DNA of 47,930 bases, from NCBI GenBank assembly GCA_018970725.1, contig JAGWVU010000038.1, positions 1 to 47,930 on the forward strand, given 5' to 3'. Origin of the DNA: Verrucomicrobiota bacterium. Lineage in GTDB: Bacteria > Verrucomicrobiota > Verrucomicrobiia > Verrucomicrobiales > DEV007. The notes under the pieces are model-generated. The model made no database searches, was not told the DNA's origin, and saw only the letters and a list, made by a program, of their open reading frames with translations. Below are positions 1 through 47,930 of the stretch, piece after piece (positions within the stretch are counted from its first letter, which is position 1; each line of letters opens with the position of its first letter). A program made the translations under genes and the position numbers.

Positions 1-446
1 GACGGGATGGAAAAGGTGTAAGTGTTGTCGACCCCGGCTTGTTCGATGGTTTCCGAGTGAGGGCCGGCGGTGATGGTCGCGCTGCGGGTCGCGGTCTCCT
101 GACCGGGAAGCCAGTTGTCAGCGTAGGACCAGCTGACAGTGATCCGGTGGAGATCACCCGCGATCGGCGAGGAGGTGCGCTGAACCCCTAGAAACCAGCC
201 CGGAATGCCGCCAGCGGTGGCATTGGCGTCTGGACTGGTGAATTCGACACTGGCAGTCTGGCCGCCCAAGTAACCCGGATGTCGTTCACCCGCAAATTGC
301 GCGCTGACCGTTCCAAGGAAACAGGTCAGGAGAATGGCGATGAGTCCGGCTGGGTTAAGTGATGGCGCTGCGGCTGCAACCTGATGGCCCGTTAGGTTTC
401 TTTTGGCAAACCCAAATAAAATGAATCTTACCTGCTTAAGTTTCAT
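1..446 (-). CDS. Secreted protein of unknown function, C-terminus cut by window edge
   Basis: An open frame runs from an ATG at 446 down to position 1 without a stop, giving 148 residues. An AGGAA stretch about 7 nt upstream fits a ribosome binding site, one of the few in this window. The N-terminus is unusual: about 28 polar or basic residues precede a hydrophobic segment (roughly residues 30-48) ending in VSA-QF, which looks like a Sec signal peptide with an extended n-region. The mature part is rich in Thr, Ser and Gly with alternating beta-type residues, suggesting an extracellular beta-sandwich. I do not recognise the family. The rest of the gene lies outside the window. Confidence 0.7.
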   Translation of the reverse strand, partial: MKLKQVRFILFGFAKRNLTGHQVAAAAPSLNPAGLIAILLTCFLGTVSAQFAGERHPGYLGGQTASVEFTSPDANATAGGIPGWFLGVQRTSSPIAGDLHRITVSWSYADNWLPGQETATRSATITAGPHSETIEQAGVDNTYTFSIP

Positions 447-822
447 TGTTTTTCCTAACGGCCTTTTAGCCAACTGCCGCATTTGTCTCCGTCAGTTACG
501 CAGAACAAAAAAAATGCAAGCTAAGTTTTTCCGTCAGGAAAAGAAATGGGGGCATTGGCAAGAGAAGCGAAAGGATTGGGGCGCAGGAATTCTTTTTCCG
601 GGCAAGGCTCGGAGCACCGGCCATGATCCGCTCCGTTGGCCGGGAGTCGATGACCGGGATTTTCCCGGAAGCGGAGTGATGGTTTGCGGCGGACACAGGG
701 AGACCGGGGGAACCATTCATGTTGCAGGCGGAACGCCTCTACCCCCTCACAGCCGGGACGGCTGGGTTACGAAGTGCGTTCAGGCCTGCTGCCGCGCGCG
801 TGACCTCCGGGACCCAACAAGC
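447..822. other. Intergenic region with a small inverted repeat
   Basis: No convincing gene is seen here; the open frames that cross it have no recognisable protein pattern. A short perfect inverted repeat, TTTTCC-GTCA-GGAAAA, lies at 527-542. It is upstream of the secreted-protein gene that starts at 446 and could be an operator or weak hairpin. The promoter of that gene must be in this stretch, but no clear -35/-10 pair was found. Confidence 0.4.
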
Positions 823-856
823 AAAAAGGCGCTCCCCACCCGGGAAGCGCCTTTTT
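823..856 (-). terminator. Rho-independent terminator (bidirectional) after the MarR gene
   Basis: An 11-bp perfect stem, AAAAAGGCGCT paired with AGCGCCTTTTT, encloses a 12-nt loop. On the minus strand it follows the MarR stop at 968 and ends in a T run. The symmetry means it can work in both directions. Confidence 0.85.
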
Positions 857-967
857 GTTGCTTGCGTCAGTCAATAAAGGAGGCAGCAGAGCCAGTGTCC
901 GGATCCACGAGACCCGGTAACCCCACGATTCAAACGGACCGGCACCTGCCGGATCAGTCGGAAAAAC

Positions 968-1429
968 TCAGCGTCCCTGCATGAGCAAATCGCTCAGCTG
1001 GTCAAGGGAAGTCGCGGCGTCGGGAACCGCATGGGAATCCATCCGGGACATCGTTTCGGCGATGTTGAGAGCGATGCCGTCGCGCATCCGGGAAACGAGA
1101 TCCATCCCCTTCCGGGTGATCTGGACCATGACCTTGCGGCGGTCATCCGCAGCGTGGAGACGCTGGACGTAGCCGAGCTTTTCCAAGCGATCGACCAACC
1201 CGGTGGCGGCCGCGGTGGAATGCCCCATCTTATTGGAAATCTCCGTCATCGTGAGATGCTCCTCCTTGGCGAGATAGCCGAGGAGAAAGAACTGCGCGTA
1301 GGAGATGTTTCCTTTGTTCAGCTCCTTGGAGAGATCCAAAAGGAAAGAGCGCTGGGTGAACATGATGAAGTCGGCCAATCGGCTCGCTTCCGCGCTCGGG
1401 GTGGTGTCATTTTCGTTGGCTACCTGCAT
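968..1429 (-). CDS. MarR-family transcriptional regulator
   Basis: A winged helix-turn-helix repressor of the MarR family, expected to bind DNA as a dimer and respond to small phenolic or oxidative ligands. The HTH lies around LTMTEISNKMGHSTAAATG and is followed by the wing with the hallmark DDRRK, then a helical dimerisation tail. From the internal ATG at 1429 the product is 153 residues, close to family size; an upstream ATG at 1507 adds 26 poorly conserved residues and is less likely, though neither has a strong ribosome binding site. A good sigma70-like promoter lies at 1552-1580 and a terminator at 823-856, so it is probably a single-gene unit. Its target genes are not evident nearby. 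Confidence 0.85.
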   Translation of the reverse strand: MQVANENDTTPSAEASRLADFIMFTQRSFLLDLSKELNKGNISYAQFFLLGYLAKEEHLTMTEISNKMGHSTAAATGLVDRLEKLGYVQRLHAADDRRKVMVQITRKGMDLVSRMRDGIALNIAETMSRMDSHAVPDAATSLDQLSDLLMQGR

Positions 1430-1551
1430 ACCGTCGAACTCTTGTTGGTTTAATATTCGTGGGGACTTAAAGAATACGCCTTCTCGATCAGTCTGTAAAC
1501 ACCGCATTTAAATTATCCATAATTTTCATACAATATCCCGGACCTGATGAC

Positions 1552-1580
1552 AGTATAGGCGACCGGATCACGTCCCGCAA
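1552..1580 (-). promoter_or_regulatory. Candidate sigma70-type promoter of the MarR gene
   Basis: Reading the minus strand, TTGCGG (580-575) and TATACT (1557-1552) are separated by exactly 17 nt in an otherwise AT-rich stretch directly upstream of the regulator gene. Called by eye from consensus only. Confidence 0.45.
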
Positions 1581-1629
1581 GTTGCATTTTATAAAATTTA
1601 ATTGTCAAAGCCCCGTTATTTTTCAAAGT

Positions 1630-1647
1630 TGAGAAAACGGGTTCTCA
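1630..1647. promoter_or_regulatory. Palindrome TGAGAA-N6-TTCTCA, possible operator
   Basis: A perfect 6-bp inverted repeat lies next to further TCTCAT copies in the AT-rich region between moeA and the MarR promoter. It could be a regulator site (MarR autoregulation or a Fur-like box). The assignment is only suggestive. Confidence 0.3.
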
Positions 1648-1711
1648 TTCTCATGCTTGTTTGATCTTCGACCCTGACAAAATATTCAGATCCGTTGATA
1701 AACCGGGTCGG

Positions 1712-2932
1712 TCAGCCCCATCGATCGTCTTCCGGCAGATAGGCGATCACTTCCTCTCCCGCCCGCAAACGTTCCCCGCTGCCGATCCGCACGAGGGCAT
1801 TGGCGAGGCTCAGCCCGTGCAGAGCGTGCGACTGCTGAATGCCCACGCTGCGGAAGAGGCCCGTCTTCCCCTCCCAACGACCGCGCACGTAGTGGGGCCG
1901 GTCCCCGTCGTTTTCCAGTGCTTCCGCGAGACGAGTCCGGACCGGGACCAGGCCCGGCACCGCCGGATCAGGCGCTCTCCCCGCATACCGCTGGAGGGAA
2001 CTGACCACGAAGAGAAGGAACGTGATCCAGCTGGAAACCGGATTTCCCGGCAAGCCGAAGATCACCTTCTCTCCGGCTCTGGCAAAAAAAAAGGGTTTGC
2101 CGGGTTTGACGCGAACCTTCCAAAAACCACCAGTCGCTCCGAGATCGGCCAGAACGCGCTTCACGTGATCCTTCTCGCCCACGGAAACGCCGCCCGCGAT
2201 CAGGCAAAAATCACCTGCCTGCAGCGCCTGCTCCAGAACGGTCCGCAACCGGGCCGGATCATCGGGCGCGTGAAATCGCCCGGGAGCGGTCACTCCAAAG
2301 AGTCGGAGACCGGCTTCCAACAGGGTGCCATTGCTGTTGAAAATCTGGCCATGGCGCAACTCCACCCCAGGGCCCGGCTCCACCAACTCGTCCCCGGTGG
2401 TCACGACCACGGCGCCGGGGGCCTTCCGCACCGGAATCTCCGCGAGCCCTTGGGAGGCCAACAAGCCCAAGCGGGCCGGAGTCAAGCGGTCGCCCTCCCG
2501 CAGAACGATCTGGCCCTCGCACAAATCGGCTCCGCGTCGCCGGACAAATTCGCCGGGCTCGGCCCCGACGCGCAGACGGATCGTCTCCCCGGTCGGCTCC
2601 ACGTCCTCCTGCATGACCACCGCATCCGCCCCGGGAGGCAACGGGGCCCCCGTGAAAATTCGTACCGCGGTTCCCGGACCGACCGCCCCCCCCCCGGATT
2701 CCTCTCCGGCGAACCGGCGTCCCACCACGTGGAGGATGGCCCCGGCCACGGCATCGGAAGAGCGGACCGCATACCCGTCCATTTGGGAGTTATCGAAACC
2801 CGGGAGCGCGACCCGGGCGCGCAAGGTGACGGCGGCGGTGGCCCCGAGGGCTGCCTCAAGCGGGACCGAGGTGATCTTCCCCAATGGCGTGGCCTCGATC
2901 AACCGGCGACGGGCCTCGGACTCCTCCAGCAT
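1712..2932 (-). CDS. moeA: Molybdopterin molybdenumtransferase MoeA
   Basis: MoeA inserts molybdate into adenylylated molybdopterin, the last step of molybdenum cofactor synthesis in the cytoplasm. The 406-residue product has family length and the expected motifs in order: DNSQMDGYAVRSSD near residue 47, TGAPLPPGADAVV, TGDEL in the MoaB/Mog-like domain, GGVSVGEKD, PGKPFFFA, and GLPGNPVSS, then the C-terminal beta-domain. It starts 11 nt after a small secreted-protein gene, so the two are probably co-transcribed. No other cofactor-synthesis genes are in the window. Confidence 0.96.
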   Translation of the reverse strand: MLEESEARRRLIEATPLGKITSVPLEAALGATAAVTLRARVALPGFDNSQMDGYAVRSSDAVAGAILHVVGRRFAGEESGGGAVGPGTAVRIFTGAPLPPGADAVVMQEDVEPTGETIRLRVGAEPGEFVRRRGADLCEGQIVLREGDRLTPARLGLLASQGLAEIPVRKAPGAVVVTTGDELVEPGPGVELRHGQIFNSNGTLLEAGLRLFGVTAPGRFHAPDDPARLRTVLEQALQAGDFCLIAGGVSVGEKDHVKRVLADLGATGGFWKVRVKPGKPFFFARAGEKVIFGLPGNPVSSWITFLLFVVSSLQRYAGRAPDPAVPGLVPVRTRLAEALENDGDRPHYVRGRWEGKTGLFRSVGIQQSHALHGLSLANALVRIGSGERLRAGEEVIAYLPEDDRWG

Positions 2933-2943
2933 GAGCGGCCGGT

Positions 2944-3438
2944 CTACTCGAGCACCTGGTATTGGGCCACCTTGGGGGAACCTGTTCCCGGGGCCAGGAC
3001 CACGAGGTCTCCGGGCATCGGCTCCCCGGCAGCGACGTCCGCCACGAGAAAGGTTCCCTTGCGCTCTTCGCTGAGGGAGAGTTCCACGTCACGCGGCATG
3101 CCATCCTTCCCGACGGTGGTGACACGGGTCCCAGCAGGAAGCTCCAGCCTGACCGGAGTGTAGATCAGGACAAAATCGTCGTAGGCAAACCGGATCGTGC
3201 CGATCACCTTGTCAGGGTCGGGCGAAGAGGGGGGCGGAATCTCCCGGCCCTGTTTTTCGCGCCCTCCCTTGTCTCTTGTTTTCCCCTCTTCCCCGTCTCC
3301 TCCGGGAGGGAGAAGCCCGCCGACAAAGCGGAACGCACTGACGAAAGGCGAAACGAGCTTGGAAAACTCGAAGGCAGAGGCAGTGGACACTGAAGCGCAA
3401 AAAAACGCCCCAGCACAAGCGAGGACCCGAAGCTTCAT
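2944..3438 (-). CDS. Small secreted protein of unknown function upstream of moeA
   Basis: Starting at the ATG at 3438, the product is 164 residues and begins with a clear signal peptide (MKLRVLACAGAFFCASVSTASA). A frame from 3513 would add 25 residues before this signal and is unlikely. A charged Gly/Lys/Glu-rich linker (about residues 45-70) precedes a compact C-terminal domain with alternating hydrophobic residues, LPAGTRVTTVGKDG and a PGDLVVL-type turn, which suggests a small beta-barrel. The family is not recognised. It precedes moeA by 11 nt and is divergent from the gene at 3531. Confidence 0.7.
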   Translation of the reverse strand: MKLRVLACAGAFFCASVSTASAFEFSKLVSPFVSAFRFVGGLLPPGGDGEEGKTRDKGGREKQGREIPPPSSPDPDKVIGTIRFAYDDFVLIYTPVRLELPAGTRVTTVGKDGMPRDVELSLSEERKGTFLVADVAAGEPMPGDLVVLAPGTGSPKVAQYQVLE

Positions 3439-3530
3439 TACAAAACTTTCCGCCTTCCGTGACGGAACGCAAGCGCAGAGTGTCAAACCTTTGTCTTGCC
3501 CTTCCGCGTTCACTGGGTTTGACTGGGACG

Positions 3531-3950
3531 GTGAACAAGGGTTGCCTCATTAGTGCCGGGGTGTTTCTCGGCCTCCTCGTCCTCTGCTGTGGCGGAGGAT
3601 CCTTCTTTCTCTACCAGAATATCGGCCCGGGCCTGCTCGTGGCGATCCAACTGGATGTGGATGAATACCGCAAAAAACACCCGGAAATCTCCGTGGCACC
3701 GACCAACGAAGCCTGGACCACAGCCCTGACCGATCGGACGAACGGGCTCCCGAATCAAAAGAACTGGGAATCGTTGGCGCAATTGGGAAAGGGCCGGCTC
3801 ATCGATATCCCCTACCAGAATCCCCTGCGTTTCGTCCCCCGGCCGGATGGCTCGGTGATGGTGGTTTCCAACGGCAAGGACGGCAAGCCGGACACGGCGG
3901 ATGACGAAACCTCCGAGGCGGCCCTGGCCAAGTTTGGAGGGCGGAAATAG
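3531..3950 (+). CDS. Membrane-anchored protein with pseudopilin-like tail, unknown function
   Basis: A GTG at 3531 gives 139 residues; an ATG at 3459 is possible but would overlap the region needed by the divergent gene. A single hydrophobic helix (about residues 8-30, with CLISAGVFLGLLVLCC) anchors a soluble domain outside. The end, NGKDGKPDTADDE, resembles the Asp-rich turn at the C-terminus of type II secretion major pseudopilins, but no prepilin peptidase motif is visible. The stop is 3 nt from the start of the DedA gene, so the pair is probably one operon. Confidence 0.65.
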   Translation: MNKGCLISAGVFLGLLVLCCGGGSFFLYQNIGPGLLVAIQLDVDEYRKKHPEISVAPTNEAWTTALTDRTNGLPNQKNWESLAQLGKGRLIDIPYQNPLRFVPRPDGSVMVVSNGKDGKPDTADDETSEAALAKFGGRK

Positions 3951-3953
3951 CGC

Positions 3954-4604
3954 ATGCTCCACGACCTGATTCATACGTGGTTCGACTGGGTCGAACACGG
4001 CGGTTACTGGGCCATCGTGCTTCTGATGGCGATGGAAAGTTCCATCTTTCCCGTGCCCAGCGAGGTGGTGATGCCACCGGCCGCCTTTCTCGCGGCCCAG
4101 GGAAAACTGAATTTCTGGGGGGTGATTCTCGCCGGCACGTTCGGTTCATGGCTCGGCTCCGCGATCACGTATGGGGTGGCGCGCGGTTTGGAACAGGTTG
4201 TTTTGAAAAAATGGGGCAAGCTGTTCTTCATCACGGAAGAGAAGATCAAACGGGCGGAGCATTTCGTGCACCGCTACGAGGCGGGGGGCATTTTCTTTGC
4301 CCGGCTGCTTCCGGTGGTTCGTCACCTGATTTCCATTCCGGCGGGCATTCTGCGGATCAATTTCACCCTCTTCAGCCTCATGACGGTGGCCGGAGCCTTT
4401 GTCTGGTGCGGGATTCTCTCCTGGTATGGCCGGGGGGTTTTTGAACGTAACCCCGAACTGATGGAAGATCCGGATCAATTGGTCCACGCCATCAAGCATG
4501 AGTCGATCTGGATCGTCGGCGGTGTTCTGATCCTCGGCGCGCTCTATGTCCTCATGATGCGGCTTACCGCCGGGCGGGAACACCCGGCGCTGATCAAGGA
4601 TTGA
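3954..4604 (+). CDS. DedA family membrane protein
   Basis: A 216-residue DedA/VTT-domain inner-membrane protein. This family is linked to undecaprenyl-phosphate or phospholipid flipping and membrane homeostasis. Visible hallmarks are ESSIFPVPSEVVMPPAA near residue 28 and FFARLLPVVRHLISIPAG near residue 114, the conserved re-entrant loop with its Arg pair. Several hydrophobic segments follow, ending at ILGALYVLMMRL. It follows the small membrane-anchored gene by 3 nt and converges on the thioredoxin-domain gene ending at 4635. Confidence 0.93.
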   Translation: MLHDLIHTWFDWVEHGGYWAIVLLMAMESSIFPVPSEVVMPPAAFLAAQGKLNFWGVILAGTFGSWLGSAITYGVARGLEQVVLKKWGKLFFITEEKIKRAEHFVHRYEAGGIFFARLLPVVRHLISIPAGILRINFTLFSLMTVAGAFVWCGILSWYGRGVFERNPELMEDPDQLVHAIKHESIWIVGGVLILGALYVLMMRLTAGREHPALIKD

Positions 4605-4634
4605 TCGGGTTGGCCCCCGTTTCCCGCAACAGGA

Positions 4635-7600
4635 TCAGGGCTTTTTCAAGGCCCCGCTGATCACTTGGGCCAAAGCGCGCCCCGCCCCGGGGCGGAAACC
4701 GCTTTGGGACCAGACGATCTCGCCTTTGGCGTCGATGACCACGGTGTGCGGGATTCCCTCCACGCCGTAGAGGGCCCTGACCGTCTCAGCCTCATCAAGA
4801 GCCACCGGGAATTTCCACCCGTTCCGCTCTAGATAGGGCGCGATCACGGCAGCGGGTTCGCCGAGATTGACTGTCACAAACTGGACTTGAGCCGGGTCGA
4901 AGGCTTGGAAAACCTCGACATATTCTCCGAACGCAGCCCGGCACGGCCCGCACCAGGTGGCCCAGAATTCCAGGACCAGGACGCGCCCGCGGGCGCTCTC
5001 CACTTGGAAACGCCCGCCCTCCAGAAGAGGCAGCTCGAAAGACGGTGCTTCTCCCTTGACGTTCATGCCTTCGGTCGCCGGCCCGCTCCCCGCCGCCCCG
5101 GGAATGACCGGTTCAGGAGCCGCCACCGGCGTCCAGTTGGCATGCAACACCTCATCGGGCAGGGCCACCGCCGAACCCACCCGCAACTGCCGGATGGAGG
5201 ACAGTGGCACTTTGCAGGGCCCGAGGGCGGGAGATTGCCCCAAGAGGAACTGATCGTTGACTTCATCGGTCTGCAGCCGGACGGCGGAACCTTCCGCGAG
5301 AAAAAGGTAACTTTCGCCTTTCGGCAACGGTCCTTCCGCAAGTTCGTCACCTTTCCCCTCCTTGCCAAGGTGAACCAGCCCCAACACGCGCTCTCTGGGG
5401 AACGGCAACTTCTGCCCCTCGACATCGAACTGGATCGATTCGGGAGCCACCTCCACCAGTTTGCCCCGCATCACGTCTCCGTTGGCCGCCACGAGGCAAT
5501 GGGTCGGGGGGGACTCCTTCATCCGCCTCGGGATCGTCAAGGTTTTCTCTTTCACCCCGGAATCGACCCGGAATGAAGCGATCAGGCCATTGGAGGAACG
5601 CAATTGAAAGTCGCCCACCGTCGCGGGCGCCAGAATGGTTTCCGCATTGAACCAGGGGCCGCCGAATTCAAACCGCAATCCGGCCCCGGAACGCTGCGCC
5701 CCTGGGAAGGCGCAGTCCACCAATTCCTGTCCGTCCACGGACACGATCATCTGATCTTCGCGAAACGAGATCTTCGCGGAAAGACGCCCGCCCGATACCA
5801 TGATGTCATCGCCGTCAATCATCCGGTTGCCTCCGGGCTGGCTCGCCGCGACCCAAATCCGGTTCCCCCAGCGGCTGAAGCTGACTTGAATGGGGGCGGC
5901 AAATTCGGGCGCAGGTCCCGTGAAGAGCCCGACGGTCACCGCGCCCTGACCATCACCATCCCACTGCAGCGTGAAATGAACTTCATCCGCCCGGAGAATC
6001 CCCGGGTGCCCATACCCTCCGCCGCGGAGCACCATGCGGGCGGGCATCAGCTCGTTGCCATTGCCGCCCCCTTCCAAAGGACACCAGGCCGGGTCATCAA
6101 AACCGGAGAGCCGCAACGATTTCTGCCCGAACTCCACGGCCCGAACTTGGACCGCGGGCAGTTGCGTCAAGGTCGTCAGCGGACTGGAGAAGAAGACGAT
6201 GCCGTCCCGGATGCGCTCCACCCGACAGGCCAGAATCTCCCGGCTCACCAAAAAAATCCGGTCCGCAGCCAGATGGGTGATCCCGGGTCCCCTCAACCGC
6301 ACCACGTCGGCGTCGAGCCCCGTCCGCAAGGAGACGGGCCGGGCCGCACCCAACGGCCGCCAGGAAATGCGCCCGCCCGCTTGCAGGCCGGAGAGTGTGC
6401 CGTGCAAAACGTCTCCCCCAACCCGCAATTCATCGGGAGCTTCGGTGACCTCGGGACCGGTGCGATGAGCGAACTCCAAGGCGACGAGATCCATGAAACC
6501 GCAGACCAACGCGGCCTCGGAGTAACCGGTCCGGACCACCACCTCCTCCGCGGCGGTCCGTTCCAGGTTCCCGCTAATCCGCGTCCCGTCGCCATAGGTG
6601 ACCTGAACGGTGTTCCCTGGATTCGGATCGAGGGCGCTTTCCTCGAAAACCATGGTCTCCAGATCCGCCAAGGGCACGGTTTTACCGCCTTCCAGAAGCA
6701 GGACACGCGCCGCCAGATCGTATCCCACCGGTTTTTCCCGCAACGCGCTGCCATCGATCCGCTGGATCCGGGGGCCTTCGATCGACTCCAACTCCGGGCG
6801 TCCTCCGCGCCATTCCGCCACCCTGAGCCGGACCAGTTCGAGATCGAGCCCCTTGTTGCGCAGGGAAAACCCAGGGTTACCCCGGAAATCCGGCCCCGTC
6901 GGGACCGCCCGGCTGGCCAACTCCCGACCCGTCGCATCGAAGATCGTCAGCGCCCCGGAGTTCTGGTCCCAGAAGAGATGGAGATGGATCTGCCTTTGGT
7001 CCGGCCCGACTTTGCAGACCGGTTGGAAGTCGTTTCCAGCGGCCGCCAGGACCACCTCGTCGTCCCACGTTTCCAAGCGGAGCCCGCCTTCACGGAAGGC
7101 CTGCAGCGCCAGAGTGAACTCGGGACGCCGGGACGCCCCCAATTTGACTTCAATGGCCACCCGATCGGGAAACTCGAAGCGATGGAAAAGACCCGCCCCC
7201 CAACGCCGGGTGGCGATCCCTCCGCCGGGCACCCCGTTCCAATAACTTTCCTCGCGTCCGGGTCCGTTCTGGATCCAGCCCTCGGCACTGACCGGACCGG
7301 AATACCGGAGCGCCGGGTTGTCCAACCGGTTCACGCTCCGCAACGCCTCACTCCGCAAGCGGGTCCGACCGTGGCGCGGACTTTCCAGTTCGACAAAGCC
7401 GGGACCGACACCGACCAGATCCCCGTGGACCACATCCCCGTTGCGCAGCAGGGCCCGGAACGAAGCGGTTCCTTGCGGGGCCGGGACCTGCTCCAGCGTG
7501 AGTCGCTTGAGGAAGACCGGATCAATTTCCAAGGCCTCCTCGAACGAGGGACTGCGCCAGCGGATCAGGTCGCCTTCGCCCGGTTCCAAGGAGCCTTCCA

Positions 7601-7709
7601 GCAGATCGCCGTTGGCAAACTCGAGCACCGATGCGGGCGGAGCTGCGGCCGCAAGCGCGGCCACAAGGAGCCAGCCCGCCCAAAACATGCCTTGGATTCT
7701 CTGTTTCAC
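4635..7709 (-). CDS. Secreted NGD-repeat protein with C-terminal TlpA-type thioredoxin domain
   Basis: A 1024-residue exported protein. A signal peptide (residues 1-23) is followed by about six copies of a 45-residue beta unit with the pattern NGD.L.G.L (near residues 31, 88, 370, 433, 739 and 800). Two laminin-G/3-keto-disaccharide-hydrolase-like sandwiches (about 145-310 and 565-720) lie between them. The last 135 residues are a TlpA/ResA-type thioredoxin fold with EFWATWCGPCRAA near 917 and the cis-Pro segment GIPHTVV, so periplasmic disulfide chemistry is likely. Its start overlaps the stop of the upstream gene by ATGA; it is last in the operon that begins at 12848. Confidence 0.85.
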   Translation of the reverse strand: MKQRIQGMFWAGWLLVAALAAAAPPASVLEFANGDLLEGSLEPGEGDLIRWRSPSFEEALEIDPVFLKRLTLEQVPAPQGTASFRALLRNGDVVHGDLVGVGPGFVELESPRHGRTRLRSEALRSVNRLDNPALRYSGPVSAEGWIQNGPGREESYWNGVPGGGIATRRWGAGLFHRFEFPDRVAIEVKLGASRRPEFTLALQAFREGGLRLETWDDEVVLAAAGNDFQPVCKVGPDQRQIHLHLFWDQNSGALTIFDATGRELASRAVPTGPDFRGNPGFSLRNKGLDLELVRLRVAEWRGGRPELESIEGPRIQRIDGSALREKPVGYDLAARVLLLEGGKTVPLADLETMVFEESALDPNPGNTVQVTYGDGTRISGNLERTAAEEVVVRTGYSEAALVCGFMDLVALEFAHRTGPEVTEAPDELRVGGDVLHGTLSGLQAGGRISWRPLGAARPVSLRTGLDADVVRLRGPGITHLAADRIFLVSREILACRVERIRDGIVFFSSPLTTLTQLPAVQVRAVEFGQKSLRLSGFDDPAWCPLEGGGNGNELMPARMVLRGGGYGHPGILRADEVHFTLQWDGDGQGAVTVGLFTGPAPEFAAPIQVSFSRWGNRIWVAASQPGGNRMIDGDDIMVSGGRLSAKISFREDQMIVSVDGQELVDCAFPGAQRSGAGLRFEFGGPWFNAETILAPATVGDFQLRSSNGLIASFRVDSGVKEKTLTIPRRMKESPPTHCLVAANGDVMRGKLVEVAPESIQFDVEGQKLPFPRERVLGLVHLGKEGKGDELAEGPLPKGESYLFLAEGSAVRLQTDEVNDQFLLGQSPALGPCKVPLSSIRQLRVGSAVALPDEVLHANWTPVAAPEPVIPGAAGSGPATEGMNVKGEAPSFELPLLEGGRFQVESARGRVLVLEFWATWCGPCRAAFGEYVEVFQAFDPAQVQFVTVNLGEPAAVIAPYLERNGWKFPVALDEAETVRALYGVEGIPHTVVIDAKGEIVWSQSGFRPGAGRALAQVISGALKKP

Positions 7710-8755
7710 CGTTCGTAGATGGGAAGGAAGCGGTAGTTCAACGCGAGGGCGAGCAGGGACATCGCCGTCCCGTAAGCCTCCCCCCGGCTGCCTTCAAAAC
7801 TCCCGTCCGGCGATTGCCGCTCGTCCAGCATGCGGACGAGGCTGCGGTTCCAGGTTTTCCAAGCCTCGAAGTCGCTCTGAAACAGGGCCTGGGCCATGTA
7901 ATATTGGAAATAGAGCGGATGGGCGGTCTCCTCATGATCCAGCCTGCCGGAGATGTAGGCCAGGGTGGCCGTGTATTCCTTCCAATCCTTCTTGCCACCG
8001 ACCGAATAGACCAAGGTGGCGATGGCGGACCGGTTCATCGATTCCCCGATGCCGGCCAATCCGCCCGTGTAAGCCACCATCCCGTTGGCGCCGGTGCTGG
8101 ACTTGAAGTAAGTCAACGCCCCTTGGACCGCCTCGTCAGTGACCGCCATGCCCGCGTTTCTCGCCGCCAGCAGCCCCATGAGAACGGCCCCCGAAACCGA
8201 GGTGTCGGCGTCGTTCGAATCGGGATTGTAACGCCACCCCCTCCAGCGGTTGCCCCGTTGCGCCGCCTCCGCCAGGCCCACCGCCGCTTGCAATGCCTCT
8301 CCGATGCTGCGCCCGCTGGCTCCGCTGCCCACCCAGAGCAACTCATCGTCCACCGTTCCGTAAGCCTCGGCGAGGGAGAGCATCCCGAAACCGTGATGGT
8401 ACATGCTCTGTCCCAGGTAGCCCGACTCCACGTTTTGCTCGGAGATCATGTGTCTCAGCCCCCGCCGGATCGCGGTGGCGTAGCGCCCGAAGTTCGGATC
8501 CTCCCCGCTGGCCAGCATGGCCATCACACAAAGCCCGGTGACCCCGGCCCCGCGATCCCCTTCCCAATAGCCTTCCGCCGCCTGGGTCCGCACCAGGCAG
8601 TCCAATCCCTTGGCGTAAATCTGATCGACCTCCGGCGGCACCTCGTCGCCATACCGAACCGTCCCGGATCCAGCCTGGCCAAAGGCCGACACGCCCCCGG
8701 AACCCCAGGGAAGCAGCATCGCCAAGGCGATCGGAAAGCAAGAAGACCGCTTCAT
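7706..8755 (-). CDS. Squalene-cyclase/prenyltransferase-like alpha-toroid secreted protein
   Basis: From the ATG at 8755 (349 residues) the protein has a signal peptide, then repeated helical units with QAAEGYWEGDRGAGVTGLCVMAML and QSPDGSFEGSRGEAYGTAMSLLAL. These are the QW-type repeats of terpenoid cyclase/prenyltransferase alpha-alpha toroids. The DxDD catalytic motif of true squalene cyclases is not seen, and proteins of this kind in Planctomycetes and Verrucomicrobia usually accompany MoxR/VWA-type envelope operons, so a structural or protein-binding role is more likely. Both ends overlap their neighbours by ATGA. A start 25 residues upstream exists but would precede the signal peptide. 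Confidence 0.85.
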   Translation of the reverse strand: MKRSSCFPIALAMLLPWGSGGVSAFGQAGSGTVRYGDEVPPEVDQIYAKGLDCLVRTQAAEGYWEGDRGAGVTGLCVMAMLASGEDPNFGRYATAIRRGLRHMISEQNVESGYLGQSMYHHGFGMLSLAEAYGTVDDELLWVGSGASGRSIGEALQAAVGLAEAAQRGNRWRGWRYNPDSNDADTSVSGAVLMGLLAARNAGMAVTDEAVQGALTYFKSSTGANGMVAYTGGLAGIGESMNRSAIATLVYSVGGKKDWKEYTATLAYISGRLDHEETAHPLYFQYYMAQALFQSDFEAWKTWNRSLVRMLDERQSPDGSFEGSRGEAYGTAMSLLALALNYRFLPIYER

Positions 8756-9594
8756 CTCACCCCCGCGCCTCCCGGAAGGTTGCGGATGGACTGCCAGGCG
8801 CCGTCGAAACGCTCGAAGAACCGGTCCCACCCCTTGCGCTGCGCCTCATTGAGCACGCGGTCACGATCCGCCGCCGGCACCGCCCCGAGCAGGGCCCCGA
8901 GTTGATGATACGGCAGGTTCTCCTCGTCGCCCGCCCAGGATTCCAGCCGGTCCCAATGCGCGGCCGCCGCCACCGTCAACAGAGGGAGAAGTTCCCCGCG
9001 CTGTTTCTCGGAAAGCCGCAAGGTCCGGTCCAGATCCGCCACCAAGGCCCGCGCCATCGATTCATGTTTGAAGGCCAAACGCTGCCTCATGTCGTCGTCA
9101 TACGCCTTGCGCTGGCTCTCATTCAACACCGCCGAAAGCGTCGTCGCCCAAACTTCCTGCTGTTCCGGTTCCCAAGTCCGCGCGGTATCGCCGAACCGGA
9201 CCGACCCGACCCCTGCGAGGAACTGCTCGATGTCCCCCTGGACGTTCCGGGCCTTGTCCCGGACCCAGGTTTCCATGTTGGCCCGCCACCGGTTCAACCC
9301 GGAGTCCACCGCGCCTTTCGCCGCCAAGGTCAACCGTTCCCGTTGCGGATCGCTCAAGGCACAGACCCGGTCGATGTCCCCGACCAAGGACTTCATCTTG
9401 TCCATCCACTCCGTGCGCTCCGTCTCAGCCAGATTCTGCAGATATTCACTGACCCGCTCATCCGCGTTCGCGGTGGCCGCGGCCCCCTCGTCCTTTTGTT
9501 GCCCGATTTCCACCCGGACCTGGGCCTTGACCCCGGCGGCGAAAAACAAGGCGGCCGCCCCAAGAACGCCCGGCCAGATGCACTTCCGTTTCAT
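8752..9594 (-). CDS. Secreted alpha-helical protein of unknown function
   Basis: A 280-residue protein with a signal peptide (residues 1-24, ending GVKAQ). The remainder is highly charged and mostly helical, with two similar halves. Each half contains a segment like LSDPQRERL or LSEKQRGEL followed later by LNESQRKAYDDD or LNEAQRKGWDRF, suggesting an internal duplication of a helical hairpin. The family is not recognised. It lies between the large membrane coiled-coil gene and the toroid gene, with ATGA overlaps on both sides, so it probably works with them in the envelope. Confidence 0.75.
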   Translation of the reverse strand: MKRKCIWPGVLGAAALFFAAGVKAQVRVEIGQQKDEGAAATANADERVSEYLQNLAETERTEWMDKMKSLVGDIDRVCALSDPQRERLTLAAKGAVDSGLNRWRANMETWVRDKARNVQGDIEQFLAGVGSVRFGDTARTWEPEQQEVWATTLSAVLNESQRKAYDDDMRQRLAFKHESMARALVADLDRTLRLSEKQRGELLPLLTVAAAAHWDRLESWAGDEENLPYHQLGALLGAVPAADRDRVLNEAQRKGWDRFFERFDGAWQSIRNLPGGAGVR

Positions 9595-12500
9595 TTGGAT
9601 TCCTTCTCCAAGGTGTTGAAATACTGATCGAGACCTCTGCGGAACTCTTCCGGCAACTCCCGCCCTCCCTTGCCAGTGGACTGATCCACGCTCCGTCCCC
9701 GCGGGGCCGATGGCTCGTCCGCTCCGGGCCCGAGGCTGTTGATCCCCTGCTGCGCGGCCCCGGCCGATTGCGAGGAACTTTGCGAACCTCCCCCGCCCTG
9801 GGGCGGACTGCGGCGCGCTTGGAGGAGCAGCTCGATCGCTTCCGTTTCCGCCGCGATGGCCTCCGGCCCGGTGTCGGGTCGTCCCAGAATGTTGCGGGCG
9901 TCGCCGAGAATCTTGGAAACGGCCGAGAGCAATTCCACCTCCCGCTGGAAGGTCCGGGTTCCACCGGGCATATCTTCAATCGTCTTGACCACCGAGTAAG
10001 TCCGGTCCCGCAGCCCCTTCTGTTTCTCCTCCAGTGATTTGGCCCGGCCGGCGAAGTCTTCCCCGGTCAAAGCCGGCTTGGCTTTTTCCGCCTCCCGGGT
10101 TTCGTCCCGGAGATCGATCTCATCCCTCAGGATCTTCATGACCTCGAGCACCAGCTTGGGAGGCAAACCGGCCGCTTCCCCGGACTGCCCCTGCTGCCCG
10201 CCCCCGGACTGCGCCGCCTCGACCAACTCCTCCGCCCAACGATCCAAGGTGTCCGCCCAGAACTCCGCCTCGGTGACGGAACGGCCGTTCTGGTTCGCCT
10301 CGAGAGATTGGGCGATTCCGCGGATCCGGGAGGCCACTTCACTCTCTTGCATCTGGTCGAGCAACCGCTTGAACGGGGGCATCTGGCGGCGCTGGTAAAA
10401 GGCTTCCAAATCCCCGCGGATCTGGTGCAAGATCTCACTCTGCCGGACTTCCCGACCCGCCGCCGCCTTGGCAATCGCCACTGCATCCTGGCTCAATTGG
10501 GAAAAGCCGACCCCGAACTCCACCGCGAGCGTCTTGGTCAAGTCCGAGGCAATGCCCAACTGCTCGCGCGAGGCCGCCTTGAGCCTGCGCACGAAGGTGC
10601 TGGTCTCCAAATCCCCCAACAACTCCCGCATCTCGTCATTGATGGCCGCCAGCTCCGCGAGCAAGCCAGTCTGCTCCACCACGGCCTGACCGGTCTTTTC
10701 CTGGGCGGGGGATTCCGCGGCCTTGCTCTCCGGCCCGCCCTGCAACGTGGTCGTCGGCAAGCCGGAGGGAGCCGACGGCGCGGCGGGCGGTTGAGAGGGC
10801 GGCGCTCCGCCCGGTTTCTCCGGACTCAAAGACTTCAAATCCTGATCCGGAGGCGTCGGCGGGGAATCGGATGACTTGCCTTCCCCTCCGGCCGACGGCG
10901 TTTTCTGGTCCTGCGGCTTGGCCTCGCCCGATTTCGGTGCGCCTCCGGGCTTGGCTTGCGCCCCCGGCTCGGATTCGGCCGCTTCCTTGAGGAGATCGGA
11001 AACCGAGGGCATCCGTTCCTTGGCGATATCTCCCAATTTTTCCAAAGCCTTGGCGAAGGCATCGAGCCGCTTGGCCTCGAAACCGTCGTTCCGACTCGCC
11101 TCCTCGGCCAGTTTGCGACCGGTCGCGGCGAGCTGTTCCACCCTCTTTGCGTTGGCGGTCTCCGCCTCCGCTTGCTCCCTGAGACGCCCGCGGTTCGACT
11201 CCTTGTCCAGTTCCGCCGGATCGAGGGCCCGCAAAGACCGGTTCTCCACGTGCAACTGTTTCTCCCGGTCGTGCACCTCCTCCGCCCGACGCAGCCAGGC
11301 GGCCATTTCATCGGTCAGCCAACGCAAGTGCTCGTCCGCACTGAGGATGCGGAGCGTGAACGGCTTGGAGTAAATCAACGGCCGGCCCGGTCGATAATCC
11401 GCCACGTAAGCCATCAACCGGATCGTCTGGGGTTCAACCCGCTCCCGCTCCGCACAAAACGTCGCCCGCACGCTGGCCGAAGTCTCCTCGGCCCCCCCGG
11501 CCGCCGCGATTTTCGAACCGACCTTGTCTCCCTCCCACCGGAGCCCGATCTCCCGAACCCCGTAATCATCCGAAGTCTCGACCTCGAGCGCCACGACCTC
11601 GGTCGAGAGAATCGTCCGCTCGGGGCCTTCCAGTTTCGCCACGATCCGCGGAGCCGCGTCCTCCGTGCCCGCCAAACGGAAACGCAAGGGTTCCCTCGGG
11701 GATAACCCCAATTCATCCCGCCACGTCACCGCATGTTCCGCCACTCCGGAAACATTCCAAGGTCCCGCCTTGATCGTATCCCCTGCCCACTCAACGGGGG
11801 CCCCGTCCATCTCCGCCGACACCATCTTCCGGCTGGTGCGCATCTCCACCCGTATCTCGCTGCCGTCCACCACGGAAATGGTTCCGTCCCGGGCCTCGAT
11901 TTCCAGCGGTCGCGAGTAGCGCAGGTAATCGGGCAACCGGACGATCGCCTTCATCGCACTCAGCTCGGGACGGGACGCCGGGATCACCCTGCCGGATACC
12001 CGGTCGTCTCCGATCGCCACCCGGAACCCGCCCTCTTCCTTCCGGCCCGGCAACGCGAACTGGTAGGTGCCGCCGGTCCCGAGTTGCGCGCGGACCACGG
12101 TCCCATCCCGACCGTCACCACCCGTCACCGTGGCCCGCCCCCAGAGCGGACGCCACCGGGAGGTTGCAGCGAGGCCGACCTCCAACTGGAAGGACTCCCC
12201 GTAAGGCACAATGATGCGATCCGGCACGGAAGCCGCATCCGCGAAGGTGTATCGTTCCACCGGGGTCCATGGGGTGGCCCAGCGCGCCCAGGCGTTCCAT
12301 CCGGCCTCCCGGGAAACCAGAAAAATCCCGGCCAAAAGCAGCGCGCCGGCAGCGAGCAAGCCGACCCACAAGAGACGGCGGGTCGGCGGCAAGGCCTCCC
12401 GGAGATCGGTCTCGGCGGCTTTGCGATCCGCCTGATCCATCGCGGCACGGATCAAGGCCGGTGAACCGGTGCCATGCCCGGAGAGCTGCACCGTGCCCAG

Positions 12501-12848
12501 CAGTTGTTCCCCAAACCGGGGCATCTTGCGCCGGATCAAACGCGCCGCCGCCTCCAACCCCCGCATCCTCCACGACCACCGCTCCCAGGCGAGGGGCAAT
12601 CCCACTCCAAAGACGGCGAATCCGCCGAGGAAGATCAGGGAGCGCACCCCGGGCCCCGTCTCCGCGAAGCGGTCGATGACGAAAACCGTGAGGTAGGAGA
12701 CCACCAGCCCCAGGCAGCCGGCCAAGAGCACTTCGAGAAGTTTGAGACGCCAGGTTTGCCGACGAAACACCTGCAACCGGCTCCGCAAACCGGCCGGCAA
12801 TTCGATTTGGGGCACCCCCGCACCCGGATGATTGGTTTCTGAGGCCAT
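9591..12848 (-). CDS. Large membrane-anchored coiled-coil protein (DUF4175-like)
   Basis: Starting at the ATG at 12848 the protein has 1085 residues; a longer frame from 12941 adds 31 residues unlike the family. Three hydrophobic helices (about residues 35-55, 68-86 and 164-184) are followed by a beta-rich region, then a long charged coiled coil from about 530. A Pro/Ala/Gly/Ser-rich linker spans about 640-750 and further helices precede a Gln/Gly/Ser-rich tail. This layout matches DUF4175-type proteins that accompany MoxR/DUF58/VWA operons in Planctomycetes and Verrucomicrobia, but those partners are absent here. It is the first gene of the four-gene operon. The family call is from memory of the layout, not a search. 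Confidence 0.75.
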   Translation of the reverse strand: MASETNHPGAGVPQIELPAGLRSRLQVFRRQTWRLKLLEVLLAGCLGLVVSYLTVFVIDRFAETGPGVRSLIFLGGFAVFGVGLPLAWERWSWRMRGLEAAARLIRRKMPRFGEQLLGTVQLSGHGTGSPALIRAAMDQADRKAAETDLREALPPTRRLLWVGLLAAGALLLAGIFLVSREAGWNAWARWATPWTPVERYTFADAASVPDRIIVPYGESFQLEVGLAATSRWRPLWGRATVTGGDGRDGTVVRAQLGTGGTYQFALPGRKEEGGFRVAIGDDRVSGRVIPASRPELSAMKAIVRLPDYLRYSRPLEIEARDGTISVVDGSEIRVEMRTSRKMVSAEMDGAPVEWAGDTIKAGPWNVSGVAEHAVTWRDELGLSPREPLRFRLAGTEDAAPRIVAKLEGPERTILSTEVVALEVETSDDYGVREIGLRWEGDKVGSKIAAAGGAEETSASVRATFCAERERVEPQTIRLMAYVADYRPGRPLIYSKPFTLRILSADEHLRWLTDEMAAWLRRAEEVHDREKQLHVENRSLRALDPAELDKESNRGRLREQAEAETANAKRVEQLAATGRKLAEEASRNDGFEAKRLDAFAKALEKLGDIAKERMPSVSDLLKEAAESEPGAQAKPGGAPKSGEAKPQDQKTPSAGGEGKSSDSPPTPPDQDLKSLSPEKPGGAPPSQPPAAPSAPSGLPTTTLQGGPESKAAESPAQEKTGQAVVEQTGLLAELAAINDEMRELLGDLETSTFVRRLKAASREQLGIASDLTKTLAVEFGVGFSQLSQDAVAIAKAAAGREVRQSEILHQIRGDLEAFYQRRQMPPFKRLLDQMQESEVASRIRGIAQSLEANQNGRSVTEAEFWADTLDRWAEELVEAAQSGGGQQGQSGEAAGLPPKLVLEVMKILRDEIDLRDETREAEKAKPALTGEDFAGRAKSLEEKQKGLRDRTYSVVKTIEDMPGGTRTFQREVELLSAVSKILGDARNILGRPDTGPEAIAAETEAIELLLQARRSPPQGGGGSQSSSQSAGAAQQGINSLGPGADEPSAPRGRSVDQSTGKGGRELPEEFRRGLDQYFNTLEKESK

Positions 12849-12955
12849 GAAGGCTGCAACGGGAAGATAAATAGGTTTGTCGCACTTGGCCAGCGCAAGT
12901 TCCCGATTTGCCCGCTCGAGCGCAAATCCACTGGAAAGCATGGCGGAGTTTCCAG

Positions 12956-12984
12956 TTGAGAACCCCGCCGCAGACCGGATACGT
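12956..12984 (+). promoter_or_regulatory. Weak candidate promoter of the htrA-like gene
   Basis: TTGAGA at 12956-12961 and ATACGT at 12979-12984 are spaced by 17 nt just before the HtrA start at 12995, which would give a very short leader. The -10 match is poor. Confidence 0.3.
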
Positions 12985-12994
12985 TGGCCGCGTC

Positions 12995-14122
12995 ATGAAC
13001 CGTTCCCGCCGTTGCTGGCCCTCCCCCGTTCTCCGCGGCTTCCTCTTCCTGGCCGCCCTCCCGCTCCACGCCCAGACCCCGGCCCCACCCACGGCCCAGC
13101 CCGAAAAGCCCCTCCCCGCCGCCCTTCCCACCGGTCTCTCCGCGGATGAGCTCAACACGATCAGCATTTTTGAGACCAGCTCCCCGTCCGTGGTGCACAT
13201 CCAAAGCACCGCCACCGTGCGCCGCGACATGTTCTCCATGAACGTGACCCGGATCCCCGCCGGCTCCGGCACCGGCTTCGTCTGGGACCAGAAAGGCCAT
13301 GTCGTGACAAATTTCCACGTCGTCCAGCAGCAGGTCGAGGACGAACGCTTTTCCCTCGAGGTCATCCTGAACGACCAATCCTCCTGGCCCGCCGAAGTCA
13401 TCGGACACGAACCGGACAAGGACGTCGCGGTCCTTAAAATCAAGGCCCCGGCCGAAAAGCTCCGGCCCCTCAAGCTCGGGACGTCCACCGATCTCCGCGT
13501 CGGTCAACGCGTCCTCGCCATCGGCAATCCCTTTGGGCTCGACCAAACCCTCACCACCGGGGTCATCAGCGGTCTCGGGCGGGAGATCGAAAGCGTCTCC
13601 GGCCGCACCATCCAGGGCGTCATCCAGACGGACGCCGCCATCAACCCCGGCAACTCCGGCGGCCCACTCCTCGACAGCTCCGGTCGTCTCATCGGGGTCA
13701 ACACCGCCATCTACAGCCCTTCCGGGGCTTACGCCGGGGTCGGTTTCGCCGTGCCGGCCGATGAAGTCAACCGGGTCGTCCCCCAGCTGATCGAGTTCGG
13801 CCGCGTCATCCGCCCCGTGCTTGGCGTGACCCTGGCCGATGACGCGATCCTCCGCCGGATCGGGGGGGAGGGCGCCCTCGTGATCAACGTCCAACCCGGG
13901 AGCGGCGCTGAGAAAGCGGGACTGCAACCCACCACCCGGGACATGCGCGGCCGGGTTAATCTGGGCGACATCATCATCCGCGTGGAAGGAAAGGAAGTCG
14001 GGGATTCCAACGATCTCTTCACCATCCTCGACCGCAAGGCGATCGGCGATACCGTCAAAGTCACCTTGATCCGGCGCGGCAAGGAAGTGACCGTCCCCAT
14101 CACCTTGTCCGCCTCCAAGTGA
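12995..14122 (+). CDS. HtrA/DegP-type periplasmic serine protease
   Basis: A trypsin-like envelope protease and chaperone with one PDZ domain, expected to degrade misfolded exported proteins. From the ATG at 12995 the product has 375 residues with a signal peptide ending LHAQ. The catalytic triad is intact: His in TNFHVV (108), Asp in DKDVAVL (143) and Ser in NPGNSGGPL (221). The oxyanion and LA-loop pattern TTGVISGLGRE is also present. The C-terminal PDZ (about 270-370) contains LGVTL and GDIIIRVEGKEV. The gene is divergent from the envelope operon starting at 12848, and its stop lies 7 nt before a potassium-channel gene. Confidence 0.95.
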   Translation: MNRSRRCWPSPVLRGFLFLAALPLHAQTPAPPTAQPEKPLPAALPTGLSADELNTISIFETSSPSVVHIQSTATVRRDMFSMNVTRIPAGSGTGFVWDQKGHVVTNFHVVQQQVEDERFSLEVILNDQSSWPAEVIGHEPDKDVAVLKIKAPAEKLRPLKLGTSTDLRVGQRVLAIGNPFGLDQTLTTGVISGLGREIESVSGRTIQGVIQTDAAINPGNSGGPLLDSSGRLIGVNTAIYSPSGAYAGVGFAVPADEVNRVVPQLIEFGRVIRPVLGVTLADDAILRRIGGEGALVINVQPGSGAEKAGLQPTTRDMRGRVNLGDIIIRVEGKEVGDSNDLFTILDRKAIGDTVKVTLIRRGKEVTVPITLSASK

Positions 14123-14129
14123 TCCGCTC

Positions 14130-14873
14130 ATGCCGGTCGAACGGGATGGAAAGGGCCGTCCGTTCTTCGGGCGATGGGAGGCCGGGTTCCAAGCCCTGAT
14201 CCTCCTCAACCTCATCGCGTTCGCCCTCGAAACCCTGCCCGGTCTGGATGGACGGAGCCTTCGCCTCCTCAACGGCTTCGAGGTCTTCTCCACCGCCGTG
14301 TTCGCGGTCGAATACGTCCTGCGCGTTTCCTGGTCCCGCCCGAGGCTCGGCTACGCTTTCTCCCTTTTCGGCCTCGTCGATCTCCTCGCCATCCTCCCTT
14401 CCATCCTCGCGTTGGGCATCGACCTCCGCTCCCTGCGCATCCTCCGGCTGCTCCGGCTCATCCGCATCCTCAAACTGGCGCGCTACGGCACCGTCATCCG
14501 ACGGTTTGAACGGGCCTTCGAAATCGCCCGCGACGAACTCGCAGTGTTTGGTGCCGTGGCCCTCATCTTCCTCTATCTTGCCGCCGTCGGGATCTACCAC
14601 TTCGAGCACGAAGCCCAACCCGAGGTCTTCTCGTCCGTGTTCCACAGTCTCTGGTGGGCCACCACCACGTTCACGACCGTCGGCTATGGCGACGCCTATC
14701 CGGTCACCCCGGGCGGGCGTCTCTTCACTTTCGTGGTTCTCGTCCTCGGTCTCGGCATTGTCGCCGTCCCCACCGGGCTCATCGCCACCGCTCTGGGCAA
14801 GGCACGCGAGGAAGAACGGGAGGCCGTCGCGCAGAAATCGCCGCCCTCCCGGAAGCGACGCCCCAAACCGTGA
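14130..14873 (+). CDS. Voltage-gated-type potassium channel
   Basis: A 247-residue six-helix ion-transport protein of the inner membrane. The S4-like helix carries regularly spaced arginines (RSLRILRLLRLIRILKLARY, about residues 109-128), and the pore loop has the K+ selectivity filter TTFTTVGYGDAYP near residue 182. S6 follows, then a basic tail. This layout is that of KvAP-like or Kch-type bacterial channels. It directly follows htrA and is probably co-transcribed with it. Confidence 0.94.
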   Translation: MPVERDGKGRPFFGRWEAGFQALILLNLIAFALETLPGLDGRSLRLLNGFEVFSTAVFAVEYVLRVSWSRPRLGYAFSLFGLVDLLAILPSILALGIDLRSLRILRLLRLIRILKLARYGTVIRRFERAFEIARDELAVFGAVALIFLYLAAVGIYHFEHEAQPEVFSSVFHSLWWATTTFTTVGYGDAYPVTPGGRLFTFVVLVLGLGIVAVPTGLIATALGKAREEEREAVAQKSPPSRKRRPKP

Positions 14874-15098
14874 CCCGGCCCGCGGGAATACTACAGGAAA
14901 TCCGTAGATCAGGATGAGTTGAACTTCCGGTTTTCTTTCCGACTTTCGGACGCATGCTCGGGAGCCATGCAAACCGCCTCCACGCGCCATCTTTTGGCCA
15001 TGATCAAGATTCTGATTTCCCTGCTCGGCATCGTCCCCTTCGCCTGCCATTCCGGGGCCGTCGCCCCCGGTCCCGGCAAGCGCGCACGGAATCCCGCC

Positions 15099-15126
15099 TT
15101 GACGGGCGGTGACCATCCCGTATTTT
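15099..15126 (+). promoter_or_regulatory. Candidate promoter of the sucC-sucD-citrate synthase cluster
   Basis: TTGACG (15099-15104) and TATTTT (15121-15126) are separated by 16 nt, with the sucC ATG 27 nt past the -10. The 225 bp between the channel stop and this site show nothing else recognisable. Confidence 0.5.
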
Positions 15127-15153
15127 GCGCGCGCCTGGCAGGCCACCGAAACG

Positions 15154-16335
<1,182 letters not shown>

Positions 16336-16385
16336 TCCCAAAATCCCGCCCACTGCTGACTGCCAACTGATCACTGCCGACTTCC

Positions 16386-17285
16386 ATGGCCATTCTCGTC
16401 GACGAAAACACCAAGGTCCTCATCCAGGGAATCACCGGCAGCTACGGCGGCCGCCACGCCAAGCTCAGCCTTGACTACGGCACGCAAGTGACCGCCGGAG
16501 TCACTCCGGGCAAGGGCGGACAGCTCTTCGAGGGCCGCGTCCCGATTTTCGATACGGTGGGCGATGCCGTCCGGGAAACCGGGGCGACTGTTTCCACCAT
16601 TTTCGTGCCCCCGCCGTTCGCCGCCGATGCCATTTTGGAAGCGGCCGACGCCGGATGCGAACTGGTGGTTTGCATCACCGAGGGGATTCCCGTGATCGAC
16701 ATGATGCGGGTCAAGGCGACCCTCAAAGACTATCCGAATTGCCGCCTCATCGGCCCCAATTGTCCCGGTTTGGTGACTCCGGGACGCGGAGAAAACTCCC
16801 ACGGGGGCTGCCGGATCGGGATCGCGCCCGGCTACATTCACCGCCGGGGCCGAGTCGGCATTGTTTCCCGCTCGGGCACTCTCACTTACGAAGCTGTCTG
16901 GCAGATCACCAACCTGGGCATGGGTCAAAGCACCTGCGTCGGCATCGGCGGTGATCCCATCAACGGGACGTCCCACCTCGACGTCCTCAAACTCTTCAAT
17001 GACGACCCCGAGACCGAGGCCATCATCATGATCGGCGAGATCGGCGGCACCCGCGAGGAGGAAGCCGCCGCCTGGGCCAAGGAACATTGCAAAAAACCGA
17101 TCGCCGGTTTCATTGCCGGGGCCACCGCGCCTCCGGGGCGTCGCATGGGCCACGCGGGAGCCATTATTTCCGGCGGACAAGGAACGGCGGCGGCCAAGAA
17201 AGCGGCTTTGCGTGAGGCTGGCATTCTGGTTGCTGAGACTCCGGCGGAAATCGGTGCGACACTCGTGAAAGCAATGAACCAATGA
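16386..17285 (+). CDS. sucD: Succinyl-CoA ligase, alpha subunit
   Basis: The alpha subunit binds CoA and carries the phosphohistidine. It has 299 residues with [23 protein letters not shown] at the N-terminal CoA-binding Rossmann fold, [11 protein letters not shown], and the active-site His in [14 protein letters not shown] (His 256). There is no Shine-Dalgarno before the ATG. Its last codons overlap the next gene by ATGA, tying citrate synthase to the same transcript. Confidence 0.97.
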
Positions 17286-18559
17286 GCTTCCTGAAAAAAC
17301 TCTTCGGCGGCGGCGACCAGAAATCTTCTTGTTGCGGGCACGATCACTCCCATGACCCCCAACCGGTGCCTGCGGCTCCCGCCGCCCCGGTGACCTCCCC
17401 CGCTCCGGCGGGGGACCCCGCGCCGGCAAAAACCCCGGTGGTGCATCGCGGGCTGGAGGGCGTCTATGCCAACGAGTCCAAACTGAGCGACGTCCAGGGC
17501 GATGACGGCAAGCTTTACTATCTGGGTTACAACATCGACGATCTCGTCGAGGCCCCGGTGACTTTCGAGGAGGTCATCTACCTTCTCCACAAGCACAAGT
17601 TGCCCACCCGTTCCGAATTGGAAGCGGTGGAAGCCAAGCTCCGCGCCCGGCGTTCCCTTCCTCAGGGCATCATCGATTTCCTCACCGCCGCCCCCAAAAC
17701 GGCGAACCCCATGGACGTGTTGCGGACCGGCGTTTCCATGTTGGGACTCTACGACGATCTCGGCAATGACACGGACCGGCCCCTGAATGAGGACCGCTCC
17801 CTCGCCATCATCGCGAAGATTCCTCTCATCATCGGTTACTACCACCGCGCCCGCCAGGGCCTCTCCCTCCCGCCGGTGCGTCTGGACCTTTCCGAAGCCG
17901 GCCATTTCCTCTACCTCATCACCGGGGAGGAACCCTCCGCAAAGGCGACCCAGACGCTCGACATCGCCTACATCATCCATGCCGAGCACGGGATGAACGC
18001 GTCCACCTTTAGCGCAAGGGTCACCGTCGCCACGCTGAGCGATATCTACTCGGCCATCACTTCCGCCATCGGCACCCTCAAGGGGCCTCTCCATGGCGGG
18101 GCCAACGAGGGCGTCATCCACATGCTCGAGGAGATCGGCTCCCCGGACAAGGTCGATGCCTGGGTCGAGGAGCGCCTCGCACGGAAAGAGAAGATCATGG
18201 GCATCGGACACCGCGTTTACAAGGTGCTTGATCCGCGCGCCCCTCACCTCCGCCGCATGGCCATCAAGCTCACCGAGGAACTGGGCGAGCCCAAGTGGAT
18301 CCAGATGTCCGAGCGCATCGCGGAAATCATGCGGACGCGGAAAAAACTCGAGGCCAACGTCGATTTCTATTCTGCCACGGTTTACCACTCCCTCGGGATC
18401 CCGACGGATCTTTTCACGCCGATTTTCGCCATCTCCCGCGCCGCGGGCTGGACCGCCCAGGTCTTGGAGCAGCTCGATGACAACCGCCTTTACCGGCCCC
18501 TGACCCTTTACACCGGCCCGCACGGACTGAAGGTCACACCGATCGAGCAACGGGTCTGA
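17282..18559 (+). CDS. gltA: Citrate synthase with Cys/His-rich N-terminal extension
   Basis: Citrate synthase condenses oxaloacetate with acetyl-CoA at the entry to the TCA cycle. The catalytic residues are visible: His in LHGGANEG (271), His in [16 protein letters not shown] (310) and Asp in [15 protein letters not shown] (361). The product has 425 residues. The first 54 or so are not part of the enzyme: FLKKLFGGG, then CCGHDHSHD, then a Pro/Ala linker, before [19 protein letters not shown] where homology begins. The cluster of two Cys and three His could bind metal. The gene overlaps sucD by ATGA, so all three enzymes should be co-produced. Confidence 0.94.
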
Positions 18560-18566
18560 CCTTGCC

Positions 18567-18585
18567 CTCCGGGGATTGCCCGGAG
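18567..18585. terminator. Hairpin between convergent citrate synthase and SNF2 genes
   Basis: A 7-bp perfect GC-rich stem, CTCCGGG with CCCGGAG, encloses a 5-nt loop in the 28-bp gap between two converging genes. There is no T run, so it is at best a weak or factor-assisted terminator. Confidence 0.4.
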
Positions 18586-18587
18586 CG

Positions 18588-21503
18588 TCATCCCAAGAGT
18601 TCTTCCACATCCGCCTCGGCGAAGGTCATTCCGTCACCGGTTCCTTCGAGGATGCCCGCCGCCAGCCCGGCCTTGCGCTCTTGCATGGTAAGGATCTTTT
18701 CTTCCACGCTCTCCGCGGCGATCATCTTGTGGACAAAAACGGGGCGAATCTGCCCGATCCGGTGGGCACGGTCCGTGGCTTGGTTCTCGATCTGCGGGTT
18801 CCACCACGGATCATAATGGATCACCGTATCCGCCTCCGTCAGGTTCAGCCCGGTGCCCCCGGCCCGCAGGCTGATGAGAAACACCGGTGCCTTGCCGCTC
18901 TGGAAATCATTCACCGGTCGTTCCCGGTCCACCGTGCGCCCGGTCAGCGTGACGAAACCGATTCCGGCCGCGCGCAACTCTTCGCCGATCAACGCCAACA
19001 TGCTGGTGAACTGGGAAAAAATCAGGATCCGGTGGTCGTCTTGGATCAGACCCGGCAGCAGGCTCATCAGTTCCACCAGTTTGGCGGAATGGACCGCCTT
19101 CAATCCCCCGGCCTCCGTCCGCGCCAGACGTGGATCACAACAGACCTGCCGGAGCCGGATCAGCGCTTCCAAGATGACAAATTTTGACCTCGCCAGTCCT
19201 TTCTCCGCGATCTCCGCCCTCACCTTGAGCTGCATCGCCGCCCTGACATGGTCGTAAACCTCACGCTGGCGCCGCGTCATCTCCACGGGCCGCAACAGGA
19301 TGGTTTTGGGAGGAAGTTCCCGCACCACCTCTTTCTTGGTGCGCCGCAACAGGAACGGCTTGACCCGGCGCGCCAGAATTTCGCGCATCACCGCCGAGTT
19401 TTCCCGTTCGATTGGTTGGCGGAACCTTCGTTTGAAGGTCTCACGATCCCCCAGATACCCGGGCATCAGGAAGTCAAAGAGCGTCCATAACTCTCCCAGA
19501 TGATTCTCCACCGGGGTTCCGGTGAGGCACAATCTTTTCCCGGAGCGGATCCTGCCCAGCACCTTGGTGATTTTGGAAGTGGGGTTCTTGATGAATTGGG
19601 CCTCGTCAAGGATCAGCCAGCTGTATTCCCGGTCCCGATGCCAGACCTCGTCCCGCTGCACCAGCGCGTAGGTTGTGATCACCAGGTCCGCCGCCGCCAC
19701 CGCACGAAACCGGGTGGCCCGCCCCTCCCCATGCAAGGTGAGCACCGTCAATCCGGGCGCGAACTTCGCCGCCTCGTTCCTCCAGTTTGCCATCAGGCTC
19801 GTGGGCACCACCAGAAGCGCCGGGCCGCCAAGTCGTCCCGCTTCCTTCTCCCGCTGCAGGTGGGCGATCGTTTGCAGGGTCTTTCCCAACCCCATGTCGT
19901 CCGCCAGAATGCCGTTGAGATTCCGCTCCGCCATCGCGGCCAACCAACCGACCCCGAAGCGCTGGTAGTCTCGCAGCGTGGCCCGCAGCCCCGTCACGTT
20001 CCCGCAATCCGCCACCTTGACCCCATCGCGCAGCACCGCCGCCAACCCGCGCGCGGCCACCGGCAGCAATTGGTCGACCCCGTCTTCCAACCCAAAGACA
20101 TCGATGATCTCCGCCGCCCGCATCGGCCCCACCCGGATCCGCTCCCCGCCGGCAAACGGGTCCGGGTCGTGCAACTCGAAAACCCGCTCCACGATGTCCC
20201 GGATTTGCCCTCCCGCCAGCATCCAGCTCTCCCCGGGACCGGCCGCAATCACCGCCCCCTCCTCCCCCAGGATCCGGCGGATGGATTCCGGGCTCTGGCT
20301 GCGCAACTCCCGCAAGCGTCGGTGCAACCAGGGCAACAAGGCCAAGCGGACCCCGTTCCATTCCACGCCAATCTCCAGGCCGAGATCCTCCCCATCGCCC
20401 TCCGGCCGCAGTTCCACAAATCCAGCCGTCTCCGGCACGGCATGCAGCCTACGGTTCCCGGCAAAACGGATCCTCCACCCGGCCGCCTCCAGATCCGCCT
20501 GATGTTCCAGGAGGAATCCGTGCCAGCCTCCCGAGCCGCCAGCAGGCACATGGCCGCGTCCGCCATCAGACAGATCCACAGTCCCCAGGCCCCGACGCTG
20601 CAGCTCCGCCTCCGCCGAAGCCTCGTCCGCCGCATGACGGGGAATCTCCGTGACCCCGTTGTCCTCCACCTGCCGCAAGACCGTTCCCGGATCTCCGACC
20701 GCCACCCTTTCTCCGCGGTAGTCAAACCACAAGGTCGCGACGATCGATCGCCCGGGCACCCGGCTCAGCTCCCAATCGGGAGGCGCCTGCAGATCCAGCA
20801 CGCACCCCGGCCTCACCTCCTCCCCGTCACGCGTCTCGATTCCGGGCGGCGCCGGCCCCGTTCCCTCGGGAAATGTCCGGCACCATCTCCGATACCACTC
20901 CCCGGCCCCGGTCGCCTCCATGGCTTCCCCCCGCAACCAAGCCAACGCCGCGGGCAGCGGCAGGGAACATTCCCCGGGGCCGATCGAAGGCCCGGCCGGA
21001 TCCAGCACCAGCAGTGGTGATGTTCCGATGACCCGGCATCCCTCGCCCGCTTCCAGCACCGGCTGCTGCTTTTCCCCGGCCACCAAAATCCAACCCGGTC
21101 GGACCGGGATGGCAGGATCACGCCACCGCAACCACTCCACCGCCCCCGGATCCCGGCCCTCCCCGGCCAAATGACAACGCCCGCATTCAAGCATCTCCAG
21201 GATGACGTGATGCCCTCCCTCCCCCACCACCTGCAACCCCGCTCGCTCCCGGGCGGTCGTCATGTAAAGCCGCATCAGGATCCGCCGGTCCACCGGCTCC
21301 AGAAACCGCTGCTTCAAAAGCACCTCCAAGCGCTTCTTCGATTCGATCGACACCCGCCGCGGCACGCCGTCCCCGGGAAAGAGCAGCCGACATTCCAAGC
21401 CCCCGCGCGGTTCGGGAACCAGCACATACCCCAGCCGCGAAGCCCCCCCGCCGGGCGGCTCCGGGTCCAACGGCAAATTGGGATCAAGGGAACAAGGAAT
21501 CAT
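18588..21503 (-). CDS. SNF2-family DEAD/DEAH-box helicase
   Basis: A 971-residue Swi2/Snf2 ATPase expected to translocate on double-stranded DNA; bacterial members include RapA-like transcription recyclers and proteins of unknown role. All ATPase motifs are present: NGILADDMGLGKTLQT (motif I, about 533), LILDEAQFIKN (II, about 630), LTGTPVENHL (III), FSQFTSM, SLRAGGTGLNLT and QATDRAHRIGQIRPV (VI, about 905). The N-terminal half is long and poorly conserved and contains CGRCH near residue 108, but I see no complete SWIM zinc finger. It stands alone, convergent with citrate synthase, next to tRNA-Thr. Confidence 0.93.
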   Translation of the reverse strand: MIPCSLDPNLPLDPEPPGGGASRLGYVLVPEPRGGLECRLLFPGDGVPRRVSIESKKRLEVLLKQRFLEPVDRRILMRLYMTTARERAGLQVVGEGGHHVILEMLECGRCHLAGEGRDPGAVEWLRWRDPAIPVRPGWILVAGEKQQPVLEAGEGCRVIGTSPLLVLDPAGPSIGPGECSLPLPAALAWLRGEAMEATGAGEWYRRWCRTFPEGTGPAPPGIETRDGEEVRPGCVLDLQAPPDWELSRVPGRSIVATLWFDYRGERVAVGDPGTVLRQVEDNGVTEIPRHAADEASAEAELQRRGLGTVDLSDGGRGHVPAGGSGGWHGFLLEHQADLEAAGWRIRFAGNRRLHAVPETAGFVELRPEGDGEDLGLEIGVEWNGVRLALLPWLHRRLRELRSQSPESIRRILGEEGAVIAAGPGESWMLAGGQIRDIVERVFELHDPDPFAGGERIRVGPMRAAEIIDVFGLEDGVDQLLPVAARGLAAVLRDGVKVADCGNVTGLRATLRDYQRFGVGWLAAMAERNLNGILADDMGLGKTLQTIAHLQREKEAGRLGGPALLVVPTSLMANWRNEAAKFAPGLTVLTLHGEGRATRFRAVAAADLVITTYALVQRDEVWHRDREYSWLILDEAQFIKNPTSKITKVLGRIRSGKRLCLTGTPVENHLGELWTLFDFLMPGYLGDRETFKRRFRQPIERENSAVMREILARRVKPFLLRRTKKEVVRELPPKTILLRPVEMTRRQREVYDHVRAAMQLKVRAEIAEKGLARSKFVILEALIRLRQVCCDPRLARTEAGGLKAVHSAKLVELMSLLPGLIQDDHRILIFSQFTSMLALIGEELRAAGIGFVTLTGRTVDRERPVNDFQSGKAPVFLISLRAGGTGLNLTEADTVIHYDPWWNPQIENQATDRAHRIGQIRPVFVHKMIAAESVEEKILTMQERKAGLAAGILEGTGDGMTFAEADVEELLG

Positions 21504-21581
21504 GGAAAGAGTCGGAGAGCCCCTCAGAGCCCCATTGTTTGCGGTTGCACCGGATCAGGCCGGGATTACTTTGGACGGAGG

Positions 21582-21610
21582 GTAAATGGTGAATCTTCAC
21601 CGAAAGTCAA
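21582..21610 (-). promoter_or_regulatory. Weak candidate promoter of the SNF2 gene
   Basis: On the minus strand TTGACT (21610-21605) and ATTTAC (21587-21582) are spaced by 17 nt, about 80 nt before the start codon. The -10 is a weak match. Confidence 0.3.
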
Positions 21611-21644
21611 GACGCCTGAAATTCCGGCCCTTGCACTTCTCCAC

Positions 21645-21716
21645 GCCAACTTAGCTCAGTGGTAGAGCAGCCGATTTGTAATCGGCCGGTCGTCGGTTCA
21701 AATCCGACAGTTGGCT
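21645..21716 (+). tRNA. tRNA-Thr (anticodon UGU)
   Basis: A complete cloverleaf is visible. The acceptor is GCCAACT/AGTTGGC, the D stem GCTC/GAGC, and the anticodon stem GCCGA/TCGGC with loop TTTGTAA (anticodon TGT at 21677-21679). The T arm is GTCGG-TTCAAAT-CCGAC. CCA is not encoded, and a T run follows. Its 3' end is repeated at 22615-22640. Confidence 0.97.
21691..21716 (+). repeat. Direct repeat copy 1: 3' end of tRNA-Thr (att-like)
   Basis: This 26-nt T-arm and acceptor segment is matched at 24 of 26 positions by 22615-22640. Duplication of a tRNA 3' end is the usual trace of integration by a tyrosine recombinase element. No integrase gene remains in between. Confidence 0.6.
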
Positions 21717-21893
21717 TTTTCTCCGAAGCAGGGAGTTGTGACAGAAGCGCTCGCTCTTTCGGTAGCTGGATTCCTCAACTTAGCCGCCTCCCGATCAAGT
21801 CACCGGGAGATCTCCGCGTCCACTCCAAGACCGGTCCATCAGATTTCGGCGTCCCGGCAAGATGTCGCCCCTCGCTCCCGGGGGACTCCGCTC

Positions 21894-22518
21894 ATGTTCA
21901 CGATCCAAGGACCGCATTCCACGCGGCGCGGCTGGTTGCAGGCCGGCGGCCTCGGCATCCTCGGGATTTCCTTGGCCGACCTTCTGCGCGCCGAATCCGC
22001 GCTTCTCCACCGCCGAGGGTCCGGGAGCAGCGCGGAAGTTCCTCCTCGCCCGCCGCCTCGTCGAGGCCGGCGTCCGGGTGGTCAGCCTCTCCCTGAGCGA
22101 TTTCGATAGCCAGACCGACAACCACGACCGCATGCGCGAATTGGTCCCGGTGTTTGACCATGCCTTTGCTGCTTTGGTCACCGACCTGGAAGAGCGCGGG
22201 ATGCTCGACGACGTGGTCGTCCTTGCCTGGGGTGAATTCGGGCGCACCCCGAAAATCAACGCCAAGGGAGGCCGGGACCATTGGCCGCCGGTGGCCATGG
22301 GGATGAGAACCGGGGGTGGCTTCCACGGCGGGGTTTTCCTCGGAGCCACGGACCGCCACGCCGCCGAAGCAGTGGAGCGTCCGGTGCATTACCAAGACGT
22401 CATCGCAACCCTTTACCATCACCTCGGCATCGATCCCCGCACGGCCCGCCTCACCGATCCCACGGGCCGTCCCCAAGCACTCGTCGACGTCGGTCAGATC
22501 ATCCCGGAATCGGTCTGA
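21894..22518 (+). pseudogene. DUF1501 protein pseudogene with central deletion and frameshift
   Basis: The first 37 or so codons (from ATG 21894) encode the typical DUF1501 start, with a twin-arginine motif and a hydrophobic stretch: STRRGWLQAGGLGILGISL. At about 22015-22035 the frame changes and the text resumes with the C-terminal part of the same family: FLLARRLVEAGVRVVSLSL, VLAWGEFGRTPKINAKGGRDH, then DRPVHYQ-like and GIDPRTARLTDPTGRPQ segments, ending at 22518. Full-length relatives have about 400-480 residues, so some 200-300 central residues are missing. It sits between the two tRNA-end repeats. Confidence 0.85.
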
Positions 22519-22898
22519 CCCTACCCGATTTCACGGCGTTCAGGGTTGTTGGACACCAGAGTCAGCGCGTTTGCGCCCGCGATCGCCGCGATCAACCTGC
22601 TTGATTGTTGTTCTCGTCGGTTTAAATCCGACCGTTGGCTCCCGCCTTCCCGGTCGATTTCCCCGCTCTACCGGCCGCCCGGGACATCCGCGGGCAGTCT
22701 TCCCAAGACGACCCACCCGGCTCGTCCGTCGCACGTTTCTCAGGGTCCACGGCGTCGCCTCAGTCTGTAGCGATTTCTCGAAATACAAAGCCGGAACGCG
22801 CCGTTCATCGCCGTCGAGCCGGGGGCGGATCCGCTGAATTACGGCTTTGTCATCCCATTTTCCGGACGTTGTAATGCGGCGGGTCCAGAAGTGGAAGG
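22519..22898. other. Gap with tRNA-like repeat and a short coding-like fragment
   Basis: No intact gene. It contains the tRNA-end repeat (22615-22640). From 22769 to 22898 a 42-codon open stretch without a start, reading APFIAVEPGADPLNYGFVIP, looks like protein sequence and may be a gene remnant. It leads into the ribosome-binding region (AGAAGTGGAAGG) of the giant gene. Confidence 0.4.
22615..22640 (+). repeat. Direct repeat copy 2: partial tRNA-Thr 3' end
   Basis: CGTCGGTTTAAATCCGACCG followed by TTGGCT matches the end of tRNA-Thr with two changes: C to T in the T loop and A to C in the acceptor stem. The upstream half of a tRNA is absent, so this is a fragment, not a gene. Confidence 0.6.
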
Positions 22899-25800
22899 GT
22901 GAAGATCTCCCCCCTTCAACTCGCCATCCTCCTGATGATCGCGAGCGCGCCCCTCGTGCTTGCCCACCCCGAACACCCGGCGGACCTCTCCGCCTCCGCG
23001 AAAGAGGAACTGCGGGAGACGATCACCCGCCGGTTCCTGCAGTCGGACACGGCGCGGAAGTGGTTCAAAGTGAAGCCGCGGGAGGAGACCGCGGCTCCGA
23101 AGTGGCCGCAAAGGCCGGTCACGGTGGCGGCGCTATCGGGCTTCCATGTGTCCTCCCTTTTGGCACCCACTTCGCCGCCGGCCCCGGCCGGGAATGCCTT
23201 GCTGATGCAGGCCTCGTTCGCGCCGTTCAAGCCGAAGGTCCGTTTCAACTGGGATGCGACCACCTTTTTCCTCGAGTCCGACAACACGCCGGACGGCATG
23301 CCCGACAAGATGGTGGGAATCACAACCTGGCAGCAGCAGGTCCCCATTCCGGCGGCCTACTTCTCCCACTCCACCAGCAACGAGAACAATGCGGGCTCGC
23401 TCGGCTACCAGCAACCGAACCACTGGCGCATTCCGCTGGTGCCGACCCCATCGGCCTCGCCGATCGTGATTTACAACCCTCCCGCCCCGCCGACCAACTT
23501 CCTGCGCGGCGCGGTGGCCCTCGCCTCCAACGGCATCGCCATCTTCAACCCCTCCAACAACGGGGGCAACGTCTCCTATGAGATCGGCGAACTCGATTTT
23601 TACGGCGGTCATTGCGGTCTGGCGGACGACTACCACTATCACATTATCCCAACCCACCTGAACAGCCGGTTCGGCGGCCCCTTGGGCGATGACAAACCGG
23701 TGGCGTGGGCCCTCGACGGGTATCCGATCTACGGCTATCTGGAACCGGATGGATCGCCGCGCCAGGCGCTGGACGCGGAGGGCGGTCATGATCACGGCGG
23801 CTGGGGGTATCACTATCATGCCATCGGGACCACGGCGGTCGATGCCACCCACCCTTACGGAACACCGCAGTCCCCGTATATGATGAAAGCCTTCCACGGC
23901 ACGGTGGTCAACTTCGGCAATCAGGTCGATGGCCAGCCCGCGGTGGGCAATCTGAGAGGGGACGGCACCGGCGGTTACAATGCCAAGGCGGTGCCGGGTG
24001 CCTACATTGTCGCGTTCATGAATCCGGCTCCGCTGGTGACCGACGGCAGCGGGAACTTGGGTTTGGCGGCAGGAGTGAATCTCACCGCCTGCTCCACCAC
24101 GGCCGGAAGTGCCACCGTGACTTGCGCGAGCACGGCCGGCCTGAGCGCGGGCCTGGCGGTGGTCGGTCAAGGCGTGGGCAACAATGCCACGATCACCAGC
24201 GTCACCAACGGAACCCAGTTCGTCCTCAGCAAACCCGCCCTCTTGACCACAACGGGAAAAAACTTCACGGCGGTCTCCCTGACCGGCGCCTCTCCCGACA
24301 TGTATCTCATGCGGGTCAACATGGCCGGAGCGGACTACGACGAGTGCTGGACGATCAACCGCAAGGTCAATCCACGCTCCCTGACCATGACCTGGCGGGC
24401 CCAGGCGCTGGTCAACAATCAGCTCAGCGGTCCCGTCCTGACCACCACCCAGACCTACACGCCCACCGCCGGGACCGCTCCGGCCAACCGGTTGACCGCC
24501 TACCCGATGGAGGCATGGTCCGAGGTCAAGCTTCCCGACTCCGGGCAGCTCGTGAGCACGACCGTCACGTTTGGCGAGGACAGTGATTACACCACCCCGC
24601 CCGAGGCCAATCCGCAGTCCTTCACCGACAACGGGGACGGCACCGTCACGGACCATGTCACGGGTCTGATGTGGCAGAAACTCGATGCGGGCGAAATGAC
24701 GTGGGAGAACGCCGTCAACAATGCCTCCACCCAGAATACCGGTGGCCACACGGACTGGCGCCTGCCCAACCCGCATGAACTCTTCAGTCTCTTCAACCAC
24801 GAGAACAACGGCGTCGCCCTGAACCAAACCTATTTCCCGCAAAACGGCGCCGGGGCCCAGTATTGGTGGAGCCGCGACATCTTCGGGACCAGCACCACCA
24901 ATGTCTGGTGCGCCAACTCCGGCGGTGGTCTCGGTCCCAAACCGAAGTCGGAGACGATCAGCGCGGGCGGCACCTTCCGCTACCATGCGCGCTATGTGCG
25001 TCTGGCGCGGAACAACATGACCCACAACTACACCAACAATGGGGATGGAACGGTGACCGACACCGACACCTCGTTGATGTGGACCCAACTGCCCGGGAGC
25101 GCGAGAACCTGGGAAGCGGCCCTCGCTTATACCGAAACGCTGGCCACGGCAGGGTATACCGATTGGCGGTTGCCCAATATCAAGGAATTGCAAACCCTGA
25201 CGGATTACTCGCTGGCCACGGTCTCCGGCGGCACCGCCACCAACAACAAGCCCTGCATCCACCGCACCCTCTTCGCCAAAACCCTGCCGGGTTGCGCGAC
25301 CACCGTCGGCAGTCCCATCGTAACCACCACGGACACGGAGGGACTGGTCACGGGCATGACGGTGATCGATCCTTACAGCATCGCCGGGAGCTATATCAAT
25401 CATACCACGACGCCCACCATCACGGCGATCAACCCCGGGGTCAGCTTCACCCTGAGCAGCAACGCGACCGGCACCGGGAGCGGCCTGATCCTGCGGGCCC
25501 TGCCCGTGGCCACCGCCTATTGGTCCTCGACCTCAAACCGCGGCACCACCACGGAAGCCTGGCTCCTCGAACTGGGCGTGAATAACTCCGTCCCCGCCTC
25601 GGAAGGACCGCCGCGAGGCTCCCAGGGCATCATCAGTTATCAGGCCAAAACCGCGAGCTTCCCGGTCTTCGCGGTGCGCACCACCGTCGTCACCACCCAG
25701 ATCGCGGTGTCACAGGGAACCACCTCCCTCCTCGACGGCGTCGGCACCGTTGCTTATGGCAATGTCAATGTGGGAGGTTCCTCTTCCAAGACCTTCACCA

Positions 25801-28800
25801 TCAACAATACCGGCACCACCCCCCTCACGATCAGCGGTCTCACGATCGATGGCGCGAACAGCACCAACTTCTCGGTATCCGGCTCACCGGATTCGACCAT
25901 CGCCGCCGGCGCCAGCACCACCTTTTCGGTCTCCTTCAACGCCCTGACCGCCGGAGCCAAGACCGCCGCGCTGCATATCGCCAACAGCGATCCCGCCGTT
26001 CCCTCGTTTGATATCAACCTGACCGGCACCGGTTTTGTCCCGCCCCCGGTGATCTCCGAAATCTCCGTCAACCCCATCTCCCCCACCAGCTCGGACCCGG
26101 TGAAGGTCACGGCGCGGATCACGCCGGGAACGGGCGGCACGATTTCCGGCGCCACCCTGACCTACGATCTCGGCGCCCAGGTCAGCACGGATCTGCTGCG
26201 CGAGACCTTCGCGGTGGCCGGGTCCAACAACTGGAACGGCACGAATCCCGCCGCCATCAACGCGTGGACGACCGCCGGCGCGGGCAACACCCGCCAGGCC
26301 ACGGGAGCCTCGAACCGGACGGCGGCGATCACCCTGACCAATTGCACCCTGACCGCCGGCAGTCCCAACGTAACCTGCGGCAGCACCGCGAATCTCTTTC
26401 CGGGGATGACCGTGGCCGGCCCCAACCTTCCGATCAATACCGGCACGGTGACCACGACCACGAGGATTTCCTCCATCCCCGGCCCGACCCAGTTGGTCCT
26501 GACCGCCAATGCCACCGCCTCCGGGACCGCGACCCTGACGGTGAACGGCGCTTCCCTGACCAACTGCACCACGACGGCCGGCAGCTCCTCGGTCACCTGC
26601 GACTCGACCGGAGGCTTGGTCACCGGCATGTCCCTGACCGGGACCGGTCTGGCGAACAATGCCACCGTCAGTTCCGTGACGAACTCCACCACCTTCGTGA
26701 TGAGCGCCAATCCGGTCACGCCGGCCAGTGCTTTCACCATCACCGCCTCCAGCGCCGCGCTTGAGTTCAACGGAGGCACCACCGCCTCTTCCGCCACCCT
26801 GACGAACTCCGTCAATACCTCGGGAACCTCGGGCTATGTCGAGTTCTATCTGCAAAACCGCGACCTCTTCGCGACCAACAACAACAGATGGTCGTTCGAC
26901 GTCTCGCCGGATGGCGGGTCCACCTGGAACACCCGTCTCTCGGAAGACTGGAACAGCACGACCGTCAACCTCGCGAATTGCGTTCTCAATTCCACCGGGG
27001 CAAACGCCGGCAGCACCACGGTCACTTGCACCACCACCACCGGGCTGACCGCCGGCCGCGCCTTGTATGGCCCGGTCATTTATTCAGCGGTCGCTTGCGG
27101 AACCTCCAACGGCTCCAATGTGGTCACTTGCACCAATACCACCGGCCTGCAGGTGAATCTGTTTGTCACGGGAACCGGGATCCCGGCCAACGCCCGCATC
27201 GGCTCGATCACGGACAATACCTCGTTCACCCTCGTCACCGGCACCAGCCCCGGCACCGCCTTGAATGCCACCGTCACCGGATCGACGACCGTGGCGGCCA
27301 CCTATCTTTCGCCCACCGCCACCGTGGCTTCCGTCCATGCCAACGGCACCCAGTTCACCCTCGGCAGCGCCGCCTATTTCAACACCTCGGCAGCCCCCGT
27401 GGCCATCGCCGCCACCACCCTCAATCATGATTACGCGACCAAGGCCGACGGCACCAGCCAGCCCTATCGTTACAACCTCGCCGGAGCCGAACTCGGCGCC
27501 AACCTCAAGATCCGCTGGCAGTTCGCGGGTTATTCCGCCACCGCTCCGACCCGCGCGCCGCGTTGCAGCGTGGACGATGTCCGCATCAACCGGACCACCG
27601 GAGCCCCGCCGGTCACGGTCACCCTGTATGACGACGGCACGAACGGGGACACGACCGCGGGCGACGGCATCTATACCGGAACCATCCCCGCCCAGGCGAA
27701 CGGCAGCACGGTGAATTTCACGGTATCCGCGACCGGCAACGGGGGCACCAGCACCTCGGGCGCCACCAGTTATCTAGTCGCCCCCTCTCCAGTGATCACC
27801 ACCGTCTCGCCACTGCCCGCCGGCAATACCATCAGTCCCTACAGCCAAACCCTTTCCGCCACCGGCGGCAGCGGGACCGGTTACACTTGGAACCTGTTCT
27901 CCGGCTCCTTGCCAAGCGGTCTAACCCTCAGCGGTTCGGGAGTCCTCGGCGGGACGGCCACCACCGGGGGAACTTTCAATTTCACGGCCCGGGTCACCGA
28001 TTCCGCCAGCCGCTCCGCGACCAAGGCCTTCGCGCTCACCATCACCGCCGTCACCCCGCCCAACGTGGTCATCATCGTCACGGACGACCAGGGTTGGGGC
28101 GATGTCGGTTATCATACACCGGCCGGGCAGGTGCCGATCGAGACACCGACCATGGATAGCTTCGCCTCCACCGGGATCCGGTTGGAGCGTTTTTACGCGA
28201 CCACCGTCTGCTCGGTCACCCGCGCGACCCTGATGACCGGACGCAACGCGATCCGCCACGGGACGAACAACGAGCGCGGCCTCGACCTCAGCGAGCATCT
28301 CCTGCCCCAAACCTTCAAAGCGGCAGGCTATCAGACCTTCATGTGCGGCAAATGGCACCTTGGCGGGTCCGACAAGAACATCTACTCCTTCCCGCTCGAC
28401 GGCCGTCCGGTCCGCGTCATCAAGGAAGGTCTCCAATACGCTCCCCACAACCGCGGCTGGGATTCCCATTACGGCCAGTATTCCGGGGCGATCGACTATT
28501 TCACGCACAACAGCGCGGAGCCCGAAAATCTTGATCTTCCCGACTGGTGGCTCAATGGCGTCCAACAGGATGGCCCGGCGGAACATACCGATTCCCAAGG
28601 CAACGGCGGCTGGTCCCCGGACTTGCTCGCGGACAAGGCGATCTCGCAGATCCAGAACCGCGACCCCTCGAAGCCGATGCTGCTTCATGTCGCCTTCAAC
28701 TCGATTCACGGCCCGGTTTCCGCACCACCGTCCCTTCTCGCCAAGTATGGAAACCCGTCCGACCCGACCCGCTATATCGCCAATGCCAACCGGCGGCTCA

Positions 28801-31800
28801 TCGCGGCAGCCGTCGATGGCATGGACAAGGCCATGGGCCGCGTACTGGCGGCACTCGACACGGCAGGAATCAGCAACAACACGATCGTGGTCTGGTTCGG
28901 AGACAACGGAGGGGACGAAACCAAGGGCTCCCTGAACGATCCGCTCCGCGGCACCAAGGGGGACAGTTACGAGGGAGGGATGCGCGAGCCCGCCGGAATC
29001 CGGTGGCCCGGGGTGCTGCCCGCCGGAGTCACCAGCAACCAACCGGTCTGGGTGGGAGATCTCTTCCCCACCCTCTGCGCGGCCACCGGGGTCACCCCGC
29101 GTAACACAAAGCCGTTGGACGGGGTCAACCTCTGGCCCGCGCTGCAAGCCGCGAGCAACAGCGCCGTGGTCTCCCGCGGAACGCCATTGGTGACCGTGAG
29201 CGCCACTCCCGTCGCGATCTACCCGTTCACCGATCCGGTGAACGGCGGCACCAAGGATTTCAAACTCATCCGCAACCGGGTCGGGACGACCGTGGTCAAC
29301 GAACTCTATAACCTGACCGACGACCCGGCGGAATCGACCGATCTCTCCGCCAACACCACCTATGCGACCATCGTCAACACCCTGACCAATGCGATCACGG
29401 CCATCACGGTCGAAAACATGAAGCCGTATATCGGTCCGCCGCTCATCACCAACACCGCGGCCCAAGGCGGCACGATCACCTTGTATGCCCCGTTCACCAG
29501 TTATCCGGGGGCCGCGCCCACCGTGCAGTGGCGCAAGGGCGGCGCCAATATCGGCGGCGGCGTGGTCACCCAGATCACCGACAGCGGTGCCGTGGCCGTG
29601 AAAGGAACCTATGCGGCCACCCTCACCCTGGCCAACCTCACGCCCGCCGATGCCGGAACCTATGATGTCATCGTCACCAACAATATCGGCAGCACCACCA
29701 GCGACCCCGGCACCCTGACCGTGACTTTCGGCGCGCCCGTGCTCAACCCCCTGCCCGCCTTCACCAAGGGAACCTCGCAAACGGTGACCTGGCCGGCGGT
29801 CGCGGGCGCCAACGCTTACACCATCCAGCGCTCGGCCACCTCCGACTTCTCCCCGGTCTTATCCTCCCAAACCGTCAACACTCCCTCCGCCACCTTCACC
29901 GGCCTCACAAACGGCCAAGCCTGCCACTACCGCGCCACCGCCACCGACGGCACCAGCGTTTCAGGCTATAGCAACATCGTCTCCTCCACGCCGGACGCCC
30001 AAAATCCGGTAGTGACGCTCACCGCGCCCGCCAATGGCATCACCACCAGCCAAACCACGGTCAATGTCCAGGGAACCGCTTCCGACTCCCTCTCCGGGGT
30101 GGTCTCGGTGATGGTCAACGGGGTCGCCGCCACCACGGCGGACAATTATGCGAACTGGTCGGCCACGGTGCCACTCGCCATCGGCACGAACACCCTGACC
30201 GCCACCGTCACGGACAACGCGCAACCGGGTGGAAACACCGGGACCGCCTCCATCACCATCACCTGCACGCCGCTGGCCCCGGTGATCGGCGCGGTGGCCA
30301 CCGGACCCACTGCCCCGACCTATATTGACCCTGTCACCATACTCGCCCAAGTGACGCCGGGAGCCTCTCCCGTGGCCACCGTGCAGCTATCTTATGATCT
30401 CGGGACCCCGGTCAGCACCACCATCTTCCGGGAGACCTTCAACAATTCCGCCTCGAACAACTGGAACGGCAGCGGTTCGCTCAATCCCTGGACCACCGTC
30501 GGCGCGGGCAATGTCCGCCAAGCGGTCGCCACCTCCAATCGCACCGTGCCCCTCACCCTCACTTCGGTCGCGACCAACGGAACCACCACCGTCACCTGCG
30601 CCAGCACCGCCGGTCTCTGGCCCGGCATGTTGATCACCGGTCCGAATATCGCCGGCAGCATCAACGGCACCGCCACCGGAAACACCACCATCGCCTCCGT
30701 CACCAATGCCACCACTTTCGAACTCTCCCAACCCGCCACCGGTTCCGGCACCGGACTGACCCTGACCGCCGCCGGGGTGACCTTGGCCAATTGTACCACC
30801 ATCGCCGGAACCTCCGTCACCTGCGCCAGCACCGCCGGTCTTCTCAATGGAATGTCCCTCACCGGCACCGGCCTCGCCAACAACGCCACGGTGGCTTCGG
30901 TGACAGGGGCCACCACCTTCACGATGAACGCCGCCCCCACCACGCCGGGCCCGGCCCTGACCATCGTCGCCTCGGGAGCCGCCGCGGAATTCAACGGGGG
31001 CACCGCGAACCTGACCGATAGCATTTTCACCACCACCAACCCGATCAATGCCAGCGGCACGGCCGGGTATGTCGAATTCTGGGTGCAAACCCGGGACCTC
31101 GCCGCCACCAACAATTGCCAGTGGGCGCTTCAGGTCTCGCCTGACAACGGCACCACCTGGACCACCCGTTTGACCGAGGATTGGAACAGTGAGACGGTGA
31201 ATCTCGCCGGTTGCCTGCTCAACACCACTGATGCCGCGGCCGGCAGCACCACGGTGACCTGCGCCAGCACCACCGGATTGACGGCGGGCCAGACGATGGG
31301 CGGCCCCGCCATCTATATTACCGGCGTCCTCACCACCGGACAATCCACCGTCACCTGCCTCAATACCTCGGGCCTCCTTCCCGGGATGTTTCTCCAAGGC
31401 ACCGGCATCCCGAACAACACGCGGATCGGGACCATCACCCCGAACACCTCGTTCACCCTCGTGACCGGCCCCACCGCGACCCCGGTCAACGCCACCGGCG
31501 CGGGTGGTTCCACCGCCATCGCGGCCACGCCCTTCGCCGCCGGCGCCACGGTCGCTTCGGTTACCAACGCCACCACCTTCGTGATCAGCACCGCCGCCTA
31601 TGTCAACACGACCGCCGCGCCGATCGCGGTCACGGCCACGACGGTGAATCACGGCTTCCAGCTCTTCCGCTACGACTTCACCGGCGCCGAACTTGGAACA
31701 ACCACCAAGCTGCGCTGGCTCTGCACCGGCTATACACCGGCCAGCCCGACCCGCGCGCCGCGCATCAGCATCGATGATCTCCTCGTGGCCACCACCGCTC

Positions 31801-34800
31801 CCCCGCCGACCGTCACCCTCACCATGTTCGACGACGGCCTGCATGGCGACGGGGCCGCCGGGGACGGACTCTACGGCGCGCAAATTCCGGCCCAACCGGG
31901 AAGCACGGCAGTGACTTACCGCATCACCGCCACCGGGACCAACACCAACTCGACCACCAGCCCGAACTATGCTTATTCCGTGAATCCGGCCCTGACCGAC
32001 GCCACGATCCGCAACGCCGAATTCCTCGGGATCCCCGCCAACACCCGGATCACCCTCAATGTGGTCGCCACCACCGATCAGTATGCCTACGTCGAATACG
32101 GAACCTCACCGGGCCAATACACCCTCGCCACGCCACCCGCCCTGTTCACGATCGATCCCGCCCGGCCGGAGTTTTACAACCCCATCGAAATCACCCTGAC
32201 CGGGCTGCAACCGGACACCCGCTATTTCTACCGCTTCCGGCACCGGTCCACCGCCGGGACGGCTTACAACGCCCGGGGAGAACGTTCCTTCCGCACGGCG
32301 CGCCCGCGCGGTTCCTCCTTCGTCTTCACCGTCACCGCGGACCCTCACCTCGATGTCAACAGCGATCTGCCGCTCTTCACCCGCTCCATGACCAACATCG
32401 GCGCGGACGCCCCCGACCTGCACATCGATCTGGGCGATATTTTCATGACCGACAAACTGGCGGATGGAACGGCCGGCATCCCACCGGAATTTTTCGGCGG
32501 CGTCACCCCGAACCAACCGCGCCTCAATGATCGCGCCCTCTTTTTCCGCGCCCAGTTCGAGCGCTTCTGCCACAGCGTTCCCTTCTTCTACACCCAGGGC
32601 AATCACGAATCCGAATACGGCTATCTTTTCAACGCCGCGACCGACAAGGAGAACAACATCCCGGCCTGGAACCTGAAGGCGCGGAAAGCCTTCTATCCGA
32701 CCCCCGTCCCCGATTCCTTTTACACCGGCAACGGAACGCCGAAAGATTACCCCGGAGGCACGCTCGGCCTCCTCGAAAACTACTACGCTTACGAATGGGG
32801 CGACGCGCTCTTCATCGCCTTGGATCCCTATTGGAACACCAACACGAGCCCCAACCAGGTGGATGACGCCTGGCAATGGACCCTGGGCAAACCCCAATAC
32901 GATTGGCTCAAGGCCACCCTGCAAGGAAGCACCGCCAAATACAAGTTCGTCTTCCTCCACCACCTCGTCGGCGGAACCACGACCCTCGCGGACGGCATCA
33001 CCAAAAACGTGGCCGGGCGAGGCGGCATCGAAGTCGCCGATCGATACGAATGGGGCGGCAAGAACGCCGACGGCAGCCCTGGTTTCGCCACCAAACGTCC
33101 CGGCTGGGACATGCCGATCCACCAGCTGCTCGTGCAAAACAAAGTGAGCGTTGTCTTCCATGGCCACGATCATCTCTATGCCTTCCAGACGCTCGACGGT
33201 CTCGTTTATCTCGAGTGTCCCCAACCCGGCACGGCCAATTTCACCACCCTCGGCAGCGCCGGCGATGGCAAATATACCCAGGGAACCCTGCTCCCCAACT
33301 CCGGCCACATCCGGGTCAACGTCACTCCCGGCCAGGCCACCGTCTCCTATGTGAGGGCCTATCGCGCCACCGACGAAAACGCCACCCGTCGCAATGGCGA
33401 CATCGCCCACAGCTTCGAGATCGCGCCCGCCGTGCTCACCCCGGAGATCCAGGTCTACGATGGCACGCTCGCCGCCGGGACCGAGATCCAGGATGCCGCG
33501 GGCGTGGTCTCCTTCGGCACGGCCGTCACCGGAGCCGGCGTGACCCGGACGTTCACCGTGGCCAATACCGGCCCCGGCCCGCTTCTGATCAACGGTGTCA
33601 CCGCTTCCGGGGACTGGACGGTGGACACCACCGGTTTGAACACGACCCTCGCTCCCGCCGCCAGCACCACCTTCACCGCCACCTTCGCTCCCACCGCCGC
33701 CGGGAGCCGCGCCGGAACCCTGGTCATCGCCACCAACGACGCGGACGAGGCCGCCTTCGACATCGCCACCAGCGGCACCGGCAAATTGCCCCAGACCCTC
33801 AACTTCGCCGCCATCGATCCGCAAACTTGCGGCACCCCGCTGACCTTGAACGCCACGGCGGACAGCGGACTGCCGGTCGGTTATGCCATCACCCGCGGCG
33901 CCGCGCTCGCCGGCTTGTCGGACAACGTCGTGACCTTCACCGGCGCGGGCGAGGTGACCATCGCGGCCACCCAACCGGGCGACGCCACTTACGCCGCCGC
34001 GCCGCCGGTCAGCCGGACCTTCACGGTCGCGAAAGGGGATCAGGTCCTCACCTTTGGCGCCGGAGTTCCCGCCAATGTCCTGACCGGCGCCACCGTCGCG
34101 CTCTCCGCCACCTCGAACCGCAACCTCACGCCGGTCGGGTTCGCGGTCATCGGGGGTCCCGGCAGTCTCTCCGGGTCCAACCTGACCTTTACCGGACCGG
34201 GCGCGGTCGTGGTCCGCGCTTCCCAGGCGGGCAACAGCGCGTTCAACCCCGCCACGGCCGACTGGACGATCACCGCGTTCGCCAGCCAGTCGATCACCTT
34301 CGCGGTCATTCCCGACCAGGTGGCCGACACTCCATTGCCGGTCAGCGCCTCCAGCACGAGCGGGCTCCCGGTCACCCTCACGATCACCGGGGGCACCGGT
34401 TTCGCGACCCTCTCCGGGAACACCGTGACCTTCAGCGGTTCCGGGGCGGTAACCCTCGAGGCCACCCAACCGGGCGACACCACTTATGCCGCGGCCGCGC
34501 CGGTGAGCCGGAGCTTCACGGTCGGCAAGGCGGGCCAGACCCTCGCCTGGAGTCCCGCGGTGCCCGCCACCGTCGGCCAGGGAGCGGTGATCACGCTCTC
34601 CGCCACCTCCAATCGCGGGCTGACCCCGGTCACCTATTCCGTGCTGAGCGGTCCGGGTGAAATCTCCGGTTCCACCCTGACCTTCACCGGCACCGGTCCG
34701 GTGGTGACGCGCGCCTCCCAAGCCGGGAACAACGTCTACGGCGCCGCGACCGCCGACAAGACGATCACCGCCACGGCCGCGCCGGTGGCCGGGGATGGAA

Positions 34801-37800
34801 GCGCCGACGGCACCGTGAACGACTTGATCCGGGGCCGGCTCACGGCCACCGACCCCGACACCCCGGCGGGATCGCTCACCTTCACCCGGGTCGGTGCCCC
34901 ATCCCACGGCACGGTCGACATCATCGCGGGCACCGGGGTCTACGAATACCGTCCCGAGCCCGGGTATCTGGGGGTGGATCAATTCACCTTCAAAGCCGCC
35001 GACGGCCTGAATGAGAGCAACGTGGCCACCATCACCCTGAACATCGATCCCGTGGTCCCGGACTGGATCTGGATGGACGGCCCCAGCCTGACCAATGTCA
35101 AAGGCTCGCCAACGGCGCCGGGCGCCCGCGAAAAGGCGGCCCTGTGGACCGATCCCGCCGGCCGGCTCTATCTTTACGGCGGTTCCGGTTTCGGCGTCAC
35201 CACCGGCCCCGGACTGTTGGGCGACCTGTTCCGGCTCGACCCCGGCACCCGGACGTGGACCCGTCTCAAGGGATCTCCGGAAACGGGTGCGGCGGCCAGC
35301 GCCGGAGCGCCCGGCGTGGAAGCGGACACGAACCAGCCCGGGGCCCGGAGCGACGCCGCCACCTGGGTGGCCCCGGACGGTCTCCTCTGGCTCTTCGGAG
35401 GCACCGCTCCCTCGGGATCGATGGCCGATCTCTGGAACTACAACCCCGCCTCCGGCAACTGGACCTTCGTCGCCGGCAGCCTCGCCGCCAACGCGAACGG
35501 AGTTTACGGCACCCAGGGAATCGCCGCCGCCGGCAACCAACCCGGGGCCCGTTCGGCGGCCGCCTCCTGGATCGACCGGCGCGGCCATCTCCACCTGTTC
35601 GGCGGGCGCGGTTACGGCGCCACCGGAAGCATCCCCGGGGCCCTCAATGATCTCTGGTCGTTCAATCCATCGACCCGGCAGTGGACCCATCTCACCGGTT
35701 CCAACGCCACGAACGCCCCCGGCGTCTACGGCAGCCCGGGCCTCGATGATCCCTCCAACACCCCAGGAGGCCGCAGCCAAGCGGCCGCCTGGACCGACAA
35801 ACTCGGCAACTTCTACCTCTTCGGCGGAACCGGCGCCACCTCCACGAGCCTCCTCTCGGACCTCTGGTGTTACTCGCCTCCGGCCAACCGGTGGCGCTGG
35901 GTCCGGGGCGCCGCGACCCCGGGCGCCAGGGGCATCTACGGCCAATTGGGCCTGACCTCCTCAACCGCCCAACCGGGCGCGCGGACCGCCGCCGCGTCGT
36001 GGGTCGATGCCGCGGGCCGGCTCTGGCTCTTCGGCGGCAGCGGACTGGCGACCAGTGCCACGGCCGGCTTGCTGGGCGACGTCTGGGTCTACGACATCCC
36101 GGCTAACACCTGGACCTGGATGAAAGGGACCAACTTTGTCAACGGACCGCCCACCCACGGCACGCTCCGCGTCCCGGCCATCGGCAATACCCCCGGAGGC
36201 CGCCGGGACTCCGCCCGGTTCGTCGATCCCGCGGGTGACCTCTGGCTGTTCGGCGGCGGCACCGGCTCCAAGTTCCAGAGCGATCTCTGGAAACTCGACC
36301 TTCCCGCGCTGCCGGTCGTCGAACCCCTCGCCGCCTCCCCCCTCGCCAATCCCTCCCCCGGCCCGGCCGGCCTGGCCCTCAACGCCTCGGCCAACCCGCA
36401 AGGCACGCCGGCCACCGGTTGGTTCCGGATCGCGCGGTCGCCCGACTTCAGCGACAGCTTCACCACCTCCGCCCGGTCGTTGGGAGCGGGAATGACCGCC
36501 CTTCCCTTCAGCGAATCCCTCGCCGATCTCGAAGCCGGGACCACCTACCATGTGCAGGCGATGGCCGCCAACGCCGCCGGCACCGGGTTCGGCCAGGCCC
36601 GTTCCGTGGTCACCCCGGGCGCGCCCCAACCGCCCCAAGCCGGATTCACCGCCGCCGGGGCTGGCATCAATGAACAGGCGGGCGCAATCGCGCGCATCGC
36701 CGTGGAACTGGATGCTCCGGCCCCCGGCCCGGGAACCATCTCCTACACCCTCGGGGGGACTGCCTCCGCGGGAACCGATTACACCGCCCCGGCCCCGCCC
36801 CTGCGGTTCACGGCGGGTCAAACCTCAGCGGTGATCACCATCCCGATCCTCGATGACCACGCGGTCGAGTCCCCCGAGACCCTGACCCTGACCTTGGGCA
36901 ACCCCACCGGCGGGATCACCCTCGGCCCGGTCACCTTGTTCACCCTGACGATCACCGACACCGACAGCAAACCACAGATCGGCACCCAACCCCAATCGCG
37001 GTTTGTGATCGCGGGGGGCGCGGGCGTTCGCCTTTCGGTGGGGAACCTGACCGGGACACCACCCTTCACCTACCAGTGGCTCAAAAACGGTCTGCCGATC
37101 CGCGGAGCCACCTCGCCCGATCTTGCGGTGGCCTCCACCACCACCGGCACGGGCACTTACAGTGTGGTGGTCACGAACCCGGTCGGCAGCACCCTCAGCG
37201 AATCCGCGATGATCCACCGGATCACCGTGGCCAACGCGTCCCTCTCCCGGACACTGGGCAGCAGCCTCACCCTGACCGCCACCGCCACCAGCCCGGTGCC
37301 CATCCAGTATGCCTGGCACAAACAGGATGACGTGAACGATTCCGTCCTGCCCGGAGCCACCACCAACACCTTGCTCCTCACCAACCTCTCCCCGCAGGAT
37401 GCCGGATCCTATCGCTGCCGCGTCACCGCCGGCGGCCTCAGCGCGGACACGGGTATCACCCGGCTCGTGGTGGTGTCCATGAAGCCCGGGATCCTGCCGA
37501 TCGACACCTTGCCCACCGGTCAGGTCGGTGAGGCTTATTCCTATCAAGTGGAGCTCCAGGACGACCCTCTCAAAGACGCCAGCGCCTTCTCCGCCAAGGG
37601 ACTCCCGGCGGGTCTCTCCATCAGCCCGACCGGCCTCATCAGCGGCCGCCCGGTCGAATCCGTGGCCAACCGCGCCGTCACCCTCACCGCCAGCAACAGC
37701 ATCGGCACCAGCCTGACCGAGGCCTGCACCCTGACCATCCTGCCCTTGCCCGCCACCATTCCCGGCAACTACGTCGCCTCCGGAACCATCGACGGGATGA

Positions 37801-38939
37801 AGGTCCGGCTCGATATCACCGCGTCGGCGACCGGAGGGTTCTCGGCCGCTTCCACCGATGCCGCGGGCACTTCCTCCGCGGTCCGGGGCGGTCTCGTCTC
37901 GATGGACATCCAGAGCGGCCCGACCCCCGGCGCCCGCTGGATGGCCGCCTGCCTCCTCACCACCCGGGGCAAAGGCGCCGTCAATCTGGAACTCGCGTTC
38001 GACCCGGCCGATCCCAACCGGGTCGGCGGAACCTTCAGCGAACCCGGCACCGGCCGCTCGATGGGGACGATCACCGGTTTCCGCAACATCTGGAGCCGCA
38101 CCTCCCCGGCCGCCCACTACGCCGGATTCTACAGCGCCCTGCTGCCGACACCGCCCTCCTTCGCCGCCGACCAGCAGATCCCGCAGGGAACCGGTTCGCT
38201 CGGGTTCACCGTCACCGCCGCCGACGGCACGTTCAACCTGAACGCGGTTTCGGCCGAGGGGGTGACCCACACCTCCTCCAGCTTTCTCGGTCCGGACGGG
38301 GAAATCCTCCAGTTCGCGCACGCCGCGAGCGTGGGGAGCCTTCTGGCCGGCACCCCGAGGATCGTTTTGAGCTCGGGCGACAACTTTGCCACCAATTCCC
38401 TCGAGGGATCGTTGTCGTGGAGCAAGGCGCCCGCCTCCGCATCCTCTGCCACCCGGCTCTACCGCCCTGGATTCGAGGCGATGGATCTAACGCTCCAGGG
38501 AGGCAAATACACCGCGCCCGCCGCCGGCACGGTCCTCATGGGATTGCCGCGGACCGTCGCCGCCCCGAATGTCCGCCTCACCTTCAGCCAGGGAGGCTTG
38601 CCGCCGGATGCCGTCCCTCCGCTGGCCTTCCAGATCTCCAACCCGTCCGGCACCACCCAAAAAGCGACCCTGCCGACCGCCGGCGGCCCGCAAAACCCCG
38701 CCAGAATCAGCTTCACTCCGGTCTCTTCCACCGGGCTGTTCAGCGGCTCCTTCACCGTTTCCAACCCGGTCTCTTCGCTCGTCCGCGTCGTCCGTTACCA
38801 AGGCCGGATCACCCGCGACGCCACCGGCTACCACGCCGCGGGCTACTTCCTCCTGCCGCAGCTCCCACAACCCGGCGAAACCTTGGCCAAGACGTCGCCA
38901 ATCCTCAGCGGCGCGGTGCTTCTCGCCCCGATCCCCTGA
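22899..38939 (+). CDS. Giant secreted mosaic protein with sulfatase and metallophosphoesterase domains
   Basis: A 5346-residue protein with a GTG start at 22899 after AGAAGTGGAAGG and a signal peptide at residues 1-22. Domains in order: YHYH (about 211-338; DYHYH, ALDGYPIYG); DUF1566 (575-703 and 711-928); HYDIN-like (933-1047); duplicated module A (1048-1630); He_PIG (1634-1718); sulfatase (1720-2175; Asp 1729/1730, CSVTR at 1771, CGKWHLG); Ig, FN3 and bacterial Ig (2175-2457); module B (2460-3020); PAP-like FN3 plus calcineurin-like phosphoesterase (3034-3500; ADPHLD, GDIF, GNHE, GHDH); HYDIN (3515-3628); four MBG-like repeats (to 3964); cadherin-like; six Kelch blades (4052-4470); FN3, Calx-beta, two Ig, He_PIG; C-terminal domain ending LLPQLPQPG and SPILSG. 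There is no barrel, LPXTG or PEP-CTERM anchor, so it is probably released or surface-bound. Confidence 0.9.
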   Translation: MKISPLQLAILLMIASAPLVLAHPEHPADLSASAKEELRETITRRFLQSDTARKWFKVKPREETAAPKWPQRPVTVAALSGFHVSSLLAPTSPPAPAGNALLMQASFAPFKPKVRFNWDATTFFLESDNTPDGMPDKMVGITTWQQQVPIPAAYFSHSTSNENNAGSLGYQQPNHWRIPLVPTPSASPIVIYNPPAPPTNFLRGAVALASNGIAIFNPSNNGGNVSYEIGELDFYGGHCGLADDYHYHIIPTHLNSRFGGPLGDDKPVAWALDGYPIYGYLEPDGSPRQALDAEGGHDHGGWGYHYHAIGTTAVDATHPYGTPQSPYMMKAFHGTVVNFGNQVDGQPAVGNLRGDGTGGYNAKAVPGAYIVAFMNPAPLVTDGSGNLGLAAGVNLTACSTTAGSATVTCASTAGLSAGLAVVGQGVGNNATITSVTNGTQFVLSKPALLTTTGKNFTAVSLTGASPDMYLMRVNMAGADYDECWTINRKVNPRSLTMTWRAQALVNNQLSGPVLTTTQTYTPTAGTAPANRLTAYPMEAWSEVKLPDSGQLVSTTVTFGEDSDYTTPPEANPQSFTDNGDGTVTDHVTGLMWQKLDAGEMTWENAVNNASTQNTGGHTDWRLPNPHELFSLFNHENNGVALNQTYFPQNGAGAQYWWSRDIFGTSTTNVWCANSGGGLGPKPKSETISAGGTFRYHARYVRLARNNMTHNYTNNGDGTVTDTDTSLMWTQLPGSARTWEAALAYTETLATAGYTDWRLPNIKELQTLTDYSLATVSGGTATNNKPCIHRTLFAKTLPGCATTVGSPIVTTTDTEGLVTGMTVIDPYSIAGSYINHTTTPTITAINPGVSFTLSSNATGTGSGLILRALPVATAYWSSTSNRGTTTEAWLLELGVNNSVPASEGPPRGSQGIISYQAKTASFPVFAVRTTVVTTQIAVSQGTTSLLDGVGTVAYGNVNVGGSSSKTFTINNTGTTPLTISGLTIDGANSTNFSVSGSPDSTIAAGASTTFSVSFNALTAGAKTAALHIANSDPAVPSFDINLTGTGFVPPPVISEISVNPISPTSSDPVKVTARITPGTGGTISGATLTYDLGAQVSTDLLRETFAVAGSNNWNGTNPAAINAWTTAGAGNTRQATGASNRTAAITLTNCTLTAGSPNVTCGSTANLFPGMTVAGPNLPINTGTVTTTTRISSIPGPTQLVLTANATASGTATLTVNGASLTNCTTTAGSSSVTCDSTGGLVTGMSLTGTGLANNATVSSVTNSTTFVMSANPVTPASAFTITASSAALEFNGGTTASSATLTNSVNTSGTSGYVEFYLQNRDLFATNNNRWSFDVSPDGGSTWNTRLSEDWNSTTVNLANCVLNSTGANAGSTTVTCTTTTGLTAGRALYGPVIYSAVACGTSNGSNVVTCTNTTGLQVNLFVTGTGIPANARIGSITDNTSFTLVTGTSPGTALNATVTGSTTVAATYLSPTATVASVHANGTQFTLGSAAYFNTSAAPVAIAATTLNHDYATKADGTSQPYRYNLAGAELGANLKIRWQFAGYSATAPTRAPRCSVDDVRINRTTGAPPVTVTLYDDGTNGDTTAGDGIYTGTIPAQANGSTVNFTVSATGNGGTSTSGATSYLVAPSPVITTVSPLPAGNTISPYSQTLSATGGSGTGYTWNLFSGSLPSGLTLSGSGVLGGTATTGGTFNFTARVTDSASRSATKAFALTITAVTPPNVVIIVTDDQGWGDVGYHTPAGQVPIETPTMDSFASTGIRLERFYATTVCSVTRATLMTGRNAIRHGTNNERGLDLSEHLLPQTFKAAGYQTFMCGKWHLGGSDKNIYSFPLDGRPVRVIKEGLQYAPHNRGWDSHYGQYSGAIDYFTHNSAEPENLDLPDWWLNGVQQDGPAEHTDSQGNGGWSPDLLADKAISQIQNRDPSKPMLLHVAFNSIHGPVSAPPSLLAKYGNPSDPTRYIANANRRLIAAAVDGMDKAMGRVLAALDTAGISNNTIVVWFGDNGGDETKGSLNDPLRGTKGDSYEGGMREPAGIRWPGVLPAGVTSNQPVWVGDLFPTLCAATGVTPRNTKPLDGVNLWPALQAASNSAVVSRGTPLVTVSATPVAIYPFTDPVNGGTKDFKLIRNRVGTTVVNELYNLTDDPAESTDLSANTTYATIVNTLTNAITAITVENMKPYIGPPLITNTAAQGGTITLYAPFTSYPGAAPTVQWRKGGANIGGGVVTQITDSGAVAVKGTYAATLTLANLTPADAGTYDVIVTNNIGSTTSDPGTLTVTFGAPVLNPLPAFTKGTSQTVTWPAVAGANAYTIQRSATSDFSPVLSSQTVNTPSATFTGLTNGQACHYRATATDGTSVSGYSNIVSSTPDAQNPVVTLTAPANGITTSQTTVNVQGTASDSLSGVVSVMVNGVAATTADNYANWSATVPLAIGTNTLTATVTDNAQPGGNTGTASITITCTPLAPVIGAVATGPTAPTYIDPVTILAQVTPGASPVATVQLSYDLGTPVSTTIFRETFNNSASNNWNGSGSLNPWTTVGAGNVRQAVATSNRTVPLTLTSVATNGTTTVTCASTAGLWPGMLITGPNIAGSINGTATGNTTIASVTNATTFELSQPATGSGTGLTLTAAGVTLANCTTIAGTSVTCASTAGLLNGMSLTGTGLANNATVASVTGATTFTMNAAPTTPGPALTIVASGAAAEFNGGTANLTDSIFTTTNPINASGTAGYVEFWVQTRDLAATNNCQWALQVSPDNGTTWTTRLTEDWNSETVNLAGCLLNTTDAAAGSTTVTCASTTGLTAGQTMGGPAIYITGVLTTGQSTVTCLNTSGLLPGMFLQGTGIPNNTRIGTITPNTSFTLVTGPTATPVNATGAGGSTAIAATPFAAGATVASVTNATTFVISTAAYVNTTAAPIAVTATTVNHGFQLFRYDFTGAELGTTTKLRWLCTGYTPASPTRAPRISIDDLLVATTAPPPTVTLTMFDDGLHGDGAAGDGLYGAQIPAQPGSTAVTYRITATGTNTNSTTSPNYAYSVNPALTDATIRNAEFLGIPANTRITLNVVATTDQYAYVEYGTSPGQYTLATPPALFTIDPARPEFYNPIEITLTGLQPDTRYFYRFRHRSTAGTAYNARGERSFRTARPRGSSFVFTVTADPHLDVNSDLPLFTRSMTNIGADAPDLHIDLGDIFMTDKLADGTAGIPPEFFGGVTPNQPRLNDRALFFRAQFERFCHSVPFFYTQGNHESEYGYLFNAATDKENNIPAWNLKARKAFYPTPVPDSFYTGNGTPKDYPGGTLGLLENYYAYEWGDALFIALDPYWNTNTSPNQVDDAWQWTLGKPQYDWLKATLQGSTAKYKFVFLHHLVGGTTTLADGITKNVAGRGGIEVADRYEWGGKNADGSPGFATKRPGWDMPIHQLLVQNKVSVVFHGHDHLYAFQTLDGLVYLECPQPGTANFTTLGSAGDGKYTQGTLLPNSGHIRVNVTPGQATVSYVRAYRATDENATRRNGDIAHSFEIAPAVLTPEIQVYDGTLAAGTEIQDAAGVVSFGTAVTGAGVTRTFTVANTGPGPLLINGVTASGDWTVDTTGLNTTLAPAASTTFTATFAPTAAGSRAGTLVIATNDADEAAFDIATSGTGKLPQTLNFAAIDPQTCGTPLTLNATADSGLPVGYAITRGAALAGLSDNVVTFTGAGEVTIAATQPGDATYAAAPPVSRTFTVAKGDQVLTFGAGVPANVLTGATVALSATSNRNLTPVGFAVIGGPGSLSGSNLTFTGPGAVVVRASQAGNSAFNPATADWTITAFASQSITFAVIPDQVADTPLPVSASSTSGLPVTLTITGGTGFATLSGNTVTFSGSGAVTLEATQPGDTTYAAAAPVSRSFTVGKAGQTLAWSPAVPATVGQGAVITLSATSNRGLTPVTYSVLSGPGEISGSTLTFTGTGPVVTRASQAGNNVYGAATADKTITATAAPVAGDGSADGTVNDLIRGRLTATDPDTPAGSLTFTRVGAPSHGTVDIIAGTGVYEYRPEPGYLGVDQFTFKAADGLNESNVATITLNIDPVVPDWIWMDGPSLTNVKGSPTAPGAREKAALWTDPAGRLYLYGGSGFGVTTGPGLLGDLFRLDPGTRTWTRLKGSPETGAAASAGAPGVEADTNQPGARSDAATWVAPDGLLWLFGGTAPSGSMADLWNYNPASGNWTFVAGSLAANANGVYGTQGIAAAGNQPGARSAAASWIDRRGHLHLFGGRGYGATGSIPGALNDLWSFNPSTRQWTHLTGSNATNAPGVYGSPGLDDPSNTPGGRSQAAAWTDKLGNFYLFGGTGATSTSLLSDLWCYSPPANRWRWVRGAATPGARGIYGQLGLTSSTAQPGARTAAASWVDAAGRLWLFGGSGLATSATAGLLGDVWVYDIPANTWTWMKGTNFVNGPPTHGTLRVPAIGNTPGGRRDSARFVDPAGDLWLFGGGTGSKFQSDLWKLDLPALPVVEPLAASPLANPSPGPAGLALNASANPQGTPATGWFRIARSPDFSDSFTTSARSLGAGMTALPFSESLADLEAGTTYHVQAMAANAAGTGFGQARSVVTPGAPQPPQAGFTAAGAGINEQAGAIARIAVELDAPAPGPGTISYTLGGTASAGTDYTAPAPPLRFTAGQTSAVITIPILDDHAVESPETLTLTLGNPTGGITLGPVTLFTLTITDTDSKPQIGTQPQSRFVIAGGAGVRLSVGNLTGTPPFTYQWLKNGLPIRGATSPDLAVASTTTGTGTYSVVVTNPVGSTLSESAMIHRITVANASLSRTLGSSLTLTATATSPVPIQYAWHKQDDVNDSVLPGATTNTLLLTNLSPQDAGSYRCRVTAGGLSADTGITRLVVVSMKPGILPIDTLPTGQVGEAYSYQVELQDDPLKDASAFSAKGLPAGLSISPTGLISGRPVESVANRAVTLTASNSIGTSLTEACTLTILPLPATIPGNYVASGTIDGMKVRLDITASATGGFSAASTDAAGTSSAVRGGLVSMDIQSGPTPGARWMAACLLTTRGKGAVNLELAFDPADPNRVGGTFSEPGTGRSMGTITGFRNIWSRTSPAAHYAGFYSALLPTPPSFAADQQIPQGTGSLGFTVTAADGTFNLNAVSAEGVTHTSSSFLGPDGEILQFAHAASVGSLLAGTPRIVLSSGDNFATNSLEGSLSWSKAPASASSATRLYRPGFEAMDLTLQGGKYTAPAAGTVLMGLPRTVAAPNVRLTFSQGGLPPDAVPPLAFQISNPSGTTQKATLPTAGGPQNPARISFTPVSSTGLFSGSFTVSNPVSSLVRVVRYQGRITRDATGYHAAGYFLLPQLPQPGETLAKTSPILSGAVLLAPIP
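24081..24278 (+). repeat. In-frame inserted unit U1 in the YHYH region
   Basis: A 198-bp (66-codon) segment encodes the unit pattern C-x10-C, AGLSAGL, GQGVGNNATITSVTNGTQF. It is flanked by VNLTACS on the left and VSLTGAS on the right, a diverged direct repeat. Removing it joins AAGVN to LTGASPDMYLMRVN in frame. Confidence 0.6.
25282..25504 (+). repeat. In-frame inserted unit U2 inside the second DUF1566 domain
   Basis: A 216-bp (72-codon) unit lies between perfect 7-bp direct repeats CCCTGCC at 25282-25288 and 25498-25504. Excision of one repeat plus unit reconnects RTLFAKT with LPVATAYWSSTS, the expected continuous end of a DUF1566 domain. Confidence 0.65.
26328..26754 (+). repeat. Tandem units U3 and U4 inside module A
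   Basis: Two consecutive units (about 26328-26549 and 26550-26754) each carry C-x10-C, a GL/NLxxGM turn and a TTF or TQL strand. They interrupt the host segment between SNRTAA and LEFNGG. U4 contains GTGLANNATVSSVTNSTTFVM, nearly identical in pattern to U8. Confidence 0.6.
26961..27426 (+). repeat. Nested units U5 (outer) and U6 (inner) in module A
   Basis: A 456-bp (152-codon) segment is bounded by ACCGTCAACC (26961-26970) and ACCCTCAATC (27417-27426), 8 of 10 identical. Inside, a first unit is interrupted near 27082-27300 by a second complete one with CGTSNGSNVVTC and GTGIPANARIGSITDNTSF. The first unit then resumes at ATVASVHANGTQF. Confidence 0.6.
30556..30978 (+). repeat. Tandem units U7 and U8 in module B
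   Basis: Two consecutive units (30556-30777 and 30778-30978). U7 has only one of the two Cys; U8 has C-x9-C and the GTGLANNATVASVTGATTF segment. They lie at the same host position as U3/U4 in module A. Confidence 0.6.
31193..31650 (+). repeat. Nested units U9 (outer) and U10 (inner) with perfect flanking repeats
   Basis: The outer 447-bp insertion is bounded by a perfect 11-bp repeat GACGGTGAATC (31193-31203 and 31640-31650). The inner 207-bp unit is bounded by a perfect 8-bp repeat CCGCCATC (31306-31313 and 31513-31520). Both distances are multiples of three. Removing the inner unit restores GGPAIAA and ATVASVTNATTF of a canonical unit; removing the outer restores NSETVNHGFQLFRY. Confidence 0.7.
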
Positions 38940-38952
38940 CCCTTTTCCCAAG

Positions 38953-39543
38953 ATGAATCCCGGTCCCGCCGCCTTCGCGATCCCGCTCACGCTCTGGCTC
39001 TCCGTCCTCCTCCCGGCCGCAACCGGGCGCGGCCAAACCCTCCCCGCCCCCCTCCTCAACGCTCCTCTCCCCGGAGCCCGGCCCGCCTCGGCCCCTCCAC
39101 CCCCGCCCCACGCGGCCCCCGCTTCCGCTCCCCGGCCGTTCACCCTCGCCGACTTCAAGGCCCAGGTGCCCGTGAGTCCCGAGGGCCACTTCCTCCTGAC
39201 CGTGCCGCAGATCTGCCACACCACCGGCGATCCCCAGGTCCGCGAAATCCTCGCCGGGCGCACGGTGCGGACGCTGGCGCAAGTCCCACCCGCTCCGGCC
39301 GCCGATTCCCGGCCCCCGCGCCTCCGCGTCTCGCGCCAGTTGCTGCATTGCTGTGCCTCCCACGCCAGGACCTATTCCCTGGCCCTCGATTTCGGCACCC
39401 TCACCCCGCCGGCCAACCCCGGCCCATGGGCCCACATCACCGGCAGGATCCGTTACCAGCGGGAAGGTCTCGAACTGGTTCCGGTTCTGGAGGTTTCCGC
39501 CTTTGAGGAAGCGGCCGCCCCGCCGCAACCGATCCTCAATTGA
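38953..39543 (+). CDS. Secreted protein with a TIGR03943/DUF1980-like C-terminal domain
   Basis: From ATG 38953 the product has 196 residues: a signal peptide (about 1-28), a Pro/Ala-rich linker, then a domain with SRQLLHCCASHARTYSLAL and later PWAHITGRIRYQREG. The CC followed by a small segment and a G.W....G strand resembles the C-terminal half of TIGR03943 (YcgQ-like) proteins, which often have CCAADA there. The membrane half and partner permease of that system are absent. It begins 13 nt after the giant gene, so it may be co-transcribed. The family call is by pattern memory only. Confidence 0.65.
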   Translation: MNPGPAAFAIPLTLWLSVLLPAATGRGQTLPAPLLNAPLPGARPASAPPPPPHAAPASAPRPFTLADFKAQVPVSPEGHFLLTVPQICHTTGDPQVREILAGRTVRTLAQVPPAPAADSRPPRLRVSRQLLHCCASHARTYSLALDFGTLTPPANPGPWAHITGRIRYQREGLELVPVLEVSAFEEAAAPPQPILN

Positions 39544-39618
39544 GCGGATCGGCCCGGACCCGGGACGCCTTGGCGACAGATTGGCCGGTCGCCCCGCGTG
39601 AGGATGTTGGACCACCCC

Positions 39619-40902
39619 ATGCACCCTTCCACCGCCCTCCTGCTGCTCTGCCTCCTGCTCCAGCCGGCTCATTCCGAGGTGCTTTGGTCATCGCCCCGTC
39701 TCCCCGGGGAACTGCGGCGGATGACCGCCGGAACCGACCGCGACCGGCTCCGTCTCACCGTGCAACCGGGCGCCGGATCCTACGCCTGGGCGGTCTTCCC
39801 GGCCCCGGAAACCGGTTGGGATCTGGGCGGCCACGCCACCGTCGAGGCCGGGATCACGAACCTCGGGGCCGCCCGGCTCCGGCTCTTGCTCTGGGTGGTC
39901 GGTGACCACGGTTGGGACGCGGTGCCCGGCGAAGCGGTTCTGGAACCGGGCCAAACCCGCCGCCTCGCCTGCAACCTCCGCGAAACCTGGCCGGACGGCA
40001 CCCCGAAGATCGATCCGCGCCGGGTCCGCAAGATCCAGCTCATGGCCGTCGGCGCGGGCCGGGAAACCGTTCCGTTGGCCCTCCGCTCCCTCGAGGCCAC
40101 CGGCACCGCCGCACCCTGGGAACCGCCCGCCGCGCGCCTCGGGGTTCCGCCGGTGGAAGACGGTCCTCCCCGTCCCGGAAAACGGGTGCGTTTCCGCCTG
40201 CCGGGCCAGGATCCGGCCGCGGCGTATGCCATCCTCCACCTGCCGGAGGATTGGCAACCGGGATCGGTCTTCCCGGTCATCGCCGAGTGGCCGGGAAATA
40301 TCTTCTTCACGACCGGTTGCTACTCCACCGGTTTGCCGGACCAATGCGTGATCGGCCACGGCATCGCCCAAGGACGCGGCGCCATCTGCCTCGGCCTGCC
40401 CTTCGTGGACCGGACCCGGCCCGGCCCGGTGGAGGACGGATGGGGAAATCCGGACGAGACCGCGGCCCATACCGTGCAAATGGTGGAAGAGGTCTGCTCC
40501 CGGTTCGGGGGAGACCGGAACAACATCCTCGCCACCGGCTTCTCGCGGGGCGCGCTGGCCTGCGGGTTCATCGGTCTCCGGGACGACCGGATCGCCGCGC
40601 TCTGGAAAGGCATCCACGCCTGCCAACACCACGACGGCGACGGCTGGCGCGGCGCGACCCTGGCCGGGGCGGTCGAACGGGCCAAACGATTCCGCGGCCG
40701 CGCCGTGTTCCTGACCGACAACTCCCTCAAAGCCTTTCGCCCGGTTTCCGAGGCGATGGGCGTCCCGGTGACCGGCGTTTCCTCCGGCCTCGGCGCCCAT
40801 GCCACCACGATGTTTCTGGACGATCGCCCTTCCACCGTGCAGCTTCGGGATTGGTTCCGGAAGCTGGTCGTCCCAAACCCCATCCCCTCCATACCCCCAT
40901 GA
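39619..40902 (+). CDS. Secreted alpha/beta-hydrolase with N-terminal sandwich domain
   Basis: Starts at 39598 (GTG), 39604 and 39619 (ATG) are possible; the last gives 427 residues beginning with a plain signal peptide (STALLLLCLLLQPAHS). Residues about 25-170 form a beta-sandwich like a carbohydrate-binding module, with VEAGITNLGAARLRLLLWVV. The rest is an alpha/beta hydrolase with the nucleophile elbow ATGFSRGALACGF (Ser about 310) and a late His in GLGAHATTMF. A secreted esterase or peptidase acting on polysaccharide decorations is plausible. Its stop overlaps the next start by ATGA. Confidence 0.8.
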   Translation: MHPSTALLLLCLLLQPAHSEVLWSSPRLPGELRRMTAGTDRDRLRLTVQPGAGSYAWAVFPAPETGWDLGGHATVEAGITNLGAARLRLLLWVVGDHGWDAVPGEAVLEPGQTRRLACNLRETWPDGTPKIDPRRVRKIQLMAVGAGRETVPLALRSLEATGTAAPWEPPAARLGVPPVEDGPPRPGKRVRFRLPGQDPAAAYAILHLPEDWQPGSVFPVIAEWPGNIFFTTGCYSTGLPDQCVIGHGIAQGRGAICLGLPFVDRTRPGPVEDGWGNPDETAAHTVQMVEEVCSRFGGDRNNILATGFSRGALACGFIGLRDDRIAALWKGIHACQHHDGDGWRGATLAGAVERAKRFRGRAVFLTDNSLKAFRPVSEAMGVPVTGVSSGLGAHATTMFLDDRPSTVQLRDWFRKLVVPNPIPSIPP

Positions 40903-42284
40903 ACCGCCGTCATTTTGGCCAAACCGTCGCGGGTTCCGCCCTCGCCTTTCAATTCCAAGTGGTCCCCAGCCGCGTCTTCGGCGCCAACGGGCGCATCGCC
41001 CTCGGCGGGATCGGAACCTCCGGCAAGGGAGCCAGTGATCTCGCGGGCTGCGCCAAAACCGGGTTCGAGATCGTCGGCCTGACCGACGTCGCCGATGCCC
41101 GCAAAAACCCGGAGGGCACCGGAAAAACCGGCGCCCTGCAAGCAACCCGCGACGCGCATCCCGACGCCCGGTTCTACACGGACTACCGCGAGATGCTCCA
41201 CGATCTGGGGGACAAGGTGGACGCGGTGACCGTGAGCACCCCGGACCATCACCATTTTCACGCGGCCCACGCGGCGATGCGGGCCGGGAAACATGTCTAT
41301 TGCCAGAAGCCGCTGACCCATGGCCTCTGGGAAGCCCGCACCCTGACCCGCTTGGCCCGCGAGACCGGCGTCAAAACCCAAATGGGAAACCAGGGACAAG
41401 CCAACGACGGTTCCCGGCGTTGCGCCGAAATCATCCGCGCCGGAGCCATCGGGACCATCCGCGAAGTCCATGTCTGGACGGACCGGCCCACCTGGCCACA
41501 GGGATTCGACCGCCCCCCCGACCCACAACCGGTTCCCGCATGGCTCGACTGGGAACAATGGATCGGCCCGGCCCCGTTTGTCGATTATCATCCCAAGATC
41601 ACGCCGTTCAACTGGCGCGGCTGGTGGGATTACGGGACCGGCGCGCTCGGCGATATCGCCTGCCACTACATGACCATGATCCACGGCGCCTTGAACCCGG
41701 GCCCGCCGCTCTCGGTCCAAGCGGTCGCGGAAGGCGGCACCGAGCTCTCGCCGCCCATCGTCTCCACCGTCACCTACGAATTCGCCGGCGGCCTCAAATA
41801 CGTCTGGTACGATGGCCAAAAAGGAGCCAGATTCGTCCGCGAGTCGTGGAGCCTCCAAAAGGGGGAATTCAACCGGCCCGGCAAAGAGATCCTGAACGGA
41901 CTCGATCATACCCAATACGATACCGCGGTCATCGGCTCGAACGGCATCCTCTATTTCAGCTACCCCCGCCCGGCCGACTGGGTGGTCATCCCCTCCGGAC
42001 GTCTCGATGGTTTCGCTTGGCCCGCTCCTTCCCTGCCCCGGGCCCGCGACCAGAATCCTTACGCGGAATGGCAAGACGCCATCCAAGGCAAGATCGAACA
42101 GGCGGAATCCCACTTCGGCCAAGCCGGCCCCTTCACCGAAATGGTCCTCCTCGGCGTCCTCGCCCAACGCTTCCCCGGCCGGAAATTGGAATGGGAGGAC
42201 GCGACCCTGACCGTGAAAGACCGGCCGGAACTTCAGGCCCACATCCGCCGGAACTACCGCAAAGGTTGGGAAGTTCCCGCCTGA
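40899..42284 (+). CDS. Gfo/Idh/MocA-family oxidoreductase with Tat signal
   Basis: A 461-residue NAD(P)-dependent dehydrogenase of the Gfo/Idh/MocA family, typical of sugar metabolism in Verrucomicrobia and Planctomycetes. The N-terminus MNRRHFGQTVAGSALAF is a twin-arginine signal, so it acts outside the cytoplasm with pre-bound cofactor. IALGGIGTSGKG is the Rossmann dinucleotide loop, VSTPDHHHFHAAHAAMRAGK and YCQKPLTHGLWEAR follow (the usual EKP is QKP here, as in many Tat-exported members), and GWWDYGTGALGDIACHYM is the family signature. It is translationally coupled to the hydrolase gene by ATGA, suggesting joint glycan breakdown. Confidence 0.93.
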   Translation: MNRRHFGQTVAGSALAFQFQVVPSRVFGANGRIALGGIGTSGKGASDLAGCAKTGFEIVGLTDVADARKNPEGTGKTGALQATRDAHPDARFYTDYREMLHDLGDKVDAVTVSTPDHHHFHAAHAAMRAGKHVYCQKPLTHGLWEARTLTRLARETGVKTQMGNQGQANDGSRRCAEIIRAGAIGTIREVHVWTDRPTWPQGFDRPPDPQPVPAWLDWEQWIGPAPFVDYHPKITPFNWRGWWDYGTGALGDIACHYMTMIHGALNPGPPLSVQAVAEGGTELSPPIVSTVTYEFAGGLKYVWYDGQKGARFVRESWSLQKGEFNRPGKEILNGLDHTQYDTAVIGSNGILYFSYPRPADWVVIPSGRLDGFAWPAPSLPRARDQNPYAEWQDAIQGKIEQAESHFGQAGPFTEMVLLGVLAQRFPGRKLEWEDATLTVKDRPELQAHIRRNYRKGWEVPA

Positions 42285-42366
42285 ACCCCACCAAATTTCC
42301 GGGAGCTTGCATTTTTCCGAAAACCGAGTCGGCGCTTTCTGACGCAGCTTCGCCATCGTTGGGCTC

Positions 42367-42700
42367 GTGGCAGGCGTTTATGACCAAGTGCCGGCGATCC
42401 AGCGCCGGGAACTCCGGTCGCAATGGATCTACCTTCTCGGCTTTCCCCGGCCCATTGAGGCGAGCATCGACCGCGAAGGCGTCGGAGCCGTCCGCCACGC
42501 CACTTTCGGACGGGAGGTGTCCTTGTTTGAAGTCGTCACCGACTGGCAGACCCCGCTTTCGTGCCTCACACCGCCTTTGACGAGCACATCATCGTCGGCG
42601 GCCGGTTTTATGATGTGCTGGACGGCACCTACGGGTGATGCGCCAGATTCAAGGCTCCATCCTCGAAGTGATCCGCAAGCGCTGTGAATCCGCCGGTTGA
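42367..42700 (+). pseudogene. Remnant of an SRPBCC (START/polyketide-cyclase-like) gene
   Basis: Three coding pieces of one protein lie in different frames. The first (from about 42367) has QWIYLLGFPRPIEASIDREG and HATFGREVSLFEVVTDWQ. The second, in another frame, has FDEHIIVGGRFYDVLDGTY then a stop. The third (42638-42700) has MRQIQGSILEVIRKRCE, the C-terminal helix of the same family. The N-terminus and central part are missing, so the gene is dead. The family is assigned from pattern memory of relatives. Confidence 0.6.
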
Positions 42701-42771
42701 TTCCAAGCCTGCCCACCCTTACCGAACGGCCAACGTGCCCTCGTGAGGCACCGGTCGGCGTGGGAGGGTGG

Positions 42772-43335
42772 GTGTCCAGTCCGGTGAATCCGGGCGGTTT
42801 GGCTCGGGTGACTCTGCCGCCGGAATTCCCTTCACGAGCCTGGCTCAAAGTGGAACAGGCGCTCGCCTGGGCGGGGTGGGATGAGGAAGCATTTTGGCTG
42901 GGAAAAAACGCTCTCGAACTCGGGAGTTCCCCGGGCGGAATCTCTCTGGCTCTGGTGCGGCGAGGGCTCCAGGTAGAAGCCGTCGATCCCGCTCCAATGC
43001 ATCCCTCGGTGTTGGCCGAGATTGGCCCCGGCGGCGCCAGGGTGCGCCATCGGCAACAACCGGTGGGGAGCCTGGCTCGGGAAACCTGGACGAGGCCGGT
43101 GGATTTGCTTGTTTCCGACATGAACCTGGCCCCGCCCGCCGTCATTCGCTATATAGAAAGGCTCCAACCCTCCGTCCGGGCGCGTCGATGGATCATCACG
43201 CTGAAGCTGAACGACTCCGCTATGGTGTCGCGCCTTCCAGATTTCCGGGAGCGCCTCGGCCGGATCGCCCCGCAACCGTTACGCGTCGTCCAATTGACCG
43301 CCAACCGCCAAGAGGTCATGGTGATCGCCGGATGA
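42772..43335 (+). CDS. FtsJ/RlmM-like SAM-dependent methyltransferase, possibly N-terminally truncated
   Basis: The catalytic domain of a ribose 2'-O-methyltransferase resembling RlmM/FtsJ. It has PSRAWLKVEQALAWAGW, the SAM loop ALELGSSPGGISLALVRRG, VDPAPM, the motif-IV-like VDLLVSDMNLAPP, and TLKLN followed by a C-terminal TANRQEVMVIAG. A GTG at 42772 with GGGAGG four nt upstream gives 188 residues; a TTG at 42697 is also open. RlmM-type proteins have about 350 residues with an N-terminal RNA-binding part, which is missing here. It abuts the SRPBCC remnant, so a deletion may have removed its start. Whether it is active is unclear. Confidence 0.65.
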   Translation: MSSPVNPGGLARVTLPPEFPSRAWLKVEQALAWAGWDEEAFWLGKNALELGSSPGGISLALVRRGLQVEAVDPAPMHPSVLAEIGPGGARVRHRQQPVGSLARETWTRPVDLLVSDMNLAPPAVIRYIERLQPSVRARRWIITLKLNDSAMVSRLPDFRERLGRIAPQPLRVVQLTANRQEVMVIAG

Positions 43336-43472
43336 TCATAATGCCAAACGGCCAAGCATAAGGGGGCATCCCTGGCCCGATCGTTCCGTCGTGGCGCGGA
43401 AGCTAAAAGCACTCGACCACTCCACCCACCCTGCGCCCTCGGTGGAGGCCTCGTCGGTCTCTCGGTTCGCGG

Positions 43473-45815
43473 TCAACCGCGAGAAGAGGGCACGCCCATC
43501 CTGCGCAATTCGGCCAACCATCGTGCGCGGTTGGTGGCCGCCAGCACACCTCGTTTGTCCAGACTCTCCAAGGCGGCCACCGCCCTCTGCAAGGTTTGGC
43601 GGTCCTGGGAAGCGGCGGCCCGTAAGCCTTGAACCCAAAAACCCTCCGCTTGAAGTTCCACATCCTCAGGATTCGCACCGGCCTGCCCGGCTAACTTGCT
43701 CTCGGCAGCCGTCAACAGCAAAGCCGCCTCTTGAGTCTTGCCTTCGCTGAGCAGCAATCTGGCTTGATCGGCCTCCAGACGCGACTCGGCGAGATCGAGT
43801 TTTGCATTATCCGAGGCTTTGGCAGACTGGCGGATGCGGTCGAGAATCTCTCGAGACTCAGCAAGGAATGGACCCGCCGAACCATTGAGACGCGACTGCA
43901 TTCGCCACTCTGCGGATAGGCGCAACGTGGCGATCCAATCGATGGCAACTTTGATGTCCGGCTTCGTACCCGTGGCGAGATCGCGTTGCACCGTGAGGGC
44001 TTTCTGCAAGTGATTGCGCGCCTCGTCCATTCGTCCCGCATTGGCGAGCACCCGAGCCATGGCCTGCCGGCTCCGCGCGAGGTCCGCCAAGATCTTATGA
44101 TTGGCGGGATCATAGAGCGCCAGATCGATCCGAATCTTCAAGGCCTGCTCATGGGCGGCGATCGCCTCCTCGGTGTTCCCGAGCGCCTCCTCCGCCAGGC
44201 CCAAGCTGTCGTAACTGCGACTGACTTCATTGATCCAGATGGCGTTCAGGCCATGTTGTTCGAGAAGATCTTTCCGGACGTCCAGTCCCTCCTGATAGGC
44301 CTCGCGCGCCTCAGCGTAGCGCCCCTCCATCTTGAGGACGTCTCCGATGCGACCGCAGGCCACGCCAAAGTCACGCTCGAACCCGGGATCGTTCCGGCCC
44401 AATTCTGCAGCCAGTCTCCGGCGCAGGGTGCGGGAGGTTTCAAAGTGTTCTCGGGCCGCCCGGAGATCCGCGGCACCATCCTCAAGGATGTCCCCCATGC
44501 GCTCATGAGCCTGCGCGAGATCGCGGTCCAGGAGAGAACGGGGAAGGTGCGTGTTTTCAGCGATGAGTTGCTCGAGAAGCGTGACAGAGGTTTGGGTGGT
44601 TCGCAGGGCGTCTTGAACACTGCGGTCTTCCATGACATCTGCGATCCGCTCAAAGGAGACGGCGTAGAGCCTGCGCGCTTCCGGCGCCACCGCGAGCCTT
44701 TGAGGGCCCAGGCTTTCCAAGGTTTGTTGGGCATTGTGGAAGCTCTGCAGCGCCAAATCCTCTTTGTTGCGCGCCTCAAGGATCTCGCCGTGGGCCATCC
44801 ACATGAAGGCTCGTTGCAGGGTGACTTCGGCATCGTCTTTCCCTTCCGGCATCTCCATGAAGTAGGTCTTCGCGGCATCTGAAACCTCCGAAAGGAGGTC
44901 GAGTTTGCCCAGTGGGCGGAGTTTATCGCCCAAATCACCGAGCATTTCATTGATCAGGCGATTGGCCTGGCTGTTGGCATGTTCCGCCGCCAATCGCTCC
45001 CGGTTGGCTCGGTATTGAGCCCAAAAAGCCCATGTGCCGGCCAGAACGGCGGCCAGCGCCAAAGAGCCCACCACAGCCAACGCCCTTCGCAAGCGTTGGA
45101 TTCGAAACTGATTGGTCTCCCGTACCAGGGTGCCGAGCGGAACTCCCAGAATCGCCGCGATGACTTTCAATCGCGCATCTTCCAGCCGGGCCGCGAAGGC
45201 GGCTGTCCGCTTCCGGATTTGTCTGGCCTCCAGGTCTGGACTGGAGCGCCGGAGCCCGGCCCGGAAGTCTGCCGCGGAGGTAAAGCCTTGCTCGTCCTTC
45301 CCCTCAACCCGGGCATCCGCGCAAAGAGGCTCGGCCGCTGCAGTCCAGTCGATCGCACCGCCGGGACCAGGCACGCCGCGCAGCAGCGAAGGCGGAAGGC
45401 ATTCCCTTTCCGGATCCGCTCCGGAACGAACGGACGCAAACGGATCGCCATCCACGATGAGCGCCACAATCCGGGCGGCTCCACCCTCTTGTTCTTTGAA
45501 CGAGCGGATCTCAGCATCAACGTAGATCGACTTGGCAGCCCTCGGCGAGCAGACGACGACGAGAAATCGCGAGCGGTTCAAGGCGCCCACGATCGCTTCC
45601 TTTAGATCGTGACTCGCGGCAAACTCTTTTTCGTCCCGGAAGATTGGGAACAGTTCTTTTGGAATCGGCTCGCCGTCCCCTCTTTGCATGCCGACAAGTC
45701 TCTCAGGCACGGGATAGCTTTCGAGCCTTTCATGCAACCAGTTGGCCCAGCGCCGGCCCTCTTCGCGGTTGTCTGCATGGCTATAACTGATGAAAGCAAG
45801 GTATTGACGTTCCAT
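43473..45815 (-). CDS. TIR domain - transmembrane - TPR protein
   Basis: From ATG 45815 the product has 780 residues (a GTG at 45872 would add 19). The N-terminal 150 residues are a TIR domain: YLAFISYSHADNREEGRRWA, FRDEKEFAAS, and RFLVVVCSPRAAKS with the conserved Glu in YVDAEIRSFKEQ, the position of the NADase Glu in enzymatic TIRs. A single membrane helix (about 243-265, AVVGSLALAAVLAGTWAFW) follows, then about 450 residues of TPR-like helices such as GRYAEAREAYQEGLDVRKDL. Such proteins occur in signalling and antiphage contexts; nothing here proves either. It stands alone among decayed DNA. Confidence 0.88.
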   Translation of the reverse strand: MERQYLAFISYSHADNREEGRRWANWLHERLESYPVPERLVGMQRGDGEPIPKELFPIFRDEKEFAASHDLKEAIVGALNRSRFLVVVCSPRAAKSIYVDAEIRSFKEQEGGAARIVALIVDGDPFASVRSGADPERECLPPSLLRGVPGPGGAIDWTAAAEPLCADARVEGKDEQGFTSAADFRAGLRRSSPDLEARQIRKRTAAFAARLEDARLKVIAAILGVPLGTLVRETNQFRIQRLRRALAVVGSLALAAVLAGTWAFWAQYRANRERLAAEHANSQANRLINEMLGDLGDKLRPLGKLDLLSEVSDAAKTYFMEMPEGKDDAEVTLQRAFMWMAHGEILEARNKEDLALQSFHNAQQTLESLGPQRLAVAPEARRLYAVSFERIADVMEDRSVQDALRTTQTSVTLLEQLIAENTHLPRSLLDRDLAQAHERMGDILEDGAADLRAAREHFETSRTLRRRLAAELGRNDPGFERDFGVACGRIGDVLKMEGRYAEAREAYQEGLDVRKDLLEQHGLNAIWINEVSRSYDSLGLAEEALGNTEEAIAAHEQALKIRIDLALYDPANHKILADLARSRQAMARVLANAGRMDEARNHLQKALTVQRDLATGTKPDIKVAIDWIATLRLSAEWRMQSRLNGSAGPFLAESREILDRIRQSAKASDNAKLDLAESRLEADQARLLLSEGKTQEAALLLTAAESKLAGQAGANPEDVELQAEGFWVQGLRAAASQDRQTLQRAVAALESLDKRGVLAATNRARWLAELRRMGVPSSRG

Positions 45816-46214
45816 GTTGCAACGGAAGGCGTTGGATTCCTGTTTCGGCACTAAGCTAGCGCCGCGATTCACGGTAGGCGGAAGCTACCGGAAATCAAAT
45901 TTCCCACTGACCAAATGGCCGCGACAAGGAAACTCGGGCCGTTTGCTGTGGTCACTCCTGGGCTTCGCCTCCTTGCGTCTCCTTGGGCCTCTCCTCACTA
46001 CGCAAGTTGTCACAGCTTACTCCGCCGGAGCATCCTGGCGATATAGATTGCGGACGGCATTCATCGGTGAACTCTAAAAACCCTTGGATAAGTAAGCCGC
46101 GTCACGTTTCGAAGCCGGTTGCGCAACAAACGGTGGAGCGAGTCAGCCGGCGTGGCCGAAGCGAAAGGCCTGCCCGACGCACTGGTATCTCCGGCGTCGC
46201 GAGTGGTCGCTCTC
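45816..46214. other. Intergenic region without a recognisable gene
   Basis: Composition is lower in GC than its surroundings and no open frame here resembles a protein. The promoter of the TIR gene is expected near 45830-45950 but none stands out. Confidence 0.4.
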
Positions 46215-46382
46215 CTACCTGTCCCGAGGTGTGGTCCAAACCTTGATTTCGATACGGTAAATGTCCTTTCCACTCTCATCCGCATGGTAACAGTAGACGA
46301 GCTCGTGAAAGTCCCCGAACAGGTCGTCCTGCGAGTGAACGAGGTTGGTGTCGCCCGCATTGCTCTTATGAAATCGCGGCTT
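46215..46382 (-). pseudogene. C-terminal fragment of an unidentified protein
   Basis: An open stretch of 56 codons lacking a start encodes DDLFGDFHELVYCYHADESG and DIYRIEIKVWTT before a stop at 46215. The residue pattern looks like real protein, but the 5' part is missing where the IS110 remnant begins. The family is not recognised. Confidence 0.4.
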
Positions 46383-46431
46383 TCATCGATGTCTTTCCCC
46401 GGCCGGGGCCGGGAGGGGAGCTCTTATGAAA
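46362..46431. repeat. 12-bp direct repeat at the end of the IS110 remnant
   Basis: GCTCTTATGAAA occurs at 46362-46373 and again at 46420-46431, where it covers the transposase stop codon. Between them lies a GC-rich palindrome (CCCCGGCCGGGG-type). It may mark the end of the element and its target. Confidence 0.45.
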
Positions 46432-46858
46432 CTTCCCCGTGGACCGGGGTCAAGGCGAATCCGAGTTGATCGGCTTGGCGGCGAAGAGAGCGCTCTTTGC
46501 GGGCGCGGATCAACTCGGGATTGCCGGGGCGTTGCGCATCGTAGGAGCGGCGGTGTTTGACCATCGCCCAAAGGATGCGCACCAGTTTGTGGGCGGCGGC
46601 GGTGACCGCTGCCTTGGTTCCGAGCTTGGATTTGATTCTGCGGAACCAGTCTCCCAAGGGGGATTTTGAGCGGTGGAGCGACTGCGCGGCCATGCGCAAG
46701 GCAGTGGCCAGCCGGTTGTTAACCTTGCGGGTGTGCGCGGCGTGGGTGCGGCCCCCGGTGATCCGGTTGTCCGGGCACAGGCCCATCTACGAGGCGAAGT
46801 GCTCGGCTTGGGGGAACTTCTCCACATCGGTGCCCACTTCACTGACAAGCTGAAAGGG
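46424..46858 (-). pseudogene. IS110-family transposase remnant with an in-frame stop
   Basis: The C-terminal part (Transposase_20 region) of an IS110 transposase reads VSEVGTDVEKFPQAEHFAS, then a TAG at 46787-46789, then GLCPDNRITGGRTHAAHTRK, NNRLATALRMAAQSLHRSKS and KLVRILWAMVKHRRSYD, ending GEVS at 46424. The TAG replaces the Trp usually found in the FASWLGLCP segment. The catalytic DEDD N-terminal domain is absent: homology breaks off near 46858. Confidence 0.85.
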
Positions 46859-47226
46859 TTTTCCTTTTGGAGCCCGCCCGCCCACGAGTAACCGGTCGAC
46901 GTGGGATGGTTGGGTTTCATTTCCGCCCCGCCCGGCCACGAGTCGGCGGTCGGGGGGCGGATGCCTCACGCTGATCCTCGACCTGCTCCGCGCCTAGTGA
47001 ATCGCTGTGGTTACGGATCGCACTGTGGACGGGTGCTTCCCCACCGTGACAAAAAAATGGCCGCTCCCGTACTTTTTTCTTGTCCTGCTTTCGGATGTCC
47101 CGTTAGAACCGCTGGCAGACCCCATCTAGCCAATGGCCATGCAACGCCCACTAGCTTGGTTTTTGAATCGACTTTCGCATCGTCCTGACCACGTTCGCTT
47201 GAACCGTAGGGGGGGCTAACCGGTGG
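46859..47226. other. Region without intact genes; imperfect 24-bp direct repeats
   Basis: Two related GC-rich segments at about 46875-46898 and 46929-46952 share CCACGAGT in a similar context. The remainder shows no protein-like frame. It lies between the broken end of the IS110 remnant and a short secreted-protein fragment. Confidence 0.4.
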
Positions 47227-47325
47227 GTGGCTTGGACCTTCTTGGGAGCCCTCTTCGCTCTGGTCGCACCCAGCCTCCGGGCGGATGAAACCGGGTTCGA
47301 GTATGACCGCACCGAAAGCTATTGA
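47227..47325 (+). pseudogene. N-terminal fragment of a secreted protein
   Basis: A 32-codon frame with a possible GTG start encodes a signal-peptide-like stretch (TFLGALFALVAPSLRADE) followed by GFEYDRTESY and a stop. It looks like the first exported residues of a protein whose remainder was removed next to the REP-like repeats. Confidence 0.4.
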
Positions 47326-47329
47326 GGTT

Positions 47330-47440
47330 TTTGGTGTCAGGCTCGATGCGCGCTGAACATCAGGAACTCACAATGATCCCAGGTCATTTTGCCTGACAAC
47401 AAACGGGGAAAGCCTTGCCTGACACCAAACGGGGAAAGCC
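47330..47440. repeat. REP-like repeat cluster next to the RAYT gene
   Basis: TTTGGTGTCAGGC (47330-47342) is the exact inverse of GCCTGACACCAAA (47417-47429). A 26-bp unit, TTGCCTGACAACAAACGGGG plus AAAGCC, occurs twice in tandem (47389-47414 and 47415-47440) with one mismatch. Short inverted repeats of this type commonly flank RAYT transposase genes, and one ends at 47627. Confidence 0.6.
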
Positions 47441-47626
47441 ACGGTTGGCGACGGTCGTAACGATTCGAGCGCCAGGAATCAAGCAGATCTGACGCTCCCG
47501 GCGTTGGCGCGGGCACGGCATCCGGGCATGCCGAAGCCTCCCGGCGGGGGCGGGGTGAACTCCCTGGAATTCGATACCGCGGGCGAGCTGGTTGGACGCT
47601 TTTCCGGAAGAACCCGAATTCGACCG

Positions 47627-47930
47627 CTACCCTCGCAAGTCTCGCATCGCCATCAACCCGCCCCATCGCACCCCCTGAATCTTGCGGGCGCCGTCCAAGC
47701 GTTTGGGCGGGAATGCATCGCGTTTGGCCTGGAACATGGCTTCCAGGAAAACTTTGCCTCCGATGGCCATGCCTTCTGTGAAGTGCCGCACCCGAAGTTT
47801 CACGAGCACCGGCCAGGCGATGGCGCCTTGCTGACGATTGATGACCATTTCGGTCGTTTCCGGCTTGAAGCCCCGACGAATGACCTGGCCCTCGTCATTC
47901 CGGACTTCTTGGCCCTCTTCATAGAGCCAG
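47627..47930 (-). CDS. REP-associated tyrosine transposase (RAYT, Y1 family), 5' part outside window
   Basis: The C-terminal 100 residues of a Y1-type transposase continue past the window edge. It reads LYEEGQEVRNDEGQVIRRGF, then VLVKLRVRHFTEGMAIGG and VFLEAMFQAKRDAFPPKRLDGARK, ending GGLMAMRDLRG. The RVR(Y/H)F.(D/E)G ... G...F(V/L)E..F ... F.PKR..GAR pattern is the conserved tail of RAYT proteins in Verrucomicrobia and Planctomycetes. The catalytic HUH and Tyr residues lie outside the window. The repeats at 47330-47440 are its likely REP partners. Confidence 0.7.
   Translation of the reverse strand, partial: WLYEEGQEVRNDEGQVIRRGFKPETTEMVINRQQGAIAWPVLVKLRVRHFTEGMAIGGKVFLEAMFQAKRDAFPPKRLDGARKIQGVRWGGLMAMRDLRG

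Follow-up and report, generated by a model that had tools for sequence, protein, structure and literature searches.

A probably mobile bacterial gene under purifying selection for a putative single-pass TIR-TPR receptor

The minus strand of the window (the whole stretch of DNA analysed here, 47,930 nucleotides) holds a gene at 43473..45815 that codes for a protein of 780 residues with a TIR domain, a long linker, a predicted transmembrane (TM) helix and a region of helical repeats (TPR). The gene is real and intact, under selection and probably mobile, and it probably codes for a single-pass TIR-TPR receptor. We give roughly even credence to the mechanism that we propose for it, in which an extracytoplasmic TPR sensor would switch a cytosolic TIR NADase on a chassis common to receptor kinases.

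Results

Domain composition

The reading frame can start at ATG 45815 or, intact in the same minus-strand frame, at GTG 45872, giving 799 residues. Because the DNA similarity to the ortholog in a congener starts at 45824, the ATG is favoured. From the N-terminus, all on the minus strand, the protein consists of the TIR domain (residues 1-135, 45411..45815), assigned by Pfam, by profile matches to plant TIR structures and by a dN/dS of 0.10; a long linker (residues 136-238, 45102..45410) that is typical of the window's own branch of 14 sequences according to alignment and tree; the predicted TM helix (about residues 245-266, 45018..45083), placed by hydropathy and flank charges; the juxtamembrane motif RLINEMLGDLGDKLRPLGKLDLLSEVSDAAKTYFMEMPEG (44841..44960), found by alignment, genome search and classification to occur in Ser/Thr kinases as well; and the TPR region (about residues 326-772, 43500..44840).

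Pfam models score over their cut-offs for the TIR domain (TIR_2, E 1.2e-10; ThsB_TIR, E 6.2e-6) and for the repeats, where several TPR models match (TPR_12, E 1.9e-11) and the best stretches lie within residues 486-564 (799-residue numbering minus 19). These models and the hydropathy bear out the earlier note on this DNA, which had described a TIR-TM-TPR protein. PADLOC gave a weak TPR match alone (E 0.011). Two AlphaFold models, whose alignment held only the window and ortholog (L038) rows, have mean pLDDT values of 44.7 and 51.8. The TIR part is unreliable in both (pLDDT about 24-48), and helical hairpins are seen, with pLDDT of about 50-89 only from about residue 450 onward.

The TIR tree has 36 rows, L137, L145 and L131_8749 having been removed from 39. 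Eight residues are invariant in the 36 aligned proteins, window included: F8, S10, Y11, F59, D61, C89, S96 and E102. The E102 codon (45510..45512, minus strand), for the putative catalytic Glu, lies in the motif SIYVDAEI. The plant TIRs L6 and Roq1 and PDB 9m0n (named tetratricopeptide repeat protein) are matched by the family profile, with a Glu at the position of E102 in these alignments; in the plant TIRs this Glu is the catalytic residue. The Glu of NAD-cleaving TIRs is in this respect kept, as had been noticed from the sequence before. Further, the TIR has the lowest dN/dS among the parts compared with the ortholog. The domain is likely, judged from its residues, to be an NAD-cutting enzyme.

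In the tree, the window protein and its ortholog group together (100/100) inside the 14-row branch (100/98). The C-termini in this branch differ. TPRs are found in the window protein, in G001, in L123 and, with no clear TM, in L050, and WD40 repeats are assigned in L043 by Pfam and, solely through a local profile, in L044 and L045. L049 ends in WD40 and FGE, and the rest have no assignment or a weak one.

A juxtamembrane motif also found in Ser/Thr kinases

The segment after the TM helix, RLINEMLGDLGDKLRPLGKLDLLSEVSDAAKTYF, can be aligned with the corresponding segment in other proteins. The alignment holds 11 proteins: five kinases with Pkinase domains (L021, L022, L023, L026 and L028), five TIR proteins (the window protein, its ortholog, L103, L123 and L133) and L112, which has a TM N-terminus only. 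The residues L, D, L, L and G are invariant among them. Like the window protein, the kinases L021, L022, L026 and L028 carry TPRs, while L023 has no TPR family at E 1e-5 (Pfam); the cytosolic output of these five is a Pkinase domain instead of a TIR.

A profile of the 11 proteins replaced two regular expressions, the first of which had found only 2 proteins and the looser one 9. It gives 44 matches in 31 of 141 genomes of the order. Thirty matches were studied as loci: 20 are kinases, 5 are TIR proteins (window and ortholog included), 1 is a STAND NTPase, 2 have a TM N-terminus only and 2 are unclassifiable (a contig edge and a broken frame). The kinases were classified by script in 16 cases and by reading in four (L159, L165, L171, L172), and 5 of the 20 belonged to the profile's own alignment. 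In the window's own genome the profile search at E 1e-6 finds the motif in no kinase, the sole match being the TIR gene itself.

By this classification, the TM-juxtamembrane part is a module that in the order is mostly carried by Ser/Thr kinases. The sequence statistics point to a chassis common to the window receptor and receptor kinases. Since the motif sits with both kinase and TIR outputs and the C-termini of the branch differ, receptor pieces appear to have been exchanged in evolution; no direction is claimed for the swap between kinase and TIR.

Predicted topology

The strongest hydrophobic stretch, at about residues 245-266, has a Kyte-Doolittle value of 2.0, and a weaker one (1.4) lies inside the linker at about residues 213-232. 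Around the window TM there are five Lys/Arg before the helix and three after it. The same count was made for 39 proteins, window included, and 3 under the hydropathy threshold were dropped; in 34 of the remaining 36 there are more Lys/Arg before the TM than after, the two sides are equal in 2 and the reverse is found in none. These rows are non-independent, several coming from one genus, and the pattern is nonetheless one-sided. Kinases with the same juxtamembrane module show the excess before the TM in 18 of 20 cases (equal 1, reverse 1).

The kinase domains of these proteins require cytosolic ATP. The flank charges of the TIR proteins and those of the kinases both argue for the TIR inside and the repeats outside. 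In addition, the C-terminal part is slightly poorer in cysteine (0.9% against 1.4%), which lends a little support to repeats on the outside. The TIR is thus probably cytosolic, with the TPR sensor on the other side of the membrane. The earlier note had a TIR tethered to the membrane with a TPR sensor; one strong TM is indeed present, but the repeats are probably outside. As the TM-juxtamembrane module is also mostly kinase-borne, the tethered TIR is better read as a transmembrane receptor.

Mobility and selection

The sole ortholog found is in the congener G001 (contig CAMCXS010000079.1) and is 86% identical. The DNA similarity between the window and the G001 locus covers 43480-45824 only, and the rest of this 22-kb locus has no match to the window at E 1e-5. 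Further, the neighbours of the window gene map to other G001 contigs than the one with the ortholog. In a second congener, G002, whose genome is 81% complete, there is no match to the gene.

The silent divergence (pS) between the window gene and its ortholog is 0.36-0.37, against 0.47-0.71 for 18 other gene pairs of the same two genomes. These pairs come from 1-21.5 kb and 39.6-43.3 kb of the window and have more than 100 aligned codons and a dN/dS below 0.25. The truncated rlmM gene beside the window gene was counted as one pair, and a non-orthologous match at 22899-38939 was excluded. Antisense shadow ORFs (dN/dS 0.7 or more) were excluded as well; their pS is low (0.07-0.35), as expected of antisense shadows. 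The low pS of the window gene and its non-syntenic ortholog suggest that the two copies probably separated later than the genomes did, by transfer.

At E 1e-20 the TIR type is patchy, being found in 15 of 74 genomes of the family and 13 of 288 drawn from the phylum, with the own genome in both sets. The gene is thus probably mobile or accessory, and the mobile placement that had been proposed from the sequence alone gains from the low silent divergence, the non-syntenic ortholog and the patchiness in the family. No relative is found at E 1e-5 among 50,697 phage records. A phage-borne gene was rejected, since these records gave no match and the 93 pattern hits in viral contigs yielded no confirmed relative.

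Compared with the ortholog, dN/dS is 0.15 over 780 codons, and it is 0.26 in the last 160 residues. Both copies are under purifying selection, as this codon comparison indicates.

Flanking DNA

On the 3' side of the TIR gene lies a remnant of rlmM (23S rRNA methyltransferase) at 42781..43335 of the plus strand, the C-terminal half, which covers positions 157-347 of 359 in the NCBIfam RlmM model (E 1.1e-17, below the model's full-length cut-off). A 5' half is not found within 41901-43500, and longer rlmM ORFs of 337-442 residues occur on contig C70 of the own genome and in both congeners. On the 5' side, 46424..46786 of the minus strand holds the C-terminal quarter of an IS110-family transposase (NF033542 positions 257-342 of 343, E 3.1e-16, below the full-length cut-off), which matches annotated IS110 transposases in tblastn. 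Two short multi-copy repeats lie further out. The one at 46835..46925 has many short matches in the own genome and the congeners, and the one at 47325..47414 has several in the own genome at 84-98%.

The decayed region that the earlier note had reported is thus seen on both immediate sides of the gene, in the truncated rlmM, the IS110 tail and the multi-copy repeats, but not at about 39.1-42.3 kb. That part matches one stretch of G002, and about 39.8-42.3 kb matches one stretch of G001, so the decay is local to the surroundings of the gene. A RAYT-type transposase near both gene copies was also considered, at 47627-47929 of the window and 12164-12868 of L038, both of which look like one; it is not claimed, as neither stretch matches a Pfam or NCBIfam family.

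A Pfam scan of seven neighbouring ORFs reveals no partner gene beside the TIR gene, just as had been stated before (PADLOC, among the window proteins, covered the TIR protein itself only).

Gene neighbourhoods of relatives

The TPR-S and pNTSase systems reportedly go back to Burroughs and Aravind 2020. In the sister branch, G008 (L051) has two TIR genes, one of them for a TIR-TM-TPR protein, that adjoin genes for a TPR-S/cyclase protein and a patatin, which PADLOC models call a phospholipase effector. The locus of G022 (L055) resembles it, with TPR-S confirmed by search and patatin by eye. In G266 (L124) the TIR gene adjoins a TPR-S/cyclase gene. A Novosphingobium plasmid (L103) carries a TIR-TM gene that has the juxtamembrane motif and stands directly before pNTSase1 and TPR-S genes; the protein of this TIR-TM gene has no TPR model at E 1e-5 (Pfam). 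The neighbour proteins searched with Pfam and PADLOC were 10 chosen by eye, and they show that such neighbours exist, not how frequent they are.

Twelve genomes, of 9 genera, have both an over-cut-off TPR-S and a TIR of this type, and in 6 of the 12 (4 of the 9 genera) the two lie within 5 kb of each other; the count includes genomes picked for having the TIR. The six are G008, G022 and G029, which are of one genus, and G042, G146 and G266; in G042 a stop codon interrupts the TIR match that lies within 5 kb, and the other TIR match is 5.7 kb away. In the draw of 288 genomes from the phylum, the linkage is found in 2 of 6 genomes having both.

In the window's branch, none of 11 genomes (G000, G001, G003, G015, G020, G035, G038, G056, G261, G298 and G301) has an over-cut-off TPR-S near the TIR gene. 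The own genome has one TPR-S match, on contig C98, with the TIR gene on C11, and the context of this TPR-S gene looks the same in G001; a direct TPR-S partner of the window gene was rejected on these grounds. The twelfth source in the branch, an R. leguminosarum plasmid (L104), has its gene within a cluster of annotated TIR genes, where one protein matches PADLOC PDC-S60 but no Pfam family and where a DUF4071 gene is found about 5 kb away. Judged by eye, L041, L042 and L045 are single genes among ordinary genes. Upstream of the TIR gene in G301 there is a guanylate-cyclase/TPR gene (L123:12498-14972), which has no PADLOC match.

The neighbourhoods of homologues only partly follow the idea of a defence gene, as several sister-branch relatives have immune-type neighbours but L041, L042 and L045 do not. 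Linkage to defence genes is seen for some members of the sister branch and not for the window's own branch. These neighbourhoods support an immune association for the family at large.

Discussion

Alternative explanations

It should be asked whether the TIR and the TPRs could both be cytosolic, with the hydrophobic stretch as an anchor or hairpin and the TPRs sensing a phage or host protein within the cell. For the TIR defence protein SpbK, PMC12847820 describes an interaction with a phage protein, and the weaker hydrophobic stretch in the linker could in principle form a hairpin. Against these points, the charge asymmetry in both the TIR proteins and the kinases fits a single crossing with the N-terminus inside, and we regard the cytosolic arrangement as unlikely. 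We are equally doubtful of a non-catalytic TIR that acts as an assembly platform and passes a signal to other proteins, in which case the receptor would be regulatory and not lethal. It would suit the ordinary contexts of L041, L042 and L045, and a passage in PMC7075850 states that TIR domains most commonly form signalling complexes. However, E102 is kept together with S96, C89 and D61 in every aligned protein, and no other part compared has a dN/dS as low as that of the TIR.

The linkage to TPR-S in half of the genomes with both genes, and the pNTSase1 and TPR-S genes directly downstream in Novosphingobium, suggest another possibility: a nucleotide-signalling system (TPR-S/cyclase/pNTSase) could drive the TIR protein as an effector in trans, the partner being lost or elsewhere. 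This may hold in the sister branch. For the window gene it is improbable, as the own TPR-S match and the TIR gene are on different contigs, the context of that match looks alike in G001, and the linkage is absent from the 11 genomes of the branch. Finally, the truncated rlmM and IS110 that flank the gene could make it a decaying and non-functional one, an idea to which we assign very little probability, since the selection test contradicts it: the frame is intact in two genomes and dN/dS is well below one.

Several results were counted against a TIR-TPR receptor as proposed here: the lack of a partner and of TPR-S linkage in the branch, the ordinary contexts, the absence of a phage-borne relative among the records searched, the weak PADLOC match, the absence of a motif-bearing kinase from the own genome at E 1e-6, the mildness of the cysteine difference and the low pLDDT of the TIR part in both models.

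Comparison with known systems

The section on Group 6 in PMC7075850 describes an N-terminal TIR followed by multiple C-terminal TPRs in proteins of over 700 residues, over 95% of them actinobacterial, with boxes 1-3 not conserved; a TM helix goes unmentioned there. The window protein shares the domain order and the length, but it has FISYS as box 1, a long linker and a TM helix. With Thoeris ThsB and other TIR NADase defence proteins it shares the ThsB_TIR match and the catalytic-type Glu, and it differs from ThsB by its TM and TPRs. No ThsA-type effector domain is found among the neighbouring window ORFs scanned with Pfam, so the adjacency seen in Thoeris is missing. Thoeris type III was rejected: only the Novosphingobium relative matches, weakly (E 3.9e-4, below the curated cut-off). 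A STALD search found nothing in two genomes (own and congener), but it was also empty in its 14 controls and is uninformative.

Genes of related TIR-TM proteins adjoin the predicted TPR-S/pNTSase/cyclase immune systems (Pfam PF20308, PF20301); these systems are not beside the window gene, nor is TPR-S beside the TIR gene in the 11 branch genomes. To PDB 9m0n/9umd ('Tetratricopeptide repeat protein') the family profile matches in a TIR stretch near the N-terminus (E 9.3e-6), which covers only part of the TIR, and the TPRs of these entries are known by name only. NPCBM domains fused to TIR or S/T/Y kinase effectors (PMC8195603) are an earlier bacterial case in which one kind of partner domain carries either a TIR or a kinase output; the passage on them names no TM-TPR module or juxtamembrane motif, unlike what is seen in the window receptor.

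In the literature searched, bacterial TIR defence proteins are described, in the passages concerned, as sensing phage products or nucleotide signals. No bacterial TIR-TM-TPR proteins with a kinase-shared juxtamembrane motif were found there; Burroughs and Aravind 2020 may say more. Animal Toll-like receptors, as outlined in PMC7075850, have a repeat sensor outside, one TM helix and a TIR inside. The layout is alike, with the reverse domain order and with LRR in place of TPR or WD40; this is an analogy, and no descent is claimed.

Proposed mechanism and implications

In the mechanism that we propose, the TIR domain would be in the cytosol, most likely as an NAD+-consuming enzyme that is inactive at rest. 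The TPR superhelix would lie at the outer face of the inner membrane, where it would sense an envelope-side cue or a partner protein. The juxtamembrane motif would pass the signal through the helix, probably by an altered geometry of a dimer or cluster, whereupon the TIR domains would assemble and cleave NAD+, causing depletion or an ADP-ribose signal. The likeliest use would be conflict, with growth arrest or death once an attack is sensed at the envelope. A defence role of the window gene is plausible.

More tentatively, and with clearly less confidence than in the mechanism itself, there may be a bacterial class resembling Toll-like receptors, with a TPR or WD40 sensor outside, one TM and an output swapped between a TIR NADase and a Ser/Thr kinase, which would detect attack at the level of the envelope. 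New here would be the TM-TPR chassis with a juxtamembrane motif shared with kinases. Precedents for its parts exist in the fusions of PMC8195603 and in the relevant passage of PMC10907252, where sensors of conflict systems are predicted in both cytoplasm and periplasm. If the proposal is true, an attack would be noticed at the envelope instead of once DNA has entered. With such a family of TIR receptors, it could be tested directly whether TIR immunity senses at the level of the envelope, and a modular system would be at hand for chimeric receptors in laboratory bacteria.

Short repeats and a long open reading frame in the window

To the right of the TIR gene there are two short repeats, at 46835-46925 and 47325-47414. 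The former is found in many copies in the window's own genome as well as in both congeners, the latter in many copies in the own genome, and both look REP-like. An open reading frame adjoins them (47627-47929), and by eye only it resembles a REP-associated transposase; scans against Pfam and NCBIfam gave no HMM support for such a transposase. The stretch 47627-47930 matches a contig (C27) of the congener G001 at 79%.

Further, one uninterrupted reading frame on the forward strand (22899-38939) spans 5346 aa. By eye, parts of it look like YHYH, sulfatase, metallophosphatase, kelch and Ig-like domains.

Other genes in the own genome, congeners and plasmids

TIR_2 has seven matches in the own genome, five of them above the cut-off. 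Among the seven are a TIR-FGE protein (L058:8555-9715), a TIR-nSTAND1 protein (L062:6437-9157) and a divergent TIR-TPR protein (L060:7286-9589).

In G001, the contig of the locus with the ortholog of the window TIR gene (L038) is labelled Akkermansia muciniphila, while its genome (~6.5 Mb) is assigned to the same genus as the window; this species name may be a mislabelling.

A protein combining TPR-S with a hydrolase-like N-terminus is found at L142:2566-3969 and L143:7315-8703, and its gene context looks alike in two congeners. For L142, the hydrolase-like part has weak NCBIfam matches, below the cut-off.

On the Rhizobium leguminosarum plasmid CP050566.1, a cluster (L104:2047-16668) holds three annotated TIR genes, a match to the PADLOC model PDC-S60 and a DUF4071 gene; two of the TIR genes are each directly followed by a gene annotated as hypothetical. 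A WD40-like gene is also seen there by eye. The Thauera plasmid NZ_CP023440.1 encodes a long TPR protein (L105:6255-9020), whose N-terminal part by eye resembles DUF4062, and toxin-antitoxin and restriction genes lie near its gene.
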